Below are positions 1-64,000 of a stretch of DNA of 64,000 bases, in pieces. Each line of letters opens with the position of its first letter. Position 1 is the stretch's first letter. The translations under genes and the position numbers were made by a program. Source of the DNA: Plumapathes pennacea (lineage: Eukaryota > Cnidaria > Anthozoa > Antipatharia > Myriopathidae). The notes under the pieces are model-generated. The model was given only the letters and a program-made list of their open reading frames with translations. It had not been told where the DNA came from and ran no database searches. The stretch is from assembly GCA_964036295.1 (NCBI GenBank), contig OZ038464.1:16174443-16238442 (forward strand). The letters run 5' to 3'.

Positions 1-8
1 AACAAACA

Positions 9-187
9 CAATCGAACCTCGCTATTTCGAACTCGGTTAATTCGAAGTCCCCGTTATTTCGATTAGTCAAGCCAAGTCCCCTTGGATTCATTTTTTTTAG
101 TCATTTACTATCGGCTATTTCTAAAACCCCGCTATTTCGAACTTTTTTTCGTGTCCCGTGCGACTTCGAAATAGCGGGGCTCGACCG
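9..187. mobile_element. pogo/Tigger-like MITE, degenerate copy
   Basis: About 180 bp with ends reading CGAACCTCGCTATTTCGAA and TTCGAAATAGCGGGGCTCGA, repeating the motif 'ctatttcgaa' internally. It is an inverted relative of the element at 736-895 in the neighbouring DHX35 intron. The outer CAGTC end is degraded on the left. Confidence 0.6.
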
Positions 188-208
188 TATGTAAAAAGAG
201 GAATGTAC

Positions 209-2887
209 CTGACCAGTCAGAAAAGCTAGGATGTCTCCAGGTCGCTCTTCAAGATGAATTCCCATCACTGTCTCCACAGTGGTCTTCACATAGTCAGCTA
301 CAGGACTGCAGTGTAACAAAATAATATTTAAGAAACATAAAACACGTTCCCGTGTAAATCATATAGCCTCATCCAAACATGCGGGAAGTTCGGAGAACAC
401 GAGAGTGCGTAGGAAAACCACGAGGCCGCCGAGCCCACCATGTGCTCTGTTAAGCTGGTGTTACACTGGTCGATTTGCAATGAAGATTTGCAACATGCAA
501 GTTTTTTAATCGCTTTCAAAAACTTGCAAAGCGTTGCAGCACTGCAAACATCGCGAAAATCGTTCGCAATGGGGTGTTACACCTGAACGATTTTTAGCGC
601 AACATCGTATCGTTGCAAATCGACCAGTGTAACACCACCTTTAGCAGGGGCTACAACTCCTCATTGAAATAAACCGCTGACCAGTACTGTCTGGAGTCTA
701 ACTTTGCGTAAATTGCATTTAGCCTCAATTAAATACAGTCGAGCCCCGCTATTTCGAAGTCCCACGGGACACGAAAAAAAAGTTCGAAATAGCGGGGTTT
801 CGAAATAGCCAATAGTAAATGACTGAAAAAATAAATCCAAGGGGATTCGGCTTGACTTCGAAATTAATCGAGTTTGAAATAGCGAGGTTTGACTGTAATG
901 TCTATGTCTATAAACTTGCAAAAGTTTATGTTGGAGACAGATCCAAAACTAAATAATGTTTCACCTGAGGGTGTAGTTTATCTCAACAGGGTATGTTCGT
1001 CCTTCTACAGAAAGAATCGCTGCTGTGTCCTTTCTACACAGACAAAAAAATATATGATGATCACCACACTGAGAAGCCAGTTAAACAAAAACGCACAGTA
1101 TTTGTCTGGAAAAAAAAAGTAAAGGTTTCCAAATGGGAAGCCATCAAACATTTCATTCAACCCTCCTCCCCAACCCCCCACCCCCCTTCCTTGGCATGAC
1201 TTGTCTCAGGTTGATGCACTTCACCATGTTAAGCCTTGTTTTAAACTCTTGTAGCCATAAAGTAAGGCTAAAATGAACTTGCAGTATGTATACTCTGGTC
1301 TACATTGCTCAAAGCCTTATAATGCTAAGCCTGCATGGGTTAGGTCTAAACCTTTTTGTCGAGTTCAGCCTGAAATTCAGAACGTTCAAAACACGATTTT
1401 CCTAATAATGCCATTTTCGGATGACTGCATGTCCAATATCTCCAAAAAATACATAAATAGCTACACATAGGTTTAAAAGCAATATCATTGGCAACAGAAC
1501 AAAAGCTGCTGTGGAAGTGTCTTGGATAATTTATACAAAGACAGTTTCCATCTAGAAAAAGAGGAGAGCAATCAACAAACTAACCTTGAGTCACCTGTGA
1601 TGTTGGTATTAAAGAACTCTTTGAACATCTGCAAAAAAATTTAGGGTGATGCATGTTGATGTAGCATGACACATGTTGATGTAGGGTGACGCATGTTGAT
1701 GTAGCGTGATGCATGCTGAAGTGCTGTAGGGTGATGCATGTTGATGTAGAGTGGGATGGAGGATGACAAACAAAAGTAACAGATTTGTGTTACCTCTGCA
1801 TCAATAGTTGCAGATGACACAATGACTTTCAAGTCCTTCCTCTTTTTCATAATCTGCAAACATGAACACATAAATGCCTGGATTCAGCTTCTCCATGAGC
1901 AATACAAGGGACACAAAGGAACCATACTCATGTACCAAAGATATGTACAGTACCTTCTTGAGCAAGCCAATAATAATATCAGTGTAGAGTGTCCTCTCAT
2001 GTGCTTCATCAATCATCACTACACTGTGTGCAAGAGAATAAAACAATATTAAAATCAGAAAAGAATTGTAGCCTCACTGTAGGCTAATTAACACATCACC
2101 ATACAAGAACAGTACCTGAACTTATGATAAAGGATACATGTATGTTTTGTCTTTCAGGGTCCAGTTGTTGAAAACACTAATATCTTATGTTAAATAGACT
2201 TTCCTGGATATCATTTTCATGAGTGTTCATGTGGCAAAGCTAGGTGGTTAGTGTGTGAAATATTTTACCAATAAGACCAGTGGATGCTGGAGATCCTGGT
2301 TCCACAAGTAAGAAGGGATTTTCTACTGTCTAAACTCTTACTACACTTAATAGTACACTCAGTCTTTTAGTGGGGACAATAGGCTGTCAATCTAGCAGTG
2401 CAAACCAAAGATCTTGAGATACATGACTGTACATTTACAACAAGGCAGGAGGTTAAATTGACCTGTATTTAGACAGGAGAGGATCACTCATCATTTCCTT
2501 CACCAGTACCCCATCAGTCATGAACTGCAACAGAGAAGATGGATAATGAGTGGATGGCACTGTAGCTGCTCTTATCATAATATTTTCACCCCAGTGCTCG
2601 ACATTAATAATTGCCTGCTATGCCCAGAGGCAACCCAACTATTTGTTCGGGGAGGTAAATTCAGGGCCAGGCAACCAGAAATTATGAAACATCCAATATT
2701 GCTTGAATTCAATCTACAGCTTGAAGGGCAACTAACCTAAAACTTTAATCTTGAGCACTGCACCTACAGATCTATTTCAGTCACATTCATAATTCTTCAA
2801 TCCATTGATTGGTCGAAGATTGTTATCTGACACAGTCATTTGCAAAGTAGATATTATAAAACATATGGAGGACAGAAAGGAGCAAAA

Positions 2888-2921
<34 letters not shown>

Positions 2922-5900
2922 TGGTGGGGGGGGGGGGGGGGGGGGAATTCTCCTGGATGCATCTGAACCCTGACCTGAGAGAGTGAGAAGAGGGGAAAGA
3001 AACAGGTAAAGCATCTTCACAGGTTTTGTCCCAGATTTCATTTATACCATGATTATTCCATATCCTAAGCAGCTCACCTTAATGCAAGTGGTTTTAGGGT
3101 CAAAGCAATTATCGAACCTCACACAATAGCCAATTTCTTGTCCAATAAAGGAGCCCCTTTCTTCTGCAACTCTCATGGCAACCTGACATCAAAGAAATTC
3201 TGTTTTGAAACTGTAAACTTATTTATGATTATTACAGTACATCTTTCAGCTGCATTAAAGGAACTAGGAATTATTTAATTGGATATGAAACATTTAGCCA
3301 TGTCACTCATCTTCTTGATCCTCAACATGGGTTGAGGGTCAACAGGATAACCGACATTTCAGGCTACGAACACCTCTAAGGAGTGAGGACTACCAAATTG
3401 GATTAGGCTCAGTTTTTGTTTAACCCTTTCACTCCCAAGCTCAAAATGCAGATTCTCCCAACCTTTTAAGAGGAAAATGTACGAATGATGAAGTGAGAAT
3501 TGATATCTTAATCAGCTTCTATTTGAGCAATGTATCAAATGCCTAGTTCTCCATACTCTATAATGTACCTCTGGTGAGAGACTGCAAAGAGAAATTTGAA
3601 CTTGATCACTCTTGGGAGTGAAAGGGTTAAAGGGACCCTCTCACCCACAGTCCTTTGTATGCCAAAATCCTTGATCCACCAATAAAAACACTCATAATAT
3701 TCTTCTATTGATTACCTCCATTAAGGGACACCTCCATTCAGGGGACATGTTTCCTTGTCCCAAGGGTGTCCCCTTAAATAATGGAGGTTCCACTGTAGTA
3801 CACATTTAACCATTCTCAACCAGATGGAGGCAGCACTTCACTTTGAGCAAGCATGACATTGTAGTTTTGGTGAAAACCAAGCTTCACTTACTGTTACTGT
3901 AGCAACTCGACGAGGCTGAGTAACACACACCATCTTGTCTGCTGTGGTCCATCCACTCTCATACAGGTACTGCAGTACAGTAATGGTAGAGACACTTATG
4001 TGAGCACTGCTTGAGTTTGAGGGCACTTTTTATTTCACGTATTCACCAGAAAAGCTTGAAAAATCAAATTACCTGTGGAATCTGAAACAGAAAAGAAGGA
4101 ATTAGGCAAGGTTGATTTTAGGTAGAAGATGCTTATAATTATTATTCTAATGTTTGTTATAAGTTATCTTATGTGTACAATGAAATTGAAACTGATCATT
4201 AAAAACCTACAGTACAAGTGTTCACTTCTAAACCAAACATTTCATAGATCTCTGTCAGATTTCAGTATTTATGCCGTCCTTGAATATACTGTGACAGGTA
4301 CTAACAGCAGGATAATAAACATGTGATAATCATACGGTATAACCACATATAATGCTCAGTTCAAAAGGGCTAGGACCTAATAAATTGGTTAAATTCCAAG
4401 AGTTCCTTCAAATCATGATATTATTGTTGTGATGTGTCAAAAGAACAGAATAATAAATTACACTAATCTGGTTTGTAAAATAGGCTGTAAATTAACAATT
4501 ACAGCGCTGTGGCAACCCCACCTGTGTTGACTTGCCACTTCCAGTCTCCCCAACAATAATCACAGTGTCGTACTTCTCCAAGAGGTACAGGATGTTTGTT
4601 CTGTGCTGCAAAATTGAAGAAATCCAGCGGATACAAATCAGCTTTTTTTTTTGTTCGTTCATTCGTTCATTCATCCATTTGTTCATTTCACAATTGAACA
4701 CAAACAACATACTGGTAAGACACACCTAGATTATTTAATCACTACACATCTACAGTAAAACCCAGCTACCTTAAACTCTCAAGGAAAGTGAGAAATAGTT
4801 AGAGATAGTACGGAATCTAGATAGTGGGATTCTACCGAGAGGAAGCAGGAAGTTTGAGCTAACCGAATTCAAGAAAATTGGGTTCTACTGTATATAACAT
4901 TGTTACATGACTTCACATTTTGGATTGGCCAAATGGATTGGCCATTAATCCATTTCACCACTATAAAACTGCCACTAGCCATTGTATTCTTTGTGATTTT
5001 TGCACTGATTTCATAACTGCATAAAATAATGATCAGTTTTCAGTAATATTACTAAATTTAACATTCTCTGTTGATTTATGAAGTCTGTTTGTTTGTTTGT
5101 AGCTTAAATTTGATTTATGCAAACATGTAAACAGAAATCCAAAATTGCCATGGTCTGATGTTTACATTGCTCACTGTCTCCGTTGTAAATTGCAGATATG
5201 AATATTACTGCATGTATGATTTATTTACTGTGTGATAAATAATTTGCACATATTGTACATGTATACTATTTTTACAATAATAAAAGTATTATAACTGTTA
5301 TAAAATTTATGTTACATTACTACTGCACTTCTATCAAACAACTGAATTATTAAATATATTATATTCCATACTAGATTACTCTACTAGCAGAGATTTTGCA
5401 AATGACTTCAACAGTCTTTGCTGAGCATGCATGTGTTGATCTTTTAAACATTTTGATGAGTCAAACCAGACTTTGTCTTCAAACCAGTCATACAAGTCAG
5501 AGTTACCCTGCAAACTAATGACTGCTTTAGTGCCCATGGTGTTCTTTGAAAAGAGGTTTTGACAGGCTTGTTCATATAGGGCTCGCACACGCTCAAATAT
5601 GAGGAAAGTCAAGCTCACTGACAGAGCCTTCTTCTTCCTACACTTTTTGTATTATTAAAGTAGGGAAGATAGTGATTGGGGGTTCTTCTTGCGGGGTAAA
5701 AATAGATCATTTGACTACCACAACTGTAGGTTTTAGTAAATGTTTTACCTTGAAAATTGGCAACTGTTGTCTCTGTACACTGATTGACAGGGAGGCATTT
5801 GGGTTGTACAAAGCAATGTCCGCCTCTCCCTCCCCACCCCGCCTCTCAATCTTGACACTTGTACCAGGTCCTTCTGATCCTAAGATTGTGAAGGCTTAGA

Positions 5901-6437
5901 TTTACATGTTGTATTCAAATATCTGGGTTTTAGTCAGCAGCGGTCAAGGATGACAGCAGCTTTAAAAAGGACACCTCTATACAAAACGGACAGTTAAAGC
6001 TGGTTCCGAGAGTGTCCGTCTTTTAAAGACTAGGCTGCTATAATAAATAACAGCTCACCGTAAGTGAGATATGCAGTTACTAACATATTGCTATTATTTA
6101 TTTTATAAAACACCTGGTCTTTTGCAAGTGGGAAAAAAATCAAGATAAAAAATGTTGGATTTCACACTATTTTTTACACGAACCAATTCGTGCATTCACA
6201 AGTACACTTGTATCGCCTGCAAATCGGTTGGTGTGATATCCGTAGGATTTTACCGACTAAACAATGTAGATGTAGATGAAATATCTCTGTAACCACAAAC
6301 CTCCTCGCACTTCAGAAAAAATAAAACATTTCGCACACCACTTCAATAGTGATGCTACAGAAAAACAAGTCAACAGCACACAGAATCTCACACAAACCTG
6401 GTTTCCAAAATTGAGGCTTCCAGCTGCTGCCCGCCAT
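209..6437 (-). CDS. DHX35: DEAH-box RNA helicase DHX35, N-terminal half (partial, 12 exons)
   Basis: ATP-dependent DEAH-box RNA helicase; the family acts in nuclear pre-mRNA processing. Exons, in coding order: 6398-6437, 5749-5879, 4522-4605, 4073-4081, 3892-3969, 3078-3182, 2463-2524, 1954-2023, 1794-1853, 1585-1628, 965-1033, 209-305. They splice in phase to about 283 codons. The start MAGSSWKPQFWKPG resembles the start of animal DHX35. Motif I (GETGSGKST) is in exon 3, TQPRR in exon 5, the DEAH box in exon 8, the SAT motif in exon 9 and FLTGQ in exon 12. The match to DHX35 continues through exons 11 and 12 (VEGRTYPVE, SPVADYVKTTVETV). The second RecA domain, HA2 and OB regions lie beyond the left edge. 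Exon 4 is only 9 nt (Ile-Pro-Gln). Introns hold several MITEs. I am confident of the family and fairly sure of DHX35 against other DEAH members. Confidence 0.93.
453..640. mobile_element. MITE with TTA target duplication (PIF/Harbinger type)
   Basis: 188 bp bounded by near-perfect inverted repeats (GGTGTTACACTGGTCGATTT on the left, its complement on the right). A TTA direct repeat flanks it at 450-452 and 641-643. A 3-bp TWA duplication is typical of PIF/Harbinger elements. It has no coding capacity and sits in the last DHX35 intron of the window. Confidence 0.75.
736..895. mobile_element. pogo/Tigger-like MITE, intact ends
   Basis: 160-bp element that starts CAGTCGAGCCCCGCTATTTC and ends GAAATAGCGAGGTTTGACTG, with TA on both sides (734-735, 896-897). 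CAGT termini and a TA duplication fit pogo/Tigger derivatives. It lies opposite in orientation to its relative at 9-187. Confidence 0.7.
1647..1750. repeat. 18-bp minisatellite in a DHX35 intron
   Basis: About five imperfect copies of GTGATGCATGTTGATGTA lie 45 bp from the 3' splice side of exon 9. The region has no coding role. Confidence 0.7.
2890..2945. repeat. TG dinucleotide and poly-G run
   Basis: A (TG)n tract of about 30 bp runs into GTGGTGG and then about 19 G. It is a simple repeat in a DHX35 intron. Confidence 0.9.
3420..3630. mobile_element. TTAA-ended MITE, best copy in the window
   Basis: Starts TTAACCCTTTCACTCCCAAG and ends with the complement, CTTGGGAGTGAAAGGGTTAA, so TTAA lies at both outer ends. 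TTAA plus a CCCT terminus is the piggyBac pattern, so I infer a piggyBac-mobilised MITE. This copy serves as reference for the other segments listed. Confidence 0.75.
4753..4890. mobile_element. 138-bp MITE with TA target duplication
   Basis: Ends CAGTAAAACCCAGCTACC and AAAATTGGGTTCTACTG are inverted repeats, and TA flanks both sides (4751-4752, 4891-4892). It is pogo/Tigger-like but a different family from 736-895. Confidence 0.65.
5376..5618 (-). other. Unassigned 80-codon reading frame in DHX35 intron 2
   Basis: An 80-residue frame of ordinary protein composition containing QACQNLFSKN and DLYDWFEDKVWFDSSKC. The frame stays open upstream of the first Met. I recognise no family. It could be a decayed transposon fragment, a retrocopy or chance. 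It is not part of DHX35, whose exons 2 and 3 join in phase without it. Confidence 0.25.
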
Positions 6438-8246
6438 CTTGACAGCAACTAGTGCCAGGGCTGTTGGGCTGCTGCGCGACGAGACCCTGGGACGAATAAG
6501 ACAATTCCCCCACCCCAGTCCCCCTTTATAATCAAAATTTCCACTAAAATCCCAAAAAACAAACTACATTGAAGCATAAAATAGTAGCTACATTCCCTCC
6601 TCAAGGGACAGAAAAAAAAAATTTTTTCACAACTTTTTGTTCTGTGCTATAAATCTAGAGGCCTATTTGTAAATAGATGCCAAACCCCTCCCCCCACAGT
6701 GGTACCAGTCACTGTCTCGTGATGGTCTCATGCAAGGGCTCGTGCATGCTTTGTCTGTGCATTTCCTCCCTGGGGCTGTGAAGGTGACAGCATGGTGAGT
6801 ACAGTCCGTTCGCAATCTGATCCTGTTGTCAAATTCTTAATCATCCACGTACTTTGATGGATGAAAATGTGTGCAAAGAGATCTCTTAGTCAATTTGCAC
6901 TTCATTTAGCACTTTTCTTGTAAAAACAAGAGTATGCCTCGTGACAACCCTTGGGACAATATTGAGATAAATTGGCTTCATTGCAGAATTTCTGTTTATG
7001 AGCAAATACTTTGCTTCTGCATCAGGAATATTGCATCATGCCTGTGGAAACCTTCAAGTTCATTTATAAAATTGAAAGTGCATAGGAAAAACATTCTGAT
7101 CGGGAAGAAACAAAACTAGAAAAAAGTCCGTGAAAAGATTGGTTAGGGTATTAATAGAGTGATTGTGCAGGAAGCATTTTTATCCAGTGACTATAGGTAT
7201 TTTGCTGATTGTTAAAGCAAGGTTCCACGAACGATTTCCTTGGGTTAGTTAAGGAGTATCAGGAGCGGAAATCAGAACAACGCTTTTCAGTCTCCACACC
7301 CCTCCTACACCCCCACGAAAAAAGATCTAAAAGGGCTGTGAAATTTTTAACAATATGCAAGTCTTTCGATTAAAACATATACATAAATTATCCACTTTTA
7401 GGGCACAGTGCGTCCACTAACTTCGTTTAGTAAGTGGAAGCAGCTAGAACTGCAATTAATCCTTTCACTTTCAAGATCAGTCATCAGGTTTAGTGTTTTA
7501 ATTCCCTCCGTCTGTACCATTAGGGTTATATCACAATATTATAGCATGGGAACTTGGCATTTGATAGCTCAAAGGAAAGCTGATTCAACTATCAATTATT
7601 TTTATTACATCACCCATATTTGGAAGTGAAAGGCAGAGTTGCAGAAAATGAAACTGCCAGCATGCATGATTCCATTATTTTACCCTTTCTGTATACTCCT
7701 TGTCCAAAGATGCAATAAATCATTGCAAAGATAATATTTTGTGAAAACAATGAACAAGGAACAATCCACTTCTTCTAGAACCTAACTACATAACACAGAG
7801 ATGCCAACTCTCTTGCTTTGCAGGAGTCTCCCACATGAATGCCTTATCTTGTGCTCACTTGGTCTCCCACATGAATCTGAAAGCTCCAGTGCAAATCTAA
7901 AATCTTCCACTTGGACCAAAAACTATTTTGGTGAATCTTCTTCCTTTTAATAAGTTAAATGCAACAGAAAATTAATGTGCTAAAACGCACAATTTTGGCT
8001 CACAGTGAACTTCACACCCCGGCAACTACAGGGCCACACTGTGTCCCACACCCCCAGCCAAAATTTCCTGCCTGAAATTTTTGGGGGATTGGCTCTCTGC
8101 ATACAGTCAACATACGGTACATACGGTATGGGAAGAGTATAATGAAGGTTAGCACTTCCAGGCTCAATCTAGGCACCAGCCACATAAATTCAGCAATACA
8201 TACTTGTTGTTCATGTTCCTGATTATTCTGTCCACAGTGGAACTAT
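6438..8246. other. Divergent promoter spacer of DHX35 and granulin; possible granulin 5' UTR exon
   Basis: This 1.8-kb spacer separates two divergent start codons. A strong donor (CATG|GTGAGT, after 6794) follows a short GC-richer stretch and could end a non-coding first exon of the granulin gene. A short upstream frame there would not stay in frame with the granulin start. I see no convincing protein gene in the spacer. Confidence 0.4.
7456..7634. mobile_element. TTAA-family MITE, diverged copy
   Basis: TTAATCCTTTCACTTTCAAG at the left and TTGGAAGTGAAAGG at the right match the ends of the 3420-3630 element with substitutions. Confidence 0.55.
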
Positions 8247-11200
8247 ATGCAATTGGCTGTCTTGTTGAGTGTGTGTCTCATCTCAACAGATGCAGCAAAG
8301 TCTGACCAGGTAAGACACAATCAAACCCTCATTCATTACCTAGACTTTTGATTTGCTAATACACTTCTATATGATTTTGCTTTACTTGTGACCTCTAAAT
8401 GCTTGGATATAAACTGAAGGCAAATAGGGGGGAGGGAGGGGGATGGGAGAGGGAGCTCTTTCTGATGAATCAACCTCTTCATTGTACTTTTCCGAATGTT
8501 TCAGTTTCTGTTTCTGTCCTCCCCAGCTGCTCCTATGGTATTCTTCACAATATCACCAAATCATGTATAGCAAATTGTAAAAACAGTGAAAGGCAGCAAA
8601 ATTTACAACACTGCACATATTGTAAACTACATACACCCTGTCTTTTAATACAAAGACACACCACTGCAAACAATGAAATTATTGAGAATATTTAAACAAC
8701 TCCACAATGGTTGAATTTTCACAACCAGTGTCCACTACACTAAAATCATTATCATTCTTGATCCATGTACAATGATAGTATTGGTAAATGTTTTTACCAT
8801 TTTAAAATATGACTAGACCATTCAACACCATACCATGCAATTTTACCAGCTACAATGCGCCACATATTAAATGTACCTGTCAACTCTCACTCTCTTTCCG
8901 TGAGACTCGTCCTTTTGTGAAAAAGGACATCTTGCGCTCTAAAGTCAAAGACGTGGAATCTCCGTGCTGGAATAGTCACACCTTAGTCATGATTTCACAG
9001 TTCAGGAATCTAAAGTTTTACACTGTCAAATTGACCAGTCATGGCAATGAAAGGTATTTTTTTATTATTGCAGTGTTGTATCCAGGATTTCAAAACTGGG
9101 GGTCCTTTGGACCCCCTCTTCCAAAATTTAGGGGTCCAAGTAGGATTTTGTGGGGTCCAACTAATTAATATTCATTTTTAATATTAATATTCGTGGCGCG
9201 TCATTATTTACATTGTTTATTTTTGTACCAAACAAATAACAAGCCGATAGGACATTTTTTATGTTCCTGCCACATTTTGTTCTCTTTTGAGGAGGTTTTC
9301 GGCTAATGTATTTTATTGACGTCCGCCATACGCACAAAACATATTTATGCAAATCTGAACTCAATTCTTTGGGTTATCAAATTTCACCACGCTACGCGAA
9401 AAATTGACAGCTTGATTTTCAGTCGATGTGCAAGACTACAGGTCAATGTTTTAAGATTTGTATGCAGACAGATTTCGACCGTTTGACTTAAAAGCGGTGT
9501 CATCGTGATCGATAAAAGGTGTGCGCGTCGCGATAAACTGAGCCGCTCGAACAGCCAGTGGTTTACAGTAACATTTGATCGAATATTTGTTCAGTCACAC
9601 TCGCATTCCAGGATTTAACCCTTAGAAGCTTTCCCTTAGAGCTTTCCTTTTCGTTGCAATGCTTGACTGGTCCTTTCACCTTAAGTATATTGTCCTTTTA
9701 TACTATCTACGACTTTCACGGAATGCAGCTGGCCCAGTACTAAACGGCCGCTATGGCGATGAAATCACTCTGACAAGGACGAATTCATTTGCAATATTTT
9801 CACCACGGGTGCAAGGAGGAAAGTGGTAGGTGCAAAAGCTCAGGAAGAGAAAAACTATTGAACTGCAAAGTCTAAAAATTTGTAGCTTAACTTTTGCTTC
9901 TGCGTCTTAACTTTTTTAAAAAACTCCGCTGGAAGCTGTGTTTCGCCACACAATTAAAAGATACAAAGGGATTCAGTGGAGCGTACACCCGCGCCAGTTT
10001 CCGCGGGAAAAAGCTTGCCTGCGCGTGTCACCCGGAATCAAAACACCCGGAACAATGCATGTATCGGTAATGAATATTCACAACTGCTGCCAGAGGGTCC
10101 CCTTGGGAACGGAGGGCCAGTATTCTTTTGTTTAAGTGTACGCAGCGCTTACCACAAATGCAAGCAAATATCTCGGAAACAAGCCCAAAATCTGAAAAAC
10201 AAAATACAGGGACATTTTATTTACATAAGTATCAATCAGTATGCGAAATTACAGCGCATTTTGGCCAAAGTTAAATTTCGGAAAAAAATGATCACATGGA
10301 TCGTTTTTGCCGGAGGCTCTTCAATTGTACTACTTTTTTCGTGTCGTATGCGACAGAAAACCAAATCACGGAGTGATTTTTTATTCGTGTCCTAAGCGAA
10401 AGTTGCAACGCATAAATTGGGCTTTGCCGACGCGCTATCAGTGGTGAAGGATCAGCGTCGGCTTTCCGCTTAGTGGGTCACGTTCTGAAAAGAGTCTCTT
10501 GTCAATTAATTTTTCGAGTGCGTCCAAGCGGACGCACTTGCTGGAATTTTTGCGTCCAAATTGAGATTTGTGCGTCCCAGGACGCAATGACGCGCTCTGG
10601 ATACAACACTGTTATTGTACCAATCTTCCTACAATTCCCCAGAACCTAGATCTGGTTAAGTGCTCTCTAACTGTTGCCTGCCCAACCGGCTACACCTGCT
10701 GTCCAAAAGATGACAACACATTTCTCTGCTGTCCTCATCCACAAGGAGTCTGCTGCAACGACAAAGCCCACTGTTGCCCACGAGGTTACAAATGCTCCGA
10801 AAACAGCACATCATGTTACAGTGGAGATGAGACCTTCCCCTCACCGCTAGTCCATCAACCAATACTACAACAACAACCTACTGAATCGTTGCCTTCACCT
10901 CAAGCTGTAGTTTGCCCTGATGGAAAATCTGAATGCCCCAGTGGAAATACATGCTGTAAACTATCCTCTGGACAATATGGCTGCTGTCCTTTACCCAATG
11001 CAGTATGCTGTAGTGATGGTGTACATTGCTGTCCCAATGGATACACATGTGATGTCTCCAAAGGAACCTGCACTAAAGGAGATGTCCAAATTCCAGTGAT
11101 GGCCAAAGTAGTTGCAAAAACCCTTCCAAAGAATGTGGTTTGCCCTGATGAAGAATCCCAATGCCCAGATGGAAATACATGCTGTAAACTATCCTCTGGA

Positions 11201-14200
11201 CAATATGGCTGCTGTCCGTTACCCAATGCAGTGTGCTGTAGTGATGGTGTACATTGCTGTCCCAGTGGATACACATGTGATGTCTCCAAAGGAACCTGCT
11301 CTAAAGGAGATGTCCAAGTTCCAATGATGGCCAAAGTAGTTGCAAAAATCCCTGCAAAGAATGTGGTTTGCCCTGATGGAGAATCTGAATGCCCCAGTGG
11401 AAATACATGCTGTAAACTATCCTCTGGACAATATGGCTGCTGTCCGTTACCCAATGCAGTGTGCTGTAGTGATGGTGTACATTGCTGTCCCAATGGATAC
11501 ACATGTGATGTCTCCGCAGGAACCTGCTCTAAAGGAGATGTCCAAGTTCCAATGGTGGCCAAAGTTGTTGCAAAAACCCCTGCAAAGAATGTGGTTTGCC
11601 CTGATGGAGAATCTCAATGCCCAGATGGAAATACATGCTGTAAACTATCCTCTGGACAATATGGTTGCTGTCCGTTACCCAACGCAGTGTGCTGTAGTGA
11701 TGGTGTACATTGCTGTCCCAATGGATACACATGTGATGTCTCTGCAGGAACCTGCTCTAAAGGAGATGTCCAAGTTCCAATGGTGGCCAAAGTAGTTGCA
11801 AAAACCCCTGCAAAGAATGTGGTTTGCCCTGATGGAGAATCTGAATGCCCCAGTGGAAATACATGCTGTAAACTATCCTCTGGACAATATGGTTGCTGTC
11901 CGTTACCCAATGCAGTGTGCTGTAGTGATGGTGTACATTGCTGTCCCAATGGATACACATGTGATGTCTCCGCAGGAACCTGCTCTAAAGGAGATGTCCA
12001 AATTCCAATGATGGCCAAAGTAGTTGCTAAAACCCCTGCAAGGAATGTGGTTTGCCCTGATGGACAATCCCAATGCCCAGATGGAAATACATGCTGTAAA
12101 CTATCCTCTGGACAATATGGCTGCTGTCCTTTACCCAACGCAGTGTGCTGTAGTGATGGTGTACATTGCTGTCCCAATGGATACACATGTGATGTCTCCG
12201 CAGGAACCTGCTCTAAAGGAGATGTCCAAGTTCCAATGGTGGCCAAAGTAGTTGCAAAAACCCCTGCAAAGAATGTGGTTTGCCCTGATGGAGAATCTGA
12301 ATGCCCCAGTGGAAATACATGCTGTAAACTATCCTCTGGACAATATGGTTGCTGTCCTTTTCCCAATGCAGTATGCTGTAGTGATGGTGTACATTGCTGT
12401 CCCAATGGATACACATGTGATGTCTCCGCAGGAACCTGCTCTAAAGGAGATGTCCAAATTCCAATGATGGCCAAAGTAGTTGCAAAAACCCTTCCAAAGA
12501 ATGTGGTTTGCCCTGATGAAGAATCCCAATGCCCAGATGGAAATACATGCTGTAAACTATCCTCTGGACAATATGGTTGCTGTCCGTTACCCAATGCAGT
12601 GTGCTGTAGTGATGGTGTACATTGCTGTCCCAATGGATACACATGTGATGTCTCCGCAGGAACCTGCTCTAAAGGAGATGTCAAAATTCCAATGGTGGCC
12701 AAAGTAGCTGCAAAAACCTTTGCAAAGAATGTGGTTTGCCCTGATGGAGAATCTGAATGCCCCAGTGGAAATACATGCTGTAAACTATCCTCTGGACAAT
12801 ATGGTTGCTGTCCGTTACCCAATGCAGTGTGCTGTAGTGATGGTGTACATTGCTGTCCCAATGGATACACATGTGATGTCTCCGCAGGAACCTGCTCTAA
12901 AGGAGATGTCAAAATTCCAATGGTGGCCAAAGTAGCTGCAAAAACCTTTGCAAAGAATGTGGTTTGCCCTGATGGAGAATCTGAATGCCCCAGTGGAAAT
13001 ACATGCTGTAAACTATCCTCTGGACAATATGGTTGCTGTCCTTTACCCAATGCAGTGTGCTGTAGTGATGGTGTACATTGCTGTCCCAATGGATACACAT
13101 GTGATGTCTCTGCAGGAACCTGCTCTAAAGGAGATGTCCAAGTTCCAATGGTGGCCAAAGTAGTTGCAAAAACCCCTGCAAAGAATGTGGTTTGCCCTGA
13201 TGGAGAATCTGAATGCCCCAGTGGAAATACATGCTGTAAACTATCCTCTGGACAATATGGTTGCTGTCCGTTACCCAATGCAGTGTGCTGTAGTGATGGT
13301 GTACATTGCTGTCCCAATGGATACACATGTGATGTCTCCGCAGGAACCTGCTCTAAAGGAGATGTCCAAATTCCAATGATGGCCAAAGTAGTTGCTAAAA
13401 CCCCTGCAAGGAATGTGGTTTGCCCTGATGGACAATCCCAATGCCCAGATGGAAATACATGCTGTAAACTATCCTCTGGACAATATGGCTGCTGTCCTTT
13501 ACCCAACGCAGTGTGCTGTAGTGATGGTGTACATTGCTGTCCCAATGGATACACATGTGATGTCTCCGCAGGAACCTGCTCTAAAGGAGATGTCCAAGTT
13601 CCAATGGTGGCCAAAGTAGTTGCAAAAACCCCTGCAAAGAATGTGGTTTGCCCTGATGGAGAATCTGAATGCCCCAGTGGAAATACATGCTGTAAACTAT
13701 CCTCTGGACAATATGGTTGCTGTCCTTTTCCCAATGCAGTATGCTGTAGTGATGGTGTACATTGCTGTCCCAATGGATACACATGTGATGTCTCCGCAGG
13801 AACCTGCTCTAAAGGAGATGTCAAAATTCCAATGGTGGCCAAAGTAGCTGCAAAAACCTTTGCAAAGAATGTGGTTTGCCCTGATGGAGAATCTGAATGC
13901 CCCAGTGGAAATACATGCTGTAAACTATCCTCTGGACAATATGGTTGCTGTCCGTTACCCAATGCAGTGTGCTGTAGTGATGGTGTACATTGCTGTCCCA
14001 ATGGATACACATGTGATGTCTCCGCAGGAACCTGCTCTAAAGGAGATGTCAAAATTCCAATGGTGGCCAAAGTAGCTGCAAAAACCTTTGCAAAGAATGT
14101 GGTTTGCCCTGATGGAGAATCTGAATGCCCCAGTGGAAATACATGCTGTAAACTATCCTCTGGACAATATGGTTGCTGTCCTTTACCCAATGCAGTGTGC

Positions 14201-16809
14201 TGTAGTGATGGTGTACATTGCTGTCCCAATGGATACACATGTGATGTCTCTGCAGGAACCTGCTCTAAAGGAGATGTCCAAATTCCAATGGTGGCCAAAG
14301 TAGTTGCAAAAACCCCTGCAAGGAATGTGGTTTGCCCTGATGGAAAATCTGAATGCCCAGATGGAAATACATGCTGCAAACTATCCTCTGGACAATATGG
14401 TTGCTGTCCGTTACCCAATGCAGTGTGCTGTAGTGATGGTGAACATTGCTGTCCCAATGGATACACATGTGATGTCTCCGCAGGAACCTGCTCTAAAGGA
14501 GATGTCCAAGTTCCAATGGTGGCCAAAGTAGTTGCAAAAACCCCTGCAAAGAATGTGGTTTGCCCTGATGGAGAATCTGAATGCCCCAGTGGAAATACAT
14601 GCTGTAAACTATCCTCTGGACAATATGGTTGCTGTCCTTTACCCAATGCAGTGTGCTGTAGTGATGGTGTGCATTGCTGTCCCAATGGATACACATGTGA
14701 TGTCTCTGCAGGAACCTGCTCTAAAGGAGATGTCAAAATTCCAATGGTGGCTAAAGTAGCTGCAAAAACCCCTGCAAAGAATGTGGTTTGCCCTGATGGA
14801 AAATCTGAATGCCCAGATGGAAATACATGCTGTAAACTATCCTCTGGACAATATGGTTGTTGTCCTTTACCCAGTGCAGTGTGCTGTAGTGATGGTGTAC
14901 ATTGTTGTCCCAGTGGATACACATGTGATGTCTCCGCAGGAACCTGCTCTAAAGGAGATGTCCAAGTTCCAATGGTGGCTAAAGTAGCTGCAAAAACCCC
15001 TGCAAAGGATGTAATTTGCCCTGATAAAAAGAGTAAATGTGAAGATGGAAGTACGTGCTGTAAACTATCCTCTGGTGAATATGGCTGCTGTCCTTTACCC
15101 AGTGCAGTTTGTTGCACTGATGGCAAACATTGCTGCCCCAATGGTTACACGTGTGATCTTAAACAGGGTGAGTTTTTCTCTCATTTGTGTATCTACACTG
15201 TAGTGTATGCAGTAATAAGCTAAGAACCAATAATGCAGCTTGTGTGTGCATGTCAGTCAAGGCTCTTTACCAAACCCCCACTTAGATTTCACACTGAATA
15301 AATCAATTGAAAGAAGTGCATTAAATATTTTAGTACTTCCCTTGATAACCCTTTCACTCCCAAGAGTGAGCAACTTTAATTTTCTCTTCTCAGTCTCCCA
15401 CCAGAGATATATAGTATGGAGAATTTGGCATTTGATACCTTGCTCAAGTGACAGCTGATTAAAACATAAATTCTCTTTTTATCACTCATACATTTTCTTA
15501 TTTGATGGTTAAGAGAATTTGTATTTTGAGCTTGGGAGTTAAAGGGATAAGTAATGTTATGGGAACTCAGGAATAAGTGTGAGATGCAACTGACGTTTTG
15601 CTGAAGAATGGACCAACACAGCTGAATGTTCACAAAAGCTCAGAAAATTGAACTTGCAACTGTTTTTCCTCAACTTCTTGCAGGTACATGTTTGAGGGGT
15701 GTCAGGCATTTGGAATTCACTCCTCTGTTGAGACAAGGTACTGAAACTGTATACTGACAACAACATACAACTATTTTGAGTAATAATGCCGAATGCCGTG
15801 CCTCAGATTTACTGATTAATTTTGCTTCAACAACTTTTGGACTGAAATTGCACTCAAAACCATGTGATTACCTATACAAAATGGTAAGTTAACACCATTG
15901 AAAGTGATGTGACATTTTGTGAACACATTGTACACATTTTGGCATACTAACTAATGAAAATTATTACAAAGTGTGTCACTATTAGAACTATACAAATGGC
16001 TTACATTCTGTTGTTGTTTATGAGCAAATGTTGCACATTACAAAAATAAGTGACCATCTGGCCATGACTTGGGAAAAAAATAAAAAAGCACCCCCCCCCC
16101 CTCCCCCACCTTTTTCTAAATATGAAACAAGGGCCCAGGGCACTCATTCAAGGATTTATTGTAAACATGTGTACTGTATTTGAAACCAGTAGCCATTTAG
16201 TCCAGCTTGAAAATGTGTATCCAAACTGCAGTCTTCTTGATCCCAGGTGAAGTGGGTGTTAAAAATGTAGTGTGTCCAGATCAGTCAGAGTGCTTGGACT
16301 ATGAAACCTGCTGCCCGGTAACAGGAGGCGGCTATGGCTGCTGCCCTCTCCCTCAAGCTGTTTGCTGCTCTGACTTAGAACACTGCTGTCCCAGTGGTTA
16401 CAGATGTGAGTTAAGTTCAGAAACTTGCGTTGTAGGAAGCAAGACAATCCCTATGTTGAGCAAACACAAGGCAATTCCTGCACGCATCATCCACTCAGAT
16501 GGTAAAGCCAAGGTGGAGAAGAAGCTGCGTGTGGTAAACCTGGAGGAGAAGTTGAGGTTTGTGCCAAAATTCCATAAAGAAAGCAGCTCATCTTGCAGTG
16601 GCAACCAAGCCGGGTGCAGCACCTTCCATACCTGTTGCACACTCCCCTTGGGAGGTCACCATTGTTGCCCTCTGCCAATGGCTTCCTGCTGTTCCGATGG
16701 TTTGCACTGCTGCCCCCAGGGCTTTAGTTGTGACGCAAAGGACGGCAAGTGCAGGAAGGGAGATGAAGCCATTCCCATGATTCACTCGGGTGCTGATGTC
16801 CAAGCCTGA
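8247..16809 (+). CDS. Granulin precursor with 22 granulin domains
   Basis: Secreted granulin/progranulin-type protein. Exons: 8247-8309 (start and signal peptide, MQLAVLLSVCLIS then a small-residue cleavage area), 10643-15167, 15684-15737 and 16247-16809. Phases agree and the total is 1,735 codons. Each domain shows the 12-cysteine granulin pattern with four CC pairs. There is one divergent N-terminal domain, 19 tandem 76-residue units, and two divergent C-terminal domains in the last exon. Array units are separated by a hydrophobic/basic linker of the type VPMVAKVVAKTPAKN, a plausible processing site. Vertebrate progranulin has seven and a half domains, with each domain split across two exons; here 20 start in one exon. 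Growth-factor-like or lysosomal roles are known for the family; the role here is unknown. The signal-peptide exon is inferred from a good AG/GT pair and phase 0. Confidence 0.92.
10907..15167 (+). repeat. 228-bp tandem array of 19 granulin units
   Basis: Unit starts (Val-Val-Cys-Pro-Asp codons) recur every 228 bp from 10907 to 15011, in frame and with no length change. Neighbouring units differ at only a few sites; unit 19 is the most diverged and loses its last cysteine segment to the next exon. Shared variants show larger duplications. Units 5-7 match 11-13 (1,368 bp apart) and units 8-9 match 13-14 (1,140 bp apart). Confidence 0.95.
15345..15550. mobile_element. TTAA-family MITE in a granulin intron
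   Basis: TAACCCTTTCACTCCCAAGA at the left and GAGCTTGGGAGTTAAAGGGA at the right match the 3420-3630 family. It lies between the array exon and the 54-nt exon. Confidence 0.7.
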
Positions 16810-17219
16810 AGTAAACTGACCACTGAAAAGAACATTATTTTGTGTTTTCATTAGTTTAGTGATTAATCCTTAAACATTGGTAAGGGCTATATGAGCAGGC
16901 TGTAACATCACACTCCTTAGTACTGTTTTGATGCATATTATAAGCAAGTGTGATTTAAAATAATGTTTCTGACTTTTTAGGGAAACTCAAAGACTTGAGT
17001 CTGACTCAATGACTTGCTGTCAACCTGGTTACAGTCATTTTTTGTTTTTGTTCCGTGAACGTCGTATACAATTCTGAAATGCACTAGAGTAGATTTCTCT
17101 ATGGTCTACTGCAGCAGTTTTTTTATTTATTTTTTTTCAGTACGGTAATCAATTTTTTAAGTTTTATATGTGACACTTTAATGCATTTTGATAAGGTAAA
17201 CTTCAATATAAGTCCAGCC

Positions 17220-17225
17220 AATAAA
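17220..17225 (+). terminator. Candidate polyadenylation signal of granulin
   Basis: AATAAA lies about 410 bp after the granulin stop, in the 524-bp spacer to the convergent LisH/WD40 stop. AATAAA matches for the opposite strand occur near 17122-17131, so the two 3' UTRs may overlap. Confidence 0.5.
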
Positions 17226-17332
17226 GTAAGAATTTTGTTTGTCAGCACTTGTCTTGAATTGATTAGTTTCTGCTGGTTCATTGATTACCATTTTCCAGAG
17301 CTTAGTCACATCATGCTTCAGTTGAATAGCCA

Positions 17333-20300
17333 TCATTTCTTTGACTGTTGTTGATGATGCCAAAGACGAACAGTGCTGTCAAATCCACATGACACCAACA
17401 GAGAAGATGCCTCACAGTAAAATATATCTCGCTGAAGAGGTAATAATAATAATTTATTATTGGTATGCATTAGTCAAAAGGGCCAGCATTGTATTATTTA
17501 CAGTGCTAAAAACATTTTACTTTGAAGGATTTATCAAGAGGTGTATTTACCAGAATCTATGGAATTCTTAATACTTTTTTTGATTCTGAAGTCAATTCAA
17601 AAAAATTCTTACACATCCAAATAAATTTAATGTCAACATTCACAGAAGTCAGTGAAATGACCATACACAGCTCTGCAATATTGGTATTGGATCAGTGACA
17701 CATTATGATCTTTAACTCCCAAGCTAAACTAAAGTCATATTATCCCAACCTTTTAGAAGAAAATGGATTGTATGAATGATGAAGTGAGAATTAACTGTTT
17801 AATTAGCTTTCAACTGGGCAAGGTATCAAAAAGCCCAGTTCCCTTTACTGTATAATATAATATATTTCTAGTGAGAAACAAGAAGAAAATTGAAGTAAAA
17901 GGGTTAACAAGGATTCAGCTTGTAAATTTGCCTCGTGACAGTCCCTGTGGTACAGTAGTGCAACTACAGTAAGCTGGCTGTGTGTAGCCTACATCTGCTC
18001 CTTACCACAGGTGCTGTGTGTCCTGCCAGTCTTGCCACAACTCTCTGGCTGGAAATCTCCCATACCACAATGCTGGAGTCTTGTGAGGTCTGTGTATGAT
18101 CAACAGTTAAGCAGGGATGTCATTTTTCTGGCAACCAGGCTCTGAAACTACTTTATTTCTGTTGTCTCCTGGGGGTGGGGACTCTGATATATGTGCCATC
18201 TAGGTGTTCAGTACATTTCAGATGAGTTCCTGTTCTTTTTTTGGTATGGAGTAGGAATGGAGCCAGGCAAAGGCTGTACTGCACCCCATTCCAAAGTCCA
18301 AAAAGAAAATTCGCTCAGAACAAACAGGAACATCTGCATCATTTTCAATCATTTTAGTCTGAAATAGGGTATCACTTTTATGTCTTTGGTCTGGAATAGG
18401 GTGAACAGTTTGGTATACAGGCCTGAAAAGTGGAAAAATATGGGGATCATAGAGGTCTTACATTTTGGTTTGAGATACGGTAAGGGGCGTTTTTAGAACC
18501 GTAGCACACACCCGCGACATAAATTATGAGGAATAACTCCCACCTGCAGATCAATTTATATCAAGGATTAGGTAAATTAATCAGATACCATACCGAGTAA
18601 ATGTAATGACCACTTGGGTGCCAGCAATGACGAGGATGACTGTATTCATCATTCACACACCCATACAGGTTACATACCTAAAAAATAAGGGAATTTTTCA
18701 CATCCAGAAACCACTTGTAGTTTTTGTATGAAAAAGGTGTGAGAATTGCCAATACATGGTGTTGCAAGTTGCAGCTGTAACCATGTGATTAGATGATCTC
18801 ATTTCCTCAATCAATCAGTGCCCAAAAAGAACAATTTGGAAGATATATACATGTTTCAGTATATTCATACAGTATCTGTCTCATCATTAACAAATTTTCC
18901 AATTCAGTGTCACTATTGAATGGGCCATCTTCTGTACAAGACTAGTATGGTATACAGTAAGCAGGATTTCCTTTGCATCAAGTGTATGTTATTCAACCAT
19001 ACTGAAAAATTGTACGACTTCAACCTGATTTAATTACCTGTGTGCCATTATCAAGTGAATAGATAATCAATCTGTTTTTGTCTGAAATGAAAGCAAGATT
19101 GATTAGAAGGTTGGGGGCACGTGGCATATTTCTCATACAGTAAATTTGAGTTGGAGTGAGCTGCCCCCTTCTGAAAACCCCTATTCTATTTCAAATCAAA
19201 ATAGATCAAATACACAAATAAGCAAAACCTGCTCCCCTAACGAGGCCAAAGAGACAAAACCTATACCCTACTGTAGTTCAGACTTAAATTATGCTTGAGA
19301 TAATAGCCCTTTGGGGCAGCACACACTATATGACTTATATATGAAAGTACTGTACTCCCTCTACACCACCACCCCCCCCCCCAACCTCCACAGATTTGGT
19401 CTGTCACTTGATGGAAAAAACAGTCTATGTTATAAACAGTAAGGCTGTGATATTATAAACACTCACCAGTAGAAACAAGCATGAGACTGTCATCAGCACA
19501 ACAACTGATCTCCATTGCTGTAAAACTCACATAGTCATCCCCCAGAGCATTCATGTTGATTGGTTGCATTTTTAGAATGAATTATGCATTCAGTTTCACC
19601 TATATGCACATGCAGGTCTGACATAAGGACATTCTGTCCAGGAATGGGAGGGGAGGGGGTACTCGGGCATAATAGGGATGGGTCCAAGTGTGAAGCCCTT
19701 TTTTGGGTTTGAAATTAGCAATTTGGGGCCCTAGTCTTGTTGATTACAAAATGTAGTTAATACAATTTAACTAAGAGCGGTGAGTGTGGTCACCGTGGTT
19801 CATGCAGTTGTCAGTGGTTCTGATACCTGCTGTCATGTAAGACAGTTGGCATTTGTTAGTGCTGTGTGGCCAAGGGGGACTGTGAGTGGAGAGATCAATT
19901 TGAAGAAATTATTATTTAAATGGGAATAATATTCTATAAAATTAATGGAGCAATGAAGCTTCATATACCAAATGCCACATTCTTTCACCTTACTGTGTGG
20001 CTCACCTCTGAAGGTTCACTAGTCATGTCTAAAACATGAATACAGTTGTCATTTCTCACAGCCACCAACAGCACCTCAGATCTCTGAGAGATAAAATTCA
20101 GTACAGAACATTCTGAGGACCAGCTGAGACCATAAGACTGTACCTTCCTGCCAAGTCAAAACCCAAATAAACCAAGCATTTCAATCTGCAACTATCATAA
20201 TGGCACCTTGGAGCCTTACAATTTAGTGATATTGCAATGCTGGTACGAATATCGGTTGTTCTTTCCAACTAGCTACAATAACAGGTTTGTACAGCATTTA

Positions 20301-23300
20301 CATCAAGTTGGAAGACTTAAATACCTTCTTAAATGTAATTGCCTCTACTTGTCCTCCAAAGTTGAACTGCTTGTAAAGTTTGTAATCAGTACTATCACTT
20401 GCATCTTGCATCCTGGACATAAACAACATGAAATGACTGAGTCAGTATTCAGACACCAAAGGATGCTTCAAATCATCCATGTGCACTATGTGTATCAATG
20501 AAGTTCAATGCACAAAGTCAGCTGTATGCCCGAAATATGGTATACATTTTGGAGTCGGATCTGAAATAGGGTATAGAAAATCAGATTTTTGGTCTGAAAT
20601 AGGGTAAGGGTTTGCAGGACCATGCAGCACGATGAGTTGCCCCCCCTGGGAGGGGGGGCTGTATGTAATCAGTAATGTGTAAAGAAAATGGCAGGTGATC
20701 AGCTGTTGTATTGGTTTAAGGTGGTCACACTATCAATATTATCCCAACACCATTCCAGACAGTTTTAGAAAGTAGGATCAATATATTGGGGCTGAAACGG
20801 GTTCAGAATGTAAATCAAAGCTGAATGGTTGGTTAATATACTGCACAGTACATACAAGTGGTGCATTATTTGTTTTATTTTTATATAAACTACAAGCACA
20901 CTCACTTGTACAAACAAACTGAATGGTCATAGGATGCTGTGGCAAAGTACTGGGCTGATGGTGACCACTTCACTCTCACAACAAACCTTCAAAAACAAAA
21001 GAGTTGATTACAGAGCTGAGACCAATAACAGCAACTCCTTACTTTTAACCCTCTAGAAGCATCACCCATCCCTATACACATGTTGTTTGCACTTCAATTT
21101 TCAGATGCAGTTAGCATTAGCTTAACTCAGTTCATTGGTGAGTTGCAGTGGCGTACATATACCCTAGCCCCAAATCAACACTTCATTGCAAACCTACACA
21201 TGCCAAATTAGTAGCCAGTGGCAAATATAAGCAGTGCAGTTGACTTGCAGTGGCAAATCCTGCCCCATACAAAGTTTTCTGAAAGTAGTTCAAGTACGAG
21301 TTACAATATAGTTGCATGAACAAGTGTGGGAACATGGACTCACTTCTTGTGATCTTGAAATGTCTTGATTGTTTTCACATTCTCTGGGCTAATATCAACA
21401 ATGCAAACTTTCCTGTCCATACTTCCAGTAAGTACAAGATTTCTGAATTTAATAAAAACCAAAAAGAGAAACATGGCCATACAGCAGTTTTACAGATGAC
21501 TAATGCTCTTACTCAATCACTCACATGGTTTCTTCTACAGACAATTTATTTTTTGAACTCAGAAATGAATTTGGGGTAAATTAATGTATCACTGCCCTTT
21601 AAACTATTGCTCCTCTTTTATCAACTTCTAGTGCAAACAAAAGGTCACAAGGCTGCCAAAAGTAAATGATTGTGTAATATTGCTTTGGTTTTGCATTTGC
21701 TCTGCTTTTGGATTGGTCCAAACAAGTATAGCAGCATTATTGGCCAATCAAGAGCAATAGCAAAACCTGATTGCTTTGTCACTCAAGAAAGAAATTGGTG
21801 ATGGGGTGAATTCACACCGCTGATTGGTAATTAACCCTTCTTCAAAGTAGATAATTAACTTTCTTGGCTGATTCTGATTGGTTGAAAGTGTTTCTTTACA
21901 GCCTTTGCAATATTGGCAGCATACTTGCTTTGGTTTTGGTTTTCAACAGCCATCTGAAAATAGTTCTAAGGCACTAAACATTATGTACGTACTGTTGGTG
22001 AGGATGGACATCCATTGCAATAAGGCCAGCTGCATGTACTTGGACGTCAGAGGGTATGTCTGTTATATCGCGGTCCCTTGCAATGGGGACATCAAACTTC
22101 ATGACCGAAAGGATGCCCTTTGTAGAGCCCGCCACTAACACAGCTGCTTCTAAAAAGAAGAGTAAGAATAGAAACACTGCCTAGTTCTAGATTTCTCTAA
22201 GCAGTGTCACCTTCTTGCATAAAGACTAACCCCACCATTGTTGTGGAGAGTTACTGCAGTAAATGCAAGTATTAAAATTAGATGACATGTACTATAAATG
22301 TAGTGTAGACTATATGGCATCTCTTGTCCAAAAAGCATATAGCCAGATTACAATAACAATATATTAATTACATTATCACATTACATTATTTTATTTGGGG
22401 TTTAAATTCTCTCAGTAGTGACAAATTCCTCCCTAAAAAGTTCATACTAACCAGCTGGTGAGGTTGTTAATCTCACAGATAAGATGTTCTCCCCTCCTGC
22501 AAGCTGTCCCTCAATACAGCAGAGTGGCTATTAATTAATGAATAATATGTCCAGTCAGCAAACTAATTTACACAGTCAATATTATTAAATAATTTATATC
22601 TATCGACAATCCAAGACAATCCAAGATACAATATAATATTTTATTATTAACTCTGGCTTTTATGTTACAGTGTACAAAAACATAAAATGTCACCCCACCT
22701 CATTTGCATAACTTCCATCGGGGAAACCCTTGAATACAAACAGCGTCATCAGTAAATGTCAGGAGAATTAACAGTCTGATCACCTTGAACCCAAACATGG
22801 AGATTTCTTTGTATTGAGTCTCACATACTTGACTATTGAAAGGAGAAGTTTCATTCTGATCACTCCTGCTCAACAAAGCACAGGACATACTGTTGACCTT
22901 CATGTGATCAACACAGGATTGACAACATCTGGCTCAATTAGCCCTAAGACTATTCCAGATAGCCAGTACCTTAATACTAGTACCTACTATTTACCAGTAC
23001 TCAATATACACTATTTTATACCAAGGTACAAATAAAAACTCTGTCTGTCTGTCTGTCTGTCTGTCTGTCAACATCAAATGGTAAATGAATAGTATCATGA
23101 ATTTTTGACATACTGTACCAGAGTTGTAGTTAGTCTGGTCACTTTTTCTCTTGTCTGCTCATGATATTCATCTGAAATTTATAATGATCATAGACAAGAT
23201 AAGTCTTCAGTGTTCAGTAGTACTAGGAAATGTAGAGTAAAGTGCATGCAGAATTTCTGTCAGCCAACTCACCTAATATGGAAATAAGTTGCCCTGAATT

Positions 23301-23734
23301 CCCTTGACTTCCAGCTGTGTGTTTGTGGCCACTGAAAAGTTAAAAAATTATCACAGTATTGTTCAACAGCTTAAAACCATCAATCAGATGAATTCTCTGT
23401 TATGAATCGACACGTCCTATTTCCATGTGACGGAATATAGAATTGGCAGCTCCAAATGTGCTTTCATGGTTGCAAATGTGCTTTCATCGTGTAATTATAC
23501 CAAATATGAGTAAATAAATTGTTGTTGTTGTTGTTGTTGTTATTGTTGGTTGGTTGGTTGGTTGCAGTTCAACCCGGCCATATTTTTAAGTCAAGGGAAG
23601 AGTTTGAAGGCTTTTCTTTGGCTATTGCTGTCACTTTTGTCTTACCTCTCAGTCTCCAGCAAGTGTAGAGTCTTATTAAATCCATTCTCTTCCAAAAACT
23701 GGCATATCAGGGAAACAACGTCCTTAAAATCCAT
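17333..23734 (-). CDS. LisH/WD40-repeat protein (13 exons, in-frame TAA in exon 9)
   Basis: Exons: 23646-23734, 23273-23331, 22452-22496, 21993-22149, 21344-21442, 20906-20986, 20325-20412, 20006-20143, 19467-19599, 19038-19081, 18594-18677, 18006-18089, 17333-17431. Phases agree and lengths sum to exactly 400 codons. The N-terminus (FKDVVSLICQFLEENGFNKT) is a LisH motif. WD40-type blades follow, e.g. LVLTGSMDRKVCIVDI, YFATASYDHSVCLY, SSIVVWEI and the C-terminal LVSCGFDSTVRLW. The family is a scaffold type; I cannot name an ortholog. Exon 9 has no usable acceptor downstream of a TAA at 19582-19584, its sixth codon, although the blade sequence resumes at NMNALGDDYVSFTAMEIS. So the gene is either disrupted in this assembly or my splice model is wrong there. 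It diverges from the kinase gene across 449 bp. Confidence 0.78.
17711..17907. mobile_element. TTAA-family MITE, degraded
   Basis: Left end TTAACTCCCAAGCTAAACT and right end AAAGGGTTAA, with the middle resembling the 3420-3630 element (gaatgatgaagtgagaatta). It lies in the last intron of the LisH/WD40 gene. Confidence 0.6.
18340..18510. repeat. Dispersed repeat with 'tctgaaatagggta' motif
   Basis: Repeated short motifs (gtctgaaatagggtat, gtctggaatagggtga, ttgagatacggtaagg). The same motif recurs at 20,550-20,620, so this is a dispersed or tandem-derived family. No coding capacity was seen. Confidence 0.4.
23041..23069. repeat. CTGT tetranucleotide repeat
   Basis: About seven CTGT copies in intron 2 of the LisH/WD40 gene. 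Confidence 0.9.
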
Positions 23735-24183
23735 GACAAACACTGTACAGTACGTGAACCTGAACGTCCGCTAAATACTACTTCATGTAAGGCTTTTTGG
23801 TAACCAGGCCTTCTAAAACTTGTAACCGCGCCTTGAATGCTTTTGGCGGGAATTCGAATTGAAGGCAAAGTGTAAAAGAGGGGGAAAAAGGTTAGTTTGA
23901 AATTTTGCGTTGTCCAATAGAATTAGACTGACTGGCAGAGACTTCATTCCTCAAAACAACATGGCGGGGACAGGCATGCGTCGTTTTTGACATGCCTTGC
24001 ACGTGAAATTTTGTTTTCAATCGATTTGTTTTTAGCGCGGGCTTTTCTCTAGTCGTCCGTGCGATGATGCGCAAATTTAGATGTTTCTCGCATCGCCGAT
24101 GACGGGCTTGTGAATGGTTGTGATGGTTTATATCCAAGTGATCAAGTGCATAGTTTTCTCCTTGAATTGAGCCCAGCAGAAAC
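23735..24183. promoter_or_regulatory. Short bidirectional promoter region
   Basis: Only 449 bp separate the divergent ATG codons of the LisH/WD40 gene (23734) and the kinase gene (24184). Both genes must draw promoter function from this stretch or share it. It holds no TATA box that I can defend and no other gene. Confidence 0.55.
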
Positions 24184-26785
24184 ATGTTTCGGAGTTCGCT
24201 ATTAAGGCATGCCTATCGATCTCGTTTCGTATCTTTCCGTCTGCAATTATTTTATACTGTAGTGGCGAGAAACGGAATTATGATCGGAGGCAAACAAGCA
24301 AGAAGGGTGGCCCTTTCCACAGTGTCGCTGAACCACGGGAATCGCTCCTTCACGTCACAGTCAGGGAAAATCGTTATTCTCGAAGGCAACATCGGAGCTG
24401 GGAAAACCACGCTTGCTTGTCAGTTAGCAAGGCAGCTCGACTATCGGCTGTTCCTCGAACCAACCACGAAGAACCCGTACCTGGCGAAGTTCTACGAAGA
24501 CCCTAATAAATACGCGTTGAAACTCCAGCTCTGGATCTTCAAGCAGCGCTTTCGAACATTCGTAGAAGCCACCAAGCATTTGCTAGAGACAGGGCAGGGA
24601 GTGTTGCTTGACCGATCAGTTTTCAGTGACACTGTGTTTGCCGATGCTAACTTTCAACAAGGGACCATCTCCTCACAAGGTGAGCATACTTTCCCTCTCT
24701 CCAATTTCTTGCCATACAACGGGTTTGAACAATTGAACATGGCGATCATATCCACTACATCCTTTTTTCCGTATACAGACTTCCTTGATTAGTATAGCGA
24801 TATTATCATTGTTTGCAAACATTTCTTTTACCAACCCTTAAACAAAAGAACAGTTAACAGCCTCCCTTCCAGTCCCCCACCCCACCCCCCCCCCCCCCCC
24901 CCCCCCCCCCCCACCATAACACCATAAATGTTCCCATCCCCCTTGGTACAGATGGTGACTGCAGGAATTGATCAATGCATAAGTGCTATATTTTCGTCTG
25001 TGTTTGATATGTGCAGGTTACAGCTATTATGGTCAACTGAAGGAACAAGTGCTGAAAGCCGTACTAGTACCTCATGTTACACTGTTTATCGATGCGTCAC
25101 CCCAGAAGTGCCATGCGAGAATTCATGGCAGGGGAAGGGTGAGTTATGCCAAATTTATCCAGTATATCTTCAGTATTGTGGCAGGTAGTAATAAATAAAA
25201 TAATAAGCAATAAGTAAATTATTATCATTTAATTTTCTAAAAAACTGTACCTTTTAGGACTTTGAGAGTGGTATACCACTGCAGTATTTACAGGCCCTTG
25301 ATGCAGCATACAGAACATTTCTACAGAACATGAGGTGGGTGAAGAAACACAAACAAGAACACCAACTTTTGGCTATTGATTTATGTACTGTAAAATATCA
25401 ACTATAAAATAGAAAATAAATATCAACTGTAAAATAGAAACACTATTGTGAAAATGTCTTCAATTCTACTGTACCTCGTGTTGGAGCATAAAATGTTTAG
25501 ATATTGGTAAAACGTTCTTTCTTCTTACTGTATGCTGACTTGTCCCAGAAATTGAATTGGTACTGCAGTAAACCTAGACGTTAACTGTCAATCATCTTCC
25601 TTCCAAGAAAAATTGGATCAAATGTCATGGTGTATGACTGGAGTGACTTTGGATACAAACACGAGGTAATGTGAGGGGTAACTATGTTGGATTAAAATTG
25701 TTGTTGTTTACTATTGTGGTTTAGCTGTTGTTTTATTGCCATTGCTCAAGGACAGTTTCTGAATTTATTTAGGGGAATTTTGTAGGGAAAGAAAATTGTG
25801 TAAAGAAGGATAGGATACATGCTTTGCAGTGGTTAGAATAGGCACTCGAAGGAGCATCTGGTAAAAAATAATGAGGAGTACTGTATGAGCATGATGTTAG
25901 CCTGATAATGCAAGGCTCTTACTTCTTCTATTCCACAGGTGGCTCGAGATATCAGGACTGCAACCACACTTACTTGGGACCAGGATGTTGTGAAGAAGTT
26001 CAAAACATTGTAAGCCTCACTAGCATGACAGTAAATAAACTATAAACCATCTGGGCATCATATTACGTTATTACATAAAAATTTTCCCAAAGCATGTATT
26101 ATGTGGTTTTGGGTGGTTCATTTTTCACAACATTTTAATTTTGCGATTTTTATCTTACATGTAGGTCACTTTCATTTTGATAAATTTTAAGTTCTTAATT
26201 TGGCAACAAGTTAAATTCGTTTTTTATTTTTTTATTTTTTTCATAACTGCAAAATTAAGTGTTGCAAAAATTTCATGTAATACTTAGGTATTTACTGGTA
26301 AATATTTTAGCTGTAATGAGCCGTTGGTTGATTACCTTTGTTTGCTCGTCTTAGGATTAGCAGCAGCTCATTGGTGGATCAAACTCTGACTCTCAGCTAT
26401 ACCATACCTGAAGCTGCCATCAGTGAAGATGAAAATGAGGTCAGTCACTCTACACACAAAGGGTGCATTCCAAAACAGTTTATCTGTTAACCCAATTCTT
26501 GGCTCAAACAACTGTAGGTCGGATATCAGTAACTACAACAGCTCATGTTATAGTACCCTTCTCTCAACAATTTTCTTGTGAGCTTTGATTATGAAATGCA
26601 GTATTACATTAGTGACAGACACAGAGATAACATTCTATGCGGTGACCATTTTTCAACAGGGGGATGACCTACTGGAACCTGACAAAGAAAATCACCAACA
26701 CACATGTAGGAACTTGACAAAGAAACGTAACTGCAAACTACATGTAGCAAACAGCCAAGAACCAATTACAGTCACAGATGGTTGA
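24184..26785 (+). CDS. Deoxynucleoside kinase family protein, mitochondrial-type
   Basis: Deoxynucleoside salvage kinase family (dNK/dGK/TK2, also NDUFA10). Exons: 24184-24679, 25017-25138, 25258-25334, 25608-25665, 25939-26009, 26355-26439, 26660-26785; phases agree and give 344 residues. The first 55 or so residues are rich in Arg and Ser and lack acids, fitting a mitochondrial presequence. The P-loop GNIGAGKTT is intact, as are the DRS motif (LLDRSVFSD) and a lid-like RIHGRGR. NPYLAKFYEDPNKYAL and the following LQLWIFKQRF resemble bacterial dAK/dGK more than the W/Q-containing region of animal TK2 and DGUOK. TGQGV and FSD-VF are shared with NDUFA10, whose P-loop is broken. The last 40 residues are a low-similarity tail. 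Likely an active kinase; substrate unknown. Confidence 0.85.
24885..24912. repeat. Poly-C run in kinase intron 1
   Basis: An uninterrupted run of about 28 C within a longer C-rich stretch. Confidence 0.9.
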
Positions 26786-27249
26786 CCTACCAAGGAAACT
26801 AAACTTTCTTACTCATGGTAAAATACTTCTAGGCCCATGCAGTTGTTCTAACCTGGATGAGCTCTAAATCTTTTAAAATAGGGATGCCCAAATACTGAAA
26901 GATTCCTCACTCGAACTATGTTCACTGTATATAGGGGTTTTCTGCTGTAAGTTTGAGTATAAGCAACAAAAATATGTCTATGACAGATCTTATCAGCTAT
27001 ATTGCTTATGTGGATATGCTAAATTACTTTTCAAGCACCAACCCCTCATAGCAAAAGCATTTAGAAATCCACATGATTTGCTATACTACTTTATTTACTC
27101 TGGATTTTTAAATCTTTTTATGTGATATCATACAATTCACACAGATTAAATTATTTCACTTCGCTTCTTTTTCCAGTCACATCACTCTATGTCTGTCCAC
27201 AAGAATCACCGCAAAATTAAACTCAATAGGCCATTTTCCAATATACATG

Positions 27250-27380
27250 TTGCCTCTGTTTCAAAACGAGGTCTAGTGTGAATCCTTATTAGAAATTTGT
27301 TTTCATTCTCATGCAAATCCAACTCGTTTTCTTGATAAAAAAATTTGCACTAGGGAGACCTCGTTTTGAAACAGAGGCAA
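27250..27380. mobile_element. MITE with inverted ends TTGCCTCTGTTTCAAAACGA
   Basis: A 131-bp element whose first about 25 bp (TTGCCTCTGTTTCAAAACGA...) recur as the reverse complement at its right end (tcgttttgaaacagaggcaa). The spacer is AT-rich and non-coding. It sits downstream of the kinase gene. Confidence 0.65.
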
Positions 27381-29080
27381 CAGGGGGCCCAGTCATGTTG
27401 CCTTTAGCGGTACAGTACAACTGGCATGACTGAGAAACCTAGTTGTGATTCTATTGCAGTTGCATTTTGTGACAGCCTAAAAGAGAATTAAAACCTTTTA
27501 GTAAAATATTACATTTTTTATGCGATTCAAACGATGTAAGCGCTCTTTTTTGTACGGCAACATTAGTTCTTTAGATGACACTTGTATTTGTTGTAAGGTA
27601 TAAGTAGGTAAAAAAACTCAGATGAGATGATTAAAAGCGACATGTAAAAAAAAAAAGTTCCTGACCACGCCCTCCACCCCGTTAACTGATTACGAAAACG
27701 GGAAGGTTCTTTGCTGAAAACAATTCACATTGACGACGTTTACACAGACGATTGGGATATTTGGGGGTCGGTGCACAAAGTAATAATGGCAATGTTGAAC
27801 GTCTCTCTTCATTAATCTACAATGTTCGTGATATGTCCGCGGTTTTCACCATTTAGCCATTGATCAGTTTGTACTAACATGTGCGTAAGATTGTTTTTGT
27901 TACCCTGCGTGCTGATCCAGGCATGAATCTGTCTGCTCGACTTGCATATTCAAAAGCACATCTTGGGATCGTTTTGTTGAAGTTGTCTGCAAAGCAATTG
28001 AGCAAAGAATGCACAAGCGCACACCATATTGAACAGACATCCTTAATGAATGTACTATGCACACTACACGCTGATAAGGGCAAGGCTTGACCAGAGCTAC
28101 CGCGTTATGAGACGTGCCACCCTTTTGCGTTGAAAAGAAGGCAATGTTATGGAAAATGTCACAGCTAACGTTTGAGCACAATATTGTAAATTTAAAAGAA
28201 GCTTTTCCAAAAATAGGCCTCCTTATATGGTAAACGCAATTTTTCCCTCCCCTTTCCAAAAAAAAGTTTAGCCTGCACTCAAAAAGTTAAATGAACATTG
28301 TTTTAATCTTAATCCCGAAACTCTCCCCAGACTAATCAGCATTTTCCAATTTCTCGGCTTACAACGGTTTTACAACAACGGTTTTACAAGCGTATTGATT
28401 TCATTTGAAATTAAAAAAAGTGAAACCACTTTGGGCCATGACTGATAAAAAAGTCATGCACTTTTTTAAAACGCAAAATTCCCCCCAATAATAAGCTCCT
28501 CTGAAAATAGGCCCTCCCCAAAATATGCCCCCCAAAACAATACCTTTGAACAAATATAAACCCAAGGCTTATTTACGGAATTTTAAGGTACTTGGAAATT
28601 CTGGAAGACATCACAGCAAATTAATTGTAAAAGGCATTGGCTTGCAGTTCCTAGGACCAGCTTATCTCTAATCTTGCGTAGCGCTTCAAACTTTTGGTGC
28701 TACATTAAGTCTAATAAAGAGGCTATAGTAATTCACCTATTTTTGTTAACATTATGTTGTCTTGACCAATTATCAGTTTCTTCTCAGTTTATTGGTAGCA
28801 GTCAGAATAATCCCGACAGGTGGGCTTTCTCCCAAATGTCCCTGAGTAAGTCATTAAGATTTTTAATTTAGTTCTAAAATAGGACAGCATGTTTAAGCAA
28901 TTTAAAATTTTTAAGACGATCATTGTATGGCAAAAAAAGAAATAACAAAAACAAGCTTTTTTCGCTGTAATGGCTTATCTTTCCTTTAAAAATTTAAAAA
29001 ATTAAAAATCTCGTTTCACCCGTCTCAACTCTTCACCCATTGGCCGTGACATGGAGCATTCCTAACTGACCACGTGACTG
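27381..29080. other. Intergenic stretch between convergent kinase and GPCR genes
   Basis: No gene is supported here. Short overlapping open frames at 27.87-28.26 kb on both strands lack protein-like features. The 28.19-28.59 kb part has C-rich segments with 'aaaataggcc' motifs that look like decayed dispersed repeats. Confidence 0.4.
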
Positions 29081-32000
29081 TCACGTGGGCACGTTGGTTC
29101 CTTGGTTAACAGTTGTTTCTGACATTTTACGTTTACGTTTCTTCTTCTTTTTACTTCTTTTAACAACAATATCGTGGATTTCCTGCGCAGGCTTAACGTA
29201 TTCTTCTGGAAGCCATGCAGTTTTCACATTGTCTGACTCTTTTAAGCAATCGTCCTCTATCGACCCAGACTCCTGGGATGTGTTATCGGGCAGCACGTAG
29301 GGAGAAGTCTCGACAGGAGCAAAAACCTGTGGAGTTGTTGCACTTTGAGGAGTTTCGTCTGCAGCAAAAAAATAAAAACAGTTGGTTTATTATTATAGAG
29401 CGGTTTTCGGATGACTGTCGACGGTAATCATGTGAGTTGGCTACGTTTTCGGATTTGTCCAAACAAGTTTAGCAGCATTCTTGACCAATGAGGAGCAAAA
29501 GGAAACCTGATTGGAATATTTCTCGTAACAAGAAACGTTAGTTTGGTTTCTTCTTGAAGGCAAAACCAAACGCAAGTTACTTTAATTGGCTTCTGATTAA
29601 TTGAAAGTGTCCCTTAGTCTCCGGCTGTGATTGGCGGTGTACTTACTTTTTGCTGTCATCCGAAAATGGCTCTACGCATTGTCCTTACTGTTACACTGAT
29701 TTCTTTTTCTTTAAGTCAAAGCCCAATAAAGTTAATTTCAAAGAAAACATCCAATCAAAAGAGCGCGTAAGGCAAGTTTTCCACCACATACGAGCAATTT
29801 ACTTCGGACCCCTACAGTGTGGTGTCTACACTGAAGATAGGGGACAGCAACACAACCAGTGGCATATCGTTAAATTGCGACAATTAGTTTTGCCGCTTTG
29901 TTTGTAAAGGAGCATGTCGATGATAAGGAGATCTAATACAGATAAATTTTAGTAGTTTATGCAATCTGCCAGCGTGTCTAATATTCGCGAATTTCGTGGA
30001 TTTTCCAACGATTCCGCGAAAACTCGATCCCGTAAAAATAAACTCCTGCGAAGAAAAAATTCGCGAAAATTTACTCCATTTATTTGGATTACCAAATTTC
30101 AATTAAACTGACTGCAAATCATATTTCGACCTTCTTCGATAGGACCTTGCCCGAGATCCGTCAAAATGTTTCCCAGAAGTAGCCGAAATCTAAACAATTC
30201 GCGAAATTTGTTCCCGCACAACGCCCAAAAAATCGGCAATCCGCGAAATTAAACTCCTGCGAAAATTTCATGTCACACGGTATGCAACAATGACAAGCCT
30301 TCGAAAATTAGTTCAAGCTCGCACTTTAGTTCTTTTGTCCAAGCACTGACCTGAGGGAGGTTCGCTGAATATGGACGGTACAGACAGGCGCCACTCGTTG
30401 CCCAGGTGCGAGCACACAGTCCCCACGTCCGACTCCAAGTCGGAAGTTGCACTCGTGTCTCCGGTAAAGTTCGGCAGTGGAACATTAAGCAAAGGCGAGG
30501 GCGGCACAGAATCCAGGTCACTGAAATACGAAGTCCCGGATGTGCGCCGAAGAGAGATGCTGGGTACTCGTAGTTGATTGACAGGCATAGATTCTGAGCA
30601 CTCCGTTGCGCTGGAGACTGGTCCTAGATCGCTGTTTGCGCATGAGCTGTAGGAACTTAGTCCCTGGACCGCGCTGCTCATGGTTGCATCTTTGTTGAAC
30701 TGGAACTCCTTGATCTTTGGCACTGTTTTCAAGTTCCTTGCTACACCGTTTGGCCCTATACAAAATTGAGCATTTTGAGATTTCATGTATTCAGGCGTTT
30801 GTCCACCTTCATAGTATTGACTCTTGGTTTCTTGTTGTCTTTTTCACCCCTCACGTACGTATCAACCACTCAAGTTTGAATAAAAACCGGTTAAGACTGA
30901 ATAGGAACAGGTTCAGATTGAATAGGAACAGGTTCAGACTGGATAAGAACAGGTTAAAACGGAATAAGAACACGTTAAGACGGAATAAGAACAGGATAAG
31001 GCTGAATAAGAACAAGTTAAGACTAAATAAGAACAGATTAAGACTGAATAAGAACAAGTTAAGACTGAATAAAAGCAAGTTAAGACTGAATAAGAACAAG
31101 TTAAGACTAAATAAGAACAAGTTAAGACTGAATAAGAACAAGTTAAGACTGAATAAAAACAAGTTAAGACTAAATAAGAACAAGTTAAGACTGAATAAGA
31201 ACAGGTTAAGTCTGAATAAGAACAAGTTAAGACTAAATAAGAACAAGTTAAGACTGAATAAGAACAAGTTAAGACTGAATAAGAACAGGTTAAGACTAAA
31301 TAAGAACAAGTTAAGACTGAATAAGAACAAGTTAAATCTAAATAAGAACAGGTTAAGACTGAATAAGAACAAGTTAAGACTGAATAAGAACAAGTTAAGA
31401 CTGAATAAGAACAAGTTAAGACTGATTAAGAACAAGTTAAGACTGAATAAGAACAAGTTAAGACTGATTAAGAACAAGTTAAGACTAAATAAGAACAAGT
31501 TAAGAATGAATAAGAACAAGTTAGGACCGAATAAGAACAAATTAAAACGGAATAAGAACAGGCACGCATTCAAGGAACAGGTAAAGCGGACTGGATAATA
31601 CCAATAACTTGGCATGTTGCTAGGGCGCTCACAGTTTAGCTGAATGGCGAAATGTGCAGATCAAGGAAATAAAAGATGATATTATAAAAAATGTGTTCTG
31701 TCGTCCAACCATTTTTGTCAGGGATTGCCCGTCGTACCTGTGTGGATCCTTCTAGCGTTTGCTCTGAACCGTGACACGGCGATAACGGCCAAACTTAACT
31801 CGCGGAGATTTGCTGTTCTGAGATCTGACGGGTCCTTTTGGTCTTTATATGCAAAAAATACGTAAATAAATAAATAAATAAATAAATAACTACATAAATA
31901 AAAGATGGTACTATATAGATAGTTCACACAAATGGCAGCAACAGCCGTACCAGTGTCACCGGTTACAATTAGGAGAGATTACATGTATATAAGCACAGGT

Positions 32001-34863
32001 AGCCCAAGCTCGTATAGTGGTGTGAAAATAGGAGCTAAGATACGAAATTCATAAATAAAAATGTCTTACATGCTTGTGTGGCCGTCTTTCTTGTCGTTTT
32101 TGTGGTTGCTGGGCCGAATTGAGCGAGGTTTTGTTTTCATCGTTTTCCCTCTTAAGACTTTTAACTCTTAAAAGAGAGGAAAACGATGAAAACAAAAACT
32201 TACTCATATCGGCCCAGCAACCACAAAGACTACAAGAAAGACACTTTTTTATGAATTTTGTATCATTTAGCTCACGCTACCAGCCTGGGCCACCTGTAGC
32301 CTATAAGAGATTATTTTGCAAACTTTTCTACTCACCAAAATCAAACTGGTGATTGGAGGAACACCCGCACAGGATGGTGGGATGTCTCAAGATGAACCAG
32401 TAGGCATTTCTGTATTGTTTTCGGATCAGTGCGTGAAGAAGTGGATTGAACAGCAGGTTGATACTGACAATGTGTAGCTGATAAATTACGATGGACTGGG
32501 GCTCGAGCGAAATGCCTCCATACTGATACAAAATTATTAGCACCTACGAAGATACAAGTGCGCTGGCATTTAACTACTCACATTTGTTATGATATATACA
32601 TGCTAAAAATATAGTGCTGTTAGAGTGTACTTCTTAATAAATAATTTTCGTTTGAGTTGTCGTATCGTTAAGTTTCATTAATTAACAGTTCAGGATTTTA
32701 TTTAAAATTTTTGGAGTTGGAAGTGAATACTGCTATCATAATGCATTGCAGAGTGCCATGAGTGATCACACTTTCTTTAAGTGAAAACAAGTGCGCCGCA
32801 TATGCAAGCACAAGGAGTATGCAAACATGTTTCAGTTTTCTTTTGCGTACGCGTACGTCACTGGTGTTTCCATTGACGCATATCTCTTGTGCCTACGCTC
32901 ATGTTTGAAAAGAAGCTTAGAATTGCGGACAATTTGCGCCACTGGCCTGAAATTACGCCAGCACGGCTAAGTTTAACAGTTACTACCAGGAAACGTGTGT
33001 AATGTGCTGATAAAAACAAAATATAGTTCGCAAAAGTACCAGCTGAGTCAATTTTGAAGTGATTAAGAACTCATAAACAATATTGCACGCAAATCAGAAT
33101 TAATCAGCCTTGGTAACTTAGTGTGAATACATGTCTTATATCAATAAGTGAGCAGACACTCAGACAAACATTTGGCAATTTGCGCGACGGTAATTTATGG
33201 GTGAAGATCAATTCCACTCAAACATAACGCCCACGTTGTTATAATGTAAACTTTTTTCGGCAAAATATATTCTCGAAGATTCTCGGCTAAAATGTACATT
33301 TTTTGTGTTTTTATTTGCCAAAAATCCAAATCTGATTATAGTTTCATAATGAAAAAGCATCATAAAAATGGTCCGCAAATTTATTACCTGACGCGCATTT
33401 TCAGAAAGAAAATATTCTCCGCGTTTCTTTGGCTGCCCAATGCAGAGTCTCTTCATAAGAATCGTCACTTTGTGTCAGTTGACAAAGCCGGCATCTTAAT
33501 AAATCTAACGATCATTAAGGATCCTCGAAGCAATGTTATATATCCTATACTCTACTCACGTATTGCTTTTATATCACAAACGGTTAATCTTAAGCCAGTC
33601 GACGGATCTAATTCGCCAAGACAGCATTTATAACTTTCGGACAGGTGAAATTTATGCAATTTTTGGAAACGTACAGATTTATTCTAACAATAATTCATCG
33701 ATAGAAAGAGACGGGGGGAGTTCAACTGAAGCTGCTGCAGGAGCCCCTGTTCACAAGAAACGAATCGTGTCTTCGATCTGACCGAGCGAAGACAGTTTTA
33801 CCCGTACTGAACGATATTCATGAAGTGGATTGAGGTGTGCGCCAACCACAATAAACCTGGTATAAGTTTTAACCCCTAAGTAGATCGATAGCCTCAACGA
33901 GGTTTTCAAGACCAACCCATTCCAGACCTACAATAGGCTTGTCTGATCGATCGCGGTCTGACATACCTGGATTGGAATGAAGCAAAGCAAAAAGTACAGA
34001 GACACTACAACCATGAGCCGTGCGTACTTCAAGTCCTCTCTTCTCCGTCCAACTTTACTTCTGCGCCAGGCTGCTGGCTCGTTTCCAGATGAATTAAGGA
34101 CACTCTGAATCTTTCTCGACTTCCTCTTTTCCAAAAAATAAATAATAACTCCAATATTGCACACGAGAACCGCAAACGCGGCCAGCGAAGTGTCAATAAC
34201 GCTGAGAACGACGTATATGGCAGTAAGTGGGTGAAGGCGCCCGGCCGGCCAGTGATAAAAACACAGATGATGCCAGTTGGGCTCTGAGCGCCCAGAAATC
34301 ATGCCAACCAGAGGAATAAGGGAGATGCTCATACTATAAAAGGCGCCGATCACAACGGCTATTTTCACTCTAGTCGAGTTGATCTTGAAGCGGCGATAAA
34401 TGAATGGCTTGCCGATAGCGAGAAATCGATCCACAGCTATGATGCAAGCGATGAACATAGAAAACTTCAGGAGGAGCATGGAAGTGAAGGCGTTTAGGTA
34501 GCACGAGGGACGACCCCCGCTCCACCGTCCATTGATGCTGTGTGCGATGAGCAGTGGAAAAACAAGAATTGGAATTAATAGGTCCGTCACGGCCAGGACG
34601 CCTAACAACAAGTCCGTCGGCTTTTTACGCCTCCTTTTGCAGATGACTACGAGTGTCGCAGCGTTTCCTAGGACAATGAAAACAGAAACGACCGCAAAAT
34701 ATATGAACGTTCTGTGGTCGGAAGTAGAATCTGACTCATTCTCTGGAGTTGTGCTTGTATTTACTCCCGACATTTCTTTCTCTTGGAATTCCGCAATCGG
34801 AGGGGAAAGTTGCTTGACCAGGAACTCTTTGGTTACTCGCGATAGTTCGGCATCTTTCTCCAA
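29081..34863 (-). CDS. Prostanoid (EP-like) class A GPCR with long C-tail
   Basis: Five exons: 33967-34863, 32336-32522, 31738-31824, 30351-30806, 29081-29358; phases agree and give 634 residues. The start could also be 34773 (MSGVNTSTT...), which leaves a short N-terminus with two N-glycosylation sites, as is usual for prostanoid receptors. TM1-TM6 are in exon 1 and TM7 in exon 2. Prostanoid hallmarks: GRWSGGRPSC before TM3, LAVTDLL in TM2, DRF at the end of TM3, and an ECL2 with WHHLCFYHW. In TM7 the usual arginine before the NP motif is histidine (QLHIVSINLLFNPLLH). The tail is Ser/Thr-rich and ends near a KKKKKRKRK stretch. The exon 4 acceptor is weak and may lie 24 nt further upstream. 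A CRE lies 5' of the gene. Confidence 0.85.
30872..31561. repeat. 21-bp minisatellite in a GPCR intron
   Basis: About 33 copies of a unit close to AAGTTAAGACTGAATAAGAA(C). Because 21 is a multiple of 3, long open frames of repeated heptapeptides appear on both strands (LNKNKLR; LFLFSLN); these are artefacts. It starts 66 bp from exon 4 of the GPCR. Confidence 0.95.
32084..32242. mobile_element. Fold-back element (long hairpin)
   Basis: Left arm (gtctttcttgtcgtttttgt...) and right arm (...acaagaaagac) are imperfect inverted copies of about 70 nt around a short loop at about 32155. Shared arm sequence includes GGTTGCTGGGCCGA and gttttcatcgttttcc. It is non-coding, in intron 2 of the GPCR gene. 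Confidence 0.65.
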
Positions 34864-34999
34864 GTTAATAGCGCTGTTTTATGACTTGTCTGTCAACGTA
34901 TCTTATTCATAGAGGCAAAGTCCTCTTTTCTGTTTATGTCGGGGAAGGTGTTTTTCTCTTGTACAAACAGAATGCAAATGTAGTAGTTAAGATCCAGCG

Positions 35000-35007
35000 T
35001 GACGTCA
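35000..35007. promoter_or_regulatory. Palindromic CRE (TGACGTCA) upstream of the GPCR
   Basis: A full TGACGTCA CREB/ATF consensus site lies 137 bp 5' of the first GPCR Met codon. EP2/EP4-type receptors signal through cAMP, so feedback control is conceivable; that link is inference. Two tandem copies also occur at 44558-44565 and 44577-44584, and one at 45171-45178. Confidence 0.4.
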
Positions 35008-35830
35008 AAAGGCGGTTCGGGCTGAATTCAGCTCACGTTTAGTCGAGCACCATTTCGAGGCGACAGGCTGTTCCTCGTTCTTATTTCCCTACGCTCGAAG
35101 CAAGCGGGCAATCTTAAGAAAAGTTTCTCTCTACAACGAACTCTCTGCAAATGTTTGTCTATGACAGGAAATATAATTATTCTTTTGAGAAATACACCTG
35201 TTCCTTCTAATTATTTGCGATAATGTTGTCTCTATAAAAAGATCTGTCCCGAGAGGTGCACGTAGTGCACTAACAGATAAAAAACTTCTTACACTGGAAA
35301 CACAAGACCGTTTTCAAACTGCACTAGGTCGTTTTCAAAATTCATGTCAAACAGCCGAGCAAACTAGAAATAGCCGAGTCGCAAGTATGAGTGAATTTTG
35401 CCTAATTTAACCTTTTGTCTAAATAAAAATATCTCATTAGCGAATGCTGGGCTTTCAATCGAGCACAATTCGTTTCCTAGATATACAGGATATCATTCCG
35501 TCCTGTTGAAAAAACCTATCGTGTCATGTGCGCTCGCAAAAAAAACTGATAGAGGACATGATAGAGCACACTCCCTCCCCCTAGCCCCTCTCCGCTCAAT
35601 ACTTCGAATTTACCAATTAAATTTTCCCTTGGCCCTGCGAGATTCTAATTACGGCACCATCTCGTTTCTGAATGTTTGTCTGCAGCCTAAGTTTCGGGCG
35701 ACCTGCAAACACCATGCACAGCGGAAAGAGAATACACAGACATTCGAGGTATGTTAGTTCAAGATTCTATTGTCAATTTCAAAGCTCATCATGTTAATTT
35801 AACGGGTACAGGCCAATATCATGACACCTA

Positions 35831-36069
35831 GGCCCGGTTTTTCAAAGCACGATTAGGCTAATCCTGGATTAGGTCTAAACTTTCTTGTCATTTTTTAGCC
35901 TGAAAACGTGAAAGTTTCGGCCACAACGGCTTTCTTGATAACGTTTTAAGCTGGAACAAGCTTTCTAATCCATCTTCGAACAAAACCCAGCAGTTTATTG
36001 GCAGAGAGGTCGAGAGAAAGAGTTTCGTTAATCCTGGATTAGCTTAATCGACTTTCGAAAAACCGGGCC
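35831..36069. mobile_element. 239-bp MITE, ends GGCCCGGTTTTTC, CWG target duplication
   Basis: Starts GGCCCGGTTTTTCAAAGCAC and ends TTTCGAAAAACCGGGCC, flanked by CTA and CTG. It is the inverted twin of the element at 52599-52838. Confidence 0.8.
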
Positions 36070-36350
36070 CTGGAGCACGCCTTCACGAAAACTCTGTGCA
36101 ATGACACCCACCACTTAATCTTTATTTAAAACTCAATTTTGAGACACCTTATAAACTCTGATAGGACCTTTGTGAAATACCATATTTTCTCTAATAAGCC
36201 CACTCTATAATGAACCCCCCACCGCCTCATTTCATCTTGACGACTGTGAGCACCATAATTAGAAGAGAAAAAGACAAATGACACCGAATTAGATGCTCGG
36301 TGATGTATTTTTGAAGTTTACATTTTGCTGTCATCTCGTCTCTTCAAATA

Positions 36351-36372
36351 CCCCCCCCCCCCCCCCCCCCCC
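36351..36372. repeat. Poly-C run
   Basis: 22 consecutive C in the GPCR/aprataxin spacer. Confidence 0.9.
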
Positions 36373-36411
36373 GTCGGTCCCCAACGCTGACCAACGGAGT
36401 GACATCAAATT

Positions 36412-36599
36412 AACAAATTGACGTCAGTTTTTTTATGTGTCTGTCCTCTTATTGATCATGAAACGCATCATAACATTGTCAAAAAGTTGTGGATCCACGA
36501 GGCGCTTCGCCGAGTGGATCCGCAACTTTTTGACAATGTTATGACGCGTTTCATGATCAATAAGAGGACAGACACATAAAAAACTGACGTCAATTTGTT
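36412..36599. mobile_element. Near-perfect 188-bp hairpin (fold-back element)
   Basis: Two arms of about 85 nt are near-perfect reverse complements around the loop gaggcgcttcgccga region near 36505. The arms begin aacaaattgacgtcag and contain tgtgtctgtcctcttattga and aacattgtcaaaaagttg. Only a few arm positions mismatch, so it is young or maintained. Confidence 0.8.
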
Positions 36600-37283
36600 T
36601 TTTACAATAACAAAACTCAAGCGACGACGCGGGGAAAACACGCAAGAAAACTGGATTTTGTTCGATTTGACCGAAATGTTGTCAACAACTTTTCCCGCTT
36701 TCTAATTGGTCGAGGTCGAAATTCAAGACATTTCATTGGCCAAAAAGTGACAGCTTGACGTGAGCATTTTGCGCGTGCAAAATAAAATTTTGTCAAAGAA
36801 GTTGGAAAGAAATGAAACTAGACGCTTTTCTGCTGCGGTTTTCTCGACAATTTCAAGACAAAGCTCAAGGAAATTCGCCTCTGAACACTTCTGGTTCTCT
36901 ACTTCAAATGCCGAATGTCGCTTTTGCAAGAACTGAGGTAAATTTGAAGCTGAATTCACCTTCTTCGTCCAAATCACTGTCGTCAGCACTCGATTTTATG
37001 TGTCTGTCCTCTTATTGATAATGAAAATTAGCCAATCACAAAGCGAGAAACTGACGTGTTATTGTAAAAAACGTATTTCCACGGTATCTTTTATATGCGC
37101 TCGCTACACGGGCTTGGAGGGGAAAGGAGCGACTGGTAACAGTCTATTTTAAAGCTTTAGCGTAATAAAGGAAAATTTTGGTTTACCTTTGAACTGTTTC
37201 ATCTTGTTTCCCGCGACTTTCCCGCATTTACCACACACGTGACCAAAGTGTGCCCGCTGACCAGATACACAACTCATCCGGAG

Positions 37284-40200
37284 ATGAACGGACGCGGAGT
37301 AAAACGAAAGCTCGGATCGTCTGGAATTTGGAGTTTAAGTCTGAAAGCAGCGACGCAGGATCCTTCCCTGCGGGTGGATAGCGATGAAAGGACAGTTACA
37401 ATCAAAGATAAATATCCGAAGGTACGCGAAATTCTATCCATACTGAGGGAAGGAATCCAACTCTTCGGAATGTAGTCAGCCAGTGCAGGCTCTGAAAGAC
37501 CTTTCAAGCAACTTGGAACTTTGTGCACATGTATCAAATGAGAATGTGGTCGACCGAAAACAACACGATCTGTTGATCTATTACCCCAGACCACTGTTAT
37601 TCTTTATATGCACCACCCACCCCTCCCTGGCTCTAAAAGATAGCAATGACCAAATTGGACGGAGGGGAGGGAAATGCGTGCAGCTTTGCCAGCAGTGATC
37701 AATCTCTATCAGAGCAATAATCATGGTGATGTGATTATGTGAAACAATTTTTCTTCCAGGCAAAGCACCATTACCTCATTTTACCAAAGGATGAGGAAGT
37801 GACCGGGCTTAAGTGTCTGGCATCTTCACATGTTGCACTGATTGAACACATGCATCACAGAGGAGAGGCATTAGCAAAGAGGTCAGATATTTGAACTGAT
37901 GATCAATGTACTTTCTCTTCAGTTTGGGTATACTTACTGGTAATGTTCAGCTGTTGACTTAATAATTATTTATTGCATACCTGAAACAAGCTCTTGCAAG
38001 TTAATTTCCCAGTAACAATGGCAACATCAGTATGTTCACACCTGAAAGATAACATCTCTTTACTTTGTGTGCATGAAGAAGGTTGTATCATATAACTATG
38101 TAGAACTCAAAGAAATACTGGTATTTCATTTTCAGGCTAGTAAATGGAGGCATGATTTTGTTACTTCTTTCAGCATCTGTAAGGGGGAATCTCAAAGGAA
38201 CTTCAGGATTGGTTATCATGCTGTGCCAAGCATGAGGTAGGAACAAAATACTGCAATGCTGCTGTGCTAGCTAATATTTAACATCAAGTTTGTTAATACT
38301 TCCATCCCTAAAGGGTGTCCTAATGTTATGTTAAAAATATGTATGTTTCAAGCAGATTTCTGGCAAGTCTTACATGTAATGCTCTTGATATATCTTGGGG
38401 TTTGTTTCACTTCATTTTGTGTCATCTTGTTTGGTGGCTACACTGTGAGTCTGCATGGCCTGTTATCATGAAAACAAAAAAAGAAAGGAAAAAAAAAAGA
38501 AAACCATGCATGGTCATAAGTATGGGTGTGTGGGACTCAGTTCATAAAAGTAATTGGGTGCTTGCAATGCATGAGTAAGGGTTAGTCATAAGCTTAGTTT
38601 AGACATTTCTGGCTTGTGCTTGTGGATGTACTGTAGATGTACTGTAGACGTCTTATGTTTCTGTGATCACAGAAATATTCCTGTGGTCTTGACCATGCAA
38701 ACTGCTTCATAAAATGACGTTTGATCAGAATGAACTTAAGAAAGAGTTAATAGCTTATTGATATCAGTACATTACATTACCCATACACTATTCTATTTTA
38801 TTTTGTTCTTCATTGGTTGGGAGATTTAGTATTTTGAGGATTATTTTTTGTGTTCCAGATTCCTTCACCTGCATGTTATCAGTCAGGACTTTGACTCACC
38901 CTGCCTCAAGACAAAAAAGCACTGGAATTCATTCACATCTGACTTCTTCCTGGACTCTGCAGGTTTGTCTGGTGTTATTCAGCTTATTGCACAAAAGAGG
39001 GGAAAACCTTGGTTTGTCAACTGAATAATTTTGCACCATCCCAAATAGTACCCCAAGAGAGACAGAGAAGAAAAAACAGCACTAATCAGAAAATGAAAGT
39101 AGAGGCTGAATAGTGAGATAGAGATCATTAGATTTATACCGGGAGGGGGGGGGGGGGGGGGGGGGGGATCAAGCATACCATTTGACGGCTATCGTTGACT
39201 CGGTCAGGCACAATGTGATTCAGATTGGCAGCGCTTCTCTTCAAGTCGGGACACGCGGCGCAACATACGCGTGCAGGAGACACGTGGTTCAATTGTTGCT
39301 ACTACATCAATCAGCCTCGTGTCGTGTCGTGAAGTCCTTCACTTTCCACGCGTGAATCGATGCCGGAAAAGCCTGGAACTTCTGCACCGTCTGCAGCACA
39401 GTTGGCCATCATGAAGCTTGTCATTTTGTCCGGTTCTTAGAACACAGACAGTCCTAAGGCTGTTAATATCTCGTTCATGTGAACCTTTGAGAGTTTTGAG
39501 GGCCCGTTGTTGAATTGAGCGTGCGTGACGAATGAATCACGTGACAGGTTCGGTATTTTATGCCCCCCTGTCCCCCCTCCCCCAAATATTTTTACGTGCG
39601 TGAAGTCTGGACGTCACAGGGTCACTTTGCAGTATGTCTAGACTTTTGAGGTGTGGATCACAGCTTGATTTTTATGTACTGAGCAAAATAGTTACTGCTG
39701 CGGTACTTTGCATTGTGAGTTTCGCTTTTTCTCCTTGTGTGATTGGCTAATACCTCAGTGCCAAGTTAGTATTAAATCATGTGTCCCTGTCTCGCAAAGC
39801 GACCTCAACAATGATAACGAGTTCATCTAACCCACGAAACTCATGCTAGATTTTAGAGGTCCGCGCCCAGATACTTATGTAAACGGAATTCTCTGCTTCA
39901 AAACGTATTCTGAGAATCTTCATATCTAGACAGAAGGCGGCCTACCCACTACGGCCGGGGACGCAAAAGAAGACTCTCCGACAGAACGTAGACACTAAAC
40001 TTAAAGCGCGACTATAAAATGATGCATGAGGAGGAATAGAGCTCATGAAGGTTTCAATCAATCTCTCTCTTCACAGACGTCATTAGAAAGCTCAAGTCAG
40101 AAGGCAAAGTGGAGGTTAGTCTTTTAGAAGAAAAAGTGTTAAAATCGTTATTGTATCACTGAATTACTTGATATATAGAATTTAAAACAAGCTTTTAAAG

Positions 40201-43200
40201 CTGTAAGTGTCTGCCTTGGTCATCCATTTCCAAGAATGAAATTGATTTAGGAATGAAGTCGAACTCTTGAACTGTCAAATAAAACCTGAGTGTGTAACCA
40301 CTCAAGTGAAAGCTCTCAATGATTACATTCTAATAGCAGTGTTCACAATGTTCAAGAATATATTTACATTAAAAGGTTGTATTTACATTTCACACGAGAC
40401 GGTTGGTAAGTTCAATATCTGATCATTCCACGAGGCAGTCTGACGCAGCCCCAATTCGGTACGCACTGATTCTATCAGTTTAAACTCCTGGGACTGTATT
40501 TGCAATGCACCTAATGACTTACATTATTTTGTTATTTCTGCAGGTGGATTCTGCAAAATACGAAGCCTTACTGAAGGGGCCGTTAAGGTGCGTGTATCTC
40601 AATGATTCCTGGAATACTCGTTATTCGATCAACTCCATTGCGAGTTGCAACTCTCAGACTTGCTTTGAACACATTGAAAGCAAGCGGGCCTTTCCGAATT
40701 GGACTCTGCTAACAGTCGTACTTGTGTAAAGAAATACCCGCAGTCTGTTTATGTCGACTAGAAATAAAAGCAATTTCAGTTTTCTGCGGCCTGAAAATTG
40801 CCAAAATGTCAAACAGATGTGCCAAAACCAGGAGAGATTCGCTCTTGTCAAAACTCTACTAATTGCCAAAAAAAAAAAGTCAGAAAAAAATTGAACTGTC
40901 ACATTTATTGTATTTGGATTGACTATGGCAGGCACTAATTTTGTACGATACTTACAATTAAGATAACACACAATATATACATTATTTGGAGTCTAACGTA
41001 GACTAGTAATTACAATTTTGTTGACTTAGATTATAATAAGTTCAGTTCACGAAACAGTTAAAATAGTCTTGTACTATACTCTTTAGTTTTTACCATGCAC
41101 CCGGCTTCATTAGACAGCATAGAAATATTGTAAAAACTTGCCTGCATTAGTATAAACAAAGTTGATTTCTATTCAATTTTTGGTAAGATAATCCTTGGAC
41201 AATTGTATAGTTTCTTTGTGGGAGGAGGCTTCTCATTTGCGATGAAGTCGTAAACGAAACACATGGTTCATGCATAAATCGAACTTTTGTTCTATATCCG
41301 AGAAGATGATTTGTGGCTCATAAATAAACAAATTTACTGTGACTTTTACAGAATTGATTTTACACCTCTAGTCTATAAATGTTCTAGTTTCGACATTTGT
41401 ATAATAGAAACGGTTATTTAACCTGTGAAGCCCCGTCATCAATAACGTTCTCTTCTTTTTGCGTAAAGTTGCGTTTAGACCCGCAAGGGCCGTTGCCAAT
41501 GACGATAAAGATTTATTTTGCAAACAGACTGAAGTTTTTATTCAAATTTAGCCCGACACTTCATTATTTTTAGCAGCGATAAAGCTCACTTTTCTTATTC
41601 CAATTTACTCGATAATCGGTGTGTTGTTGAGCAAGACGACTCACTGATATAAAAAAGGAAAAATTTGAACAATACCAAATGAAATATTAAAATAAGTCGG
41701 TTTGCTAACATCTCAAACGGATTCCCTTGTATATTCAAACTTTCGAGCTTTTTAAAAAATTGGCACAGCGTAACGTTTTGGGTTTGAGGCGTTTTGTGCA
41801 TGCATTTGCGTTTCAGATTGGTGTCGTTTCGAAGCCCACGATAGGGCATTCCCCAAGTTTAAAGAAGCCATAAACACGGTTCACATTTTGATGCGTCAAA
41901 CTGCATGTTTGCCAGGTTTCGCATCTCGTGGTCTCCGCTTGGACGTTGGGTCTGGGATGGGTGGCAAGAACATGACACTTTGTGTGACGATCTTTCTGTC
42001 GAGCAGGGGCGCTGTTTCTTCCTTGGTTACGTATTCAGGGTAACCGTACGAGTATTTCTTCTGGGCTTTCTTAGCCTTTGCGCCTGTTTTTCGTGAAACC
42101 ATCACATACACTCCTTCACTGTCGTGGTCTTTGCTGGGTGTCTGGGTCGCCTTGTCCATCACGAAGTTGCTGGAGTACAGATATAGCGAGGCTCCGGAAG
42201 GCTTCCGAGGGGTAGATTGCTGACTTCGTGGAACCGAGTTCCGAACCGGGGCTGATTTTGTCTGAAGTTGCCTCTCCAGATCATCGATCTTGGCCAGCAT
42301 AAGCTTTAACAACAAGCTCTGTGCGTCGGTTTTATCTTGCTGATTCACTGTCTGCCTCTCTAACCTGTTCTCCATCAGATCCAAGCGTGCGTCCATGAAT
42401 CGTCTATCCACGAATTCGTGTAGCTCGGGGAAGAACCGCGAAGTCTCGGCGTTAACTCCTTCTCTGCTTTCCCTCTTTCCAGCGGGAAAGTCTCCATTTT
42501 TAGGAACGCTGTCTTTTCTTGCGAAGGAAGCCTTGTCTTTGGCAAAAGAAGATGATGACATGTCCCTTTCCAGAAAACACTTTTGTTCAATGGCTCTCTT
42601 GAGTTCTTGAAGCGGCGTACTGCTTCGTTCGCAGCTGTCACAAAAAGCCTCCTTACCCGCAAGCCGCTTGTACAGCACGTCTCTCAGCTCTGGGTAGAAC
42701 TTCAACTGCGAAGCTGACCGCGGGTTTGCTTGCTCGAACGTGGAGCCTTCATTTTCAACCGCAGAGTCGACCGCAAACTCAACCCGTTTTCTCTCACTTG
42801 TCCGGCAATTGCTCGAGTTTAGCCGGATCAACTCTTCGAACTCGTCTGATGAATCTGCGCCCCTGTTCGGCGCTCTTGGTACCCTCAATCTTGAGGTGTA
42901 GGGTCTGTTCATGATGTTGGAAGCCTAAATCTAACTTGATGTTGTGCGTTACTAAGTTGTAATGACTTTGACTGTTGACTGGGAAAAGCAACATAGTTAT
43001 TTATTTTATTTTCACCGGTTTCATAACACCTGGCACTGTGGTATTGTTTTCAAAAACAGTTGTGAACTGTAAATGAAGTGAGGTTCCACTCAGTGTGTGA
43101 TGAGTTTATAAGCACTTTAATTTATGTAACTTCTGCTCACCACTGAACCCTATGAACCAAACAATTTTTTTACTCCAGTGAACTGGCACCTTGTTGATCA

Positions 43201-44071
43201 ATTTGGGACTAAAGCTATACCAATGTTTTCGTTTTCCTTGCAGGGAAAATGGTTTCCTTCGGTTGTTGAAATTCTTTTTTTCTGCTTTTTTTATTTTATT
43301 TTATTTTTTTTTTTTTCCAGCTTTAACAGCTGACAAGCGGTGTCCTGAAACTGCTGCGACCGTTGCGTAGCAACGAGCGCCACAATGTAAAATTTCTTGT
43401 CGCTCCAGCCTTCGCGCCCTAGTTTCCAGTGCTGAGAGCCTGGAACACGATCAGTCATAATCTTAGTGGAAAATTTTAGGACGGATTTTTGTTCGGTCCT
43501 CAAAAGTGCTACGTTTTGACGTTTCAAACATGTCCAAAGAAAATGGCAGTTCTGGAGTAAGAACAAACCGTTGGCTGTTGATCCATAAAAATCACCGACT
43601 GTAGGTTTGAAGGATTTGCATACAGTCAAGCATTGCCCCTCTCGTGATAGATACACAGCATTCGCTCATTCAGTCAGCATGCCTCTGCGTATAGATGCAG
43701 AACCTTTCTTGACCCTTTCACTACGAAGAGGCCGAATCAACTTTAGTTTCTCCTTTAGTTTCAGTTTAGCAGAAATACATCATACAGTAAGTGGACCTTC
43801 AGACCTTGGCTTTTGATAGCTTGCCCAGATGAAAGCTACTGACTCACTACATACAATTTCTTTTTTCTCAAAAGGTTAGGAGAATGTATACTTTGAGCTT
43901 GGGAGTGAACGTTTTAATAAATAGATAACACAAGAGTTTTTAATAACTTCAAACTGTGTTTTGTTTTGTCACAGGTGTCATCTTTGTCAACACGAACAGC
44001 GTAACATGCCGGACCTGAAGCGGCACATAGCTTCGTGTTACAAGAGACACAACGCGGCAGAGTCACACTGA
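37284..44071 (+). CDS. APTX: Aprataxin (HIT-family DNA adenylate hydrolase)
   Basis: Removes 5'-AMP from abortive DNA ligation ends; nuclear repair enzyme. Exons: 37284-37421, 37760-37881, 38174-38236, 38859-38962, 40077-40114, 40544-40587, 43975-44071, all in phase, giving 201 residues. An in-frame Met at 37239 would add 15. Core motifs: [27 protein letters not shown], the HIT segment [14 protein letters not shown] and KKHWNSF. The last exon supplies the C-terminal zinc finger (CHLCQ...LKRHIASC). The first His of the vertebrate HIT triad is Phe here (FLHLHV), as I recall for many non-vertebrate aprataxins. There is no FHA domain, so it resembles the short form. Candidate AATAAA lies at 44174. 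The 3.4-kb last intron holds a nested opposite-strand gene. Confidence 0.93.
39145..39167. repeat. Poly-G run in aprataxin intron 4
   Basis: About 23 consecutive G. The following 39.2-40.0 kb is richer in CG dinucleotides than its surroundings but contains no recognised exon. Confidence 0.85.
41896..42912 (-). CDS. Intronless orphan gene nested in the last aprataxin intron
   Basis: A single open frame of 338 codons from [15 protein letters not shown] to a stop at 41896, antisense to aprataxin. Its composition is protein-like: charged, Ser-rich and low in hydrophobics, with no signal peptide or membrane segment. Two similar segments, [13 protein letters not shown] and [13 protein letters not shown], look like an internal duplicated motif. 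A probable coiled coil follows ([16 protein letters not shown] through [11 protein letters not shown]). The C-terminal third is basic with proline-containing ends. A minus-strand AATAAA lies at 41512-41517. I recognise no family. It may be a retrogene or a lineage-specific gene. Codon-length openness and composition argue for a real protein. Confidence 0.7.
   Translation of the reverse strand: MNRPYTSRLRVPRAPNRGADSSDEFEELIRLNSSNCRTSERKRVEFAVDSAVENEGSTFEQANPRSASQLKFYPELRDVLYKRLAGKEAFCDSCERSSTPLQELKRAIEQKCFLERDMSSSSFAKDKASFARKDSVPKNGDFPAGKRESREGVNAETSRFFPELHEFVDRRFMDARLDLMENRLERQTVNQQDKTDAQSLLLKLMLAKIDDLERQLQTKSAPVRNSVPRSQQSTPRKPSGASLYLYSSNFVMDKATQTPSKDHDSEGVYVMVSRKTGAKAKKAQKKYSYGYPEYVTKEETAPLLDRKIVTQSVMFLPPIPDPTSKRRPRDAKPGKHAV
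43711..43918. mobile_element. TTAA-family MITE beside the last aprataxin exon
   Basis: GACCCTTTCACTACGAAGAG at the left and TTTGAGCTTGGGAGTGAACG then TTTTAA at the right. Its right end is only 56 bp from the acceptor of exon 7. Confidence 0.65.
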
Positions 44072-45175
44072 AGGGGTACCGAGTGGAATTTTCGCCGATA
44101 TTTAAACTGGAACTATGTTCCATCGTTTCACTACTTCCTGTCGATTGGACAGAAGAGTTCTCCCAAAATGGCGAATAAAAATGTTTGAGTGCGCAAGGCA
44201 TCATGGTTGAGATTGTTTGATTTAGGTTGCTACTCTGAACAAAAACGTACTTATATCGACGAATAAACGTGATGGCTGATAATAAAATGTTATTTCCAAC
44301 CACAAGGGGTCACAAATACTACACAGTGAACGCCGTCAATCGGAAATGAAAGAGTTCCAAGTGATCATCTAACTAGAGAGAGGCAACAAAAACTTTATTA
44401 AAGATCCATAATGTTAATTACAAATCTAAAGACCCTACCACTACTGACTTTATTCACAACGCCTTGGGATGACAGCACACTTCTCTTTTCTATTTACTAT
44501 CAGTATAACCAGGTAGTTGTTTTAAAAAAGGCTAAGAGTGAGAACACAGGATCTACATGACGTCATGGAGTCAAGGTGACGTCATGGGTCCGCGATGCTG
44601 TGAGACACGACAGGTCAGCGGATCACTGTGCAAGTCGGTAAGTTTCGGCGACAGTTTTGCGAAAAACGTTACTAGCTCGGCTTTTGACAAAGTTTCCCCT
44701 AAAAGGCAAGGTTTTCCTTTGGCAGGGAGCTAAATAAATTATTCGAGACTCTGTGAATGTGGAAGGTGTAATTCGCTTGTGAACTTTCTCTCGACGAAAT
44801 GGAAAACACCGCTGCAGCTTTTGTCGCAACCGAAGAGCGATGCGTGAAGGAGAACAAATGAAAAAAGAGTGCAGAGGTCCGCCAGTAAAAGCAGATAGGT
44901 TGTGTAAGGTTGCACGAGATGAGTAAAAGCAACTAAAACCATGTTCTCTAATTGCCGAGAGAATGTTCACAAGTATACTACGACTTCACAGAAACACGAA
45001 TATTTAATTGAGCTCCATTCCAAAGAAAAACCATAACTTTTGTAAAAAAGTGACATGTTGCCGAACAAAGCCCTCGAAACTACAGACTTACTAACCAGAA
45101 ATCGCTCAGTCAGCGCGGACATCATTGCGACCTGTCGCCGTGACGGAGTCAAAATGAGAATGATACAAGATGACG
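44072..45175. other. Convergent 3' region of aprataxin and SMARCC
   Basis: Holds AATAAA for aprataxin at 44174-44179 (plus) and a minus-strand AATAAA at 44393-44398 suited to the SMARCC 3' UTR, so the two UTRs come within about 200 bp. Two TGACGTCA palindromes lie 19 bp apart at 44558 and 44577. No further gene is supported. Confidence 0.5.
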
Positions 45176-48100
45176 TCACTCCATCGCACTGGTAGCAGGA
45201 GATGACGTGTGAGAGGCCACTCCACCGCCCATCTCCCCTGGGGCTTGTGTCATCTGTCCACCTGCACTAGGAGCCGGAGCAGCAGAGGTGGTGAACGTGG
45301 CGTTGCTTGGTGTGCCAGGCCCGTGAGCAGAGGTAACCGAGGCGGGGGAGCCAGCTGCCGAGCCTCCAAAGGACACCGGGGTGCTGCAGCCTGAGGCCTG
45401 GTGCGAGTTGACCGCGGGCACGGAACCTGGGTTAAGAACAGGTGCGGGGGAGGCTGCCGCAGATGGAGGGTTGGAACCGGGAGTCTGCCTACCATGCTGT
45501 CCACCTGAGGATGAAACAATTTACACAAGCCACTTTCTAAATGATGTCTTGTATACGATAGTCACCTGACTACAAATAACAAAATGCCTAGTTTCTCCCC
45601 AGCTTGCTGGGCAGATATATTGAAATTTCAAATTGCATTACAAGTGTTTGGCAACAACAGCATCAGAAGAAAGGAACTATTCTTCCCACTTTTGAAGTAT
45701 TCCTCGTTCTAGTTTCCCTGAAAACTCCCTCTGGGGTAACTACATACCTTGTTGCTGGAGGCGAGATGCCTGGGCATCCTGGGATGCCTGGGCGACCGCA
45801 GTAGTCTGGGGCAGGCCAGTCTGTTGTGCTTGTGGCTGCCGTTGTTGCTGGGGAACGGCCACTGCTGATTGGCTAATGGGTGGCGGATTTTCTGGGGACA
45901 AATGTCCTGAGCGCGCTTTCCATTCTACTGCGCGCAGTTGCTCCTGGTGAAACTGCTGACGTTCAGCCAGTAATTGCTGGCGCTGATACTCCAGCTGCGG
46001 ACAAGCAAATTTTTCTTTCACTTTCACTCCCAAGCTCAAAATCTAGATTCTCTCAACTGTTTACGACGAAATATATGAGTGATGTAATGAGGTTTGATCA
46101 TTCAATCAGCTTTTATTTAAGGGATCAAAAGCCAAGTTATCTTAGCTGTTTGGTTTATCTCTGAGGCGAAAATGAAAGAGATAATTGGTTAGTGAAAAGG
46201 TTAGTTTAGTTTCTTTTTACTGTTTTATAGGCATGTTTAATTCCCTCTGACGGCAAAGGTACATAAAAGGGTGCACTTTATTAAAAGTATAAAGAAGGAT
46301 TGCCTTTTCCAGCACTGCAGGATGGTATATTTGAGAGGGAAGCGTTTGATACCCTGGGCGAAGCCTTCCCATACAAAATATATTTCTGCCACCCCCTCCC
46401 CCACCCCCCTCGTAATAGCAACAGCAATCGCAGCAGCGGTCGGCAGCAGCACTCACCGCCTCTCTCTCTCTGTCCATGATCGTCTCGAGTTCTTCAAAGT
46501 GGCGTAGTTTGATCTCAAGTTTCTTCATCTGCGTTTCTACCAGAAGGGCAACCAGGCTCTTGATCTTCCGCTCCTCCACTTGAGCCAAGTGCTGCAGAGG
46601 AACACGACACGCTTAAACCAGAAGACAACACGACACAAACACGACGCGCTTAAACCACAAGATAACACTGAACTCGAAACAACTGCACGTTTGAAACAAC
46701 GAAAGAAGTCGGATTCTTGCAGCTAATTTGTCGTAACTCAGGCATCATCCGTGTATTCATTTTAACTCCTATTCTAACGCATCAACGATTTTCCTGACTA
46801 TTGATATAAGGCAAATGTACGAAAAGCGAGGGCAGAATTGGATCACTCCACAAGCGAGCCCCTGAACCTCCTAGTTAGCCTGTTCCAGGCTCTCAGATAT
46901 CGGAGGAAGTGCGAAGAAAAGGCGCGAAGGACTGGGGCCTATTTTTCAAGGAGAATCTTATCCTAACTCACACAGCTCCATGTCGGTGCTATTTACTGAC
47001 CTTGGCTTTCACTGCCGCTGCCGCTAGGGCCGCGGCCGCCGCCGACGCGATGTTGCCCTCTTTCAGTCCTGTGGAGAGTTTCTTCTCTGCGGTACTCGAC
47101 TCAGTCTTCACAGGTTCACTGGCCGTAGCCTTCCCAGAATCCTCCTGGAAACAAGCGAGCTGGTCGGTTAGTGAAGAATTTTGTTGTTGTTATTGTTGTT
47201 GTTGTGATTTCCTTTTGTTTTAGCCTTAAACCTCCAAAGAACGTGTGAACGTAAAGTTAATGTGGCAATGCTAAACGCCGTAAGGACGTCTCTGCGTTTC
47301 ATCCTGGTCAAAGCAAAGGACGAAGGGCAAACGAAGGCTTTACTTTGTTGGCCAAGACGCTGCAGAAGGGCTGTTAAATTATGGATCCAACTGCAATCTC
47401 TATGATTTCAGGAACATACTTTTCCTTGCCTAGGAATACTTACATGTGTTCGCCGTAATTTCTCAAACATTAGATGTTAGGCTCACCTTACTTTCTTTGC
47501 CAGCGGAGTCATCTCCGTTGACAGGCCCGGAAGCAGTTTCAGTTTCCATTGGTTCGTCTAAGGAGATCAGAAGTGTTCAACAAAAGGACACACACGAACA
47601 GTACACACACAAACAACTGCTGATACTGATGAACTAACATCAAATCAACCTTCAACTACCTCGTACTTCTGTCCACATTAAACTTAAACATGTAAAACAA
47701 ACAAGAAAAACACGAACTCTGCCATTAGACTGCAGAACACCGGCTCAGTACACAACAAACGTACGTCACAAGTGAATGGATCGGATAACGCTACTCGCGC
47801 CCGTACCTGGTTTGCCTTCCTCTTTCTCCTCCTTAGATTTCTCGAGTCCGTTTAATGCACTTTTCACGCGGCTTTCCAGCACGGCCTCTGGGATCTCTTC
47901 TTTCATCTTCGAGAACTCGTCTAAAACAGCAAGAAGGGCAACGCAAATTAGCGTTTAGTCAACAGGTGGGCAATCGAACTGGTGGCGGGTCCTACGCACC
48001 ACAACGTGAGAATAAAGGGTCTACAAACAGTCTGAGCAAGGAACACGTGAGTGGCACGTGATATCTCGGGGTCACCTGATTAACACGTGATAAATGAAGC

Positions 48101-51100
48101 TAATAAACACGTGAGTGGCACGTGATAGGTCTTACCGATAGCAGCCTTAGCAGCAGCACTTGCCACACGAGGGTCCACTACAGAAGCGAGGAATGCCACA
48201 GTGGACATGATGGGGTTTCCTTGCTGACTGAACGGAATCGGCTGATGCGCCAGCGGTCCAGCTGTACAGCGTGAGGCACAACAGAATTAAACCAGACTTA
48301 TCTCTTTGCAAACGGGAGGCACCAAAACCATGTTTTTCACTTTAGAGCATGTACTTACCAAGCGTCAAACCTAAACCTAAACCCTTGGATATTTAGTTTA
48401 AATCTATGTTAGGATTAGGAATAGGCTTACATAAATGTGGGGCTTTGTTAATACACGCGTTAAAGTAGACTTAAATAGGTTTTGGTGAATGTTAATTAGC
48501 GCCTTCCCTTTGCAACAGTTTAATGAAGCAGTTATCGATTAGTTAACGCCAGCCGAAAGATTCTTGGCGGTGTTCAGCATATCCGTTAAAAGACTAGTGG
48601 CGCAAAGCAGCCTGGTTAAAAACTAGTGGCGCAAAGCATTCTGGTTAAAGACCGGTCGAACAAAGAAGACCTGGTTTTAAAGTCTGAGTGTCATCCAACA
48701 ATGAGTAAAACAAGAGAAGGCTTTGAACTCACCAATATTGATGTCCTCCAGGTACGGATCTTCAATGGGGAGTCTAAGAAAATGTAGAATGCATTCGTCC
48801 TGTGTCCTCGTCCCGACGTGCTCAGCCACCTTGTTCCAGTCGTCCTTGTGCATCTCCATTCCCTGAAACACACAATCAAGTCCCACACAATCAAGTCCCA
48901 CACAATCAGGTCCCACATAATCAAGTCCCACACAATCAGGTCCCGCACAATCAAGTCCCACACAATCAAGTCCCACACAATCAAGTCCCACACAATCAGG
49001 TCCCACATAATCAAGTCCCACACAATCAGGTCCCGCACAATCAAGTCCCACACAATCAAGTCCCACACAATCAGGTCCCACATAATCAAGTCCCACACAA
49101 TCAGGTCCCGCACAATCAAGTCCCACACAATCAAGTCCCACACAATCAGGTCCCGCACTCCTTACTTCAATTCCTGCACAAAATGACAGGCTGAGAAATC
49201 AACGAAAGGCCATGTGAGAAAACTAAACGCCGTTAAAGAAGTTAAGCTGACGTTTTAAGTGTTAGTCGGAACAAGTCATATTTTTAAAGGCCACGTGACT
49301 TTGTCAAATTTCCAGACTTTTTCCTATCATGCCCCGTACATGAAGAGGTGTTGTCGAAATTGACTGTGCCATTGCGTCACTTTTAGATTGTTCAAAACAC
49401 GTTGTGCAATATTCTTCTTTCCACAGGAAAGAAAAAAAAACACGAAAGACTTCCATATCTGCCTTTCTATCAAAGAACCTGTCTCTTATAGTATTGCTTT
49501 ACTTTCGCAGTATATGGACCACGTAACTATATTAAACTAACCTCCAGAAGCAGCAGTGTTTCCTGGTCAGTCCATTCCTTGGTAGCTGTTGCAGCCTGCA
49601 GAACATATAACAACCTCATGTCAGCCTCAGTTTGAAATTACACCAGAAAGGCTGGGGAGGTCTTTTATATTACTGATTTTAAAAAAGGGTGATTCACAAT
49701 TTAGTGAGAGATGGTGTATAGCCAATGGTTATCACTCACCTTTTGACTTTTCTTTGACAAATATTGATCCATGTGCAGACTGCAAGAAAGTTTCATGATC
49801 AGTAACCATAAGCCATTCTAAACCACGGCTTAGTCACAGATTTGGTTCAAGTATTGATACAGAGTCAGAGTACGGAGTGACTATACACTCGGTCAAGTCA
49901 CCTCGTGTCCCGTTAGTTGATTCAGTTGTGAAATTCTACTCACAGGCAATACAAGTTTAGGATTCTAATGGAGCGAAACTGTAGTACTCACCCAAAGTTA
50001 GTGCCATTAGTCGACGGCTTGAAGCTCTCTCTGTTTGAGGGTTCGTCTTTAAACTGCATTATCTGCTGTGGTGGAGGAATCTGGAAAATAGGAAATGAAA
50101 CTTGATGCCGGGTACGTTCTTATGACACTGTAACACAAAATACAACCTCAAAAACAACAACAACAACAACTGTGCCAGGAAAGACCAAAGTACAGCACAT
50201 AGAAATTTCGTTTCGATATTTACAATACCTACAGGAGCTGACAAAGATTAAGTCAGAGCCAATATACAATGGAAAGCTAGTACTTGGGAGAATTAGTTTA
50301 GAACTACTGTAGAAGAAAAAATTAAAAAAAAAGAAATCTCCATCTTGTATAAGTTTACAGGATTACAAGCTGTGCAGTTCATACCTGACTCTTGGGCCCC
50401 TGCAGCGGCTGTAGACCAGCGGGTGTGTCTGCTAACACGTGGAAGTGCGAGGTGGAGGGCGGGCCCATGGGGGTGGGGCGAGCTTCAGAGTCTACTTGGT
50501 AATTAATCAAGCCCCACTGCTCCAAAAACGCGTGTATCCTACAACAACAAGCATGTCTTGTAAGCATGGGAAAGCAAGGCACGAAAGTGACTTTGCGAGA
50601 TCAAACTAATTACTAGTATGGTTAACTGAAATTTGAGAAGCAAAACGAAGAAATTCACGAGAACTGCACTAACGATCCAATCCACTCACGGTTAAGACAA
50701 AAATCTTCGAAAGCGATTCTCGGAAAGCTTTCGGAAATGGTCGTCGGAAAGCTTTCCAAAGTAACAGTTAAGGGACATATTTCAGTGTCTCAGGAAACAA
50801 CGCGAGTATTCCAGTGACGTTCATGAAAAGTAGTGATCAGTTTGAAATGCGTTGTTTTGCATGCTTCCATAGCGACAGGGAACGTTTATGCATTGCAATA
50901 TTTTCATAAAGCATCACTCCGAGACACTTACCTTACAATAGCACACACGTCCCCAGCCAGATTTCTGCGACAAGCCGTGGCTGTGAGGTATTCTGTTGGG
51001 TTGAGTCTGTATGCATCTATCATGAAGTTCCGACAAGCCAAGTATCTGCAAAAACGTACGCGGCACAAGTTCAGTCACAAGATACGCACACACATTCAGA

Positions 51101-54100
51101 ACTGCTGAAGTTAAATATCGGCAATGGTTAAATTACTCACACTTCTGGGGATTTAGACTTGTTTTTCGCGTTGAAAAACTCGGGTAACGCCCGCCGTTCT
51201 ATTGCGTGGATGCTGAGAAACAAGAACATTAACAGCATACGTTAGTCAAAGGCTGTCCCCTTAACGTACGTAGGTACACTCATACAGAAATACCTGTTGT
51301 AGTCAAACCAGGACGCGTAGCTGGGGATGATGATGTGGTGAGTCTGCTCCGTCAAGTTCTCGTCGTGATGCTCTGTGTCATGAAGGGAAGCGACCCCGGG
51401 CTCCTTCAACGCTCCGTCTTTACCAGTTGTCGCGGTTGATGAGGGAGATCCAGGTGCAGACTGTTCTGCTGACTCCTCCGTGGACTCCTGCAGACGCAAC
51501 GAGATATTCAGACAGACGAAAGACAGAGATTACCATCAGACAGACAGCACACAAAACAGACAGGAAACAAAAGTGACAGGACACAAGAGAGAGAGAGTAC
51601 ATCAGACAGACAGCACACAAAACAGACAGGAAACGAAAGTGACAGGACACAAGACAGGGGACACAATACAGACAGGAAGTAAGACAGAGAGCACACCAAA
51701 CAGACAGGACACACAAGACAGACAAGACAAAGACAGAAGGAAACACGACAGACAGCACATAAGACAGACAGCACACAAAACAGACAAGGCAGACAGAAAA
51801 CAAACAAACATGTGCATGTAGTACAACGGAATGCCAGCCCTGTGAGAACCAGTTTTGGAGTGCGTGAGGCGAAACGTATATGAACTTGCTGTGGATAAGC
51901 TACTGTATAAATACCATAACGAGCAAGGAAGGCTAAAGCTTCAAATGTCAGGTAACATTACTTGTTTTGGCGTTCAGTATACCCACAATGATGCATTCTA
52001 TGTTCAACAGCCATGTCAAATGTACTGTGTAGTTCTTACAGGGGCTTGTGCACAGCTTCACGCTTGTTCGTGAAGGCACGATTCAATTGCACTCCTCTAT
52101 CTCAATTTAATTCTGCACAAACCTCCATCTCTTCTGTCTCTTCCACCTTCTCAGGTTTATCTGCAATAACCAAAAAAAAAAAAAAAAAAAAAAAAAAAAT
52201 TACAGATATCGTACTGCTTAGTGTACCGATAGTGTGTATATTCACAGGCCCACGCTGAACATTCCAAAAAATGCGTATTTAACGACAATATCAAATGTGT
52301 ACAGTGAAGCGCATATACTGGACGATTGTTCGCGCGCGAGTAAATTTGGGTTACTTCTTGAACTCGTTGAAAGCTGAGGCAGGAAAATGGTTCAAGGTTT
52401 GCAAGTCGCGCATGTAAAGTAACGCATTGAACTTTGTAAGCTTGTATCTTGTACGGGTGTTGAACGTGCGTAAGCAGCGTACAAACACAGCTCTGAAAAT
52501 GCACTGTATGCAGAGACCCACCAGCAGTACACAAGTCCGCGAGTACTGTTCTTTACACTGCTAATACAAATAACGTAGGCAAGAAATATGTTTGCCAGGG
52601 CCCGGTTTTTCGAAGGTCGATTAAGCTAATCCAAGATTAACGAAATTCTTTCTCTCGGCCTCTCTGTCATTAAACTGCTTGGTTTTGTTCGAAGATGGAT
52701 TAGAAAGCTTGTTCCAGCTTAAAACATTATCAAGAAAGTCGTTGTGGACGAAACTTTCACGTTTTCAGGCTAAAAAAATGACAAGAAAGTTTAGACCTAA
52801 TCCAGAATTAGCCTAATCGTGTTTTGAAAAACCGGGCCCAGAACACTGAACAAGGTTTAAATAAAATGGTTTCCACTTGGTGACACATGTGCATGTGACC
52901 TTTTCTGTGTTCCTGACCTTTGAGCTGACAGAGAGCTAAGATTTTTTCAACAATAGGAGCCGACCACTCCAGCGAATGTAAAATACCAATAGTTTACTTT
53001 GTCCTTTCACTTACAGCGTACAATGATGCTAAGGACTACTGTCTTCTGTTCAACAACTTTTTACCTGCTCCAGATGAAATGTCCGTTAAAGCGCCTCCCT
53101 TCACGGGCTGCATATCAACTGCTGTTTTGACTTTAGCACCTAAAACACAGCAAAAGGTTCCCCTGACTATGTGATGGCATACGTGGCACGCAAGGCAACA
53201 CAGAGTGATTAAATCAACCAAAAGTCAGATATGGATTTGCTTACTGCCGGTCTGCTTTTCACGAGCCCCTATTTCACACTGAAAACAGACTTGAGGCAAG
53301 CGCAAGCACAAGGATCAAGATACTTCCTTTTCCTTGTGCTTGTGCCACTCGTTTTTACTGACACATATATCTTGTGCTTGCCTCGTCCCTGTAAAGCAGG
53401 CTTTAAGCTCTGGCCAAACAGACTCCCAATTCAACCTACGTTCCCCAAAAATCAGAACTTTTGTGAACGGACTTTCAATGGGTGGCCAAACAAACTCGCA
53501 ATTTTTGCAAGTTGACCCAAGTCAAAAGAAAATCATTCAGTTGCCATAACAAAAGCTGGTGCAATCCAGGTGGCCAAACACTGACAAAGTGGAGCCAATT
53601 TGGGTGCGCATTTGAGCTCGATCAGAGTCAGCCTCAGCAAGTGGGTGGTCGAAAACATGGGTCGATCGGGGTGTCCCACATCGGTGGGCTTAAGCCATTT
53701 GCTACTGAGACTAAATCAAGTCATTCTTCACGTGTGATCAACGTTTTGCTTATAAGATCTAAACTAATGCAGACCAACACTAAATCCAATGAGGAGTAGC
53801 GTTTCGTTTAAAGATAAACTGATCTTAACACAACACTCTATTTGCTCCTTAGAACTGCGTTTAGACAATCTGGCTTTACTAACCTTGTGCAGGCTGAACT
53901 TCCTCCACCTGTTGAAAGCAAAACAAGTGATTAAGTCAGCAAGTCGTCAATATGGACGTTGGACGTTAATACACAGATGTTAGGCATCTCTAAAAGTGCA
54001 CTATTTACGCATAATGTTGCGTCAAATAAATAAAATAAGTCGCTTTTGTGCTAATTGGGGAGACTTGAAATGCAGAAACCAAATATCATAAACTGAACGT

Positions 54101-57100
54101 AAATTCGTTAAGAATCCCAACTGGTTGGAGGCTAACCAGTTGGCTATTTACATAGTGTGGCCGAGAATTTGAACTCAGGGCTACCGTGTTACAAATTCAG
54201 CTACAGGTAGTGGTCAGATCAGGACTTGAACCTGGGACCTCAGCATTTCAATTCCGGCACCCTAATCACTCGGCCACACTGTGTCTCATGAATACAATGT
54301 CTAAAAAATCAATACTTTACTGTGCATACATTTGGAACTGCAGGAGGGTCTGGTAAGTCTTTAGTGGCATCATCACTGGAATAGAGCAAAACAAAACAAC
54401 TTTAAAAGTCAGGAGTGGCTGCTTTCTAGTATATTAAATATACGTATACAGAGGTTTAAAGATGGATTAATATACATCTTAAATTACAAGATGGACAAGG
54501 GGTTTTCTTTCTGATCAACAAAAAATGCAAGCCTCATAAGAACGCTCTGTTAACCAGGCAGCTATTGAGTAACTCTCTTTGACCAACTGGCTTACATAGT
54601 TCAATATTACAAACTTTATCTTTTAAACTTCTATGGATGTTCAACTTTTTCCTTTTGTGAAACTATGTTTATCAACCAGGAAATCACCTTATGCATAAAA
54701 CTGTGGAAATGTCGTGCAAGTTCAAATGCAGTTTTCATAGTTCGTGTAACCTTTCATAGCCATGAAACTAGCCTGCAATGCAGGTGTTTTTGTTCGTTTT
54801 CAGGCAAAATTTGTTTGGGAGCAGGATTGGGGCAAGGCAAAAGCTGCACAGGGGGAGGGGGTGGGGGCGAACCCCTCTTCCCCCTCGGCAGCTTTTAAAA
54901 GTCATTTACAAGAAAACCTACCTGTCTTCTTCTTTACCAGACTTTTTCTTTGGATTTGCAGCTGGAGGACTAAACAAACACAACATCTTGAGTTTTCAGA
55001 GATTTACCAGACAGTACAAGAATGGAAAGTTAAGAGCTCTCACATGAAAGCTAAATGATTTAACATTAATTCTCAGCTGCATGTCAATCATGTTTTTTTC
55101 TTGAATGGTTCATTGGGAGAATTTGAACATTTAGAATTATGAACTCAACAGAGAAAGGGTTGCAAAGACAACAACAACAACAACAACATGAGTTACAGTA
55201 TGTCAACAACAACAACAAGGCTAGGTTCATTCTTGCACACATAAATTAGTTCAGCTTACGCTTTCTTTTTCTTCTTAGATTCTGGGGATGGAGATCGCTT
55301 CCTTTTCTTTGCTTTTCCTGCAAACATAACAAGGAGATCACACTATTACACCAACAATATTAAAATACTGTGCGTATTTGGAATGGTGCAGTTCAGTTTT
55401 CCGTTCCTAAAAATGAGTCTGCCTAAAAAAAAGAAACCTTTCAACTCCTAAACTGAACCAGTAAAAAAAACTGTCTGTGAATGCATTCTAAGAGTACAGT
55501 AAACTTGTTCACTTCTGACTCCTGGACTTTCAAATGAAACCTAAAGTGTAAACACTGTTCATGTGTACATAGAAATAAACCGACATTTTGTGTGTTTATT
55601 TATGAGTGATCAGATCACCTCTTGATAAAACACAAATACCTAGTGTGTTTTTATAACAAAGAAATTGAACAGCTTTTGTTCAGCCTTTATCTTCACTATT
55701 CAGTAGTACAAATACAGTAGAATAGGGACTGTTTCTTCTACCCAATTTAAATCAAAGCATTCAAGGGTGCATACCTCCTTCAGGACTGGCAGGCTATTGG
55801 AAAAGAATGGACAAATATTGCATGAGATTTCACTTCTATGTTAAAACCAAATTATCTACATGTACTTCTAAAAGTAATATAATATTCACAATAATGTAGA
55901 AATGTACAGTAATGTACAGCACTGTACCTCATCAGAACTGGTGCATGTGCGAAGGCTTTTCCTCCTGGTTTTTCCTGCCAAACAATGAGATCAAACAATC
56001 TCTGCTTACAATAAACACAAAATATGATTTTACTATTTTTTGTTTTATTTTACAGAATTACATGACGTACAATTTGAAAGTAAGTACTATAACTTATGAA
56101 GTCTCCTTATTTCCTTATATAGTATGCAGACACCTGTCCATGTTTATAGTAATCTTTGGCTGAACTCAAGTGCTGTTGATAGATGTGCTTGACATTTAAG
56201 CTAAAAATCAATGTAGTAAACCAGAGGTGTGCAAAATGCAAAATTGTTGATGAAGATATTATACCAACTTCTGGGGACTTACCTGGTGATGACAATTCTC
56301 TTCTTGTTCCCTAAAAGAAGGAAATGCACAGTTTTCTAAAGCCCAGAACTGATAAACTTACAATGACATTTACATTTAATACCAACTTAAGCAAAAGCTG
56401 GGTAGCTCAATTTGTGAAGAAAACACACTTCGGAGTCACTGCTTCCACCAACTCACTGGCAAGACAAGGCATTATCCAAAAACAAGCTGAAGTACATGTA
56501 CATGTAAACAAATTGAGTTTAGCTTGGGAGTAATTTCACCAAACTGTATGCCAAGACAATCGCTAATACTTTAGCTTTGGATCCCTTAACTATTTTCAAG
56601 TGCTTCTGGTAATCTGATAACATTTTCAGGTTCTATCCCTTTCTATCCCTTTCAATCCCAACTTCCATTTCCTCTTGTCTCTCATCAGAAATATATTGTA
56701 CAGTATAGGGAGAACTAATTTTTTGATACTCTGTTCAGATGGCAGTTAATTGAACTATCAAGTTTCAACACAATTCTCATATCATCACTCTTCCTCTTGG
56801 GATGTTGGGAGAATTTGTATTATGAGCTTAGGAGTGAAAGGGCTATCAGACCTAAAGTTTCTGTAGCCCATTCTATGACAATATTGTCCGCTTGGCTCAC
56901 ACAGCAGGCTGTGATACATGTACGCTACTAAGAACAGTGAACATCTAGAACTGAAAAATATATAACTTACATCACCATCAGTTTCTGTGAGTTCATAATC
57001 CTCCTCATTCATCCATTCATTGAATTTGTCCAGGTCCAACAACCAGCGAGCATTCACCTGGGTACAAGTACAGTGAATTGATCATGTTTTTTGTGTTCCA

Positions 57101-60100
57101 AAAGCTAAGAAACTTACTAAATGTACATCTCTAACACTAATTCAATAAGCTGCTGTTCATTGCTCCATGTCTTGAAAGTTAATTCTCTGTTAATTCTTTT
57201 AACAAAGGTCCATACCTCAAAGAGTTGAGAACAAACCTCTTTTTTATAAAGCATCTGTCACCATTTAATCACATGTGTTTAAAGTATCAATTTTCACATT
57301 GTTTAGCCCTGAAATCTAAAACATTGCAGTAATGCAACACTTCAAGATTTCTGAAAAATATGAAAACAATGAAACTAACTTCATACTCTTTGCCCAGGGG
57401 AAGTGCAACACTAGTTTTTAACTAAATACCAAGTGCACGTGTTGAAGGGCATTGCCAGGTACTCTGAGATAGACCTACCTCCCAAGGTCCCTTGTGATGG
57501 GGCTCTGGTTGGGGCTCTTCATCAACATCTGTAAGTGGGACCCAAGTGTCATAGCTGCAAGTTACAAAACACAAAAAGGTTCCAGTTGCTACTACTGAAT
57601 ATTCTTCATTCATTACATAAAACAATGCCAAACTCTCCATATTGCAAAATATATATCTGAGGAGTGACTGAAGAGAGAAACTTGAGGTTGAAACTTGAAA
57701 CTTGAGCTTTTTACCCTTTCACTCCCAAGTGTGCTCAACTTGAAGTTTCTCTTTCACCATACTAGAAACATATCAATAAATACTATATGAAGAAATTGGC
57801 TTTTGATACAGTAGCTTGCTCACATGAAAGCAGATTAAACTATCTACGTATTCTCATTACAGCTCACAATTACATTTTCCTCTTGAATGTTTCCAGGAGA
57901 ACCTGCATTATGAACTTGGGAGTGAAAAAATAATTTACAAGAATTTACTGGTGATTACAGGTTTAGTAGCTCACTTGAGCACTTTACTGCACATATTGTG
58001 GATGTTTTTGTTCTTACCTGTCTGGATAGTACCACCAGTGCACTAGAACTTGTTGGTCCTGCGTCACAAGTGGTCTCAGCCATTCCTCTGAAATTTACAA
58101 AACACTAATCAGATGATCTTCAAATGCAGCCATCACATGACAAAGGAAATCACCCAGCAAGTACAAAGTTTATATTTTTTTGCTTTTATTTCTTTTATTT
58201 TATTGTCCTATTATTAAACAACCCTTACCATCTGGTGTGGGTGGAGGAGGGCTGTGTACAATGTGAGTTGCTGACTCCTTGTCTTCAATGACAATTCCCT
58301 GTAAAATAAAAAAGATGATATGTAGTGGGTATTTATAGAGATACTGTAAGGGTCAAGGCAGGTTTCTTTTTCATCAAGGCTGAGGTTTGATATAATATAC
58401 AGAAAAGTAATAAGATGGACAGTGTTTTTCAGGAAAAGTTAGTGAAAGAAGCAGCAGAAAGTGTCATAGCTGAAAGGTATACACTGTATTATATCCACTA
58501 ATATCCACTCACACTGTGTCTTTTGATAATGTCCTTTAGTTTGGCTGTTAGCTTGGGATCCACATTAGGCAAAATGTACACATGTGGAACATTAAATAAT
58601 TTACTCTGCAAAGGAAATGTCACTGTTAGATCATTTATACTAAGTTGTATATAGCACGCTTACAGTATACTGAATGACAAAAGACCAATCTACATACAGT
58701 GCACTGTAGGCAAATTGCAGGTTGCACGACCATAACCCTTCAAGTCAACCAAAGATTCATAATTATATTGGTTTTGCTGACTTGCTCACAAATGGCCAAT
58801 AGAGTCACAAAATAATTTGCTTCTACTAATCAAAACATGCAGTAAAAGCATATATTTTGGTACACTCAAGAGAGCTGTTACTGCTGCAGTAACTGTCTGA
58901 GTTTCTGATAAGCTAACCTCTTTTAGAGCTTTATCAATGTTGAGGAAAAGCTCCATGTTTCTGTCCATTCTTGATGGTGACTGGAAGTCGAATCGTCTCC
59001 TGCAAGTACAGTGTGCATTAGCACAATAATGAATCACAGACTGGATCACAGTAAGGTTGGTGTGGATAGCCTGAATTTACAATGTATTACATGTACCTGT
59101 AGCTAACATTTTATGTACTTTGCCTTCATCACAGCTTTCTTAACTTTAAAATGGAGCTATTGTACAGTTATAAAAGTTCAAACATTGTACCCAGCACATA
59201 AATTATTATTGGTGGAGGTTTTGACTTGTGGAATCTTTGTTTCCAATGAAAATGAACTTACCAGCCGAGATCAGACTTGGTTCTGTATACAGAGGCAAGG
59301 ATGGTACACAGACCTCCACCAGTGGTAAAGTCAAGGAAAGGTTTCATCTGATAAGGAAACACATCACATCACACCAGTTTCTCAAAGTGATTCTTCACAA
59401 AATAGAAAGACAAATGTGAAATTTCTCTTTATTTTACCCTTTCACTTCAAAGAGTGGTCAAGTCCAATGAAAATAAAAAAATATTTTCTCCTCCAGTATG
59501 TCATACAGTAAGGGGAAATTGGCTTTTGGCTGTATTGAAGAGCTGACTGTAAGCTACAGCATCAATTCGCACAACATCACTCATGTACTTTCTTCTATGC
59601 ATTTTGAGCCAAGCTACAGTTACCCTTGTTCCATAGGTCCTTATGTTACTCCTTCAAGAGTTTTCTGACAAGAACGGCGGTGATGAAGCAAGCGGAAAGG
59701 ACCTCTGGGCACGCGAGGTAGCAACCTCACTTCCATGAGTTCAACTGAGCTTCGCCACTGATTGGTTAATGTTTGACAAACACAATGGCGATCGCGAGCG
59801 AGAAGAACTGGCATAGAAATGAGGTTGCTACCTCGTGCACCCAAAGGTTCCCTCACCACCATTTGCCTTTGCCACTTTTCATTGGCAAGCGAGGAACCAC
59901 TGAAACCAGGGTAAGATACAGCACATGTACACACAGGAATCAAATAACTTACTGGTAACTTTGTGAGGACTGACTGTTTACTTGCATTGCATCCAAAGTT
60001 ATCCTAAGTAACAAGAATATTTCTCAGTCTGTATTATATGTTGGCGTTTGATGCATGTCTGCTCAAAATGAACTTCACTTTCGATATCTTCCTCAGATGA

Positions 60101-60762
60101 TAGCCAATGAACTATGTATTTCTCACATATACATTTCTTCTTAAATAGAATTTGTATGTTGAACAGGGGTCAAAGGGTTAAATTGCCGCTGATCAGGTTA
60201 TTTGGATCTGGTACAACCGAACGTGTGTTTTAAAAACTGCGAAAAATTGACCGCGGAACTACTGTAAATCCTTGAATTTCGATCATTGAAAATCGACAAA
60301 TTTAATATCAAACTACAGTAAATATACCTTGTGTGTTTTCTTTTCGGGTCAAGCTTCATGTATGATAGAAATAAATTATTGTTGTTGAACGAAATACTAG
60401 GCTATCCTGACATTCTGATTTCTCAATAGACATACCTCTTGGAACTGCAAAAGTTGAGCTGTAAGTGCGGCCAGGGATTTGTTTGTTGGTGGCTCAACTT
60501 GGACATACTACAAAAACGGGTTGGTCAGAGCAAAAAATGAGACATAGCAAAGGCGAAATTATCGAACCATGTGGCTTAAAATGTGACAGATACAACAACA
60601 ACAAAGACACTAGACGCGTTTAAATGGTCCGCTAAATTTGAAAGAGCTTACTTTTTTGAAGTTCTTCAGCAGGTATTGCTTAATGGGCTCGAAGAGATTC
60701 ACAGTTTCTGGGCATTCGTAATACTTCCAGTCTGGCCCGCCATCTTTCTTTCTCACCGCCAT
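45176..60762 (-). CDS. SMARCC: SWI/SNF complex subunit SMARCC (BAF155/BAF170/Moira)
   Basis: Core scaffold of the SWI/SNF chromatin remodeler. 34 exons, in order by minus-strand start: 60762, 60507, 60003, 59347, 58999, 58605, 58298, 58087, 57554, 57057, 56310, 55974, 55793, 55317, 54969, 54375, 53908, 53139, 52160, 51487, 51212, 51045, 50538, 50080, 49779, 49595, 48862, 48261, 47920, 47557, 47144, 46591, 45994, 45504. Lengths sum to 1,065 codons. Residues 1-266 carry the N-terminal module ([35 protein letters not shown]). A basic KKRKRSPSP stretch follows. SWIRM spans about 440-540 ([16 protein letters not shown] to [13 protein letters not shown]), SANT about 616-676 ([24 protein letters not shown]), and a coiled coil about 829-900 ([20 protein letters not shown]). 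The tail is Pro/Gln/Ser-rich. It appears to be a single gene equivalent to both vertebrate paralogs. Confidence 0.96.
46017..46203. mobile_element. TTAA-family MITE in a SMARCC intron
   Basis: CTTTCACTCCCAAGCTCAAA at the left, with a decayed right end (agtgaaaaggtta). It begins about 20 bp from the acceptor of exon 33. Confidence 0.6.
48868..49157. repeat. 15-bp minisatellite abutting the SANT exon of SMARCC
   Basis: About 19 copies of CACACAATCAAGTCC with AAG/AGG and CACA/CATA/CGCA variants arranged in a higher-order pattern. It ends 5 bp from exon 27 (48733-48862), so on the minus strand the repeat itself supplies the sequence before the 3' splice site. Confidence 0.95.
51541..51800. repeat. 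Degenerate 'cagacagcacacaaaacagacagga' repeat
   Basis: CAGACA-rich repeat with two long similar copies 66 bp apart (51541 and 51607), then decaying copies. It lies in the intron 5' of SMARCC exon 20. Open frames across it are composition artefacts. Confidence 0.85.
52172..52199. repeat. A28 run (T28 on the SMARCC strand)
   Basis: 28 consecutive A on the plus strand. On the coding strand it is a T28 tract 11 nt upstream of SMARCC exon 19 and probably acts as its polypyrimidine tract. Confidence 0.85.
52599..52838. mobile_element. 240-bp MITE, CAG target duplication
   Basis: Starts GGCCCGGTTTTTCGAAGGTC and ends TTTTGAAAAACCGGGCC, with CAG direct repeats at 52596-52598 and 52839-52841. It is the reverse-oriented twin of 35831-36069, matching along the full length. 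Confidence 0.85.
54111..54290 (-). mobile_element. tRNA-derived SINE
   Basis: On the minus strand a box A-like TGGCCGAGTGATT (54264-54276) is followed by a box B-like GGTTCAAGTCC (54222-54232), at the spacing of a tRNA-derived Pol III promoter. The downstream body includes GTAAATAGCCAACTGGTTAG and CCAGTTGGGATTCTTAA, which I recall as a recurrent cnidarian SINE body. It lies in a SMARCC intron. It is not an intact tRNA: no acceptor-stem partner is visible. Confidence 0.75.
56645..56842. mobile_element. TTAA-family MITE
   Basis: ATCCCTTTCAATCCCAACTT at the left and ATGAGCTTAGGAGTGAAAGG at the right. SMARCC intron 10. Confidence 0.6.
57711..57930. mobile_element. TTAA-family MITE
   Basis: TTACCCTTTCACTCCCAAGT at the left and ATGAACTTGGGAGTGAAAAA at the right. 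SMARCC intron 8. Confidence 0.7.
59434..59622. mobile_element. TTAA-family MITE, right end decayed
   Basis: TTACCCTTTCACTTCAAAGA at the left; the right end retains only ttttgagccaagct. SMARCC intron 3. Confidence 0.5.
60010..60181. mobile_element. TTAA-family MITE, left end decayed
   Basis: The right part (gaatttgtatgttgaacagg then GGTCAAAGGGTTAA) and the 'gcgtttgatgcatgtctgctc' middle match the family. The left end is not recognisable. SMARCC intron 2. Confidence 0.5.
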
Positions 60763-62342
60763 TTTGTAAGACAAATTCAATCTAACTCGTCCCCAGGTCC
60801 ATCCGCATGAAAAGGTCAATTGTTAAAATGCCGCTGACTTTCCATTGATCTCGCGGGCTCGACAATACCTCATTTTGGTTAAGCACTTGGTATGTGACTG
60901 TTCATGGGACTTTCTATTGCAAACAACGAAACAAAAGGCATGCTATTCTAATTGTCGTTATTTAAGTTTCTAACATTTCTCTATGCAGCTGCATGCAATT
61001 ATTTGTTCAAATAAAAACCGTGAGATATCAGATTTTTCGCGGGCAAATTGAAACGAACTATTCGCTATTTTCTTGTCTGAGCAATGAAACATTCCCCTGT
61101 TTTTGACACTTTCAATTGGGTAGTTAGAGCAATTTCGCGCTGTACTCTCCTTATTCGAAAGCAACAGACGCACAACTTCTGTCATTCATTAAGCATATTA
61201 GTGGTATTCTTCTATGGAAGTCAGTGCGTTCTTGAGGGTACTTGTGGTGAACGCTGCATAGGCGGACAACGCAGACTTTCATAGCAATTTAAGCCGGAGC
61301 TCATTTTATGCCTTTCTAAGATGTAAGAGTTTAGAATGGAGACAATTTTGGCTATAACTTGGCCGGAACGTGACCGATTTTAGCGGATGCTGGTTTGGGT
61401 GTAGATCCGGATGTTGTTGCGGTTTGTGTACGTGCTTGTGCCCAAACGTATTCGAGTACAGGAGCTATCGGAAACGTGTGCGTGCTTATGCGCAAACATC
61501 TACGGGTACAGGAGCTAACAGAAACGTGTGGGGGTGCGGGAGCGATTCCAAGTTTGTGGGTGCAGGTGCGGGTGCATCAGGTGTCCCATTTTGTTGCTCA
61601 GCCACTTTGTGTTTACTCAAGAGATTGTAATAGTACAAAATATAGCAGTGATGAAAATGTATAAAAATGTCATATTTTGCTAGTTCATCAACAATGAAAT
61701 GCAGGATATGTCACAGAAAGTTCAATCTCAACGGATGGATGAACGGATTAACCGAGAGTGACGACCGTGACGTCACGGAACCGCGCGGCATGTGTTCAAA
61801 TAACTCGAGTGTCGGGCTCTTCAAGAGGGAGGGGAGGAGAGGGAAAGGAGAAAGGTTTTTCCTTAGGTAGAGGGGGAAAGGAGAGCCTGACACAAAGCCA
61901 ACAAGCAGAAGACAAGAAAACAGCCTTTCGCCTCTTAACGCGCCCCCATATCTTTGACCAAACAAAAAATGACGCCCTTAATTTATTTAGGGTACTTTTG
62001 GTCGTGGGACGTGGGGCCTTGGGGTTGTTTTGTTGTTTGGGTAACCCTATGGTATGTGGAGATGCATGGTTTTCAACAAGTGAGTTTCCGTCGCTCTCAA
62101 CCGAAAAACAGTATAATCGAGCCATCAGGACAGAAACCAGTAATCGAAGAAAATCAGCAGCATTTCATTTAGGTTTAATAGCAACACAACCCCAAGTTCT
62201 TACAAAAGTATTGTAACCTTGGATAAACCAAGCTGACAAACGAAATGCAGTAGCGGTAATAGCCTTTAGGATTACTTGATCTAGTGTTGAAATTCACTTA
62301 ACGGTTCTTTATTCAGGAGAAGAGATGCCAGCATCAGTAAGT
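60763..62342. other. 5' flank of SMARCC and 3' flank of the right-edge gene
   Basis: 1.6 kb without a supported gene. The open frame at 61758-62216 is low-complexity (Gly/Arg/Lys from a purine-rich stretch), with no homolog I can recognise. Confidence 0.4.
61431..61530. repeat. Two 50-bp tandem copies
   Basis: The unit beginning cgtgcttgtgcccaaacgta and containing 'gtacaggagcta' recurs 50 bp later with several differences. Degenerate GTGCGGGTGC motifs follow. Confidence 0.65.
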
Positions 62343-64000
62343 TTATACAACAACGCCGAGCTTGTTAAGTACAACGTTTGTCAGATCTCGGACTGTATTA
62401 GGATCCCTGCAAAGAAGATGCAAAACCATGTCATCATTTCTTAGTTTCACTTCGCCCTTCTGTCAAGTCAATCGCCCTCTTTCATTCTGTTAGCTTGCCA
62501 ATAAAATAGACCAAATTTGCGGCAATTTCAAGACGTAGTGACAAGTTTAGTCGGGGTGGGATAGGCAATTGACCCCTTCACTCCCAAGAGTGATCAACTC
62601 CAGTTTTCTCCAAAGAAAAAGTTTAACACACCTCTGAGCTGCAATCACACTCCCTTCCTCTTCTTGTATGTCTGCACTTAGTCCCTCCAAACGACGCTGA
62701 ATGTGAAGTACGCACGACTTCATGTTCTCCACGGACTTCTTACCTGCAACGCATTCAACACAAGAGTGATCAACTTCTACATTCCCCTCTAATCTTTAAC
62801 TAGCGATGATGTGAACAGTTTGGAGAATTTTCCACTTGATGAAAGCTAATTCCATTCCCACTTCATCACATTTTATTCTTAAACGTTGGGAGAATCATGC
62901 ACATTCTGTATTTTGAGCTTGGGAGTGAAAGGGTCAAACTGTGAAAACGCAAACCGAAAAACCAACAACAAAGTAAACGTACAGGTTTCGCTTGACAATG
63001 GGGTCGTTTATACAAGAGAAAACAAGCCGCGGCTTCCATAAGACGTGAACACCTCGTATAAATGGTACGAAATCCACGTTCACGGCTTACAGAAGCCGCA
63101 GTTTATCCTGGCCTAGGGGTTTTGAGCTGGTCCTACCGAAGACGCGGCTTACCTTGGACGTGAAACCGTGAACCATTTATACGAGCAGTTCGCGTCTTGT
63201 GTAAGCCGTACTCGTATAAAAGGGTCTGTTCACGTCTTAGGTAAGTAACGGCATATTTTCTCTCGTATAAACGACCCTAATGTTTCTCATTTAGTCCTTC
63301 GAAGGGTTAACACAAGAAGACATTGAATCTGCTCAACGTAAACGCTGACCCTAGAATGTACTCATTGAGAGATCTCATTCGAGTGGTCCTACCTGTGAGA
63401 ACTGCGAGAATCACAAGCATCACAGCTCTGTAGCTCTCCACTGTTTCCATGGCATCCGAAACCACGAAACCTTCCAGCTCGTAGATCAAGGACCTATGAG
63501 CAGAAAAAGATTTGATTGAATGCTCCTGCTCCCGAACGAAAATTCGCTGCACTGCAAGTCAAACGTGAACTCAAACTCACTGGAAAAAAAATCAATATCC
63601 CGGCTTTGAAGACGCGCTGTACATATCTCGACATTCACAAATAAAATGATAAACTCCGACCTGACCCTTACAGTACTTAGGCCCGGGTCAAACGCCGTAC
63701 TTCAAATGAGCCAAACTCAATGCAAATTAGCTCAAACAATGGATTTTGCTCATTTGCATTGAGTTCGGCCCATGCGAAATACGGCGTTTGACCCTGGTCT
63801 TATTGGACGATAGGAAATTGTGAGTCGACTGGTGGGTAATTCCTTTGCAAGCGCTCAAGTTACTAAGGCGAATAAATAGTTTATCAGGTCCAGTTATTTT
63901 GTTACCTTAAGAGGACTTGCGACTTCACCAGAATTCCAAGCACACATGAGGAGACCGGGGGCAAGTCGGCCAGGCTGTTAAGAGACTGGGCCTCAGGAGC
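62343..64000 (-). CDS. Unrecognised conserved-looking protein, C-terminal part (partial)
   Basis: Four exons: 63906-64000 (cut by the window edge), 63393-63493, 62632-62743, 62343-62406; phases agree up to TAA at 62343-62345. Readable segments include LPPVSSCVLGILVKSQ, LIYELEGFVVSDAMETVES, YRAVMLVILAVLTGKK, VENMKSCVLHIQRRLEGL and the end DPNTVRDLTNVVLNKLGVVV. Helix-rich, Leu/Val-rich spacing suggests an alpha-solenoid or helical-bundle protein. I cannot assign a family. The splice phases and protein-like composition make it a real gene. Confidence 0.7.
62571..62620. mobile_element. TTAA-family MITE, left-end fragment
   Basis: TTGACCCCTTCACTCCCAAG then agtgatcaactccagttttc. It stops about 12 bp before the exon at 62632-62743. 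Confidence 0.6.
62765..62937. mobile_element. TTAA-family MITE, lacking the outer left end
   Basis: Begins at agagtgatcaacttctacat and runs to TTTGAGCTTGGGAGTGAAAG then GGTCAAA. It lies 22 bp from the other side of the 112-nt exon. Confidence 0.6.
63001..63277. mobile_element. MITE with inverted ends GGGTCGTTTATACRAGAGAA
   Basis: Left GGGTCGTTTATACAAGAGAA and right TTCTCTCGTATAAACGACCC are inverted repeats. The interior also has repeated ACGTGAAC and GTATAAATGG/CATTTATACG motifs in inverted order. Non-coding; no clear target duplication. Confidence 0.65.
63680..63799. mobile_element. 120-bp MITE with TTA target duplication
   Basis: Left GGCCCGGGTCAAACGCCGTA and right TACGGCGTTTGACCCTGGTC are inverted repeats, flanked by TTA at 63677-63679 and 63800-63802. 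The interior is itself an inverted repeat around tttgctcatttgcattgag. Confidence 0.8.

Follow-up and report, generated by a model that had tools for sequence, protein, structure and literature searches.

The closest described systems to the gene analyzed here are the progranulin genes of several metazoans that contain runs of near-identical granulin modules. According to the parts of the paper by Palfree et al. (2015, PMC4527844) considered here, such runs are found in Aplysia (11 identical modules of 13), Nematostella, Crassostrea, Strongylocentrotus and Branchiostoma. The amphioxus Branchiostoma reaches up to 31 repeated granulin modules. In sea urchin and amphioxus the near-identical run lies inside a single large exon (section 15 of the paper); Table 2 of the same paper marks the exact exon number of the amphioxus gene as uncertain. 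Single-exon multi-granulin genes are also described there for choanoflagellates, and human GRN is listed with 7.5 granulin modules. Among the open-licence papers listed, judged by title and start of abstract, no other one on near-identical granulin arrays was found. One further paper (PMC6355014) concerns, in its excerpt considered here, a dinoflagellate protease and was set aside as not relevant. Among cnidarians, the soft coral Xenia has a granulin gene, Granulin 1, that has been presented as a marker of alga-containing cells; its authors mention homologues in Exaiptasia and in corals, both stony and soft (PMC7332420, in part).

The window, i.e. the whole analyzed stretch of 64,000 nucleotides from the antipatharian Plumapathes pennacea, very probably harbours a progranulin-type gene, a chain of granulin domains including an array that has been shaped by exchange between its units. 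A model with four coding exons was predicted from splice signals and reading frame (Table 1). It comprises 5,205 bp and encodes 1,734 residues without inner stops. A one-base shift of the donor site that ends the array exon destroys the frame. The original prediction gave the stretch 10907-15167; the exon is predicted to begin at 10643 rather than at 10907, and it holds an N-terminal granulin domain. The predicted small exon contributes the final cysteine to the 19th unit. The spliced model thus encodes 22 complete 12-cysteine domains (one N-terminal, 18 in the array, the 19th and two C-terminal), and 20 domains begin within the one predicted main exon. The 22 domains represent 13 distinct protein sequences, the commonest of which occurs eight times.

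Table 1 Features of the granulin gene (window positions; a slash marks the exon border in splice signals)
Feature	Position	Strand	Remarks
Predicted first coding exon	8247..8309	+	Candidate signal peptide MQLAVLLSVCLISTDAAKSDQ (hydrophobic leader, called by eye); donor CAG/gtaaga; from sequence and frame
Predicted main exon, 4,525 bp	10643..15167	+	N-terminal granulin domain, 18 array units and most of the 19th; acceptor ccccag/AAC, donor AAACAGG/gtgagt
Diverged N-terminal granulin domain and linker	10643..10906	+	12 Cys; PF00396 E 2.8e-12 on 10652-10906
Array, 18 units of 228 bp	10907..15010	+	76 codons per unit, granulin domain and linker
Diverged 19th unit, cut by an intron	15011..15167	+	PF00396 E 1.2e-17 on 15011-15169
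Predicted small exon, 54 bp	15684..15737	+	Finishes 19th granulin domain, frame kept; acceptor cttcttgcag/GTAC, donor GACAAG/gtactg
Predicted last exon	16247..16809	+	Two diverged C-terminal granulin domains and stop codon; PF00396 E 3.7e-27, 2 stretches, in frame 16201-16806
771-bp exact repeat	11684..12454	+	Second copy 13052-13822, offset 1,368 bp (6 units) downstream
540-bp exact repeat	12602..13141	+	Second copy 13742-14281, offset 1,140 bp (5 units) downstream

Pfam profiles and solved structures identify the domains as granulins, which bears out the predicted 22-domain granulin. The profile PF00396 is defined by a 12-cysteine pattern with four CC pairs and has a gathering cut-off of 20.9 bits. 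All four pieces of the gene that were scanned, three of them from the main exon, exceeded this cut-off (E 2.8e-12 to 3.7e-27); among them, unit 1 represented the 18 array units. Granulin was the sole Pfam domain in these four pieces, in agreement with the granulin-only chain of progranulins, and the peptidase domain of the granulin-tailed plant-type cysteine proteases was absent from them. Searching solved structures with the N-terminal domain and unit 1 returned six distinct sequences at E up to 0.01, all named granulin, among which Granulin A, Granulin-5, Granulin-2 and zebrafish AaE. Five AlphaFold2 models of two units were built from 8 sequences, with a mean pLDDT of 84.6 for the best and 69.4 for the worst model and a pTM of 0.46. 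The top four Foldseek matches of the two-unit model were granulins; its matches numbered 146 (E up to 10), none of them below 0.001. The only good superposition was on zebrafish AaE, with a TM by target length of 0.77; on the same scale three human granulins reached 0.32-0.40. All six frames of the window (stop-free stretches of at least 15 residues, E up to 10) were also scanned with a profile built from the 22 domains. The profile matched two frames only, with 20 and 2 domains (at least 15 domains being listed individually); both belong to the gene, and further granulin domains in the window are thereby ruled out. No relatives of unit 1 were found in viral_contigs (one stretch with a pattern), and a search of genome_contigs with an alignment of 11 window pieces yielded 43 stretches and no relatives.

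Several other features were observed in the surroundings of the gene. Predicted intron 1 contains a 1,541-bp element (9071-10611) that is likely a DNA transposon, with perfect 15-bp terminal inverted repeats (CAGTGTTGTATCCAG) and TTATTG on either flank (by eye). The element ends 31 bp upstream of the acceptor of the array exon, and its terminal inverted repeat pair is absent from the output of a general search for repeats in the region. On the minus strand, at about 1800-6440, lie what appear to be exons of a DEAH-box RNA helicase, in head-to-head orientation to the granulin gene. A piece of 46 residues (3862-3999, minus strand) matched DEAH-box helicases, with DHX35 as best match (E 4.6e-06); the remaining pieces were spotted by eye in translation. 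Downstream of the granulin gene a deoxynucleoside kinase frame is present on the plus strand (24166-24789, PF01712 E 2.6e-25). The minus strand carries a rhodopsin-type receptor in a single open frame (33931-34878, PF00001 E 1.8e-30) and a SWIRM-associated region (46220-46612, PF16495 E 3.3e-17), the latter being the sole match in 10 further frames scanned. Two short tandem repeats, of 21 bp (30877-31560, 32.6 copies) and of 15 bp (48869-49158, 19.3 copies), have open frames on both strands.

The array itself is highly regular. Tandem Repeats Finder reported a period of 228 at 10906-15157, with 18.6 copies, 95 % matches and 0 % indels, and the open frame spanning the array has 1,552 codons. 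A frame of 1,176 codons (11614-15144) is open on the minus strand as well. It was rejected as a second gene and regarded as a by-product of the repeat unit, because the 228-bp unit has one stop-free antisense frame and its length is a multiple of three. Originally 19 units of exactly 228 bp had been proposed. Eighteen full units of this length are indeed present, but the 19th, which starts in register at 15011, is diverged and has a coding part of 157 bp only, followed by the donor site. It differs from the 18 full units at 33-37 positions over its first 153 bp. The full units are near-identical in DNA, as had been claimed: their 153 pairs show 0 to 21 differences per 228 bases, with a mean of 10.65 (95.3 % identity). 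The 18 units comprise 15 different DNA sequences, with units 5 and 11, 6 and 12, and 9 and 14 forming identical pairs. Protein identity to unit 3 is 71 % for the 19th unit, 42 % for the N-terminal domain, and 58 and 44 % for the C-terminal domains; near-identical modules thus lie between diverged end modules, as in the run-bearing progranulins. Within the array, units 1 (15.2), 2 (14.4) and 18 (14.5) diverge most from the other units. There is a weak trend of divergence towards the array edges (Spearman -0.41, p 0.09; one-sided permutation 0.043).

The distribution of differences among the units suggests how the array has changed. Besides the two long exact repeats (Table 1), several units are exact composites of others. 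Unit 13 is an exact hybrid of unit 7 followed by unit 8 (equally 9 or 14), with a breakpoint between bases 99 and 180. Unit 10 is an exact hybrid of unit 15 followed by unit 4, with a breakpoint between bases 93 and 183; units 6 or 12 fit equally well as second parent, with the first possible breakpoint later. Altogether, nine of the 18 units reproduce others exactly, six as plain copies and three (units 8, 10 and 13) as one-crossover mosaics, compared to a mean of 0.005 and a maximum of 1 in 200 column shuffles. As these shuffles break the linkage within units, the excess indicates linkage rather than one special mechanism. Starting from 13 units, one in-register duplication of six units and one in-register loss of a single unit yield all 18 units with zero substitutions. 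This reconstruction, run with 7/8 and 15/4 as hybrid parents, is exact for 7,462 breakpoint pairs. Furthermore, the mean difference between units is lowest at a lag of six units (6.58 compared to 10.65 in shuffles; none of 5,000 as low), a signal that takes in the duplicated block itself. Lags 4 (p 0.007) and 2 (p 0.03) likewise gave differences smaller than average, these being raw p values with 14 lags tested.

These data support the recent expansion that had been proposed for the array. Of the two mechanisms then left side by side, gene conversion and unequal exchange, the pattern in the sequence favours recent unequal crossing-over of multi-unit blocks over scattered gene conversion. Unequal crossing-over between 228-bp units paired in register very probably keeps the 18 units in the single exon alike. 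Since 228 bp divides evenly into codons and the frame is the same at both ends, such an exchange adds or removes a whole domain with its linker and leaves the protein unbroken. The last large change may have been a duplication of six units, after which one unit was lost from the new copy, with the hybrids fitting other parents as well.

Other explanations for the likeness of the units have to be weighed, and the probabilities given to them and to the main explanation overlap and are not meant to total one. Maintenance by short-tract gene conversion as the principal process would agree with the exact one-crossover mosaics seen in the non-identical units 8, 10 and 13. The strongest signal, however, is a contiguous block at a constant offset of six and then five units, which amounts to a change in unit number, and conversion as the main process is regarded as quite unlikely. 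Selection at the protein level could in principle keep the units alike with no need of recent exchange, in agreement with the pN/pS of 0.31 for the domain. It would not be expected to act in the same way on silent sites, which are nearly identical as well (pS 0.07 over whole units), nor to yield three unit pairs that are identical in DNA, and it is hardly credible as the whole explanation.

More weight is given to the possibility that the block does not exist in the genome. Units 11-15 may have been introduced during assembly, either as units 5-10 copied a second time or as their other haplotype, and the true gene would then have about 13 full units. Copying accounts for the block exactly, and since it carries no substitution, it would look the same if the assembler had duplicated it falsely; the two exact repeats, 771 and 540 bp long, point in the same direction. 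On the other hand, 15 different sequences are present among the 18 units, and the units outside the block alone already make a long array. The in-register joint that yields the hybrid unit 10 resembles real unequal exchange, and an in-register misjoin could produce it too. We consider an assembly fault unlikely, if less so than the explanations above, and the 6-unit event is somewhat more probably a real feature of the genome.

Over all unit pairs, the whole unit had a pN/pS of 0.56, the 12-cysteine domain 0.31 and the linker 1.82. Judged from these values the domain looks constrained and the linker looser. Counted by site, 11 silent and 12 replacement variants are found in the domain and 4 and 12, respectively, in the linker, a contrast that is not significant (Fisher p 0.19). 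The linker pN/pS above 1 was rejected as proof of positive selection, given the common ancestry of the units and the lack of significance by site.

Human progranulin is cut in its linkers by several lysosomal proteases, and in three linkers asparagine endopeptidase cuts after Asn (PMC8330050, in part). Of the 20 domain starts in the coral protein that match the pattern used, 18 have Asn directly before the motif V-V/I-C; two of the 22 domains lie outside the pattern. None of the 18 full units has a dibasic site; all three such sites of the predicted protein lie further on. On these two grounds asparagine endopeptidase is, by analogy, a candidate for the linker-cutting enzyme, and the Asn site is a candidate only, because Asn is present inside the granulin domains as well. 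By comparison with known progranulins, the protein may be secreted or directed to the lysosome, and cutting of the linkers would release single or multiple granulins; many near-identical copies would then provide dose rather than diversity. Domain number may vary between individuals, and equal peptides may be released from the array. One may speculate that the exon is a device for adjusting dose, in which in-register unequal exchange varies the number of equal modules in the population while all share the same linker cutting site. We regard this as improbable; if true, the number of identical granulin peptides per molecule would differ between individuals, with possible effects on immunity or alga hosting.

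What this locus adds is a candidate exact history of an array, which a false assembly duplication could mimic. One sequence would suffice to read the last steps in the growth of a domain array: six units duplicated and one unit lost, each time in register and with the frame kept. If confirmed, the locus would be a handy marker for exchange rates and for variation in domain number in a growth-factor-like protein.

Compared to the known systems, the coral gene resembles mammalian progranulin in its granulin domains arranged in a chain with linkers, and solved human granulins match it by sequence. It differs in that the domains of vertebrate GRN are split by introns, whereas in the present gene a single predicted exon holds the start of 20 domains. 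The original prediction had drawn this contrast between an intron-free array and vertebrate GRN, and it stands, but single-exon arrays had already been published (PMC4527844, in part). As near-identical runs within one exon are known from the same paper (Palfree et al. 2015), the gene is a good new example and not a new kind of gene. With Xenia Granulin 1 it shares being a cnidarian granulin gene, a link drawn from the published description that serves as a lead only. The likeness to the run-bearing progranulins of metazoans, compared by their description and not by DNA, lies in the chain of 12-cysteine modules with a near-identical run. No exchange reconstruction of this kind was found in the paper as covered here; the readable history of six-unit exchange belongs to the present array.
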